DNA of 64,000 nucleotides. Source: Phorcus lineatus. Taxonomy: Eukaryota; Mollusca; Gastropoda; Trochida; Trochidae. A model generated the notes under the pieces. The model made no database searches and was not told the DNA's origin. It saw nothing but the letters and a program-made list of their open reading frames with translations. Where the stretch lies: the NCBI GenBank assembly GCA_921293015.1, contig OV121097.1:33729929-33793928 (forward strand), in the 5' to 3' direction. Positions 1-64,000 of the stretch are shown piece by piece (the first letter of the stretch is position 1; each line of letters opens with the position of its first letter). Made by a program: the position numbers and the translations under genes.

Positions 1-1780
1 AACAGGTCCAGATAGCCGATTTTGACCAAAATCGCGGAAAAAGACTAAGTCGAATATATGCATATTGTTGTAGCGAGCGTGATAACTTTCTTAAAAATGC
101 ATATTTCTAAACCAAACTTTCATCAAATGTACATCACAATGTGTTCTATCGATTGAGCAATAAACAATTCCTGTCAGATTATTGGTATGGGCTCCAGATT
201 CGAGCTTAAACAGGTCCAGATAGCCGATTTTGACCAAAATCGCGGAAAAAGACTTAGTCGAAAATATGCATATTGTTGTAGCGAGCGTGATAACTTTCTT
301 AAAAATGCATATTTCTAAACCAAACTTTCATCAAATGTACATCATAATGTGTTCTATCGATTGAGCAATAAAAAATTCCTGTCAGATTCTTGGTATGGGC
401 TCCAGATTCGAGCTTAAACAGGTCCAGATAGCCGATTTTGACCAAAATCGCAGAAAAAGACTAAGTCAAATATATGCATATTGTTGTAGCGAGCGTGATA
501 ACTTTCTTAAAAATGCATATTTCTAAACCAAACTTTCATCAAATGTACATCACAATGTGTTCTATCGATTGAGCAATAAAAAATTCCTGTCAGATTCTTG
601 GTATGGGCTCCAGATTCGAGCTTAAACAGGTCCAGATAGCCGATTTTGACCAAAATCGCGGAAAAAGACTAAGTCGAATATATGCATATTGTTGTAGCAA
701 GCGTGATAACTTTCTTAAAAATGCATATTTCTAAACCAAACTTTCATCAAATGTACATCACAATGTGTTCTATCGATTGAGCAATAAAAAATTCCTGTCA
801 GATTATTGGTATGGGCTCCAGATTCGAGCTTAAACAGGTCCAGATAGCCGATTTTGACCAAAATCGCGGAAAAAGACTAAGTCGAATATATGCATATTGT
901 TGTAGCGAGCGTGATAACTTTCTTAAAAATGCATATTTCTAAACCAAACTTTCATCAAATGTACATCACAATGTGTTCTATCGATTGAGCAATAAAAAAT
1001 TCCTGTCAGATTCTTGGTATGGGCTCCAGATTCGAGCTTAAACAGGTCCACATAGCCGATTTTGACCAAAATCGCAGAAAAAGACTAAGTCAAATATATG
1101 CATATTGTTGTAGCGAGCGTGATAACTTTCTTAAAAATGCATATTTCTAAACCAAACTTTCATCAAATGTACATCACAATGTGTTCTATCGATTGAGCAA
1201 TAAAAAATTCCTGTCAGATTCTTGGTATGGGCTCCAGATTCGAGCTTAAACAGGTCCAGATAGCCGATTTTGACCAAAATCGCGGAACAAGACTAAATCG
1301 AATATATACATATTGTTGTAGCAAGCGTGATAACTTTCTTAAAAATGCATATTTCTAAACCAAACTTTCATCAAATGTACATCACAATGTGTTCTATCGA
1401 TTGAGCAATAAACAATTCCTGTCAGATTCTTGGTATGGGCTCCAGATTCGAGCTTAAACAGGTCCACATAGCCGATTTTGACCAAAATCGCAGAAAAAGA
1501 CTAAGTCAAATATATGCATATTGTTGTAGCGAGCGTGATAACTTTCTTAAAAATGCATATTTCTAAACCAAACTTTCATCAAATGTACATCACAATGTGT
1601 TCTATCGATTGAGCAATAAACAATTCCTGTCAGATTATTGGTATGGGCTCCAGATTCGAGCTTAAACAGGTCCAGATAGCCGATTTTGACCAAAATCGCG
1701 GAAAAAGACTAAGTCGAATATATGCATATTGTTGTAGCGAGCGTGATAACTTTCTTAAAAATGCATATTTCTAAACCAAA

Positions 1781-4700
1781 CTTTCATCAAATGTACATCA
1801 CAATGTGTTCTATCGATTGAGCAATAAAAAATTCCTGTCAGATTCTTGGTATGGGCTCCAGATTCGAGCTTAAACAGGTCCACATAGCCGATTTTGACCA
1901 AAATCGCAGAAAAAGACTAAGTCAAATATATGCATATTGTTGTAGCGAGCGTGATAACTTTCTTAAAAATACATATTTCTAAACCAAACTTTCATCAAAT
2001 GTACATCACAATGTGTTCTATCGATTGAGCAATAAAAAATTCCTGTCAGATTATTAATATGGGCTCCAGATTCGAGCTTAAACAGGTCCAGATAGCCGAT
2101 TTTGACCAAAATCGCGGAAAAAGACTAAGTCGAATATATGCATATTGTTGTAGCGAGCGTGATAACTTTCTTAAAAATGCATATTTCTGAACCAAACTTT
2201 CATCAAATGTACATCACAATGTGTTCTATCGATTGAGCAATAAAAAATTCCTGTCAGATTCTTAATATGGGCTCCAGATTCGAGCTTAAACAGGTCCAGA
2301 TAGCCGATTTTGACCAAAATCGCGGAAAAAGACTAAGTCGAATATATGCATATTGTTGTAGCGAGCGTGATAACTTTCTTAAAAATGCATATTTCTAAAC
2401 CAAACTTTCATCAAATGTACATCACAATGTGTTCTATCGATTGAGCAATAAAAAATTCCTGTCAGATTCTTAATATGGGCTCCAGATTCGAGCTTAAACA
2501 GGTCCAGATAGCCGATTTTGACCAAAATCGCGGAAAAAGACTAAGTCGAATATATGCATATTGTTGTAGCGAGCGTGATAACTTTCTTAAAAATGCATAT
2601 TTCTAAACCAAACTTTCATCAAATGTACATCACAATGTGTTCTATCGATTGAGCAATAAAAAATTCCTGTCAGATTCTTGGTATGGGCTCCAGATTCGAG
2701 CTTAAACAGGTCCAGATAGCCGATTTTGACCAAAATCGCGGAACAAGACTAAGTCGAATATATACATATTGTTGTAGCAAGCGTGATAACTTTCTTAAAA
2801 ATGCATATTTCTAAACCAAACTTTCATCAAATGTACATCACAATGTGTTCTATCGATTGAGCAATAAACAATTCCTGTCAGATTCTTGGTATGGGCTCCA
2901 GATTCGAGCTTAAACAGGTCCACATAGCCGATTTTGACCAAAATCGCAGAAAAAGACTAAGTCAAATATATGCATATTGTTGTAGCGAGCGTGATAACTT
3001 TCTTAAAAATGCATATTTCTAAACCAAACTTTCATCAAATGTACATCACAATGTGTTCTATCGATTGAGCAATAAACAATTCCTGTCAGATTCTTGGTAT
3101 GGGCTCCAGATTCGAGCTTAAACAGGTCCACATAGCCGATTTTGACCAAAATCGCAGAAAAAGACTAAGTCGAATATATGCATATTGTTGTAGCGAGCGT
3201 GATAACTTTCTTAAAAATGCATATTTCTAAACCAAACTTTCATCAAATGTACATCACAATGTGTTCTATCGATTGAGCAATAAAAAATTCCTGTCAGATT
3301 ATTGGTATGGGCTCCAGATTCGAGCTTAAACAGGTCCAGATAGCCGATTTTGACCAAAATCGCGGAAAAAGACTAAGTCGAAAATATGCATATTGTTGTA
3401 GCGAGCGTGATAACTTTCTTAAAAATGCATATTTCTAAACCAAACTTTCATCAAATGTACATCACAATGTGTTCTATCGATTGAGCAATAAAAAATTCCT
3501 GTCAGATTCTTGGTATGGGCTCCAGATTCGAGCTTAAACAGGTCCACATAGCCGATTTTGACCAAAATCGCAGAAAAAGACTAAGTCAAATATATGCATA
3601 TTGTTGTAGCGAGCGTGATAACTTTCTTAAAAATACATATTTCTAAACCAAACTTTCATCAAATGTACATCACAATGTGTTCTATCGATTGAGCAATAAA
3701 AAATTCCTGTCAGATTATTGGTATGGGCTCCAGATTCGAGCTTAAACAGGTCCAGATAGCCGATTTTGACCAAAATCGCGGAAAAAGACTAAGTCGAAAA
3801 TATGCATATTGTTGTAGCGAGCGTGATAACTTTCTTAAAAATGCATATTTCTAAACCAAACTTTCATCAAATGTACATCACAATGTGTTCTATCGATTGA
3901 GCAATAAAAAATTCCTGTCAGATTCTTGGTATGGGCTCCAGATTCGAGCTTAAACAGGTCCACATAGCCGATTTTGACCAAAATCGCAGAAAAAGACTAA
4001 GTCAAATATATGCATATTGTTGTAGCGAGCGTGATAACTTTCTTAAAAATACATATTTCTAAACCAAACTTTCATCAAATGTACATCACAATGTGTTCTA
4101 TCGATTGAGCAATAAAAAATTCCTGTCAGATTATTAATATGGGCTCCAGATTCGAGCTTAAACAGGTCCAGATAGCCGATTTTGACCAAAATCGCGGAAA
4201 AAGACTAAGTCGAATATATGCATATTGTTGTAGAGAGCGTGATAACTTTCTTAAAAATGCATATTTCTGAACCAAACTTTCATCAAATGTACATCACAAT
4301 GTGTTCTATCGATTGAGCAATAAAAAATTCCTGTCAGATTCTTAATATGGGCTCCAGATTCGAGCTTAAACAGGTCCAGATAGCCGATTTTGACCAAAAT
4401 CGCGGAAAAAGACTAAGTCGAATATATGCATATTGTTGTAGCGAGCGTGATAACTTTCTTAAAAATGCATATTTCTAAACCAAACTTTCATCAAATGTAC
4501 ATCACAATGTGTTCTATCGATTGAGCAATAAAAAATTCCTGTCAGATTCTTAATATGGGCTCCAGATTCGAGCTTAAACAGGTCCAGATAGCCGATTTTG
4601 ACCAAAATCGCGGAAAAAGACTAAGTCGAATATATGCATATTGTTGTAGCGAGCGTGATAACTTTCTTAAAAATGCATATTTCTAAACCAAACTTTCATC

Positions 4701-5680
4701 AAATGTACATCACAATGTGTTCTATCGATTGAGCAATAAAAAATTCCTGTCAGATTCTTGGTATGGGCTCCAGATTCGAGCTTAAACAGGTCCAGATAGC
4801 CGATTTTGACCAAAATCGCGGAACAAGACTAAGTCGAATATATACATATTGTTGTAGCAAGCGTGATAACTTTCTTAAAAATGCATATTTCTAAACCAAA
4901 CTTTCATCAAATGTACATCACAATGTGTTCTATCGATTGAGCAATAAACAATTCCTGTCAGATTCTTGGTATGGGCTCCAGATTCGAGCTTAAACAGGTC
5001 CACATAGCCGATTTTGACCAAAATCGCAGAAAAAGACTAAGTCAAATATATGCATATTGTTGTAGCGAGCGTGATAACTTTCTTAAAAATGCATATTTCT
5101 AAACCAAACTTTCATCAAATGTACATCACAATGTGTTCTATCGATTGAGCAATAAACAATTCCTGTCAGATTCTTGGTATGGGCTCCAGATTCGAGCTTA
5201 AACAGGTCCACATAGCCGATTTTGACCAAAATCGCAGAAAAAGACTAAGTCGAATATATGCATATTGTTGTAGCGAGCGTGATAACTTTCTTAAAAATGC
5301 ATATTTCTAAACCAAACTTTCATCAAATGTACATCACAATGTGTTCTATCGATTGAGCAATAAAAAATTCCTGTCAGATTATTGGTATGGGCTCCAGATT
5401 CGAGCTTAAACAGGTCCAGATAGCCGATTTTGACCAAAATCGCGGAAAAAGACTAAGTCGAAAATATGCATATTGTTGTAGCGAGCGTGATAACTTTCTT
5501 AAAAATGCATATTTCTAAACCAAACTTTCATCAAATGTACATCACAATGTGTTCTATCGATTGAGCAATAAAAAATTCCTGTCAGATTCTTGGTATGGGC
5601 TCCAGATTCGAGCTTAAACAGGTCCACATAGCCGATTTTGACCAAAATCGCAGAAAAAGACTAAGTCAAATATATGCAAA
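1781..5680. repeat. Ten-monomer higher-order repeat, two copies offset by 2,080 bp
   Basis: Rare variants recur exactly 2,080 bp apart, which is ten monomers. GATTATTAATATGGG occurs at about 2,049 and 4,129, GGAACAAGACT at 2,740 and 4,820, and AAATACATATTTC at about 1,967 and 4,047. The match begins after about 1,780/3,860 and fails at about 3,600/5,680, where the second copy changes to GCAAATTG and GCAAGCG. Boundaries are approximate. Confidence 0.8.
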
Positions 5681-5999
5681 TTGTTGTAGCAAGCGTGATA
5701 ACTTTCTTAAAAATGCATATTTCTAAACCAAACTTTCATCAAATGTACATCACAATGTGTTCTATCGATTGAGCAATAAAAAATTCCTGTCAGATTCTTG
5801 GTATGGGCTCCAGATTCGAGCTTAAACAGGTCCAGATAGCCGATTTTGACCAAAATCGCGGAAAAAGACTAAGTCGAAAATATGCATATTGTTGTAGCGA
5901 GCGTGATAACTTTCTTAAAAATGCATATTTCTAAACCAAACTTTTATCAAATGTACATTACAATGTGTTCTATCGATTGAGCAATAAAAAATTCCTGTC

Positions 6000-6950
6000 A
6001 GATTCTTGGTATGGGCTCCAGATTCGAGCTTAAACAGGTCCAGATAGCCGATTTTGACCACAATCGCGGAAAAAGACTAAGTCGAATATATGCATATTGT
6101 TGTAGCAAGCGTGATAACTTTCTTAAAAATGCATATTTCTGAACCAAACTTTCATCAAATGTACATCACAATGTGTTCTATCGATTGAGCAACAAACAAT
6201 TCCTGTCAGATTCTTGGTATGGGCTCCAGATTCGAGCTTAAACAGGTCCACATAGCCGATTTTGACCAAAATCGCAGAAAAAGACCAAGTCGAATATATG
6301 CATATTGTTGTAGCGAGCGTGATAACTTTCTTAAAAATGCATATTTCTAAACCAAACTTTCATCAAATGTACATCACAATGTGTTCTATCGATTGAGCAA
6401 TAAACAATTCCTGTCAGATTATTGGTATGGGCTCCAGATTCGAGCTTAAACAGGTCCAGATAGCCGATTTTGACCAAAATCGCGGAAAAAGACTTAGTCG
6501 AAAATATGCATATTGTTGTAGCGAGCGTGATAACTTTCTTAAAAATGCATATTTCTAAACCAAACTTTCATCAAATGTACATCACAATGTGTTCTATCGA
6601 TTGAGCAATAAAAAATTCCTGTCAGATTATTGGTATGGGCTCCAGATTCGAGCTTAAACAGGTCCAGATAGCCGATTTTGACCAAAATCGCGGAAAAAGA
6701 CTAAGTCAAATATATGCATATTGTTGTAGCGAGCGTGATAACTTTCTTAAAAATGCATATTTCTAAACCAAACTTTCATCAAATGTACATCACATTGTGT
6801 TCTATCGATTGAGCAATAAAAAATTCCTGTCAGATTCTTGGTATGGGCTCCAGATTCGAGCTTAAACAGGTCCAGATAGCCGATTTTGACCAAAATCGCG
6901 GAAAAAGACTAAGTCGAAAATATGCATATTGTTGTAGCGAGCGTGATAAC
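6000..6950. repeat. Satellite segment duplicated at about 9,110-10,060
   Basis: The markers GACCACAATC (6,056) and GACTTAGTCGAAAATA (about 6,491) recur in the same order at 9,165 and about 9,601. The offset is 3,109 bp, or 15 monomers minus 11 bases. The missing 11 bases are fully explained by the 2-base deletion near 7,950 and the 9-base shortening at 8,125-8,146. Confidence 0.7.
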
Positions 6951-8124
6951 TTTCTTAAAAATGCATATTTCTAAACCAAACTTTCATCAAATGTACATTA
7001 CAATGTGTTCTATCGATTGAGCAATAAAAAATTCCTGTCAGATTCTTGGTATGGGCTCCAGATTCGAGCTTAAACAGGTCCACATAGCCGATTTTGACCA
7101 AAATCGCAGAAAAAGACTAAGTCAAATATATGCATATTGTTGTAGCGAGCGTGATAACTTTCTTAAAAATGCATATTTCTGAACCAAACTTTCATCAAAT
7201 GTACATCACAATGTGTTCTATCGATTGAGTAATAAAAAATTCCTGTCAGATTATTGGTATGGGCTCCAGATTCGAGCTTAAACAGGTCCAGATAGCCGAT
7301 TTTGACCAAAATCGCGGAAAAAGACTAAGTCGAATATATGCATATTGTTGTAGCGAGCGTGATAACTTTCTTAAAAATGCATATTTCTAAACCAAACTTT
7401 CATCAAATGTACATCACAATGTGTTCTATCGATTGAGCAATAAAAAATTCCTGTCAGATTCTTGGTATGGGCTCCAGATTCGAGCTTAAACAGGTCCACA
7501 TAGCCGATTTTGACCAAAATCGCAGAAAAAGACTAAGTCAAATATATGCATATTGTTGTAGCGAGCGTGATAACTTTCTTAAAAATGCATATTTCTAAAC
7601 CAAACTTTCATCAAATGTACATCACAATGTGTTCTATCGATTGAGCAATAAAAAATTCCTGTCAGATTCTTGGTATGGGCTCCAGATTCGAGCTTAAACA
7701 GGTCCAGATAGCCGATTTTGACCAAAATCGCGGAAAAAGACTAAGTCGAAAATATGCATATTGTTGTAGCGAGCGTGATAACTTTCTTAAAAATGCATAT
7801 TTCTAAACCAAACTTTCATCAAATGTACATTACAATGTGTTCTATCGATTGAGCAATAAAAAATTCCTGTCAGATTCTTGGTATGGGCTCCAGATTCGAG
7901 CTTAAACAGGTCCACATAGCCGATTTTGACCAAAATCGCGGAAAAAGACTGTCGAATATATGCATATTGTTGTAGCGAGCGTGATAACTTTCTTAAAAAT
8001 GCATATTTCTAAACCAAACTTTCATCAAATGTACATCACAATGTGTTCTATCGATTGAGCAATAAAAAATTCCTGTCAGATTCTTGGTATGGGCTCCAGA
8101 TTCGAGCTTAAACAGGTCCAGATA

Positions 8125-8146
8125 GCCGATTTTGGTCAAAATCGGC
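8125..8146. repeat. Short recombinant (22 bp) of the 31-bp segment
   Basis: The segment reads GCCGATTTT, loop GGTC, then AAAATCGGC, a perfect 9-bp-arm palindrome. The left half has normal orientation and the loop plus right half has inverted orientation. It is 9 bases shorter than normal. It is the size counterpart of the 40-bp form at 12,891. Confidence 0.88.
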
Positions 8147-10611
8147 TAAGTCGAATATATGCATATTGTTGTAGCGAGCGTGATAACTTTCTTAAAAATG
8201 CATATTTCTAAACCAAACTTTCATCAAATGTACATCACAATGTGTTCTATCGATTGAGCAATAAACAATTCCTGTCAGATTCTTGGTATGGGCTCCAGAT
8301 TCGAGCTTAAACAGGTCCAGATAGCCTATTTTGACCAAAATCGCGGAAAAAGACTAAGTCGAATATATGCATATTGTTGTAGCGAGCGTGATAACTTTCT
8401 TAAAAATGCATATTTCTAAACCAAACTTTCATCAAATGTACATCACAATGTGTTCTATCGATTGAGCAATAAAAAATTCCTGTCAGATTATTGGTATGGG
8501 CTCCAGATTCGAGCTTAAACAGGTCCAGATAGCCGATTTTGACCAAAATCGCGGAAAAAGACTAAGTCGAAAATATGCATATTGTTGTAGCGAGCGTGAT
8601 AACTTTCTTAAAAATGCATATTTCTAAACCAAACTTTCATCAAATGTACATCACAATGTGTTCTATCGATTGAGCAATAAAAAATTCCTGTCAGATTCTT
8701 GGTATGGGCTCCAGATTCGAGCTTAAACAGGTCCACATAGCCGATTTTGACCAAAATCGCAGAAAAAGACCAAGTCGAATATATGCATATTGTTGTAGCG
8801 AGCGTGATAACTTTCTTAAAAATGCATATTTCTAAACCAAACTTTCATCAAATGTACATCACAATGTGTTCTATCGATTGAGCACTACGAATTTCCTGTC
8901 AGATTCTTAATTTGGGCTCCAGATTTGAGCTTAAACAGGTCCAGATAGCCGATTTTGACCAAAATCGCAGAAAAAGACTAAGTCGAATATATGCATATTG
9001 TTGTAGAGAGCGTGATAACTTTCTTAAAAATGCATATTTCTAAACCAAACTTTCATCAAATGTACATCACAATGTGTTCTATCGATTGAGCAATAAAAAA
9101 TTCCTGTCAGATTCTTGGTATGGGCTCCAGATTCGAGCTTAAACAGGTCCAGATAGCCGATTTTGACCACAATCGCGGAAAAAGACTAAGTCGAATATAT
9201 GCATATTGTTGTAGCAAGCGTGATAACTTTCTTAAAAATGCATATTTCTGAACCAAACTTTCATCAAATGTACATCACAATGTGTTCTATCGATTGAGCA
9301 ATAAACAATTCCTGTCAGATTCTTGGTATGGGCTCCAGATTCGAGCTTAAACAGGTCCACATAGCCGATTTTGACCAAAATCGCAGAAAAAGACCAAGTC
9401 GAATATATGCATATTGTTGTAGCGAGCGTGATAACTTTCTTAAAAATGCATATTTCTAAACCAAACTTTCATCAAATGTACATCACAATGTGTTCTATCG
9501 ATTGAGCAATAAACAATTCCTGTCAGATTATTGGTATGGGCTCCAGATTCGAGCTTAAACAGGTCCAGATAGCCGATTTTGACCAAAATCGCGGAAAAAG
9601 ACTTAGTCGAAAATATGCATATTGTTGTAGCGAGCGTGATAACTTTCTTAAAAATGCATATTTCTAAACCAAACTTTCATCAAATGTACATCACAATGTG
9701 TTCTATCGATTGAGCAATAAAAAATTCCTGTCAGATTATTGGTATGGGCTCCAGATTCGAGCTTAAACAGGTCCAGATAGCCGATTTTGACCAAAATCGC
9801 GGAAAAAGACTAAGTCGAATATATGCATATTGTTGTAGCGAGCGTGATAACTTTCTTAAAAATGCATATTTCTAAACCAAACTTTCATCAAATGTACATC
9901 ACAATGTGTTCTATCGATTGAGCAATAAAAAATTCCTGTCAGATTCTTGGTATGGGCTCCAGATTCGAGCTTAAACAGGTCCAGATAGCCGATTTTGACC
10001 AAAATCGCGGAAAAAGACTAAGTCGAAAATATGCATATTGTTGTAGCGAGCGTGATAACTTTCTTAAAAATGCATATTTCTAAACCAAACTTTCATCAAA
10101 TGTACATCACAATGTGTTCTATCGATTGAGCAATAAAAAATTCCTGTCAGATTCTTGGTATGGGCTCCAGATTCGAGCTTAAACAGGTCCAGATAGCCGA
10201 TTTTGACCAAAATCGCGGAAAAAGACTAAGTCGAAAATATGCATATTGTTGTAGCGAGCGTGATAACTTTCTTAAAAATGCATATTTCTAAACCAAACTT
10301 TCATCAAATGTACATTACAATGTTTTCTATCGATTGAGCAATAAAAAATTCCTGTCAGATTCTTGGTATGGGCTCCAGATTCGAGCTTAAACAGGTCCAC
10401 ATAGCCGATTTTGACCAAAATCGCGGAAAAAGACTAAGTCGAATATATGCATATTGTTGTAGCGAGCGTGATAACTTTCTTAAAAATGCATATTTCTAAA
10501 CCAAACTTTCATCAAATGTACATCACAATGTGTTCTATCGATTGAGCAATAAAAAATTCCTGTCAGATTCTTGGTATGGGCTCCAGATTCGAGCTTAAAC
10601 AGGTCCAGATA

Positions 10612-10642
10612 GACTTTTTCCGCGATTTTGGTCAAAATCGGC
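10612..10642. repeat. Inverted 31-bp segment
   Basis: Between CAGATA and TAAGTCG the monomer carries the reverse complement of the usual 31 bases, with one difference (GAC for GTC at the start). Flanks and length are otherwise normal, so this is an inversion and not an insertion. Confidence 0.9.
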
Positions 10643-11651
10643 TAAGTCGAATATATGCATATTGTTGTAGCGAGCGTGATAACTTTCTTAAAAATGCATA
10701 TTTCTAAACCAAACTTTCATCAAATGTACATCACAATGTGTTCTATCGATTGAGCAATAAACAATTCCTGTCAGATTCTTGGTATGGGCTCCAGATTCGA
10801 GCTTAAACAGGTCCAGATAGCCGATTTTGACCAAAATCGCGGAAAAAGACTAAGTCGAATATATGCATATTGTTGTAGCGAGCGTGATAACTTTCTTAAA
10901 AATGCATATTTCTAAACCAAACTTTCATCAAATGTACATCACAATGTGTTCTATCGATTGAGCAATAAAAAATTCCTGTCAGATTCTTGGTATGGGCTCC
11001 AGATTCGAGCTTAAACAGGTCCAGATAGCCGATTTTGACCAAAATCGCGGAAAAAGACTAAGTCGAAAATATGCATATTGTTGTAGCGAGCGTGATAACT
11101 TTCTTAAAAATGCATATTTCTAAACCAAACTTTCATCAAATGTACATCACAATGTGTTCTATCGATTGAGCAATAAAAAATTCCTGTCAGATTCTTGGTA
11201 TGGGCTCCAGATTCGAGCTTAAACAGGTCCAGATAGCCGATTTTGACCAAAATCGCGGAAAAAGACTAAGTCGAAAATATGCATATTGTTGTAGCGAGCG
11301 TGATAACTTTCTTAAAAATGCATATTTCTAAACCAAACTTTCATCAAATGTACATTACAATGTGTTCTATCGATTGAGCAATAAAAAATTCCTGTCAGAT
11401 TCTTGGTATGGGCTCCAGATTCGAGCTTAAACAGGTCCACATAGCCGATTTTGACCAAAATCGCGGAAAAAGACTAAGTCGAATATATGCATATTGTTGT
11501 AGCGAGCGTGATAACTTTCTTAAAAATGCATATTTCTAAACCAAACTTTCATCAAATGTACATCACAATGTGTTCTATCGATTGAGCAATAAAAAATTCC
11601 TGTCAGATTCTTGGTATGGGCTCCCGATTCGAGCTTAAACAGGTCCAGATA

Positions 11652-11673
11652 GCCGATTTTGGTCAAAATCGCC
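11652..11673. repeat. Short recombinant (22 bp) of the 31-bp segment
   Basis: This is the same type as the copy at 8,125, with left arm GCCGATTTT, loop GGTC and right part AAAATCGCC. A single base change (GGC to GCC) spoils the outer pairing. Confidence 0.82.
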
Positions 11674-12888
11674 TAAGTCGAATATATGCATATTGTTGTA
11701 GCGAGCGTGATAACTTTCTTAAAAATGCATATTTCTAAACCAAACTTTCATCAAATGTACATCACAATGTGTTCTATCGATTGAGCAATAAACAATTCCT
11801 GTCAGATTCTTGGTATGGGCTCCAGATTCGAGCTTAAACAGGTCCAGATAGCCGATTTTGACCAAAATCGCGGAAAAAGACTAAGTCGAATATATGCATA
11901 TTGTTGTAGCGAGCGTGATAACTTTCTTAAAAATGCATATTTCTAAACCAAACTTTCATCAAATGTACATCACAATGTGTTCTATCGATTGAGCAATAAA
12001 AAATTCCTGTCAGATTATTGGTATGGGCTCCAGATTCGAGCTTAAACAGGTCCAGATAGCCGATTTTGACCAAAATCGCGGAAAAAGACTAAGTCGAATA
12101 TATGCATATTGTTGTAGCGAGCGTGATAACTTTCTTAAAAATGCATATTTCTAAACCAAACTTTCATCAAATGTACATCACAATGTGTTCTATCGATTGA
12201 GCAATAAAAAATTCCTGTCAGATTCTTGGTATGGGCTCCAGATTCGAGCTTAAACAGGTCCAGATAGCCGATTTTGACCAAAATCGCGGAAAAAGACTAA
12301 GTCGAAAATATGCATATTGTTGTAGCGAGCGTGATAACTTTCTTAAAAATGCATATTTCTAAACCAAACTTTCATCAAATGTACATCACAATGTGTTCTA
12401 TCGATTGAGCAATAAAAAATTCCTGTCAGATTCTTGGTATGGGCTCCAGATTCGAGCTTAAACAGGTCCAGATAGCCGATTTTGACCAAAATCGCGGAAA
12501 AAGACTAAGTCGAAAATATGCATATTGTTGTAGCGAGCGTGATAACTTTCTTAAAAATGCATATTTCTAAACCAAACTTTCATCAAATGTACATTACAAT
12601 GTGTTCTATCGATTGAGCAATAAAAAATTCCTGTCAGATTCTTGGTATGGGCTCCAGATTCGAGCTTAAACAGGTCCACATAGCCGATTTTGACCAAAAT
12701 CGCGGAAAAAGACTAAGTCGAATATATGCATATTGTTGTAGCGAGCGTGATAACTTTCTTAAAAATGCATATTTCTAAACCAAACTTTCATCAAATGTAC
12801 ATCACAATGTGTTCTATCGATTGAGCAATAAAAAATTCCTGTCAGATTCTTGGTATGGGCTCCAGATTCGAGCTTAAACAGGTCCAGA

Positions 12889-12932
12889 TAGTCTTTTTCC
12901 GCGATTTTGGTCAAAATCGCGGAAAAAGACTA
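12889..12932. repeat. Long recombinant: perfect hairpin with 20-bp arms
   Basis: The left half is inverted orientation and the right half normal, giving 40 bases (12,891-12,930) in place of 31. With the flanking TA on each side the arms are 20 bp, perfectly complementary, around the loop GGTC. This is the strongest hairpin I found in the satellite and could extrude as a cruciform. Confidence 0.92.
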
Positions 12933-14147
12933 AGTCGAATATATGCATATTGTTGTAGCGAGCGTGATAACTTTCTTAAAAATGCATATTTCTAAACCAA
13001 ACTTTCATCAAATGTACATCACAATGTGTTCTATCGATTGAGCAATAAACAATTCCTGTCAGATTCTTGGTATGGGCTCCAGATTCGAGCTTAAACAGGT
13101 CCAGATAGCCGATTTTGACCAAAATCGCGGAAAAAGACTAAGTCGAATATATGCATATTGTTGTAGCGAGCGTGATAACTTTCTTAAAAATGCATATTTC
13201 TAAACCAAACTTTCATCAAATGTACATCACAATGTGTTCTATCGATTGAGCAATAAAAAATTCCTGTCAGATTCTTGGTATGGGCTCCAGATTCGAGCTT
13301 AAACAGGTCCAGATAGCCGATTTTGACCAAAATCGCGGAAAAAGACTAAGTCGAAAATATGCATATTGTTGTAGCGAGCGTGATAACTTTCTTAAAAATG
13401 CATATTTCTAAACCAAACTTTCATCAAATGTACATCACAATGTGTTCTATCGATTGAGCAATAAAAAATTCCTGTCAGATTCTTGGTATGGGCTCCAGAT
13501 TCGAGCTTAAACAGGTCCAGATAGCCGATTTTGACCAAAATCGCGGAAAAAGACTAAGTCGAAAATATGCATATTGTTGTAGCGAGCGTGATAACTTTCT
13601 TAAAAATGCATATTTCTAAACCAAACTTTCATCAAATGTACATCACAATGTGTTCTATCGATTGAGCAATAAAAAATTCCTGTCAGATTCTTGGTATGGG
13701 CTCCAGATTCGAGCTTAAACAGGTCCAGATAGCCGATTTTGACCAAAATCGCGGAAAAAGACTAAGTCGAAAATATGCATATTGTTGTAGCGAGCGTGAT
13801 AACTTTCTTAAAAATGCATATTTCTAAACCAAACTTTCATCAAATGTACATTACAATGTGTTCTATCGATTGAGCAATAAAAAATTCCTGTCAGATTCTT
13901 GGTATGGGCTCCAGATTCGAGCTTAAACAGGTCCACATAGCCGATTTTGACCAAAATCGCGGAAAAAGACTAAGTCGAATATATGCATATTGTTGTAGCG
14001 AGCGTGATAACTTTCTTAAAAATGCATATTTCTAAACCAAACTTTCATCAAATGTACATCACAATGTGTTCTATCGATTGAGCAATAAAAAATTCCTGTC
14101 AGATTCTTGGTATGGGCTCCAGATTCGAGCTTAAACAGGTCCAGATA

Positions 14148-14178
14148 GACTTTTTCAGCGATTTTGGTCAAAATCGGC
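14148..14178. repeat. Inverted 31-bp segment
   Basis: A full inversion like that at 10,612, sharing its GAC start and adding one change (TTTTTCAGCG for TTTTTCCGCG). The shared GAC suggests common descent with the 10,612 copy. Confidence 0.88.
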
Positions 14179-15187
14179 TAAGTCGAATATATGCATATTG
14201 TTGTAGCGAGCGTGATAACTTTCTTAAAAATGCATATTTCTAAACCAAACTTTCATCAAATGTACATCACAATGTGTTCTATCGATTGAGCAATAAACAA
14301 TTCCTGTCAGATTCTTGGTATGGGCTCCAGATTCGAGCTTAAACAGGTCCAGATAGCCGATTTTGACCAAAATCGCGGAAAAAGACTAAGTCGAATATAT
14401 GCATATTGTTGTAGCGAGCGTGATAACTTTCTTAAAAATGCATATTTCTAAACCAAACTTTCATCAAATGTACATCACAATGTGTTCTATCGATTGAGCA
14501 ATAAAAAATTCCTGTCAGATTCTTGGTATGGGCTCCAGATTCGAGCTTAAACAGGTCCAGATAGCCGATTTTGACCAAAATCGCGGAAAAAGACTAAGTC
14601 GAAAATATGCATATTGTTGTAGCGAGCGTGATAACTTTCTTAAAAATGCATATTTCTAAACCAAACTTTCATCAAATGTACATCACAATGTGTTCTATCG
14701 ATTGAGCAATAAAAAATTCCTGTCAGATTCTTGGTATGGGCTCCAGATTCGAGCTTAAACAGGTCCAGATAGCCGATTTTGACCAAAATCGCGGAAAAAG
14801 ACTAAGTCGAAAATATGCATATTGTTGTAGCGAGCGTGATAACTTTCTTAAAAATGCATATTTCTAAACCAAACTTTCATCAAATGTACATTACAATGTG
14901 TTCTATCGATTGAGCAATAAAAAATTCCTGTCAGATTCTTGGTATGGGCTCCAGATTCGAGCTTAAACAGGTCCACATAGCCGATTTTGACCAAAATCGC
15001 GGAAAAAGACTAAGTCGAATATATGCATATTGTTGTAGCGAGCGTGATAACTTTCTTAAAAATGCATATTTCTAAACCAAACTTTCATCAAATGTACATC
15101 ACAATGTGTTCTATCGATTGAGCAATAAAAAATTCCTGTCAGATTCTTGGTATGGGCTCCAGATTCGAGCTTAAACAGGTCCAGATA

Positions 15188-15218
15188 GTCTTTTTCCGCG
15201 ATTTTGGTCAAAATCGGC
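15188..15218. repeat. Inverted 31-bp segment (exact)
   Basis: Exact reverse complement of the normal segment between CAGATA and TAAGTCG. The breakpoints fall at TA dinucleotides on both sides. Confidence 0.93.
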
Positions 15219-16019
15219 TAAGTCGAATATATGCATATTGTTGTAGCGAGCGTGATAACTTTCTTAAAAATGCATATTTCTAAACCAAACTTTCATCAAA
15301 TGTACATCACAATGTGTTCTATCGATTGAGCAATAAACAATTCCTGTCAGATTCTTGGTATGGGCTCCAGATTCGAGCTTAAACAGGTCCAGATAGCCTA
15401 TTTTGACCAAAATCGCGGAAAAAGACTAAGTCGAATATATGCATATTGTTGTAGCGAGCGTGATAACTTTCTTAAAAATGCATATTTCTAAACCAAACTT
15501 TCATCAAATGTACATCACAATGTGTTCTATCGATTGAGCAATAAAGAATTCCTGTCAGATTATTGGTATGGGCTCCAGATTCGAGCTTAAACAGGTCCAG
15601 ATAGCCGATTTTGACCAAAATCGCGGAAAAAGACTAAGTCGAAAATATGCATATTGTTGTAGCGAGCGTGATAACTTTCTTAAAAATGCATATTTCTAAA
15701 CCAAACTTTCATCAAATGTACATCACAATGTGTTCTATCGATTGAGCAATAAAAAATTCCTGTCAGATTCTTGGTATGGGCTCCAGATTCGAGCTTAAAC
15801 AGGTCCACATAGCCGATTTTGACCAAAATCGCGGAAAAAGACTAAGTCGAATATATGCATATTGTTGTAGCGAGCGTGATAACTTTCTTAAAAATGCATA
15901 TTTCTAAACCAAACTTTCATCAAATGTACATCACAATGTGTTCTATCGATTGAGCAATAAAAAATTCCTGTCAGATTCTTGGTATGGGCTCCAGATTCGA
16001 GCTTAAACAGGTCCAGATA

Positions 16020-16050
16020 GTCTTTTTCCGCGATTTTGGTCAAAATCGGC
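16020..16050. repeat. Inverted 31-bp segment (exact)
   Basis: A second exact inversion, 832 bp (four monomers) after the one at 15,188 and identical to it, so probably amplified together with neighbouring monomers. Confidence 0.93.
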
Positions 16051-16060
16051 TAAGTCGAAT

Positions 16061-19000
16061 ATATGCATATTGTTGTAGCGAGCGTGATAACTTTCTTAAA
16101 AATGCATATTTCTAAACCAAACTTTCATCAAATGTACATCACAATGTGTTCTATCGATTGAGCAATAAACAATTCCTGTCAGATTCTTGGTATGGGCTCC
16201 AGATTCGAGCTTAAACAGGTCCAGATAGCCTATTTTGACCAAAATCGCGGAAAAAGACTAAGTCGAATATATGCATATTGTTGTAGCGAGCGTGATAACT
16301 TTCTTAAAAATGCATATTTCTAAACCAAACTTTCATCAAATGTACATCACAATGTGTTCTATCGATTGAGCAATAAAAAATTCCTGTCAGATTATTGGTA
16401 TGGGCTCCAGATTCGAGCTTAAACAGGTCCACATAGCCGATTTTGACCAAAATCGCGGAAAAAGACTAAGTCGAATATATGCATATTGTTGTAGCGAGCG
16501 TGATAACTTTCTTAAAAATGCATATTTCTAAACCAAACTTTCATCAAATGTACATCACAATGTGTTCTATTGATTGAGCACTACGAATTTCCTGTCAGAT
16601 TCTTGGTTTGGGCTCCAGATTCGAGCTTAAACAGGTCCACATAGCCGATTTTGACCAAAATCGCGGAAAAAGACTAAGTCAAATATATGCATATTGTTGT
16701 AGCGAGCGTGATAACTTTCTTAAAAATGCATATTTCTAAACCAAACTTTCATCAAATGTACATCACAATGTGTTCTATCGATTGAGCAATAAAAAATTCC
16801 TGTCAGATTCTTGGTATGGGCTCCAGATTCGAGCTTAAACAGGTCCAGATAGCCGATTTTGACCAAAATCGCGGAAAAAGACTAAGTCGAATATATGCAT
16901 ATTGTTGTAGCGAGCGTGATAACTTTCTTAAAAATGCATATTTCTAAACCAAACTTTCATCAAATGTACATCACAATGTGTTCTATCGATTGAGCAATAA
17001 AAAATTCCTGTCAGATTCTTGGTATGGGCTCCAGATTCGAGCTTAAACAGGTCCAGATAGCCGATTTTGACCAAAATCGCGGAAAAAGACTAAGTCGAAT
17101 ATATGCATATTGTTGTAGCGAGCGTGATAACTTTCTTAAAAATGCATATTTCTAAACCAAACTTTCATCAAATGTACATCACAATGTGTTCTATCGATTG
17201 AGCAATAAAAAATTCCTGTCAGATTCTTGGTATGGGCTCCAGATTCGAGCTTAAACAGGTCCACATAGCCGATTTTGACCAAAATCGCAGAAAAAGACAA
17301 AGTCAAATATATGCATATTGTTGTAGCGAGCGTGATAACTTTCTTAAAAATGCATATTTCTAAACCAAACTTTCATCAAATGTACTTTACAATGTGTTCT
17401 ATCGATTGAGCAATAAAAAATTCCTGTCAGATTCTTGGTATGGGCTCCAGATTCGAGCTTAAACAGGTCCACATAGCCGATTTTGACGAAAATCGCAGAA
17501 AAAGACTAAGTCAAATATATGCATATTGTTGTAGCGAGCGTGATAACTTTCTTAAAAATGCATATTTCTGAACCAAACTTTCATCAAATGTACATCACAA
17601 TGTGTTCTATCGATTGAGCAATAAACAGTTCCTGTCAGATTTTTGGTATGGGCTCCAGATTCGAGCTTAAACAGGTCCAGATAGCCGATTTTGACTAAAA
17701 TCGCAGAAAAAGACCAAGTCGAATATATGCATATTGTTGTAGCGAGCGTGATAACTTTCTTAAAAATGCATATTTCTAAACCAAACTTTCATCAAATGTA
17801 CACCACAATGTGTTCTATCGATTGAGCACTACGAATTTCCTGTCAGATTCTTGGTTTGGGCTCCAGATTCGAGCTTAAACAGGTCCAGATAGCCGATTTT
17901 GACCAAAATCGCGGAAAAAGACCAAGTCAAATATATGCATATTGTTGTAGCGAGCGTGATAACTTTCTTAAAAATGCATATTTCTGAACCAAACTTTCAT
18001 CAAATGTACATCACAATGTGTTCTATCGATTGAGCAATAAAAAATTCCTGTCAGATTCTTAATATGGGCTCCAGATTCGAGCTTAAACAGGTCCAGATAG
18101 CCTATTTTGACCAAAATCGCGGAAAAAGACTAAGTCGAATATATGCATATTGTTGTAGCGAGCGTGATAACTTTCTTAAAAATGCATATTTCTAAACCAA
18201 ACTTTCATCAAATGTACATCACAATGTGTTCTATCGATTGAGCAATAAAAAATTCCTGTCAGATTCTTGGTATGGGCTCCAGATTCGAGCTTAAACATGT
18301 CCACATAGCCGATTTTGACCAAAATCGCAGAAAAAGACTAAGTCGAATATATGCATATTGTTGTAGCGAGCGTGATAACTTTCTTAAAAATGCATATTTC
18401 TAAACCAAACTTTCATCAAATGTACTTTACAATGTGTTCTATCGATTGAGCACTACGAATTTCCTGTCAGATTATTGGTATGGGCTCCAGATTCGAGCTT
18501 AAACAGGTCCACATAGCCGATTTTGACCAAAATCGCGGAAAAAGACTAAGTCGAATATATGCATATTGTTGTAGCGAGCGTGATAACTTTCTTAAAAATG
18601 CATATTTCTAAACCAAACTTTCATCAAATGTACATCACAATGTGTTCTATCGATTGAGCAATAAAAAATTCCTGTCAGATTCTTGGTATGGGCTCCAGAT
18701 TCGAGCTTAAACAGGTCCACATAGCCGATTTTGACCAAAATCGCAGAAAAAGACTAAGTCAAATATATGCATATTGTTGTAGCGAGCGTGATAACTTTCT
18801 TAAAAATGCATATTTCTAAACCAAACTTTCATCAAATGTACTTTACAATGTGTTCTATCGATTGAGCAATAAAAAATTCCTGTCAGATTCTTGGTATGGG
18901 CTCCAGATTCGAGCTTAAACAGGTCCACATAGCCGATTTTGACGAAAATCGCAGAAAAAGACTAAGTCAAATATATGCATATTGTTGTAGCGAGCGTGAT

Positions 19001-22000
19001 AACTTTCTTAAAAATGCATATTTCTGAACCAAACTTTCATCAAATGTACATCACAATGTGTTCTATCGATTGAGCAATAAACAGTTCCTGTCAGATTTTT
19101 GGTATGGGCTCCAGATTCGAGCTTAAACAGGTCCAGATAGCCGATTTTGACCAAAATCGCGGAAAAAGACTAAGTCGAATATATGCATATTGTTGTAGCG
19201 AGCGTGATAACTTTCTTAAAAATGCATATTTCTGAACTAAACTTTCATCAAATGTACATCACAATGTGTTCTATCGATTGAGCAATAAAAAATTCCTGTC
19301 AGATTCTTAATATGGGCTCCAGATTCGAGCTTAAACAGGTCCAGATAGCCTATTTTGACCAAAATCTCGGAAAAAGACTAAGTCGAATATATGCATATTG
19401 TTGTAGCGAGCGTGATAACTTTCTTAAAAATGCATATTTCTGAACCAAACTTTCATCAAATGTACACCACAATGTGTTCTATCGATTGAGCACTACGAAT
19501 TTCCTGTCAGATTCTTGGTTTGGGCTCCAGATTCGAGCTTAAACAGGTCCAGATAGCCGATTTTGACCAAAATCGCGGAAAAAGACTAAGTCGAATATAT
19601 GCATATTGTTGTAGCGAGCGTGATAACTTTCTTAAAAATGCATATTTCTGAACTAAACTTTCATCAAATGTACATCACAATGTGTTCTATCGATTGAGCA
19701 ATAAAAAATTCCTGTCAGATTCTTAATATGGGCTCCAGATTCGAGCTTAAACAGGTCCAGATAGCCTATTTTGACCAAAATCGCGGAAAAAGACTAAGTC
19801 GAATATATGCATATTGTTGTAGCGAGCGTGATAACTTTCTTAAAAATGCATATTTCTAAACCAAACTTTCATCAAATGTACATCACAATGTGTTCTATCG
19901 ATTGAGCAATAAAAAATTCCTGTCAGATTCTTGGTATGGGCTCCAGATTCGAGCTTAAACAGGTCCACATAGCCGATTTTGACCAAAATCGCAGAAAAAG
20001 ACTAAGTCGAATATATGCATATTGTTGTAGCGAGCGTGATAACTTTCTTAAAAATGCATATTTCTAAACCAAACTTTCATCAAATGTACATCACAATGTG
20101 TTCTATCGATTGAGCAATAAAAAATTCCTGTCAGATTCTTGGTATGGGCTCCAGATTCGAGCTTAAACAGGTCCACATAGCCGATTTTGACCAAAATCGC
20201 AGAAAAAGACTAAGTCGAATATATGCATATTGTTGTAGCGAGCGTGATAACTTTCTTAAAAATGCATATTTCTAAACCAAACTTTCATCAAATGTACTTT
20301 ACAATGTGTTCTATCGATTGAGCACTACGAATTTCCTGTCAGATTATTGGTATGGGCTCCAGATTCGAGCTTAAACAGGTCCAGATAGCCGATTTTGACC
20401 AAAATCGCGGAAAAAGACTAAGTCGAATATATGCATATTGTTGTAGCGAGCGTGATAACTTTCTTAAAAATGCATATTTCTAAACCAAACTTTCATCAAA
20501 CGTACATCACAATGTGTTCTATCGATTGAGCAATAAAAAATTCCTGTCAGATTCTTGGTATGGGCTCCAGATTCGAGCTTAAACAGGTCCACATAGCCGA
20601 TTTTGACCAAAATCGCGGAAAAAGACTAAGTCAAATATATGCATATTGTTGTAGCGAGCGTGATAACTTTCTTAAAAATGCATATTTCTGAACCAAACTT
20701 TCATCAAATGTACATCACAATGTGTTCTATCGATTGAGCAATAAAAAATTCCTGTCAGATTCTTGGTATGGGCTCCAGATTCGAGCTTAAACAGGTCCAC
20801 ATAGCCGATTTTGACCAAAATCGCAGAATAAGACTAAGTCAAATATATGCATATTGTTGTAGCGAGCGTGATAACTTTCTTAAAAATGCATATTTCTAAA
20901 CCAAACTTTCATCAAATGTACTTTACAATGTGTTCTATCGATTGAGCAATAAAAAAATTCCTGTCAGATTCTTGGTATGGGCTCCAGATTCGAGCTTAAA
21001 CAGGTCCACATAGCCGATTTTAACGAAAATCGCAGAAAAAGACTAAGTCAAATATATGCATATTGTTGTAGCGAGCGTGATAACTTTCTTAAAAATGCAT
21101 ATTTCTGAACCAAACTTTCATCAAATGTACATCACAATGTGTTCTATCGATTGAGCAATAAACAGTTCCTGTCAGATTTTTGGTATGGGCTCCAGATTCG
21201 AGCTTAAACAGGTCCAGATAGCCGATTTTGACCAAAATCGCAGAAAAAGACCAAGTCGAATATATGCATATTGTTGTAGCGAGCGTGATAACTTTCTTAA
21301 AAATGCATATTTCTAAACCAAACTTTCATCAAATGTACACCACAATGTGTTCTATCGATTGAGCACTACGAATTTCCTGTCAGATTCTTGGTTTGGGCTC
21401 CAGATTCGAGCTTAAACAGGTCCAGATAGCCGATTTTGACCAAAATCGCGGAAAAAGACCAAGTCAAATATATGCATATTGTTGTAGCGAGCGTGATAAC
21501 TTTCTTAAAAATGCATATTTCTGAACCAAACTTTCATCAAATGTACATCACAATGTGTTCTATCGATTGAGCAATAAAAAATTCCTGTCAGATTCTTAAT
21601 ATGGGCTCCAGATTCGAGCTTAAACAGGTCCAGATAGCCTATTTTGACCAAAATCGCGGAAAAAGACTAAGTCGAATATATGCATATTGTTGTAGCGAGC
21701 GTGATAACTTTCTTAAAAATGCATATTTCTAAACCAAACTTTCATCAAATGTACATCACAATGTGTTCTATCGATTGAGCAATAAAAAATTCCTGTCAGA
21801 TTCTTGGTATGGGCTCCAGATTCGAGCTTAAACAGGTCCACATAGCCGATTTTGACCAAAATCGCAGAAAAAGACTAAGTCGAATATATGCATATTGTTG
21901 TAGCGAGCGTGATAACTTTCTTAAAAATGCATATTTCTAAACCAAACTTTCATCAAATGTACTTTACAATGTGTTCTATCGATTGAGCACTACGAATTTC

Positions 22001-25000
22001 CTGTCAGATTATTGGTATGGGCTCCAGATTCGAGCTTAAACAGGTCCAGATAGCCGATTTTGACCAAAATCGCGGAAAAAGACTAAGTCGAATATATGCA
22101 TATTGTTGTAGCGAGCGTGATAACTTTCTTAAAAATGCATATTTCTAAACCAAACTTTCATCAAATGTACATCACAATGTGTTCTATCGATTGAGCAATA
22201 AAAAATTCCTGTCAGATTCTTGGTATGGGCTCCAGATTCGAGCTTAAACAGGTCCACATAGCCGATTTTGACCAAAATCGCAGAAAAAGACTAAGTCAAA
22301 TATATGCATATTGTTGTAGCGAGCGTGATAACTTTCTTAAAAATGCATATTTCTGAACCAAACTTTCATCAAATGTACATCACAATGTGTTCTATCGATT
22401 GAGCAATAAAAAATTCCTGTCAGATTCTTGGTATGGGCTCCAGATTCGAGCTTAAACAGGTCCACATAGCCGATTTTGACCAAAATCGCAGAAAAAGACT
22501 AAGTCAAATATATGCATATTGTTGTAGCGAGCGTGATAACTTTCTTAAAAATGCATATTTCTAAACCAAACTTTCATCAAATGTACTTTACAATGTGTTC
22601 TATCGATTGAGCAATAAAAAATTCCTGTCAGATTCTTGGTATGGGCTCCAGATTCGAGCTTAAACAGGTCCACATAGCCGATTTTGACGAAAATCGCAGA
22701 AAAAGACTAAGTCAAATATATGCATATTGTTGTAGCGAGCGTGATAACTTTCTTAAAAATGCATATTTCTAAACCAAACTTTCATCAAATGTACATCACA
22801 ATGTGTTCTATCGATTGAGCAATAAACAGTTCTTGTCAGATTTTTGGTATGGGCTCCAGATTCGAGCTTAAACAGGTCCAGATAGCCGATTTTGACCAAA
22901 ATCGCAGAAAAAGACCAAGTCGAATATATGCATATTGTTGTAGCGAGCGTGATAACTTTCTTAAAAATGCATATTTCTAAACCAAACTTTCATCAAATGT
23001 ACACCACAATGTGTTCTATCGATTGAGCACTACGAATTTCCTGTCAGATTCTTGGTTTGGGCTCCAGATTCGAGCTTAAACAGGTCCAGATAGCCGATTT
23101 TGACCAAAATCGCGGAAAAAGACTAAGTCAAATATATGCATATTGTTGTAGCGAGCGTGATAACTTTCTTAAAAATGCATATTTCTGAACCAAACTTTCA
23201 TCAAATGTACATCACAATGTGTTCTATCGATTGAGCAATAAAAAATTCCTGTCAGATTCTTAATATGGGCTCCAGATTCGAGCTTAAACAGGTCCAGATA
23301 GCCTATTTTGACCAAAATCGCGGAAAAAGACTAAGTCGAATATATGAATATTGTTGTAGCGAGCGTGATAACTTTCTTAAAAATGCATATTTCTAAACCA
23401 AACTTTCATCAAATGTACATCACAATGTGTTCTATCGATTGAGCAATAAAAAATTCCTGTCAGATTCATGGTATGGGCTCCAGATTCGAGCTTAAACAGG
23501 TCCACATAGCCGATTTTGACCAAAATCGCAGAAAAAGACTAAGTCGAATATATGCATATTGTTGTAGCGAGCGTGATAACTTTCTTAAAAATGCATATTT
23601 CTAAACCAAACTTTCATCAAATGTACATCACAATGTGTTCTATCGATTGAGCAATAAACAATTCCTGTCAGATTCTTGGTATGGGCTCCAGATTCGAGCT
23701 TAAACAGGTCCAGATAGCCGATTTTGACCAAAATCGCGGAAAAAGACTAAGTCGAATATATGCATATTGTTGTAGCGAGCGTGATAACTTTCTTAAAAAT
23801 GCATATTTCTAAACCAAACTTTCATCAAATGTACATCACAATGTGTTCTATCGATTGAGCAATAAACAATTCCTGTCAGATTATTGGTATGGGCTCCAGA
23901 TTCGAGCTTAAACAGGTCCAGATAGCCGATTTTGACCAAAATCGCGGAAAAAGACTAAGTCGAAAATATGCATATTGTTGTAGCGAGCGTGATAACTTTC
24001 TTAAAAATGCATATTTCTAAACCAAACTTTCATCAAATGTACATCACAATGTGTTCTATCGATTGAGCAATAAAAAATTCCTGTCAGATTCTTGGTATGG
24101 GCTCCAGATTCGAGCTTAAACAGGTCCACATAGCCGATTTTGACCAAAATCGCGGAAAAAGACTAAGTCAAATATATGCAAATTGTTGTAGCGAGCGTGA
24201 TAACTTTCTTAAAAATGCATATTTCTAAACCAAACTTTCATCAAATGTACATCACAATGTGTTCTATCGATTGAGCACTACGAATTTCCTGCCAGATTAT
24301 TGGTATGGGCTCCAGATTCGAGCTTAAACAGGTCCAGATAGCCGATTTTGACCAAAATCGCGGAAAAAGACTAAGTCGAATATATGCATATTGTTGTAGC
24401 GAGCGTGATAACTTTCTTAAAAATGCATATTTCTAAACCAAACTTTCATCAAATGTACATCACAATGTGTTCTATCGATTGAGCAATAAACAATTCCTGT
24501 CAGATTATTGGTATGGGCTCCAGATTCGAGCTTAAACAGGTCCAGATAGCCGATTTTGACCAAAATCGCAGAAAAAGACTAAGTCAAATATATGCAAATT
24601 GTTGTAGCGAGCGTGATAACTTTCTTAAAAATGCATATTTCTAAACCAAACTTTCATCAAATGTACATCACAATGTGTTCTATCGATTGAGCAATAAAAA
24701 ATTCCTGTCAGATTCTTGGTATGGGCTCCAGATTCGAGCTTAAACAGGTCCAGATAGCCGATTTTGACCAAAATCGCGGAAAAAGACTAAGTCGAAAATA
24801 TGCATATTGTTGTAGCGAGCGTGATAACTTTCTTAAAAATGCATATTTCTAAACCAAACTTTCATCAAATGTACATTACAATGTGTTCTATCGATTGAGC
24901 AATAAAAAATTCCTGTCAGATTCTTGGTATGGGCTCCAGATTCGAGCTTAAACAGGTCCACATAGCCGATTTTGACCAAAATCGCAGAAAAAGACTAAGT

Positions 25001-25200
25001 CAAATATATGCATATTGTTGTAGCGAGCGTGATAACTTTCTTAAAAATGCATATTTCTGAACCAAACTTTCATCAAATGTACATCACAATGTGTTCTATC
25101 GATTGAGCAATAAAAAATTCCTGTCAGATTCTTAATATGGGCTCCAGATTCGAGCTTAAACAGGTCCAGATAGCCGATTTTGACCAAAATCGCGGAAAAA
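16061..25200. repeat. Satellite zone C: CACTACG and ACTTTAC variants
   Basis: All-normal 31-bp segments return. New variants appear in recurrent order: GAGCACTACGAATTTCC, TGTACTTTAC, TGTACACCAC, AACAGTTC with TTTTTGG, and GACGAAAATC. The last occurs at about 17,485, 18,941, 21,022 and 22,686, intervals of 7, 10 (plus one base) and 8 monomers. The extra base is a seven-A run at about 20,950. No gene is present. Confidence 0.8.
22030..25200. repeat. Duplicated satellite block, copy 1 (offset 10,606 bp)
   Basis: The block matches 32,640-35,800 variant for variant. Shared rare markers include CAGTTCTTGTC (22,827 and 33,433), a monomer with ATATGAATATTG, TTCATGGTATGG, and TTCCTGCCAG (24,286 and 34,892). 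All give the same 10,606-bp offset, 51 monomers minus two bases. Isolated differences, such as CACATAG/CAGATAG near the start, show divergence since duplication. Confidence 0.85.
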
Positions 25201-25589
25201 GACTAAGTCAAATATATGCATATTGTTGTAGAGAGCGTGATAACTTTCTTAAAAATGCATATTTCTAAACCAAACTTTCATCAAATGTACATCACAATGT
25301 GTTCTATCGATTGAGCAATAAAAAATTCCTGTCAGATTCTTGGTATGGAATCCAGATTCGAGCTTAAACAGGTCCAGATAGCCGATTTTGACCACAATCG
25401 CGGAAAAAGACTAAGTCGAATATATGCATATTGTTGTAGCAAGCGTGATAACTTTCTTAAAAATGCATATTTCTGAACCAAACTTTCATCAAATGTACAT
25501 CACAATGTGTTCTATCGATTGAGCAATAAACAATTCCTGTCAGATTCTTGGTATGGGCTCCAGATTCGAGCTTAAACAGGTCCACATAG

Positions 25590-28500
25590 CCGATTTTGAC
25601 CAAAATCGCAGAAAAAGACCAAGTCGAATATATGCATATTGTTGTAGCGAGCGTGATAACTTTCTTAAAAATGCAATATTCTAAACCAAACTTTCATCAA
25701 TTGTACATCACAATGTGTTCTATCGATTGAGCACTACGAATTTCCTGTCAGATTCTTGGTTTGGGCTCCAGATTCGAGCTTAAACAGGTCCAGATAGACG
25801 ATTTTGACCAAAATCGCAGAAAAAGACTAAGTCAAATATATGCATATTGTTGTAGCGAGCGTGATAACTTTCTTAAAAATGCATATTTCTAAACCAAACT
25901 TTCATCAAATGTACATCACAATGTGTTCTATCGATTGAGCAATACGAATTTCCTGTCAGATTCTTGGTTTGGGCTCCGAAATCGAGCTTAAACAGGTCCA
26001 GATAGCCGATTTTGACCAAAATCGCAAAAAAAGACTAAGTCGAATATATGCATATTGTTGTAGCGAGCGTGATAACTTTCTTAAAAATGCATATTTCTAA
26101 ACCAAACTTTCATCAAATGTACATCACAATGTGTTCTATCGATTGAGCAATAAAAAATTCCTGTCAGATTATTGGTATGGGCTCCAGATTCGAGCTTAAA
26201 CACGTCCAGATAGCCGATTTTGACCAAAATCGCAGAAAAAGACTAAGTCAAATATATGCATATTGTTGTAGCGAGCGTGATAACTTTCTTAAAAATGCAT
26301 ATTTCTAAACCAAACTTTCATTAAATGTACATCACAATGTGTTCTATCGATTGAGCAATAAAAAATTCCTGTCAGATTCTTGGTTTGGGCTCCAGATTCG
26401 AGCTTAAACAGGTCCAGATAGCCGATTTTGACCAAAATCGCAGAAAAAGACTAAGTCGAATATATGCATATTGTTGTAGCGAGCGTGATAACTTTCTTAA
26501 AAATGCATATTTCTAAACCAAACTTTCATCAAATGTACATCACAATGTGTTCTATCGATTGAGCAATAAAAAATTCCTGTCAGATTATTGGTATGGGCTC
26601 CAGATTCGAGCTTAAACAGGTCCAGATAGCCGATTTTGACCAAAATCGCAGAAAAAGACTAAGTCAAATATATGCATATTGTTGTAGCGAGCGTGATAAC
26701 TTTCTTAAAAATGCAATATTCTAAACCAAACTTTCATCAAATGTACATCACAATGTGTTCTATCGATTGAGCACTACGAATTTCCTGTCAGATTCTTGGT
26801 TTGGGCTCCAGATTCGAGCTTAAACAGGTCCAGATAGCCGATTTTGACCAAAATCGCAGAAAAAGACTAAGTCAAATATATGCATATTGTTGTAGCGAGC
26901 GTGATAACTTTCTTAAAAATGCATATTTCTAAACCAAACTTTCATCAAATGTACATCACAATGTGTTCTATCGATTGAGCAATAAACAATTCCTGTCAGA
27001 TTATTGGTATGGGCTCCAGATTCGAGCTTAAACAGGTCCAGATAGCCGATTTTGACCAAAATCGCAGAAAAAGACTAAGTCGAATATATGCATATTGTTG
27101 TAGCGAGCGTGATAACTTTCTTAAAAATGCATATTTCTAAACCAAACTTTCATCAAATGTACATCACAATGTGTTCTATCGATTGAGCAATAAAAAATTC
27201 CTGTCAGATTATTGGTATGGGCTCCAGATTCGAGCTTAAACAGGTCCAGATAGCCGATTTTGACCAAAATCGCGGAAAAAGACTTAGTCGAAAATATGCA
27301 TATTGTTGTAGCGAGCGTGATAACTTTCTTAAAAATGCATATTTCTAAACCAAACTTTCATCAAATGTACATCACAATGTGTTCTATCGATTGAGCAATA
27401 CGAATTTCCTGTCAGATTCTTGGTTTGGGCTCCAAAATCGAGCTTAAACAGGTCCAGATAGCCGATTTTGACCAAAATCGCGGAAAAAGACTTAGTCGAA
27501 TATATGCATATTGTTGTAGCGAGCGTGATAACTTTCTTAAAAATGCATATTTCTAAACCAAACTTTCATCAAATGTACATCACAATGTGTTCTATCGATT
27601 GAGCAATAAAAAATTCCTGTCAGATTCTTGGTATGGGCTCCAGATTCGAGCTTAAACAGGTCCAGATAGCCGATTTTGACCACAATCGCGGAAAAAGACT
27701 AAGTCGAATATATGCATATTGTTGTAGCAAGCGTGATAACTTTCTTAAAAATGCATATTTCTGAACCAAACTTTCATCAAATGTACATCACAATGTGTTC
27801 TATCGATTGAGCAATAAACAATTCCTGTCAGATTCTTGGTATGGGCTCCAGATTCGAGCTTAAACAGGTCCACATAGCCGATTTTGACCAAAATCGCGGA
27901 AAAAGACCAAGTCGAATATATGCATATTGTTGTAGCGAGCGTGATAACTTTCTTAAAAATGCAATATTCTAAACCAAACTTTCATCAAATGTACATCACA
28001 ATGTGTTCTATCGATTGAGCACTACGAATTTCCTGTCAGATTCTTGGTTTGGGCTCCAGATTCGAGCTTAAACAGGTCCAGATAGCCGATTTTGACCAAA
28101 ATCGCAGAAAAAGACTAAGTCAAATATATGCATATTGTTGTAGCGAGCGTGATAACTTTCTTAAAAATGCATATTTCTAAACCAAACTTTCATCAAATGT
28201 ACATCACAATGTGTTCTATCGATTGAGCAATAAACAATTCCTGTCAGATTATTGGTATGGGCTCCAGATTCGAGCTTAAACAGGTCCAGATAGCCGATTT
28301 TGACCAAAATCGCGGAAAAAGACTAAGTCGAATATATGCATATTGTTGTAGCGAGCGTGATAACTTTCTTAAAAATGCATATTTCTAAACCAAACTTTCA
28401 TCAAATGTACATCACAATGTGTTCTATCGATTGAGCAATAAAAAATTCCTGTCAGATTATTGGTATGGGCTCCAGATTCGAGCTTAAACAGGTCCAGATA

Positions 28501-30100
28501 GCCGATTTTGACCAAAATCGCGGAAAAAGACTTAGTCGAAAATATGCATATTGTTGTAGCGAGCGTGATAACTTTCTTAAAAATGCATATTTCTAAACCA
28601 AACTTTCATCAAATGTACATCACAATGTGTTCTATCGATTGAGCAATACGAATTTCCTGTCAGATTCTTGGTTTGGGCTCCAAAATCGAGCTTAAACAGG
28701 TCCAGATAGCCGATTTTGACCAAAATCGCAAAAAAAGACTAAGTCGAATATATGCATATTGTTGTAGCGAGCGTGATAACTTTCTTAAAAATGCATATTT
28801 CTAAACCAAACTTTCATCAAATGTACATCACAATGTGTTCTATCGATTGAGCAATAAAAAATTCCTGTCAGATTCTTGGTTTGGGCTCCAGATTCGAGCT
28901 TAAACAGGTCCAGATAGCCGATTTTGACCAAAATCGCAGAAAAAGACTAAGTCGAATATATGCATATTGTTGTAGCGAGCGTGATAACTTTCTTAAAAAT
29001 GCATATTTCTGAACCAAACTTTCATCAAATGTACATCACAATGTGTTCTATCGATTGAGCAATAAAAAATTCCTGTCAGATTATTGGTATGGGCTCCAGA
29101 TTCGAGCTTAAACAGGTCCAGATAGCCGATTTTGACCAAAATCGCAGAAAAAGACTAAGTCAAATATATGCATATTGTTGTAGCGAGCGTGATAACTTTC
29201 TTAAAAATGCATATTTCTAAACCAAACTTTCATCAAATGTACATCACAATGTGTTCTATCGATTGAGCAATAAAAAATTCCTGTCAGATTATTGGTATGG
29301 GCTCCAGATTCGAGCTTAAACAGGTCCAGATAGCCGATTTTGACCAAAATCGCAGAAAAAGACTAAGTCGAATATATGCATATTGTTGTAGCGAGCGTGA
29401 TAACTTTCTTAAAAATGCATATTTCTAAACCAAACTTTCATCAAATGTACATCACAATGTGTTCTATCGATTGAGCACTACGAATTTCCTGTCAGATTCT
29501 TGGTATGGGCTCCAGATTCGAGCTTAAACAGGTCCAGATAGCCGATTTTGACCAAAATCGCGGAAAAAGACTAAGTCGAAAATATGCATATTGTTGTAGC
29601 GAGCGTGATAACTTTCTTAAAAATGCATATTTCTAAACCAAACTTTCATCAAATGTACATTACAATGTGTTCTATCGATTGAGCAAAAAAAATTCATGTC
29701 AGATTCTTGGTATGGGCTCCAGATTCGAGCTTAAACAGGTCCACATAGCCGATTTTGACCAAAATCGCGGAAAAAGACTAAGTCAAATATATGCATATTG
29801 TTGTAGCGAGCGTGATAACTTTCTTAAAAATGCATATTTCTGAACCAAACTTTCATCAAATGTACATCACAATGTGTTCTATCGATTGAGCAATAAAAAA
29901 TTCCTGTCAGATTATTGGTATGGGCTCCAGATTCGAGCTTAAACAGGTCCACATAGCCGATTTTGACCAAAATCGCGGAAAAAGACTAAGTCGAATATAT
30001 GCATATTGTTGTAGCGAGCGTGATAACTTTCTTAAAAATGCATATTTCTAAACCAAACTTTCATCAAATGTACATTACAATGTGTTCTATCGATTGAGCA
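25590..30100. repeat. Triplicated satellite block, copy 1
   Basis: The block is marked by GCAATATTCTAAACC monomers (25,671; 26,711; 27,961), CTCCGAAATCG (25,975), CATTAAATGT (about 26,319), GACCACAATC (about 27,678), CGCAAAAAAAGAC (about 28,727) and GAGCAAAAAAAATTC (29,681). The same series recurs near 36.6-41.3 kb and 45.8-50.1 kb. All units remain in one orientation. Confidence 0.85.
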
Positions 30101-31790
30101 ATAAAAAATTCCTGTCAGATTCTTGGTATGGGCTCCAGATTCGAGCTTAAACAGGTCCACATAGCCGATTTTGACCAAAATCGCAGAAAAAGACTAAGTC
30201 AAATATATGCATATTGTTGTAGCGAGCGTGATAACTTTCTTAAAAATGCATATTTCTGAACCAAACTTTCATCAAATGTACATCACAATGTGTTCTATCG
30301 ATTGAGCAATAAAAAATTCCTGTCAGATTCTTAATATGGGCTCCAGATTCGAGCTTAAACAGGTCCAGATAGCCGATTTTGACCAAAATCGCGGAAAAAG
30401 ACTAAGTCGAATATATGCATATTGTTGTAGCGAGCGTGATAACTTTCTTAAAAATGCATATTTCTAAACCAAACTTTCATCAAATGTACATCACAATGTG
30501 TTCTATCGATTGAGCAATACGAATTTCCTGTCAGATTCTTGGTATGGGCTCCAGATTCGAGCTTAAACAGGTCCAGATAGCCGATTTTGACCAAAATCGC
30601 AGAAAAAGACTAAGTCGAATATATGCATATTGTTGTAGCGAGCGTGATAACTTTCTTAAAAATGCATATTTCTAAACCAAACTTTCATCAAATGTACATC
30701 ACAATGTGTTCTATCGATTGAGCACTACGAATTTCCTGTCAGATTCTTGGTATGGGCTCCAGATTCGAGCTTAAACAGGTCCAGATAGCCGATTTTGACC
30801 AAAATCGCGGAAAAAGACTAAGTCGAAAATATGCATATTGTTGTAGCGAGCGTGATAACTTTCTTAAAAATGCATATTTCTAAACCAAACTTTCATCAAA
30901 TGTACATTACAATGTGTTCTATCGATTGAGCAAAAAAAATTCATGTCAGATTCTTGGTATGGGCTCCAGATTCGAGCTTAAACAGGTCCACATAGCCGAT
31001 TTTGACCAAAATCGCGGAAAAAGACTAAGTCAAATATATGCATATTGTTGTAGCGAGCGTGATAACTTTCTTAAAAATGCATATTTCTGAACCAAACTTT
31101 CATCAAATGTACATCACAATGTGTTCTATCGATTGAGCAATAAAAAATTCCTGTCAGATTATTGGTATGGGCTCCAGATTCGAGCTTAAACAGGTCCACA
31201 TAGCCGATTTTGACCAAAATCGCGGAAAAAGACTAAGTCGAATATATGCATATTGTTGTAGCGAGCGTGATAACTTTCTTAAAAATGCATATTTCTAAAC
31301 CAAACTTTCATCAAATGTACATTACAATGTGTTCTATCGATTGAGCAATAAAAAATTCCTGTCAGATTCTTGGTATGGGCTCCAGATTCGAGCTTAAACA
31401 GGTCCACATAGCCGATTTTGACCAAAATCGCAGAAAAAGACTAAGTCAAATATATGCATATTGTTGTAGCGAGCGTGATAACTTTCTTAAAAATGCATAT
31501 TTCTGAACCAAACTTTCATCAAATGTACATCACAATGTGTTCTATCGATTGAGCAATAAAAAATTCCTGTCAGATTCTTAATATGGGCTCCAGATTCGAG
31601 CTTAAACAGGTCCAGATAGCCGATTTTGACCAAAATCGCGGAAAAAGACTAAGTCGAATATATGCATATTGTTGTAGCGAGCGTGATAACTTTCTTAAAA
31701 ATGCATATTTCTAAACCAAACTTTCATCAAATGTACATCACAATGTGTTCTATCGATTGAGCAATACGAATTTCCTGTCAGATTCTTGGT
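29310..31790. repeat. Six-monomer higher-order repeat, two tandem copies of 1,247 bp
   Basis: CACTACGAATTTCC occurs at 29,476 and 30,723, and CAAAAAAAATTCATG at 29,684 and 30,931, each exactly 1,247 bp apart (six monomers minus the one base lost in that A run). The intervening variants also agree. The copies span about 29,310-30,545 and 30,557-31,790. Confidence 0.82.
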
Positions 31791-32400
31791 TTGGGCTCCA
31801 TATTCGAGCTTAAACAGGTCCAGATAGCCGATTTTGACCAAAATCGCGGAAAAAGACTAAGTCGAATATATGCATATTGTTGTAGCGAGCGTGATAACTT
31901 TCTTAAAAATGCATATTTCTAAACCAAACTTTCATCAAATTTACATCACAATGTGTTCTATCGATTGAGCAATAAAAGATTCCTGTCAGATTATTGGTAT
32001 GGGCTCCAGATTCGAGCTTAAACAGGTCCAGATAGCCGATTTTGATTAAAATCGCAGAAAAAGACCAAGTGGAATATATGCATATTGTTGTAGCGAGCGT
32101 GATAACTTTCTTAAAAATGCATATTTCTAAACCAAACTTTCATCAAATGTACATCACAATGTGTTCTATCGATTGAGCAATAAACAATTCCTGTCAGATT
32201 CTTGGTATGGGCTCCAGATTCGAGCTTAAACAGGTCCAGATAGCCGATTTTGACCAAAATCGCGGAAAAAGACTAAGTCGAATATATGCATATTGTTGTA
32301 GCGAGCGTGATAACTTTCTTAAAAATGCATATTTCTAAACCAAACTTTCATCAAATGTACATCACAATGTGTTCTATCGATTGAGCAATAAACAATTCCT
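30550..32400. repeat. Duplicated satellite block, copy 1 (offset 12,270 bp)
   Basis: Rare variants CTCCATATTCG, ATCAAATTTACATC (31,935) and the pair GATTAAAATC/CAAGTGGAATA (about 32,043 on) all recur 12,270 bp further on. That is 59 monomers minus two bases. Confidence 0.85.
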
Positions 32401-32639
32401 GTCAGATTATTGGTATGGGCTCCAGATTCGAGCTTAAACAGGTCCAGATAGCCGATTTTGACCAAAATCGCGGAAAAAGACTAAGTCGAAAATATGCATA
32501 TTGTTGTAGCGAGCGTGATAACTTTCTTAAAAATGCATATTTCTAAACCAAACTTTCATCAAATGTACATCACAATGTGTTCTATCGATTGAGCACTACG
32601 AATTTCCTGTCAGATTCTTGGTTTGGGCTCCAGATTTGA

Positions 32640-35600
32640 GCTTAAACAGGTCCAGATAGCCGATTTTGACCAAAATCGCGGAAAAAGACTAAGTCGAATA
32701 TATGCATATTGTTGTAGCGAGCGTGATAACTTTCTTAAAAATGCATATTTCTAAACCAAACTTTCATCAAATGTACATCACAATGTGTTCTATCGATTGA
32801 GCAATAAAAAATTCCTGTCAGATTCTTGGTATGGGCTCCAGATTCGAGCTTAAACAGGTCCACATAGCCGATTTTGACCAAAATCGCAGAAAAAGACTAA
32901 GTCAAATATATGCATATTGTTGTAGCGAGCGTGATAACTTTCTTAAAAATGCATATTTCTGAACCAAACTTTCATCAAATGTACATCACAATGTGTTCTA
33001 TCGATTGAGCAATAAAAAATTCCTGTCAGATTCTTGGTATGGGCTCCAGATTCGAGCTTAAACAGGTCCAGATAGCCGATTTTGACCAAAATCGCAGAAA
33101 AAGACTAAGTCAAATATATGCATATTGTTGTAGCGAGCGTGATAACTTTCTTAAAAATGCATATTTCTAAACCAAACTTTCATCAAATGTACTTTACAAT
33201 GTGTTCTATCGATTGAGCAATAAAAAATTCCTGTCAGATTCTTGGTATGGGCTCCAGATTCGAGCTTAAACAGGTCCACATAGCCGATTTTGACGAAAAT
33301 CGCAGAAAAAGACTAAGTCAAATATATGCATATTGTTGTAGCGAGCGTGATAACTTTCTTAAAAATGCATATTTCTAAACCAAACTTTCATCAAATGTAC
33401 ATCACAATGTGTTCTATCGATTGAGCAATAAACAGTTCTTGTCAGATTTTTGGTATGGGCTCCAGATTCGAGCTTAAACAGGTCCAGATAGCCGATTTTG
33501 ACCAAAATCGCAGAAAAAGACCAAGTCGAATATATGCATATTGTTGTAGCGAGCGTGATAACTTTCTTAAAAATGCATATTTCTAAACCAAACTTTCATC
33601 AAATGTACACCACAATGTGTTCTATCGATTGAGCACTACGAATTTCCTGTCAGATTCTTGGTTTGGGCTCCAGATTCGAGCTTAAACAGGTCCAGATAGC
33701 CGATTTTGACCAAAATCGCGGAAAAAGACTAAGTCAAATATATGCATATTGTTGTAGCGAGCGTGATAACTTTCTTAAAAATGCATATTTCTGAACCAAA
33801 CTTTCATCAAATGTACATCACAATGTGTTCTATCGATTGAGCAATAAAAAATTCCTGTCAGATTCTTAATATGGGCTCCAGATTCGAGCTTAAACAGGTC
33901 CAGATAGCCTATTTTGACCAAAATCGCGGAAAAAGACTAAGTCGAATATATGAATATTGTTGTAGCGAGCGTGATAACTTTCTTAAAAATGCATATTTCT
34001 AAACCAAACTTTCATCAAATGTACATCACAATGTGTTCTATCGATTGAGCAATAAAAAATTCCTGTCAGATTCATGGTATGGGCTCCAGATTCGAGCTTA
34101 AACAGGTCCACATAGCCGATTTTGACCAAAATCGCAGAAAAAGACTAAGTCGAATATATGCATATTGTTGTAGCGAGCGTGATAACTTTCTTAAAAATGC
34201 ATATTTCTAAACCAAACTTTCATCAAATGTACATCACAATGTGTTCTATCGATTGAGCAATAAACAATTCCTGTCAGATTCTTGGTATGGGCTCCAGATT
34301 CGAGCTTAAACAGGTCCAGATAGCCGATTTTGACCAAAATCGCGGAAAAAGACTAAGTCGAATATATGCATATTGTTGTAGCGAGCGTGATAACTTTCTT
34401 AAAAATGCATATTTCTAAACCAAACTTTCATCAAATGTACATCACAATGTGTTCTATCGATTGAGCAATAAACAATTCCTGTCAGATTATTGGTATGGGC
34501 TCCAGATTCGAGCTTAAACAGGTCCAGATAGCCGATTTTGACCAAAATCGCGGAAAAAGACTAAGTCGAAAATATGCATATTGTTGTAGCGAGCGTGATA
34601 ACTTTCTTAAAAATGCATATTTCTAAACCAAACTTTCATCAAATGTACATCACAATGTGTTCTATCGATTGAGCAATAAAAAATTCCTGTCAGATTCTTG
34701 GTATGGGCTCCAGATTCGAGCTTAAACAGGTCCACATAGCCGATTTTGACCAAAATCGCGGAAAAAGACTAAGTCAAATATATGCAAATTGTTGTAGCGA
34801 GCGTGATAACTTTCTTAAAAATGCATATTTCTAAACCAAACTTTCATCAAATGTACATCACAATGTGTTCTATCGATTGAGCACTACGAATTTCCTGCCA
34901 GATTATTGGTATGGGCTCCAGATTCGAGCTTAAACAGGTCCAGATAGCCGATTTTGACCAAAATCGCGGAAAAAGACTAAGTCGAATATATGCATATTGT
35001 TGTAGCGAGCGTGATAACTTTCTTAAAAATGCATATTTCTAAACCAAACTTTCATCAAATGTACATCACAATGTGTTCTATCGATTGAGCAATAAACAAT
35101 TCCTGTCAGATTATTGGTATGGGCTCCAGATTCGAGCTTAAACAGGTCCAGATAGCCGATTTTGACCAAAATCGCAGAAAAAGACTAAGTCAAATATATG
35201 CAAATTGTTGTAGCGAGCGTGATAACTTTCTTAAAAATGCATATTTCTAAACCAAACTTTCATCAAATGTACATCACAATGTGTTCTATCGATTGAGCAA
35301 TAAAAAATTCCTGTCAGATTCTTGGTATGGGCTCCAGATTCGAGCTTAAACAGGTCCAGATAGCCGATTTTGACCAAAATCGCAGAAAAAGACTAAGTCG
35401 AAAATATGCATATTGTTGTAGCGAGCGTGATAACTTTCTTAAAAATGCATATTTCTAAACCAAACTTTCATCAAATGTACATTACAATGTGTTCTATCGA
35501 TTGAGCAATAAAAAATTCCTGTCAGATTCTTGGTATGGGCTCCAGATTCGAGCTTAAACAGGTCCACATAGCCGATTTTGACCAAAATCGCGGAAAAAGA

Positions 35601-35800
35601 CTAAGTCAAATATATGCATATTGTTGTAGCGAGCGTGATAACTTTCTTAAAAATGCATATTTCTGAACCAAACTTTCATCAAATGTACATCACAATGTGT
35701 TCTATCGATTGAGCAATAAAAAATTCCTGTCAGATTCTTAATATGGGCTCCAGATTCGAGCTTAAACAGGTCCAGATAGCCGATTTTGACCAAAATCGCG
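32640..35800. repeat. Duplicated satellite block, copy 2 (offset 10,606 bp)
   Basis: Second copy of the block at 22,030-25,200, sharing its rare variants in order. The match fades after about 35,800, where copy 1 continues with GTCAAATA and GAGAGCG but copy 2 does not. Confidence 0.85.
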
Positions 35801-36609
35801 GAAAAAGACTAAGTCGAATATATGCATATTGTTGTAGCGAGCGTGATAACTTTCTTAAAAATGCATATTTCTAAACCAAACTTTCATCAAATGTACATCA
35901 CAATGTGTTCTATCGATTGAGCAATAAACAATTCCTGTCAGATTATTGGTATGGGCTCCAGATTCGAGCTTAAACAGGTCCAGATAGCCGATTTTGACCA
36001 AAATCGCAGAAAAAGACTAAGTCAAATATATGCAAATTGTTGTAGCGAGCGTGATAACTTTCTTAAAAATGCATATTTCTAAACCAAACTTTCATCAAAT
36101 GTACATCACAATGTGTTCTATCGATTGAGCAATAAAAAATTCCTGTCAGATTCTTGGTATGGGCTCCAGATTCGAGCTTAAACAGGTCCAGATAGCCGAT
36201 TTTGACCAAAATCGCGGAAAAAGACTAAGTCGAAAATATGCATATTGTTGTAGCGAGCGTGATAACTTTCTTAAAAATGCATATTTCTAAACCAAACTTT
36301 CATCAAATGTACATTACAATGTGTTCTATCGATTGAGAAATAAAAAATTCCTGTCAGATTCTTGGTATGGGCTCCAGATTCGAGCTTAAACAGGTCCACA
36401 TAGCCGATTTTGACCAAAATCGCAGAAAAAGACTAAGTCAAATATATGCATATTGTTGTAGCGAGCGTGATAACTTTCTTAAAAATGCATATTTCTGAAC
36501 CAAACTTTCATCAAATGTACATCACAATGTGTTCTATCGATTGAGCAATAAAAAATTCCTGTCAGATTCTTAATATGGGCTCCAGATTCGAGCTTAAACA
36601 GGTCCACAT

Positions 36610-39600
36610 AGCCGATTTTGACCAAAATCGCAGAAAAAGACCAAGTCGAATATATGCATATTGTTGTAGCGAGCGTGATAACTTTCTTAAAAATGCAATA
36701 TTCTAAACCAAACTTTCATCAAATGTACATCACAATGTGTTCTATCGATTGAGCACTACGAATTTCCTGTCAGATTCTTGGTTTGGGCTCCAGATTCGAG
36801 CTTAAACAGGTCCAGATAGACGATTTTGACCAAAATCGCAGAAAAAGACTAAGTCAAATATATGCATATTGTTGTAGCGAGCGTGATAACTTTCTTAAAA
36901 ATGCATATTTCTAAACCAAACTTTCATCAAATGTACATCACAATGTGTTCTATCGATTGAGCAATACGAATTTCCTGTCAGATTCTTGGTTTGGGCTCCG
37001 AAATCGAGCTTAAACAGGTCCAGATAGCCGATTTTGACCAAAATCGCAAAAAAAGACTAAGTCGAATATATGCATATTGTTGTAGCGAGCGTGATAACTT
37101 TCTTAAAAATGCATATTTCTAAACCAAACTTTCATCAAATGTACATCACAATGTGTTCTATCGATTGAGCAATAAAAAATTCCTGTCAGATTATTGGTAT
37201 GGGCTCCAGATTCGAGCTTAAACAGGTCCAGATAGCCGATTTTGACCAAAATCGCAGAAAAAGACTAAGTCAAATATATGCATATTGTTGTAGCGAGCGT
37301 GATAACTTTCTTAAAAATGCATATTTCTAAACCAAACTTTCATTAAATGTACATCACAATGTGTTCTATCGATTGAGCAATAAAAAATTCCTGTCAGATT
37401 CTTGGTTTGGGCTCCAGATTCGAGCTTAAACAGGTCCAGATAGCCGATTTTGACCAAAATCGCAGAAAAAGACTAAGTCGAATATATGCATATTGTTGTA
37501 GCGAGCGTGATAACTTTCTTAAAAATGCATATTTCTAAACCAAACTTTCATCAAATGTACATCACAATGTGTTCTATCGATTGAGCAATAAAAAATTCCT
37601 GTCAGATTATTGGTATGGGCTCCAGATTCGAGCTTAAACAGGTCCAGATAGCCGATTTTGACCAAAATCGCAGAAAAAGACTAAGTCAAATATATGCATA
37701 TTGTTGTAGCGAGCGTGATAACTTTCTTAAAAATGCAATATTCTAAACCAAACTTTCATCAAATGTACATCACAATGTGTTCTATCGATTGAGCACTACG
37801 AATTTCCTGTCAGATTCTTGGTTTGGGCTCCAGATTCGAGCTTAAACAGGTCCAGATAGCCGATTTTGACCAAAATCGCAGAAAAAGACTAAGTCAAATA
37901 TATGCATATTGTTGTAGCGAGCGTGATAACTTTCTTAAAAATGCATATTTCTAAACCAAACTTTCATCAAATGTACATCACAATGTGTTCTATCGATTGA
38001 GCAATAAACAATTCCTGTCAGATTATTGGTATGGGCTCCAGATTCGAGCTTAAACAGGTCCAGATAGCCGATTTTGACCAAAATCGCGGAAAAAGACTAA
38101 GTCGAATATATGCATATTGTTGTAGCGAGCGTGATAACTTTCTTAAAAATGCATATTTCTAAACCAAACTTTCATCAAATGTACATCACAATGTGTTCTA
38201 TCGATTGAGCAATAAAAAATTCCTGTCAGATTATTGGTATGGGCTCCAGATTCGAGCTTAAACAGGTCCAGATAGCCGATTTTGACCAAAATCGCGGAAA
38301 AAGACTTAGTCGAAAATATGCATATTGTTGTAGCGAGCGTGATAACTTTCTTAAAAATGCATATTTCTAAACCAAACTTTCATCAAATGTACATCACAAT
38401 GTGTTCTATCGATTGAGCAATACGAATTTCCTGTCAGATTCTTGGTTTGGGCTCCAAAATCGAGCTTAAACAGGTCCAGATAGCCGATTTTGACCAAAAT
38501 CGCGGAAAAAGACTTAGTCGAATATATGCATATTGTTGTAGCGAGCGTGATAACTTTCTTAAAAATGCATATTTCTAAACCAAACTTTCATCAAATGTAC
38601 ATCACAATGTGTTCTATCGATTGAGCAATAAAAAATTCCTGTCAGATTCTTGGTATGGGCTCCAGATTCGAGCTTAAACAGGTCCAGATAGCCGATTTTG
38701 ACCACAATCGCGGAAAAAGACTAAGTCGAATATATGCATATTGTTGTAGCAAGCGTGATAACTTTCTTAAAAATGCATATTTCTGAACCAAACTTTCATC
38801 AAATGTACATCACAATGTGTTCTATCGATTGAGCAATAAACAATTCCTGTCAGATTCTTGGTATGGGCTCCAGATTCGAGCTTAAACAGGTCCACATAGC
38901 CGATTTTGACCAAAATCGCGGAAAAAGACCAAGTCGAATATATGCATATTGTTGTAGCGAGCGTGATAACTTTCTTAAAAATGCAATATTCTAAACCAAA
39001 CTTTCATCAAATGTACATCACAATGTGTTCTATCGATTGAGCACTACGAATTTCCTGTCAGATTCTTGGTTTGGGCTCCAGATTCGAGCTTAAACAGGTC
39101 CAGATAGCCGATTTTGACCAAAATCGCAGAAAAAGACTAAGTCAAATATATGCATATTGTTGTAGCGAGCGTGATAACTTTCTTAAAAATGCATATTTCT
39201 AAACCAAACTTTCATCAAATGTACATCACAATGTGTTCTATCGATTGAGCAATAAACAATTCCTGTCAGATTATTGGTATGGGCTCCAGATTCGAGCTTA
39301 AACAGGTCCAGATAGCCGATTTTGACCAAAATCGCGGAAAAAGACTAAGTCGAATATATGCATATTGTTGTAGCGAGCGTGATAACTTTCTTAAAAATGC
39401 ATATTTCTAAACCAAACTTTCATCAAATGTACATCACAATGTGTTCTATCGATTGAGCAATAAAAAATTCCTGTCAGATTATTGGTATGGGCTCCAGATT
39501 CGAGCTTAAACAGGTCCAGATAGCCGATTTTGACCAAAATCGCGGAAAAAGACTTAGTCGAAAATATGCATATTGTTGTAGCGAGCGTGATAACTTTCTT

Positions 39601-41330
39601 AAAAATGCATATTTCTAAACCAAACTTTCATCAAATGTACATCACAATGTGTTCTATCGATTGAGCAATACGAATTTCCTGTCAGATTCTTGGTTTGGGC
39701 TCCAAAATCGAGCTTAAACAGGTCCAGATAGCCGATTTTGACCAAAATCGCAAAAAAAGACTAAGTCGAATATATGCATATTGTTGTAGCGAGCGTGATA
39801 ACTTTCTTAAAAATGCATATTTCTAAACCAAACTTTCATCAAATGTACATCACAATGTGTTCTATCGATTGAGCAATAAAAAATTCCTGTCAGATTATTG
39901 GTATGGGCTCCAGATTCGAGCTTAAACAGGTCCAGATAGCCGATTTTGACCAAAATCGCAGAAAAAGACTAAGTCAAATATATGCATATTGTTGTAGCGA
40001 GCGTGATAACTTTCTTAAAAATGCATATTTCTAAACCAAACTTTCATCAAATGTACATCACAATGTGTTCTATCGATTGAGCAATAAAAAATTCCTGTCA
40101 GATTCTTGGTTTGGGCTCCAGATTCGAGCTTAAACAGGTCCAGATAGCCGATTTTGACCAAAATCGCAGAAAAAGACTAAGTCGAATATATGCATATTGT
40201 TGTAGCGAGCGTGATAACTTTCTTAAAAATGCATATTTCTGAACCAAACTTTCATCAAATGTACATCACAATGTGTTCTATCGATTGAGCAATAAAAAAT
40301 TCCTGTCAGATTATTGGTATGGGCTCCAGATTCGAGCTTAAACAGGTCCAGATAGCCGATTTTGACCAAAATCGCAGAAAAAGACTAAGTCAAATATATG
40401 CATATTGTTGTAGCGAGCGTGATAACTTTCTTAAAAATGCATATTTCTAAACCAAACTTTCATCAAATGTACATCACAATGTGTTCTATCGATTGAGCAA
40501 TAAAAAATTCCTGTCAGATTATTGGTATGGGCTCCAGATTCGAGCTTAAACAGGTCCAGATAGCCGATTTTGACCAAAATCGCAGAAAAAGACTAAGTCG
40601 AATATATGCATATTGTTGTAGCGAGCGTGATAACTTTCTTAAAAATGCATATTTCTAAACCAAACTTTCATCAAATGTACATCACAATGTGTTCTATCGA
40701 TTGAGCACTACGAATTTCCTGTCAGATTCTTGGTATGGGCTCCAGATTCGAGCTTAAACAGGTCCAGATAGCCGATTTTGACCAAAATCGCGGAAAAAGA
40801 CTAAGTCGAAAATATGCATATTGTTGTAGCGAGCGTGATAACTTTCTTAAAAATGCATATTTCTAAACCAAACTTTCATCAAATGTACATTACAATGTGT
40901 TCTATCGATTGAGCAAAAAAAATTCCTGTCAGATTCTTGGTATGGGCTCCAGATTCGAGCTTAAACAGGTCCACATAGCCGATTTTGACCAAAATCGCGG
41001 AAAAAGACTAAGTCAAATATATGCATATTGTTGTAGCGAGCGTGATAACTTTCTTAAAAATGCATATTTCTGAACCAAACTTTCATCAAATGTACATCAT
41101 AATGTGTTCTATCGATTGAGCAATAAAAAATTCCTGTCAGATTATTGGTATGGGCTCCAGATTCGAGCTTAAACAGGTCCACATAGCCGATTTTGACCAA
41201 AATCGCGGAAAAAGACTAAGTCGAAAATATGCATATTGTTGTAGCGAGCGTGATAACTTTCTTAAAAATGCATATTTCTAAACCAAACTTTCATCAAATG
41301 TACATTACAATGTGTTCTATCGATTGAGCA
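36610..41330. repeat. Triplicated satellite block, copy 2
   Basis: Markers lie at a constant offset of 11,022 bp from copy 1 up to about 39,890. From there one extra monomer is present and the offset becomes 11,230 bp. The match ends near 41,330, where copy 1 continues with CACATAG/GTCAAATA and this copy does not. Confidence 0.85.
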
Positions 41331-42829
41331 ATAAAAAATTCCTGTCAGATTCTTGGTTTGGGCTCCAGATTCGAGCTTAAACAGGTCCAGATAGCCGATT
41401 TTGACCAAAATCGCGGAAAAAGACTAAGTCGAAAATATGCATATTGTTGTAGCGAGCGTGATAACTTTCTTAAAAATGCATATTTCTAAACCAAACTTTC
41501 ATCAAATGTACATCACAATGTGTTCTATCGATTGAGCAATACGAATTTCCTGTCAGATTCTTGGTTTGGGCTCCAGATTCGAGCTTAAACAGGTCCAGAT
41601 AGCCGATTTTGACCAAAATCGCGGAAAAAGACTAAGTCGAATATATGCATATTGTTGTAGCGAGCGTGATAACTTTCTTAAAAATGCATATTTCTAAACC
41701 AAACATTCATCAAATGTACATCACAATGTGTTCTATCGATTGAGCAATACGAATTTCCTGTCAGATTCTTGGTTTGGGCTCCAAAATCGAGCTTAAACAG
41801 GTCCAGATAGCCGATTTTGACCAAAATCGCAGAAAAAGACTAAGTCGAATATATGCATATTGTTGTAGAGAGCGTGATAACTTTCTTAAAAATGCATATT
41901 TCTAAACCAAACTTTCATCAAATGTACATCACAATGTGTTCTATCGATTGAGCAATACGAATTTCCTGTCAGATTCTTGGTTTGGGCTCCAGATTCGAGC
42001 TTAAACAGGTCCAGATAGCCGATTTTGACCAAAATCGCGGAAAAAGACTAAGTCGAATATATGCATATTGTTGTAGCGAGCGTGATAACTTTCTTAAAAA
42101 TGCATATTTCTAAACCAAACTTTCATCAAATGTACATCACAATGTGTTCTATCGATTGAGCAATAAAAAATTCCTGTCAGATTATTGGTATGGGCTCCAG
42201 ATTCGAGCTTAAACAGGTCCAGATAGCCGATTTTGACCAAAATCGCAGAAAAAGACTAAGTCAAATATATGCATATTGTTGTAGCGAGCGTGATAACTTT
42301 CTTAAAAATGCATATTTCTAAACCAAACTTTCATCAAATGTACATCACAATGTGTTCTATCGATTGAGCAATAAAAAATTCCTGTCAGATTCTTGGTTTG
42401 GGCTCCAGATTCGAGCTTAAACAGGTCCAGATAGCCGATTTTGACCAAAATCGCAGAAAAAGACTAAGTCGAATATATGCATATTGTTGTAGCGAGCGTG
42501 ATAACTTTCTTAAAAATGCATATTTCTGAACCAAACTTTCATCAAATGTACATCACAATGTGTTCTATCGATTGAGCAATAAAAAATTCCTGTCAGATTA
42601 TTGGTATGGGCTCCAGATTCGAGCTTAAACAGGTCCAGATAGCCGATTTTGACCAAAATCGCAGAAAAAGACTAAGTCAAATATATGCATATTGTTGTAG
42701 CGAGCGTGATAACTTTCTTAAAAATGCATATTTCTAAACCAAACTTTCATCAAATGTACATCACAATGTGTTCTATCGATTGAGCAATAAAAAATTCCTG
42801 TCAGATTATTGGTATGGGCTCCAGATTCG

Positions 42830-44670
42830 AGCTTAAACAGGTCCAGATAGCCGATTTTGACCAAAATCGCAGAAAAAGACTAAGTCGAATATATGCATAT
42901 TGTTGTAGCGAGCGTGATAACTTTCTTAAAAATGCATATTTCTAAACCAAACTTTCATCAAATGTACATCACAATGTGTTCTATCGATTGAGCACTACGA
43001 ATTTCCTGTCAGATTCTTGGTATGGGCTCCAGATTCGAGCTTAAACAGGTCCAGATAGCCGATTTTGACCAAAATCGCGGAAAAAGACTAAGTCGAAAAT
43101 ATGCATATTGTTGTAGCGAGCGTGATAACTTTCTTAAAAATGCATATTTTTAAACCAAACTTTCATCAAATGTACATTACAATGTGTTCTATCGATTGAG
43201 CAAAAAAAATTCCTGTCAGATTCTTGGTATGGGCTCCAGATTCGAGCTTAAACAGGTCCACATAGCCGATTTTGACCAAAATCGCGGAAAAAGACTAAGT
43301 CAAATATATGCATATTGTTGTAGCGAGCGTGATAACTTTCTTAAAAATGCATATTTCTGAACCAAACTTTCATCAAATGTACATCACAATGTGTTCTATC
43401 GATTGAGCAATAAAAAATTCCTGTCAGATTATTGGTATGGGCTCCAGATTCGAGCTTAAACAGGTCCACATAGCCGATTTTGACCAAAATCGCGGAAAAA
43501 GACTAAGTCGAAAATATGCATATTGTTGTAGCGAGCGTGATAACTTTCTTAAAAATGCATATTTCTAAACCAAACTTTCATCAAATGTACATTACAATGT
43601 GTTCTATCGATTGAGCAATAAAAAATTCCTGTCAGATTCTTGGTATGGGCTCCAGATTCGAGCTTAAACAGGTCCACATAGCCGATTTTGACCAAAATCG
43701 CAGAAAAAGACTAAGTCAAATATATGCATATTGTTGTAGCGAGCGTGATAACTTTCTTAAAAATGCATATTTCTGAACCAAACTTTCATCAAATGTACAT
43801 CACAATGTGTTCTATCGATTGAGCAATAAAAAATTCCTGTCAGATTCTTAATATGGGCTCCAGATTCGAGCTTAAACAGGTCCAGATAGCCGATTTTGAC
43901 CAAAATCGCGGAAAAAGACTAAGTCGAATATATGCATATTGTTGTAGCGAGCGTGATAACTTTCTTAAAAATGCATATTTCTAAACCAAACTTTCATCAA
44001 ATGTACATCACAATGTGTTCTATCGATTGAGCAATACGAATTTCCTGTCAGATTCTTGGTTTGGGCTCCATATTCGAGCTTAAACAGGTCCAGATAGCCG
44101 ATTTTGACCAAAATCGCGGAAAAAGACTAAGTCGAATATATGCATATTGTTGTAGCGAGCGTGATAACTTTCTTAAAAATGCATATTTCTAAACCAAACT
44201 TTCATCAAATTTACATCACAATGTGTTCTATCGATTGAGCAATAAAAGATTCCTGTCAGATTATTGGTATGGGCTCCAGATTCGAGCTTAAACAGGTCCA
44301 GATAGCCGATTTTGATTAAAATCGCAGAAAAAGACCAAGTGGAATATATGCATATTGTTGTAGCGAGCGTGATAACTTTCTTAAAAATGCATATTTCTAA
44401 ACCAAACTTTCATCAAATGTACATCACAATGTGTTCTATCGATTGAGCAATAAACAATTCCTGTCAGATTCTTGGTATGGGCTCCAGATTCGAGCTTAAA
44501 CAGGTCCAGATAGCCGATTTTGACCAAAATCGCGGAAAAAGACTAAGTCGAATATATGCATATTGTTGTAGCGAGCGTGATAACTTTCTTAAAAATGCAT
44601 ATTTCTAAACCAAACTTTCATCAAATGTACATCACAATGTGTTCTATCGATTGAGCAATAAACAATTCCT
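42830..44670. repeat. Duplicated satellite block, copy 2 (offset 12,270 bp)
   Basis: Matches 30,550-32,400 through the same rare variants, including ATCAAATTTACATC at 44,205 and GATTAAAATC at about 44,313. The similarity stops near 44,670, where a CACATAG/GCAAATTG monomer begins the stretch related to 24.5 kb. Confidence 0.85.
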
Positions 44671-45759
44671 GTCAGATTCTTGGTATGGGCTCCAGATTCG
44701 AGCTTAAACAGGTCCACATAGCCGATTTTGACCAAAATCGCAGAAAAAGACTAAGTCAAATATATGCAAATTGTTGTAGCGAGCGTGATAACTTTCTTAA
44801 AAATGCATATTTCTAAACCAAACTTTCATCAAATGTACATCACAATGTGTTCTATCGATTGAGCAATAAAAAATTCCTGTCAGATTCTTGGTATGGGCTC
44901 CAGATTCGAGCTTAAACAGGTCCAGATAGCCGATTTTGACCAAAATCGCGGAAAAAGACTAAGTCGAAAATATGCATATTGTTGTAGCGAGCGTGATAAC
45001 TTTCTTAAAAATGCATATTTCTAAACCAAACTTTTATCAAATGTACATTACAATGTGTTCTATCGATTGAGCAATAAAAAATTCCTGTCAGATTCTTGGT
45101 ATGGGCTCCAGATTCGAGCTTAAACAGGTCCACATAGCCGATTTTGACCAAAATCGCAGAAAAAGACTAAGTCAAATATATGCATATTGTTGTAGCGAGC
45201 GTGATAACTTTCTTAAAAATGCATATTTCTGAACCAAACTTTCATCAAATGTACATCACAATGTGTTCTATCGATTGAGCAATAAAAAATTCCTGTCAGA
45301 TTCTTAATATGGGCTCCAGATTCGAGCTTAAACAGGTCCAGATAGCCGATTTTGACCAAAATCGCGGAAAAAGACTAAGTCAAATATATGCATATTGTTG
45401 TAGAGAGCGTGATAACTTTCTTAAAAATGCATATTTCTAAACCAAACTTTCATCAAATGTACATCACAATGTGTTCTATCGATTGAGCAATAAAAAATTC
45501 CTGTCAGATTCTTGGTATGGAATCCAGATTCGAGCTTAAACAGGTCCAGATAGCCGATTTTGACCACAATCGCGGAAAAAGACTAAGTCGAATATATGCA
45601 TATTGTTGTAGCAAGCGTGATAACTTTCTTAAAAATGCATATTTCTGAACCAAACTTTCATCAAATGTACATCACAATGTGTTCTATCGATTGAGCAATA
45701 AACAATTCCTGTCAGATTCTTGGTATGGGCTCCAGATTCGAGCTTAAACAGGTCCACAT

Positions 45760-48700
45760 AGCCGATTTTGACCAAAATCGCAGAAAAAGACCAAGTCGAA
45801 TATATGCATATTGTTGTAGCGAGCGTGATAACTTTCTTAAAAATGCAATATTCTAAACCAAACTTTCATCAAATGTACATCACAATGTGTTCTATCGATT
45901 GAGCACTACGAATTTCCTGTCAGATTCTTGGTTTGGGCTCCAGATTCGAGCTTAAACAGGTCCAGATAGCCGATTTTGACCAAAATCGCAGAAAAAGACT
46001 AAGTCAAATATATGCATATTGTTGTAGCGAGCGTGATAACTTTCTTAAAAATGCATATTTCTAAACCAAACTTTCATCAAATGTACATCACAATGTGTTC
46101 TATCGATTGAGCAATACGAATTTCCTGTCAGATTCTTGGTATGGGCTCCAGATTCGAGCTTAAACAGGTCCAGATAGCCGATTTTGACCAAAATCGCAAA
46201 AAAAGACTAAGTCGAATATATGCATATTGTTGTAGCGAGCGTGATAACTTTCTTAAAAATGCATATTTCTAAACCAAACTTTCATCAAATGTACATCACA
46301 ATGTGTTCTATCGATTGAGCAATAAAAAATTCCTGTCAGATTCTTGGTATGGGCTCCAGATTCGAGCTTAAACAGGTCCAGATAGCCGATTTTGACCAAA
46401 ATCACAGAAAAAGACTAAGTCAAATATATGCATATTGTTGTAGCGAGCGTGATAACTTTCTTAAAAATGCATATTTCTAAACCAAACTTTCATCAAATGT
46501 ACATCACAATGTGTTCTATCGATTGAGCAATAAAAAATTCCTGTCAGATTCTTGGTTTGGGCTCCAGATTCGAGCTTAAACAGGTCCAGATAGCCGATTT
46601 TGACCAAAATCGCAGATAAAGACTAAGTCGAATATATGCATATTGTTGTAGCGAGCGTGATAACTTTCTTAAAAATGCATATTTCTAAACCAAACTTTCA
46701 TCAAATGTACATCACAATGTGTTCTATCGATTGAGCAATAAAAAATTCCTGTCAGATTATTGGTATGGGCTCCAGATTCGAGCTTAAACAGGTCCAGATA
46801 GCCGATTTTGACCAAAATCGCAGAAAAAGACTAAGTCAAATATATGCATATTGTTGTAGCGAGCGTGATAACTTTCTTAAAAATGCAATATTCTAAACCA
46901 AACTTTCATCAAATGTACATCACAATGTGTTCTATCGATTGAGCACTACGAATTTCCTGTCAGATTCTTGGTTTGGGCTCCAGATTCGAGCTTAAACAGG
47001 TCCAGATAGCCGATTTTGACCAAAATCGCAGAAAAAGACTAAGTCAAATATATGCATATTGTTGTAGCGAGCGTGATAACTTTCTTAAAAATGCATATTT
47101 CTAAACCAAACTTTCATCAAATGTACATCACAATGTGTTCTATCGATTGAGCACTAAACAATTCCTGTCAGATTATTGGTATGGGCTCCAGATTCGAGCT
47201 TAAACAGGTCCAGATAGCCGATTTTGACCAAAATCGCGGAAAAAGACTAAGTCGAATATATGCATATTGTTGTAGCGAGCGTGATAACTTTCTTAAAAAT
47301 GCATATTTCTAAACCAAACTTTCATCAAATGTACATCACAATGTGTTCTATCGATTGAGCAATAAAAAATTCCTGTCAGATTATTGGTATGGGCTCCAGA
47401 TTCGAGCTTAAACAGGTCCAGATAGCCGATTTTGACCAAAATCGCGGAAAAAGACTTAGTCGAAAATATGCATATTGTTGTAGCGAGCGTGATAACTTTC
47501 TTAAAAATGCATATTTCTAAACCAAACTTTCATCAAATGTACATCACAATGTGTTCTATCGATTGAGCAATACGAATTTCCTGTCAGATTCTTGGTTTGG
47601 GCTCCAGATTCGAGCTTAAACAGGTCCAGATAGCCGATTTTGACCAAAATCGCGGAAAAAGACTAAGTCGAATATATGCATATTGTTGTAGCGAGCGTGA
47701 TAACTTTCTTAAAAATGCATATTTCTAAACCAAACTTTCATCAAATGTACATCACAATGTGTTCTATCGATTGAGCAATAAAAAATTCCTGTCAGATTCT
47801 TGGTATGGGCTCCAGATTCGAGCTTAAACAGGTCCAGATAGCCGATTTTGACCACAATCGCGGAAAAAGACTAAGTCGAATATATGCATATTGTTGTAGC
47901 AAGCGTGATAACTTTCTTAAAAATGCATATTTCTGAACCAAACTTTCATCAAATGTACATCACAATGTGTTCTATCGATTGAGCAATAAACAATTCCTGT
48001 CAGATTCTTGGTATGGGCTCCAGATTCGAGCTTAAACAGGTCCACATAGCCGATTTTGACCAAAATCGCGGAAAAAGACCAAGTCGAATATATGCATATT
48101 GTTGTAGCGAGCGTGATAACTTTCTTAAAAATGCATATTTCTAAACCAAACTTTCATCAAATGTACATCACAATGTGTTCTATCGATTGAGCACTACGAA
48201 TTTCCTGTCAGATTCTTGGTTTGGGCTCCAGATTCGAGCTTAAACAGGTCCAGATAGCCGATTTTGACCAAAATCGCAGAAAAAGACTAAGTCAAATATA
48301 TGCATATTGTTGTAGCGAGCGTGATAACTTTCTTAAAAATGCATATTTCTAAACCAAACTTTCATCAAATGTACATCACAATGTGTTCTATCGATTGAGC
48401 AATACGAATTTCCTGTCAGATTCTTGGTTTGGGCTCCAAAATCGAGCTTAAACAGGTCCAGATAGCCGATTTTGACCAAAATCGCAAAAAAAGACTAAGT
48501 CGAATATATGCATATTGTTGTAGCGAGCGTGATAACTTTCTTAAAAATGCATATTTCTAAACCAAACTTTCATCAAATGTACATCACAATGTGTTCTATC
48601 GATTGAGCAATAAAAAATTCCTGTCAGATTATTGGTATGGGCTCCAGATTCGAGCTTAAACAGGTCCAGATAGCCGATTTTGACCAAAATCGCAGAAAAA

Positions 48701-50070
48701 GACTAAGTCAAATATATGCATATTGTTGTAGCGAGCGTGATAACTTTCTTAAAAATGCATATTTCTAAACCAAACTTTCATCAAATGTACATCACAATGT
48801 GTTCTATCGATTGAGCAATAAAAAATTCCTGTCAGATTCTTGGTTTGGGCTCCAGATTCGAGCTTAAACAGGTCCAGATAGCCGATTTTGACCAAAATCG
48901 CAGAAAAAGACTAAGTCGAATATATGCATATTGTTGTAGCGAGCGTGATAACTTTCTTAAAAATGCATATTTCTAAACCAAACTTTCATCAAATGTACAT
49001 CACAATGTGTTCTATCGATTGAGCAATAAAAAATTCCTGTCAGATTATTGGTATGGGCTCCAGATTCGAGCTTAAACAGGTCCAGATAGCCGATTTTGAC
49101 CAAAATCGCAGAAAAAGACTAAGTCAAATATATGCATATTGTTGTAGCGAGCGTGATAACTTTCTTAAAAATGCATATTTCTAAACCAAACTTTCATCAA
49201 ATGTACATCACAATGTGTTCTATCGATTGAGCAATAAAAAATTCCTGTCAGATTATTGGTATGGGCTCCAGATTCGAGCTTAAACAGGTCCAGATAGCCG
49301 ATTTTGACCAAAATCGCAGAAAAAGACTAAGTCGAATATATGCATATTGTTGTAGCGAGCGTGATAACTTTCTTAAAAATGCATATTTCTAAACCAAACT
49401 TTCATCAAATGTACATCACAATGTGTTCTATCGATTGAGCACTACGAATTTCCTGTCAGATTCTTGGTATGGGCTCCAGATTCGAGCTTAAACAGGTCCA
49501 GATAGCCGATTTTGACCAAAATCGCGGAAAAAGACTAAGTCGAAAATATGCATATTGTTGTAGCGAGCGTGATAACTTTCTTAAAAATGCATATTTCTAA
49601 ACCAAACTTTCATCAAATGTACATTACAATGTGTTCTATCGATTGAGCAAAAAAAATTCCTGTCAGATTCTTGGTATGGGCTCCAGATTCGAGCTTAAAC
49701 AGGTCCACATAGCCGATTTTGACCAAAATCGCGGAAAAAGACTAAGTCAAATATATGCATATTGTTGTAGCGAGCGTGATAACTTTCTTAAAAATGCATA
49801 TTTCTGAACCAAACTTTCATCAAATGTACATCACAATGTGTTCTATCGATTGAGCAATAAAAAATTCCTGTCAGATTATTGGTATGGGCTCCAGATTCGA
49901 GCTTAAACAGGTCCACATAGCCGATTTTGACCAAAATCGCGGAAAAAGACTAAGTCGAAAATATGCATATTGTTGTAGCGAGCGTGATAACTTTCTTAAA
50001 AATGCATATTTCTAAACCAAACTTTCATCAAATGTACATTACAATGTGTTCTATCGATTGAGCAATAAAA
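45760..50070. repeat. Triplicated satellite block, copy 3
   Basis: Markers lie 20,172 bp from copy 1 up to about 48,200, then 19,756 bp, meaning two monomers are missing here. The match to copy 1 in fact starts earlier, at about 24,540/44,710, and includes the rare TATGGAATCCAG at 25,345 and 45,517. In this copy the CTCCGAAATCG marker is replaced by the common CTCCAGATTCG. It ends at the switch to the homogeneous zone. Confidence 0.8.
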
Positions 50071-53000
50071 AATTCCTGTCAGATTCTTAATATGGGCTCC
50101 AGATTCGAGCTTAAACAGGTCCAGATAGCCGATTTTGACCAAAATCGCGGAAAAAGACTAAGTCGAATATATGCATATTGTTGTAGCGAGCGTGATAACT
50201 TTCTTAAAAATGCATATTTCTAAACCAAACTTTCATCAAATGTACATCACAATGTGTTCTATCGATTGAGCAATACGAATTTCCTGTCAGATTCTTGGTT
50301 TGGGCTCCATATTCGAGCTTAAACAGGTCCAGATAGCCGATTTTGACCAAAATCGCGGAAAAAGACTAAGTCGAATATATGCATATTGTTGTAGCGAGCG
50401 TGATAACTTTCTTGAAAATGCATATTTCTAAACCAAACTTTCATCAAATGTACATCACAATGTGTTCTATCGATTGAGCAATACGAATTTCCTGTCAGAT
50501 TTTTGGTTTGGGCTCCAGATTCGAGCTTAATCAGGTCCAGATAGCCGATTTTGACCAAAATCGCGGAAAAAGACTAAGTCGAATATATGCATATTGTTGT
50601 AGCGAGCGTGATAACTTTCTTAAAAATGCATATTTCTAAACCAAACTTTCATCAAATGTACATCACAATGTGTTCTATCGATTGAGCAATACGAATTTCC
50701 TGTCAGATTCTTGGTTTGGGCTCCAGATTTGAGCTTAAACAGGTCCAGATAGCCGATTTTGACCAAAATCGCGGAAAAAGACTAAGTCGAATATATGCAT
50801 ATTGTTGTAGCGAGCGTGATAACTTTCTTAAAAATGCATATTTCTAAACCAAACTTTCATCAAATGTACATCACAATGTGTTCTATCGATTGAGCAATAC
50901 GAATTTCCTGTCAGATTCTTGGTTTGGGCTCCAGATTCGAGCTTAAACAGGTCCAGATAGCCGATTTTGACCAAAATCGCGGAAAAAGACTAAGTCGAAT
51001 ATATGCATATTGTTGTAGCGAGCGTGATAACTTTCTTAAAAATGCATATTTCTAAACCAAACTTTCATCAAATGTACATCACAATGTGTTCTATCGATTG
51101 AGCAATATAAAATTCCTGTCAGATTCTTGGTATGGGCTCCAGATTCGAGCTTAAACAGGTCCAGATAGCCGATTTTGACCAAAATCGCGGAAAAAGACTA
51201 AGTCGAAAATATGCATATTGTTGTAGCGAGCGTGATAACTTTCTTAAAAATGCATATTTCTAAACCAAACTTTCATCATATGTACATCACAATGTGTTCT
51301 ATCGATTGAGCAATAAAAAATTCCTGTCAGATTCTTGGTATGGGCTCCAGATTCGAGCTTAAACAGGTCCACATAGCCGATTTTGACCAAAATCGCAGAA
51401 AAAGACTAAGTCAAATATATGCAAATTGTTGTAGCGAGCGTGATAACTTTCTTAAAAATGCATATTTCTAAACCAAACTTTCATCAAATGTACATCACAA
51501 TGTGTTCTATCGATTGAGCAATAAAAAATTCCTGTCAGATTCTTAATATGGGCTCCAGATTCGAGCTTAAACAGGTCCAGATAGCCGATTTTGACCAAAA
51601 TCGCGGAAAAAGACTAAGTCGAATATATGCATATTGTTGTAGCGAGCGTGATAACTTTCTTAAAAATGCATATTTCTAAACCAAACTTTCATCAAATGTA
51701 CATCACAATGTGTTCTATCGATTGAGCAATACGAATTTCCTGTCAGATTCTTGGTTTGGGCTCCATATTCGAGCTTAAACAGGTCCAGATAGCCGATTTT
51801 GACCAAAATCGCGGAAAAAGACTAAGTCGAATATATGCATATTGTTGTAGCGAGCGTGATAACTTTCTTAAAAATGCATATTTCTAAACCAAACTTTCAT
51901 CAAATGTACATCACAATGTGTTCTATCGATTGAGCAATACGAATTTCCTGTCAGATTCTTGGTTTGGGCTCCAGATTCGAGCTTAATCAGGTCCAGATAG
52001 CCGATTTTGACCAAAATCGCGGAAAAAGACTAAGTCGAATATATGCATATTGTTGTAGCGAGCGTGATAACTTTCTTAAAAATGCATATTTCTAAACCAA
52101 ACTTTCATCAAATGTACATCACAATGTGTTCTATCGATTGAGCAATACGAATTTCCTGTCAGATTCTTGGTTTGGGCTCCAGATTTGAGCTTAAACAGGT
52201 CCAGATAGCCGATTTTGACCAAAATCGCGGAAAAAGACTAAGTCGAATATATGCATATTGTTGTAGCGAGCGTGATAACTTTCTTAAAAATGCATATTTC
52301 TAAACCAAACTTTCATCAAATGTACATCACAATGTGTTCTATCGATTGAGCAATACGAATTTCCTGTCAGATTCTTGGTTTGGGCTCCAGATTCGAGCTT
52401 AAACAGGTCCAGATAGCCGATTTTGACCAAAATCGCGGAAAAAGACTAAGTCGAATATATGCATATTGTTGTAGCGAGCGTGATAACTTTCTTAAAAATG
52501 CATATTTCTAAACCAAACTTTCATCAAATGTACATCACAATGTGTTCTATCGATTGAGCAATACGAATTTCCTGTCAGATTCTTGGTTTGGGCTCCAGAT
52601 TTGAGCTTAAACAGGTCCAGATAGCCGATTTTGACCAAAATTGCGGAAAAAGACTAAGTCGAATATATGCATATTGTTGTAGCGAGCGTGATAACTTTCT
52701 TAAAAATGCATATTTCTAAACCAAACTTTCATCAAATGTACATCACAATGTGTTCTATCGATTGAGCAATACGAATTTCCTGTCAGATTCTTGGTTTGGG
52801 CTCCAGATTCGAGCTTAAACAGGTCCAGATAGCCGATTTTGACCAAAATCGCGGAAAAAGACTAAGTCGAATATATGCATATTGTTGTAGCGAGCGTGAT
52901 AACTTTCTTAAAAATGCATATTTCTAAACCAAACTTTCATCAAATGTACATCACAATGTGTTCTATCGATTGAGCAATACGAATTTCCTGTCAGATTCTT

Positions 53001-54219
53001 GGTTTGGGCTCCAAAATCGAGCTTAAACAGGTCCAGATAGCCGATTTTGACCAAAATCGCGGAAAAAGACTAAGTCGAATATATGCATATTGTTGTAGCG
53101 AGCGTGATAACTTTCTTAAAAATGCATATTTCTAAACCAAACTTTCATCAAATGTACATCACAATGTGTTCTATCGATTGAGCAATACGAATTTCCTGTC
53201 AGATTCTTGGTTTGGGCTCCAGATTTGAGCTTAAACAGGTCCAGATAGCCGATTTTGACCAAAATCGCGGAAAAAGACTAAGTCGAATATATGCATATTG
53301 TTGTAGCGAGCGTGATAACTTTCTTAAAAATGCATATTTCTAAACCAAACTTTCATCAAATGTACATCACAATGTGTTCTATCGATTGAGCAATACGAAT
53401 TTCCTGTCAGATTCTTGGTTTGGGCTCCAAAATCGAGCTTAAACAGGTCCAGATAGCCGATTTTGACCAAAATCGCAAAAAAAGACTAAGTCGAATATAT
53501 GCATATTGTTGTAGCGAGCGTGATAACTTTCTTAAAAATGCATATTTCTAAACCAAACTTTCATCAAATGTACATCACAATGTGTTCTATCGATTGAGCA
53601 ATACGAATTTCCTGTCAGATTCTTGGTTTGGGCTCCAGATTTGAGCTTAAACAGGTCCAGATAGCCGATTTTGACCAAAATCGCGGAAAAAGACTAAGTC
53701 GAATATATGCATATTGTTGTAGCGAGCGTGATAACTTTCTTAAAAATGCATATTTCTAAACCAAACTTTCATCAAATGTACATCACAATGTGTTCTATCG
53801 ATTGAGCAATACGAATTTCCTGTCAGATTCTTGGTTTGGGCTCCAGATTCGAGCTTAAACAGGTCCAGATAGCCGATTTTGACCAAAATCGCGGAAAAAG
53901 ACTAAGTCGAATATATGCATATTGTTGTAGCGAGCGTGATAACTTTCTTAAAAATGCATATTTCTAAACCAAACTTTCATCAAATGTACATCACAATGTG
54001 TTCTATCGATTGAGCAATACGAATTTCCTGTCAGATTCTTGGTTTGGGCTCCAAAATCGAGCTTAAACAGGTCCAGATAGCCGATTTTGACCAAAATCGC
54101 GGAAAAAGACTAAGTCGAATATATGCATATTGTTGTAGCGAGCGTGATAACTTTCTTAAAAATGCATATTTCTAAACCAAACTTTCATCAAATGTACATC
54201 ACAATGTGTTCTATCGATT

Positions 54220-57200
54220 GAGCAATACGAATTTCCTGTCAGATTCTTGGTTTGGGCTCCAGATTCGAGCTTAAACAGGTCCAGATAGCCGATTTTGACC
54301 AAAATCGCGGAAAAAGACTAAGTCGAATATATGCATATTGTTGTAGCGAGCGTGATAACTTTCTTAAAAATGCATATTTCTAAACCAAACTTTCATCAAA
54401 TGTACATCACAATGTGTTCTATCGATTGCGCAATACGAATTTCCTGTCAGATTCTTGGTTTGGGCTCCAGATTCGAGCTTAAACAGGTCCAGATAGCCGA
54501 TTTTGACCAAAATCGCGGAAAAAGACTAAGTCGAATATATGCATATTGTTGTAGCGAGCGTGATAACTTTCTTAAAAATGCATATTTCTAAACCAAACTT
54601 TCATCAAATGTACATCACAATGTGTTCTATCGATTGAGCAATACGAATTTCCTGTCAGATTCTTGGTTTGGGCTCCAAAATCGAGCTTAAACAGGTCCAG
54701 ATAGCCGATTTTGACCAAAATCGCGGAAAAAGACTAAGTCGAATATATGCATATTGTTGTAGCGAGCGTGATAACTTTCTTAAAAATGCATATTTCTAAA
54801 CCAAACTTTCATCAAATGTACATCACAATGTGTTCTATCGATTGAGCAATACGAATTTCCTGTCAGATTCTTGGTTTGGGCTCCAAAATCGAGCTTAAAC
54901 AGGTCCAGATAGCCGATTTTGACCAAAATCGCGGAAAAAGACTAAGTCGAATATATGCATATTGTTGTAGCGAGCGTGATAACTTTCTTAAAAATGCATA
55001 TTTCTAAACCAAACTTTCATCAAATGTACATCACAATGTGTTCTATCGATTGAGCAATACGAATTTCCTGTAAGATTCTTGGTTTGGGCTCCAGATTCGA
55101 GCTTAAACAGGTCCAGATAGCCGATTTTGACCAAAATCGCGGAAAAAGACTAAGTCGAATATATGCATATTGTTGTAGCGAGCGTGATAACTTTCTTAAA
55201 AATGCATATTTCTAAACCAAACTTTCATCAAATGTACATCACAATGTGTTCTATCGATTGAGCAATACGAATTTCCTGTCAGATTCTTGGTTTGGGCTCC
55301 AGATTCGAGCTTAAACAGGTCCAGATAGCCGATTTTGACCAAAATCGCGGAAAAAGACTAAGTCGAATATATGCATATTGTTGTAGCGAGCGTGATAACT
55401 TTCTTAAAAATGCATATTTCTAAACCAAACTTTCATCAAATGTACATCACAATGTGTTCTATCGATTGCGCAATACGAATTTCCTGTCAGATTCTTGGTT
55501 TGGGCTCCAGATTCGAGCTTAAACAGGTCCAGATAGCCGATTTTGACCAAAATCGCGGAAAAAGACTAAGTCGAATATATGCATATTGTTGTAGCGAGCG
55601 TGATAACTTTCTTAAAAATGCATATTTCTAAACCAAACTTTCATCAAATGTACATCACAATGTGTTCTATCGATTGAGCAATACGAATTTCCTGTCAGAT
55701 TCTTGGTTTGGGCTCCAAAATCGAGCTTAAACAGGTCCAGATAGCCGATTTTGACCAAAATCGCGGAAAAAGACTAAGTCGAATATATGCATATTGTTGT
55801 AGCGAGCGTGATAACTTTCTTAAAAATGCATATTTCTAAACCAAACTTTCATCAAATGTACATCACAATGTGTTCTATCGATTGAGCAATACGAATTTCC
55901 TGTAAGATTCTTGGTTTGGGCTCCAGATTCGAGCTTAAACAGGTCCAGATAGCCGATTTTGACCAAAATCGCGGAAAAAGACTAAGTCGAATATATGCAT
56001 ATTGTTGTAGCGAGCGTGATAACTTTCTTAAAAATGCATATTTCTAAACCAAACTTTCATCAAATGTACATCACAATGTGTTCTATCGATTGAGCAATAC
56101 GAATTTCCTGTCAGATTCTTGGTTTGGGCTCCAGATTCGAGCTTAAACAGGTCCAGATAGCCGATTTTGACCAAAATCGCGGAAAAAGACTAAGTCGAAT
56201 ATATGCATATTGTTGTAGCGAGCGTGATAACTTTCTTAAAAATGCATATTTCTAAACCAAACTTTCATCAAATGTACATCACAATGTGTTCTATCGATTG
56301 CGCAATACGAATTTCCTGTCAGATTCTTGGTTTGGGCTCCAGATTCGAGCTTAAACAGGTCCAGATAGCCGATTTTGACCAAAATCGCGGAAAAAGACTA
56401 AGTCGAATATATGCATATTGTTGTAGCGAGCGTGATAACTTTCTTAAAAATGCATATTTCTAAACCAAACTTTCATCAAATGTACATCACAATGTGTTCT
56501 ATCGATTGAGCAATACGAATTTCCTGTCAGATTCTTGGTTTGGGCTCCAAAATCGAGCTTAAACAGGTCCAGATAGCCGATTTTGACCAAAATCGCGGAA
56601 AAAGACTAAGTCGAATATATGCATATTGTTGTAGCGAGCGTGATAACTTTCTTAAAAATGCATATTTCTAAACCAAACTTTCATCAAATGTACATCACAA
56701 TGTGTTCTATCGATTGAGCAATACGAATTTCCTGTCAGATTCTTGGTTTGGGCTCCAAAATCGAGCTTAAACAGGTCCAGATAGCCGATTTTGACCAAAA
56801 TCGCGGAAAAAGACTAAGTCGAATATATGCATATTGTTGTAGCGAGCGTGATAACTTTCTTAAAAATGCATATTTCTAAACCAAACTTTCATCAAATGTA
56901 CATCACAATGTGTTCTATCGATTGAGCAATACGAATTTCCTGTAAGATTCTTGGTTTGGGCTCCAGATTCGAGCTTAAACAGGTCCAGATAGCCGATTTT
57001 GACCAAAATCGCGGAAAAAGACTAAGTCGAGTATATGCATATTGTTGTAGCGAGCGTGATAACTTTCTTAAAAATGCATATTTCTAAACCAAACTTTCAT
57101 CAAATGTACATCACAATGTGTTCTATCGATTGAGCAATACGAATTTCCTGTCAGATTCTTGGTTTGGGCTCCAGATTCGAGCTTAAACAGGTCCAGATAG

Positions 57201-58900
57201 CCGATTTTGACCAAAATCGCGGAAAAAGACTAAGTCGAATATATGCATATTGTTGTAGCGAGCGTGATAACTTTCTTAAAAATGCATATTTCTAAACCAA
57301 ACTTTCATCAAATGTACATCACAATGTGTTCTATCGATTGAGCAATACGAATTTCCTGTCAGATTCTTGGTTTGGGCTCCAGATTCGAGCTTAAACAGGT
57401 CCAGATAGCCGATTTTGACCAAAATCGCGGAAAAAGACTAAGTCGAATATATGCATATTGTTGTAGCGAGCGTGATAACTTTCTTAAAAATGCATATTTC
57501 TAAACCAAACTTTCATCAAATGTACTTCACAATGTGTTCTATCGATTGAGCAATACGAATTTCCTGTCAGATTCTTGGTTTGGGCTCCAGATTCGAGCTT
57601 AAACAGGTCCAGATAGCCGATTTTGACCAAAATCGCGGAAAAAGACTAAGTCGAATATATGCATATTGTTGTAGCGAGCGTGATAACTTTCTTAAAAATG
57701 CATATTTCTAAACCAAACTTTCATCAAATGTACATCACAATGTGTTCTATCGATTGAGCAATACGAATTTCCTGTCAGATTCTTGGTTTGGGCTCCAGAT
57801 TCGAGCTTAAACAGGTCCAGATAGCCGATTTTGACCAAAATCGCGGAAAAAGACTAAGTCGAATATATGCATATTGTTGTAGCGAGCGTGATAACTATCT
57901 TAAAAATGCATATTTCTAAACCAAACTTTCATCAAATGTACATCACAATGTGTTCTCTCGATTGCGCAATACGAATTTCCTGTCAGATTCTTGGTTTGGG
58001 CTCCAGATTCGAGCTTAAACAGGTCCAGATAGCCGATTTTGACCAAAATCGCGGAAAAAGACTAAGTCGAATATATGCATATTGTTGTAGCGAGCGTGAT
58101 AACTTTCTTAAAAATGCATATTTCTAAACCAAACTTTCATCAAATGTACATCACAATGTGTTCTATCGATTGAGCAATACGAATTTCCTGTCAGATTCTT
58201 GGTTTGGGCTCCAAAATCGAGCTTAAACAGGTCCAGATAGCCGATTTTGACCAAAATCGCGGAAAAAGACTAAGTCGAATATATGCATATTGTTGTAGCG
58301 AGCGTGATAACTTTCTTAAAAATGCATATTTCTAAACCAAACTTTCATCAAATGTACATCACAATGTGTTCTATCGATTGAGCAATACGAATTTCCTGTC
58401 AGATTCTTGGTTTGGGCTCCAAAATCGAGCTTAAACAGGTCCAGATAGCCGATTTTGACCAAAATCGCGGAAAAAGACTAAGTCGAATATATGCATATTG
58501 TTGTAGCGAGCGTGATAACTTTCTTAAAAATGCATATTTCTAAACCAAACTTTCATCAAATGTACATCACAATGTGTTCTATCGATTGAGCAATACGAAT
58601 TTCCTGTAAGATTCTTGGTTTGGGCTCCAGATTCGAGCTTAAACAGGTCCAGATAGCCGATTTTGACCAAAATCGCGGAAAAAGACTAAGTCGAGTATAT
58701 GCATATTGTTGTAGCGAGCGTGATAACTTTCTTAAAAATGCATATTTCTAAACCAAACTTTCATCAAATGTACATCACAATGTGTTCTATCGATTGAGCA
58801 ATACGAATTTCCTGTCAGATTCTTGGTTTGGGCTCCAGATTCGAGCTTAAACAGGTCCAGATAGCCGATTTTGACCAAAATCGCGGAAAAAGACTAAGTC
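54220..58900. repeat. Four-, five- and eight-monomer higher-order pattern
   Basis: GATTGCGCAATACG occurs with its variant base at about 54,429, 55,469, 56,301 and 57,965, intervals of 1,040, 832 and 1,664 bp (5, 4 and 8 monomers). TGTAAGATTC occurs at 55,069, 55,901, 56,941 and 58,605, intervals of 832, 1,040 and 1,664 bp. The TGTAAG marker returns at about 63,037; after subtracting the 1,521 bases added by the transposon this is 14 monomers minus one base. The TGC variant removes a stop codon and creates incidental 86-codon open frames. Confidence 0.85.
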
Positions 58901-60721
58901 GAATATATGCATATTGTTGTAGCGAGCGTGATAACTTTCTTAAAAATGCATATTTCTAAACCAAACTTTCATCAAATGTACATCACAATGTGTTCTATCG
59001 ATTGAGCAATACGAATTTCCTGTCAGATTCTTGGTTTGGGCTCCAGATTCGAGCTTAAACAGGTCCAGATAGCCGATTTTGACCAAAATCGCGGAAAAAG
59101 ACTAAGTCGAATATATGCATATTGTTGTAGCGAGCGTGATAACTTTCTTAAAAATGCATATTTCTAAACCAAACTTTCATCAAATGTACTTCACAATGTT
59201 TTCTATCGATTGAGCAATACGAATTTCCTGTCAGATTCTTGGTTTGGGCTCCAGATTCGAGCTTAAACAGGTCCAGATAGCCGATTTTGACCAAAATCGC
59301 GGAAAAAGACTAAGTCGAATATATGCATATTGTTGTAGCGAGCGTGATAACTTTCTTAAAAATGCATATTTCTAAACCAAACTTTCATCAAATGTACATC
59401 ACAATGTGTTCTATCGATTGAGCAATACGAATTTCCTGTCAGATTCTTGGTTTGGGCTCCAGATTCGAGCTTAAACAGGTCCAGATAGCCGATTTTGACC
59501 AAAATCGCGGAAAAAGACTAAGTCGAATATATGCATATTGTTGTAGCGAGCGTGATAACTTTCTTAAAAATGCATATTTCTAAACCAAACTTTCATCAAA
59601 TGTACATCACAATGTGTTCTATCGATTGAGCAATACGAATTTCCTGTCAGATTCTTGGTTTGGGCTCCGAAATCGAGCTTAAACAGGTCCAGATAGCCGA
59701 TTTTGACCAAAATCGCGGAAAAAGACTAAGTCGAATATATGCATATTGTTGTAGCGAGCGTGATAACTTTCTTAAAAATGCATATTTCTAAACCAAACTT
59801 TCATCAAATGTACATCACAATGTGTTCTATCGATTGAGCAATACGAATTTCCTGTCAGATTCTTGGTTTGGGCTCCAGATTTGAGCTTAAACAGGTCCAG
59901 ATAGCCGATTTTGACCAAAATCGCAGAAAAAGACTAAGTCGAATATATGCATATTGTTGTAGCGAGCGTGATAACTTTCTTAAAAATGCATATTTCTAAA
60001 CCAAACTTTCATCAAATGTACATCACAATGTGTTCTATCGATTGAGCAATACGAATTTCCTGTCAGATTCTTGGTTTGGGCTCCAGATTTGAGCTTAAAC
60101 AGGTCCAGATAGCCGATTTTGACCAAAATCGCGGAAAAAGACTAAGTCGAATATATGCATATTGTTGTAGCGAGCGTGATAACTTTCTTAAAAATGCATA
60201 TTTCTAAACCAAACTTTCATCAAATGTACATCACAATGTGTTCTATCGATTGAGCAATACGAATTTCCTGTCAGATTCTTGGTTTGGGCTCCAGATTCGA
60301 GCTTAAACAGGTCCAGATAGCCGATTTTGACCAAAATCGCGGAAAAAGACTAAGTCGAATATATGCATATTGTTGTAGCGAGCGTGATAACTTTCTTAAA
60401 AATGCATATTTCTAAACCAAACATTCATCAAATGTACATCACAATGTGTTCTATCGATTGAGCAATACGAATTTCCTGTCAGATTCTTGGTTTGGGCTCC
60501 AAAATCGAGCTTAAACAGGTCCAGATAGCCGATTTTGACCAAAATCGCAGAAAAAGACTAAGTCGAATATATGCATATTGTTGTAGAGAGCGTGATAACT
60601 TTCTTAAAAATGCATATTTCTAAACCAAACTTTCATCAAATGTACATCACAATGTGTTCTATCGATTGAGCAATACGAATTTCCTGTCAGATTCTTGGTT
60701 TGGGCTCCAGATTCGAGCTTA

Positions 60722-60929
60722 AACAGGTCCAGATAGCCGATTTTGACCAAAATCGCGGAAAAAGACTAAGTCGAATATATGCATATTGTTGTAGCGAGCG
60801 TGATAACTTTCTTAAAAATGCATATTTCTAAACCAAACTTTCATCAAATGTACATCACAATGTGTTCTATCGATTGAGCAATACGAATTTCCTGTCAGAT
60901 TCTTGGTTTGGGCTCCAGATTCGAGCTTA
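60722..60929 (+). repeat. Representative 208-bp satellite monomer
   Basis: This is the last intact copy before the transposon and is typical of the right-hand homogeneous zone. Landmarks by monomer position: 1-10 AACAGGTCCA; 16-46 the 31-bp segment that is inverted in some copies elsewhere; 17-23 and 28-34 the hairpin arms CGATTTT and AAAATCG around loop GACC; 56-65 the palindrome ATATGCATAT, which is also where the transposon inserted; 97-102 a second ATGCAT; 149-154 ATCGAT. It has no long reading frame, and most copies carry stops in every frame. Confidence 0.95.
60738..60755. repeat. Hairpin core of the monomer (example copy)
   Basis: Seven-base arms CGATTTT and AAAATCG flank a four-base loop GACC. 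This core is present in nearly every monomer. It is the point where normal and inverted versions of the 31-bp segment appear to have recombined in the 8.1-16.05 kb zone. A role in protein binding or cruciform formation is possible but not shown. Confidence 0.85.
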
Positions 60930-60985
60930 AACAGGTCCAGATAGCCGATTTTGACCAAAATCGCGGAAAAAGACTAAGTCGAATA

Positions 60986-60987
60986 TA
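60986..60987. other. TA target-site duplication, left
   Basis: An empty monomer reads GTCGAATATATGCAT. The left junction reads GTCGAATATA followed by TACTATCC and the right junction reads GGATAGTA followed by TATGCAT, so one TA is duplicated. Confidence 0.9.
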
Positions 60988-61013
60988 TACTATCCCAAAA
61001 AAGTAACGCATAG
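60988..61013. repeat. Left terminal inverted repeat, 26 bp
   Basis: Begins TACTATCCC and ends AACGCATAG. Reverse-complement comparison with the right end gives 24 matches of 26, with mismatches at positions 9 (C/A) and 17 (T/A). Similarity stops beyond base 26. Confidence 0.95.
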
Positions 61014-61313
61014 GTGATTTTTCATAATTGAAATCGAAATATTTTTATTTGTATTATTTTTATTGTCCAAAAAAGTAATGATATTGATGATACTGACAAG
61101 TTGTTTTCGTTTTCTTTTCCAAAAATGGATCTTACATGGAAATGTTGACTTTGGTGAACATTTTAAGGGTAAATCAAAAACGCTTCGCCACAACGCAACA
61201 CGTGCAATTACGAACGTGAAAGTTTTGTGGAAAATGCATGCAGTGTGTGGCTATAAAAAGGGATGCCGCATTCGGATTTGCCACTTGTTTGGAGATTGAT
61301 TGTAAGACACTCC
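61014..61313 (+). other. Transposon 5' non-coding region
   Basis: A 300-bp AT-rich stretch between the left inverted repeat and the likely transposase start. It holds the TATA-like box at 61,252. Short open frames on both strands here have no recognisable content. I see no second set of internal inverted repeats. Confidence 0.75.
61252..61260 (+). promoter_or_regulatory. TATA-like box of the transposase
   Basis: TATAAAAAG lies 54 bp before the ATG at 61,314 and only 2 bp before the ATG at 61,263. With a transcription start expected about 25-30 bp downstream, a transcript would begin near 61,285. That would include the 61,314 start but not the 61,263 one. This is inferred from sequence alone. 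Confidence 0.45.
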
Positions 61314-62312
61314 ATGGTGGCACGTCTTGACGCTATAACAAGAAACATCGCCATCGGAAGACTTCAAGCTGGAGAGTCCCAATGTTCGGTGACAGGACGT
61401 CTCCACGTTAGCCAGAGCACCATTTCAAGACTTTTCGACAGGTTCTTTCAGACCAACACGACAAATGACAGTCCCCGTTCAGGCAGGCCATGTGTCACCA
61501 CACCAGCTCAAGATCGCTACATCCGGGGCATCCATTTGTGTTATCGCACAACTACTGCCGAGAGTACTGCAGGCAACATACCAGAACTGAGAAGAATTTT
61601 AAGCCAGACTGTAGGGAACAGCTTGAGGGAGGATGGATTGAGAGCCAGGAGACCCTACGTTGTCAACGTTCCACGTCGTCAACACCGTGCCAATCGACTT
61701 CGTTGGTGTAACACAGTTGGTGTTTGGAATCTTCGCAACTAGCGCCTAGTTTGGTTCGGTGATGAATCCAGGTTCCTATTGCGGAGGCGAGATGGCAGAA
61801 ACCGTGTTTAATGGCGTCGGAACGAACGTTTTGCCGCTTACTGTGTTCTTGAGGTGGACAGATTTGGTGGAAGCAGCGTTATGATGTGGGCGGCGATATC
61901 GTACACTGGTCGCACCAATTTAATCCACGTTCATGGAAATTTGACGGTCGTACGCTACAGAGACAACATCCTGCAGCCACACACCCTGCCCGTCCAATGT
62001 GAACTGTTCCAGCAGGACAACGCCAGGCCACATGCTGGACGAGTCACTGGAGATTTCCTCGCCAGAAACAACATTAATAAGTTCCAATGATCTGGCTATC
62101 AAGATTTGAATGCAATTGAACATCTTTGGGATGAACTTGATCGACGTCTTCTTCAGCGTCAACAACAGCCTCAAACTCTACAAGAACTGGCTCTATTTGT
62201 GCAGCAGGAGTGGCAGACGATTCCAAAACCAACCATATAGCGTCTAATCCAGTCGATGCCAAGGCGGGTGAGAACTGTCATCAACGCACAAGGTGGCCAC
62301 AACAGATGCTAA
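61314..62312 (+). pseudogene. Tc1-like transposase pseudogene (four in-frame stops)
   Basis: The enzyme would cut the transposon at its inverted repeats and paste it at a TA site. One frame of 333 codons runs from ATG to TAA, close to the usual Tc1 length of about 340, with no frameshift. An N-terminal paired-type helix-turn-helix (about residues 8-45, GRLQAGESQ to STISRLFDRF) is followed by a GRPR-type linker that reads GRPC (57-60), a second helix-turn-helix (about 80-112), and the catalytic domain. Catalytic residues are D150 (FGDESRF), D235 (FQQDNARPH) and E269 (LNAIEHLWDEL). Stops lie at 61,740 (TAG, family Trp), 61,809 (TAA), 62,088 (TGA, Trp of the WP.YSPDLN motif) and 62,238 (TAG, probably Gln). 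One codon is lost before DLN, so 33 rather than 34 residues separate D235 and E269. About three codons seem missing before ELFQQDN. An in-frame ATG at 61,263 is a possible earlier start, but the TATA-like box argues for 61,314. Confidence 0.93.
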
Positions 62313-62480
62313 CTTTCTACGGACGTCTGTGAAATATTGTGAAAGCCATATCTAATGTTTTTACGTAATTTCGTTAATTGATATTTCCTTAAATCTGATG
62401 TAAAACATCACACTTGTAACTTCATTTCCTTTCAATTTATATGCGTTTGAAAATACAACAATTTCTCCTAACAAATCTGG
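62313..62480 (+). other. Transposon 3' non-coding region
   Basis: 168 bp of AT-rich sequence between the transposase stop and the right inverted repeat. No AATAAA polyadenylation signal is visible. I see nothing else in it. Confidence 0.75.
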
Positions 62481-62506
62481 CTATGCGTTTCTTTTTTTGG
62501 ATAGTA
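62481..62506. repeat. Right terminal inverted repeat, 26 bp
   Basis: Begins CTATGCGTTTC and ends TTGGATAGTA. It pairs with the left repeat at 24 of 26 positions. Confidence 0.95.
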
Positions 62507-62508
62507 TA
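62507..62508. other. TA target-site duplication, right
   Basis: Right copy of the duplicated TA, followed by TGCATATTG, the normal continuation of the interrupted monomer. Confidence 0.9.
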
Positions 62509-63122
62509 TGCATATTGTTGTAGCGAGCGTGATAACTTTCTTAAAAATGCATATTTCTAAACCAAACTTTCATCAAATGTACATCACAATGTGTTCTATC
62601 GATTGAGCAATACGAATTTCCTGTCAGATTCTTGGTTTGGGCTCCAGATTCGAGCTTAAACAGGTCCAGATAGCCGATTTTGACCAAAATCGCGGAAAAG
62701 ACTAAGTCGAATATATGCATATTGTTGTAGCGAGCGTGATAACTTTCTTAAAAATGCATATTTCTAAACCAAACTTTCATCAAATGTACATCACAATGTG
62801 TTCTATCGATTGAGCAATACGAATTTCCTGTCAGATTCTTGGTTTGGGCTCCAAAATCGAGCTTAAACAGGTCCAGATAGCCGATTTTGACCAAAATCGC
62901 GGAAAAAGACTAAGTCGAATATATGCATATTGTTGTAGCGAGCGTGATAACTTTCTTAAAAATGCATATTTCTAAACCAAACTTTCATCAAATGTACATC
63001 ACAATGTGTTCTATCGATTGAGCAATACGAATTTCCTGTAAGATTCTTGGTTTGGGCTCCAGATTCGAGCTTAAACAGGTCCAGATAGCCGATTTTGACC
63101 AAAATCGCGGAAAAAGACTAAG

Positions 63123-63132
63123 TACTAGGATA
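63123..63132. other. Possible transposon excision scar in a monomer
   Basis: Where other monomers read AAGTCGAATATATGCAT, this one reads AAGTACTAGGATATGCAT, one base longer. TACTA matches the first bases of the transposon's left end and GGATA matches the inner bases of its right end (GGATAGTA). The site covers monomer positions 50-59, which includes the TA at 57-58 used by the insertion 2.1 kb to the left. Chance or a mis-assembled base run remain possible. Confidence 0.45.
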
Positions 63133-64000
63133 TGCATATTGTTGTAGCGAGCGTGATAACTTTCTTAAAAATGCATATTTCTAAACCAAACTTTCATCAA
63201 ATGTACATCACAATGTGTTCTATCGATTGAGCAATACGAATTTCCTGTCAGATTCTTGGTTTGGGCTCCAGATTCGAGCTTAAACAGGTCCAGATAGCCG
63301 ATTTTGACCAAAATCGCGGAAAAAGACTAAGTCGAATATATGCATATTGTTGTAGCGAGCGTGATAACTTTCTTAAAAATGCATATTTCTAAACCAAACT
63401 TTCATCAAATGTACATCACAATGTGTTCTATCGATTGAGCAATACGAATTTCCTGTCAGATTCTTGGTTTGGGCTCCAGATTCGAGCTTAAACAGGTCCA
63501 GATAGCCGATTTTGACCAAAATCGCGGAAAAAGACTAAGTCGAATATATGCATATTGTTGTAGCGAGCGTGATAACTTTCTTAAAAATGCATATTTCTAA
63601 ACCAAACTTTCATCAAATGTACTTCACAATGTGTTCTATCGATTGAGCAATACGAATTTCCTGTCAGATTCTTGGTTTGGGCTCCAGATTCGAGCTTAAA
63701 CAGGTCCAGATAGCCGATTTTGACCAAAATCGCGGAAAAAGACTAAGTCGAATATATGCATATTGTTGTAGCGAGCGTGATAACTTTCTTAAAAATGCAT
63801 ATTTCTAAACCAAACTTTCATCAAATGTACATCACAATGTGTTCTATCGATTGAGCAATACGAATTTCCTGTCAGATTCTTGGTTTGGGCTCCAGATTCG
63901 AGCTTAAACAGGTCCAGATAGCCGATTTTGACCAAAATCGCGGAAAAAGACTAAGTCGAATATATGCATATTGTTGTAGCGAGCGTGATAACTTTCTTAA

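Follow-up and report, generated by a model that had tools for sequence, protein, structure and literature searches.

A small inversion in one slot of a satellite higher-order repeat, with shortened and lengthened forms of the same hairpin

How a hairpin segment that has a single length and orientation in nearly all monomers of a satellite array came to be inverted in a few of them, shortened in two others and lengthened in one is the question raised by a stretch of DNA from the gastropod Phorcus lineatus, analysed here as one 64-kb window (64,000 nucleotides). A first-pass annotation, made from the sequence, had described copies at 8,125 and 11,652 that join a normal left half to an inverted right half, together with a copy at 12,891 that joins an inverted left half to a normal right half, and had read them as the two reciprocal products of a crossover or template switch within a shared palindromic core. 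We found the halves to be as described, with a one-base difference in the copy at 11,652 that had gone unmentioned. Below, we set out the forms of the segment, their place in the array and the paths that could connect them, and weigh the readings that these observations leave.

The normal segment and its seven odd forms

The array was delimited with TRF and by monomer decomposition with alignment:

1..60988, resuming at 62505-64000 after an insertion, + strand: 208-bp satellite array.

From the 64-kb window, 299 monomers were excised and aligned, and a parallel listing of the segment yielded 300 segments, whose anchors all lie on one strand (301 plus, 0 minus). An Rfam scan of positions 7900-16300 at gathering scores returned no known RNA elements, a 24-base stretch of the satellite had no exact match in bacterial and archaeal contigs, and a search of the open-access literature for three monomer strings found none of them.

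The normal segment is a 29-bp quasi-palindrome flanked by TAG and CTA, with point variants among monomers. Its layout is C, CGATTTTG, AC, CAAAATCG and CGGAAAAAGA, in which the arms CGATTTTG and CAAAATCG are exact complements of 8 bp (the shared core homology had earlier been put at 7 bp) and the outer parts are unequal, with a single base (C) on the left and ten bases (CGGAAAAAGA) on the right. An imperfect inverted repeat, the substrate of quasi-palindrome template-switch mutation, is already present at the site. The segment stands in its normal orientation in 292 of the 299 monomers, while the other seven hold odd segments, comprising four full inversions, two short forms and one long form:

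8123..8148, + strand: short form, exact, with a normal left half and an inverted right half; 20 bp from TAG to CTA; centre GT.
10610..10644, + strand: full inversion, with T changed to A at the first base.
11650..11675, + strand: short form, one base off (CGCCTA at 11670-11675 in place of CGGCTA); centre GT.
12889..12932, + strand: long form, exact, with an inverted left half and a normal right half; 38 bp from TAG to CTA; a fully paired 44-nt inverted repeat; centre GT.
14146..14180, + strand: full inversion, with T changed to A at the first base and one further change (TTCAG).
15186..15220, + strand: full inversion, identical to the reverse complement of the normal segment.
16018..16052, + strand: full inversion, likewise exact.

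All 29 bases of the full inversion, and the 3-bp borders too, read as the reverse complement of the normal segment, an exactness that chance cannot explain. Measured from TAG to CTA, the short form is 9 bp shorter than these 29 bp and the long form 9 bp longer; the first-pass annotation had given lengths of 22, 40 and 31 bp, which reflect other boundaries (20, 38 and 29 bp here), and its difference of 9 agrees with ours. Across the listing of 300 segments, 294 are 47 letters long, two are 38 and one is 56, with one each of 45, 46 and 48 letters; these last three retain the normal hairpin and carry small changes unrelated to the odd forms. Lengths intermediate between the short, inverted and long forms are absent from the 64-kb window, and a search within these 64 kb for further copies of the short and long forms left the totals at two and one.

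The short form corresponds to the inversion with its left arm remade from the right, and the long form to the inversion with its right arm remade from the left. Each of the two exact arm-corrected forms expected from the inversion is present once in the 64-kb window, where arm corrections starting from the normal segment, which would have the centre AC, number 0 copies. The central letters of the 300 segments are GGTC in seven, all of them odd, AC in 291 and AT in two. When single strands are folded, the energy is -4.6 kcal/mol for the normal segment and -5.0 kcal/mol for the inverted one, compared to -9.9 kcal/mol for the exact short form and -21.4 kcal/mol for the long form. These last two are fully paired hairpins whose longer perfect arms match the opposite arm of the inversion exactly, as would be expected from arm copying; the second short form (11650) is not fully paired and folds at -4.6 kcal/mol, no better than the normal segment.

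The slot, its flanks and the crossover reading

In higher-order satellite repeats, a unit of several monomers is amplified as a block, and a variant is found in one slot of the unit. Marker tables place all seven odd segments within one such repeat:

7904..16420, + strand: higher-order repeat stretch with all seven odd segments.

The order of variants recurs from unit to unit, with an odd monomer (176C) followed by a plain or 192A monomer, then 65A, 65A+145T and 11C. Unit length is variable: steps between successive odd monomers are 12, 5, 6, 6, 5 and 4 monomers, corresponding to units of four to six monomers plus one longer gap of 12. Compared to higher-order satellite repeats in general, the slot variant of this four-to-six-monomer unit is a small inversion with what would be later arm changes, rather than a set of point changes.

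All seven odd segments occupy the same slot. Outside the segment, their monomers are identical, and 176C is the sole departure from the consensus there. In every case (7/7), 11C is found in the monomer immediately before, and the second monomer upstream carries 65A+145T in six of the seven and 65A alone for the copy at 16005. Nine monomers follow a pure-11C monomer, namely the seven odd ones and two normal ones, both of the latter without 65A+145T before that; by the marker columns, no normal monomer in the 64-kb window combines a pure-11C left neighbour with 65A+145T before it. On the other side, the right flank of the long form is shared with two full inversions (10597 and 14133) and is found in 0 of 285 normal monomers (of 292; end monomers left out). 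A looser left-flank test for the short forms, which admits any 11C left neighbour with 65A+145T before it, is passed by 5 of the 285 normal monomers, all with left neighbours bearing extra markers absent from the slot. The strict partner test counts private changes as well, and since no other odd monomer passes it for the short forms either, the partner argument for these forms rests on the pure-11C test. The 176C-only haplotype is shared by one normal monomer (44498), which has different neighbours, and the right-hand marker 176C alone is present in three normal monomers (23494, 34100 and 44498), none of them with the next neighbours of the long form.

That odd forms fill seven of 299 monomers, all of one flanking haplotype, is one way in C(299,7), or approximately 2.5e-14, for a haplotype picked post hoc and copies that are related; the coincidence indicates common descent and not seven independent hits. 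Judged by flanking sequence, the inversion-bearing slot looks to be the source of both the short and the long forms, which do not resemble hybrids of out-of-register monomers. The same arrangement bears on the possibility of an assembly or sequencing artefact at the hairpin. Hairpins in long arrays are hard to sequence, but the seven copies fall in one slot, and those at 10610, 11650 and 14146 carry further base changes, either their own or shared by two, making an artefact very improbable.

Finer relationships within the slot can be traced in part. By the next-monomer markers 192A and 27T, the short form at 8110 is closer to two of the inversions than it is to the second short form, and with these markers and the CGCCTA base at 11672, the short forms may stem from one event or from two. 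The two inversions with a right flank like that of the long form have A as their first base and the long form has T, so that those two inversions are not its direct parent unless the base changed.

The centres and flanks together weigh against the reciprocal crossover between a normal and an inverted monomer from which the question started, and which we hold to be the least probable of all readings considered here. The halves and the lengths do fit it. A crossover in the left arm, however, predicts a short form with GT and a long form with AC, and one in the right arm predicts a short form with AC and a long form with GT, whereas the centres of the observed forms are identical (GT) and not opposite; the required reciprocal partners, short-AC and long-AC, have 0 copies each in the 64-kb window. 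The same GT centre in both forms means that at least two events were required. Furthermore, comparison of flanking monomers, which the first-pass annotation had proposed for finding matched exchange partners, yielded no matched normal partner, the short and long forms both being flanked by the markers of the inversion on both sides. The same centre and the unexchanged flanks contradict a single reciprocal crossover, unless one centre was later converted.

The relation 22 + 40 = 2 x 31, which had been offered as the signature of a crossover, must hold wherever one arm of a quasi-palindrome is copied onto the other. If the arms measure a and b and the centre s, an unaltered segment has the length a+s+b and its arm-copied forms have the lengths 2a+s and 2b+s, which always sum to twice the normal length. 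What survives of the earlier reading is the joining of normal-like and inverted-like halves across a palindromic core, for which template switching is best supported; the reciprocal products of one crossover are not supported.

Paths between the forms

In a comparison of six forms of the segment, none could be turned into another by one deletion or one insertion. Intermediate lengths, which had been named as the sign of stepwise deletion, are likewise absent from the window; a 9-bp deletion with one base change nevertheless leads from the long form to the inversion, and from the inversion to the short form, so that stepwise deletion is kept below as a less probable reading. As an origin of the second short form, a 9-bp deletion from the normal segment was rejected, as it needs two extra base changes compared to one change from the first short form.

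Copying with two strand switches provides the other set of paths. The normal segment can be turned into the inversion with 3 matching bases at entry and 3 at exit. From the inversion, copying a reverse-complement tract of 10 bases, with 8 matching bases on entry and 3 on exit, leads to the long form; the short form is reached with 3 and 8 matching bases and a copied tract of only one base, so that a 9-bp deletion with one base change describes the short form equally well. One-step events with two switches could also lead directly from the normal segment to the short form (8+3 matching bases) or to the long form (3+8).

We give roughly an even chance to the reading that one inversion arose in place, was amplified with the repeat and subsequently underwent separate re-copying of its arms by quasi-palindrome template switching. 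In one monomer, the whole 29 bp would have been flipped in place, most simply by a polymerase that switched strand and returned at the 3-bp TAG/CTA matches, and the flipped monomer would have been amplified as one slot of the higher-order repeat. At least two descendants of the flipped monomer would afterwards have had one arm rewritten on the pattern of the other while the centre stayed GT, with the left arm copied from the right giving the short form and the right arm copied from the left giving the long form. We infer this order of events, the copy's own arm as template and replication as the occasion; that the inversion came first is favoured by the slot and flanks, as far as their sequence goes. 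Re-copying of an arm is well founded for the long form, with its ten copied bases, and the case for it is weaker in the short form.

The deletion paths could also be placed in an order of their own, with the long form produced first by one template switch on the normal segment, a 9-bp loss then giving the inversion, and a 9-bp loss in the other arm giving the short form. Long palindromes are unstable, a single event of two switches leads from normal to long and, at 3+8 matching bases, is better matched than the 3+3 event from normal to inversion, and the two losses are the 9-bp deletions with one base change described above. Each loss, however, needs its extra base change to happen to equal the mirrored base (two in all), and the right end of the inversion is the complement of the normal left end, which the long form does not carry. 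Additionally, inversions make up four of the seven copies and occur with both types of next monomer, while the long form accounts for one of the seven. We regard this order as improbable.

Slightly further down the scale, we place separate origins, in which every odd form (inversion, short and long) came directly from the normal segment by a two-switch event of its own, the events differing in whether entry and exit used the outer TAG/CTA or the 8-bp core. One such event (3+3, 8+3 and 3+8 matching bases, respectively) would suffice for each form and would yield the GT centre without further assumption, but all of them would have to fall in one slot lineage among approximately 300 monomers (roughly 5e-4 for the two extra events, a rough figure), and the markers used identify no surviving normal copy of the slot.

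Restriction of the corrections to the inverted lineage

In-place inversion followed by arm re-copying leaves one observation to be accounted for. No arm-corrected form was found among the 292 normal monomers, despite the same hairpin being available on the other strand. Were all monomers equally exposed, the probability of both corrections falling among the seven slot copies would be approximately 5e-4, a guide only, as the copies are not independent. A normal copy acting as donor would supply exactly the letters seen in the corrected arms, and no mirrored private mutation is present among the copies. Plain hairpin copying offers no account of why corrections are restricted to the inverted lineage, and an interaction between inverted and normal copies, which would explain the restriction, is favoured on this point; owing to this asymmetry between the lineages, we rank local conversion or heteroduplex repair first among the rivals.

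In this rival, an inverted copy undergoes short-tract gene conversion or in-register exchange with a normal copy. The heteroduplex between normal (N) and inverted (I) copies would comprise a left 9-nt loop, a 2-bp centre and a right 9-nt loop, and their separate repair would give N-I-I (the short form) and I-I-N (the long form). Corrected forms are thereby explained only where an inverted copy exists, and the exact letters observed are produced, the short form having its junction in the left arm and the long form in the right. The flanks would remain unchanged if the tract were short, or if the partner were a sister or homologue copy of this slot. On the other side, the inverted centre was kept both times although the opposite outcome was equally likely (about 1 in 4, an estimate of weak force), none of the normal copies in the window belongs to the slot by the markers used, and no normal monomer has flanks that would fit a crossover (pure-11C test; 0/285 in the right-flank test). 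On balance, we consider conversion a serious possibility, though a doubtful one.

A related proposal is that a small inversion makes its own lineage prone to rewriting, with the pairing of inverted and normal copies, as heteroduplex or by strand switching, triggering the arm corrections for as long as both kinds are present together, whereas the hundreds of normal copies with this same hairpin would escape them. This we put forward speculatively, as an unlikely extension.

Relation to known template-switch systems

The forms in this slot have close counterparts in quasi-palindrome template-switch mutation (the Ripley model), a subject of studies in E. coli (PMC7202029) and yeast (PMC3820800). 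In that class of mutation, as proposed for the slot, an imperfect inverted repeat is perfected from its other arm, the product arms are complementary and short matches suffice. In contrast, the present case lies in a natural satellite array and shows both directions of correction at one slot, and it is confined to the inverted orientation, with none in the far commoner normal copies.

In yeast genes, switching of the template between short inverted repeats makes the arms alike and turns the spacer round, according to Abraham and Hazkani-Covo 2021 (PMC8604942), where the model is credited to Ripley 1982; their REG2 case of intermolecular template switching resembles our forms in having a flipped spacer with homogenised arms. 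Interstrand switches can also turn sequence in place, and passages of PMC8794818 describe loop inversion in RNA genes. For great ape genomes, quasi-palindrome conversion and a four-point model are treated by Walker et al. 2021 (PMC7954356), and, in line with that model, two switches around a single reverse-complement tract account for every form here. Their work compares great ape genomes, and the terms 'satellite' and 'tandem repeat' appear 0 times in its main text. Among the matches listed from the open-access literature on satellites and repeat arrays, at the level of titles and the starts of abstracts, there was no report of arm correction within satellite monomers.

The process is already known, and the locus is a clear natural example of it, a tidy but modest record. 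Satellite arrays hold near-identical copies together with phase markers, which places a fold-back parent and its products side by side and makes their order arguable from the flanks. Should corrections prove to be confined to the inverted lineage across the whole array, this would suggest that such mutations are driven by orientation mismatch between copies rather than by the hairpin alone. Should it be true that an inversion primes its lineage for rewriting, bursts of palindrome-making would be expected wherever a hairpin has been flipped in satellite arrays.

Small variants within the monomer

Across the whole array of the 208-bp satellite, CCAGATTCG is replaced by CCAAAATCG at columns 208–210 of the monomer alignment in 21 of the 299 monomers, and the variant has the same letters as the hairpin arm CAAAATCG found elsewhere in the monomer. 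At columns 112–114, ATA replaces TAT in eight monomers:

Monomers with ATA at columns 112–114, by start: 25574, 26614, 27862, 36596, 37636, 38884, 45746, 46786

All eight share the CCG.T haplotype. Reverse-complementing TAT likewise gives ATA; the replacement could be a flip of three bases, or else an insertion paired with a deletion. Separately, the monomer at 7904–8109, immediately to the left of the first short form (the 20-bp version of the quasi-palindromic segment), carries a private two-base deletion adjoining the segment, reading GACTGTCG in place of GACTAAGTCG.

Monomer types along the array

From about 50.1 kb, the array switches to another, more uniform monomer type (50113–64000), with CG.T at columns 174–178 and T at column 198 in almost all copies, in contrast to the mosaic to the left.

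A 1.5-kb insertion in the satellite

60985–62509: 1.5-kb insertion, where the satellite is interrupted

The insertion has terminal inverted repeats of 29 nt (93% complementary) and TA at each end. A Pfam search with its second stop-free stretch (92 aa) returned no match; a 161-aa stop-free stretch matches the helix-turn-helix of Tc3-type transposases (PF01498, E 3.7e-07) at 30.8 bits, slightly below the curated cut-off of 31.5 bits. The insertion looks like an element of the Tc1/mariner type whose frame is broken.
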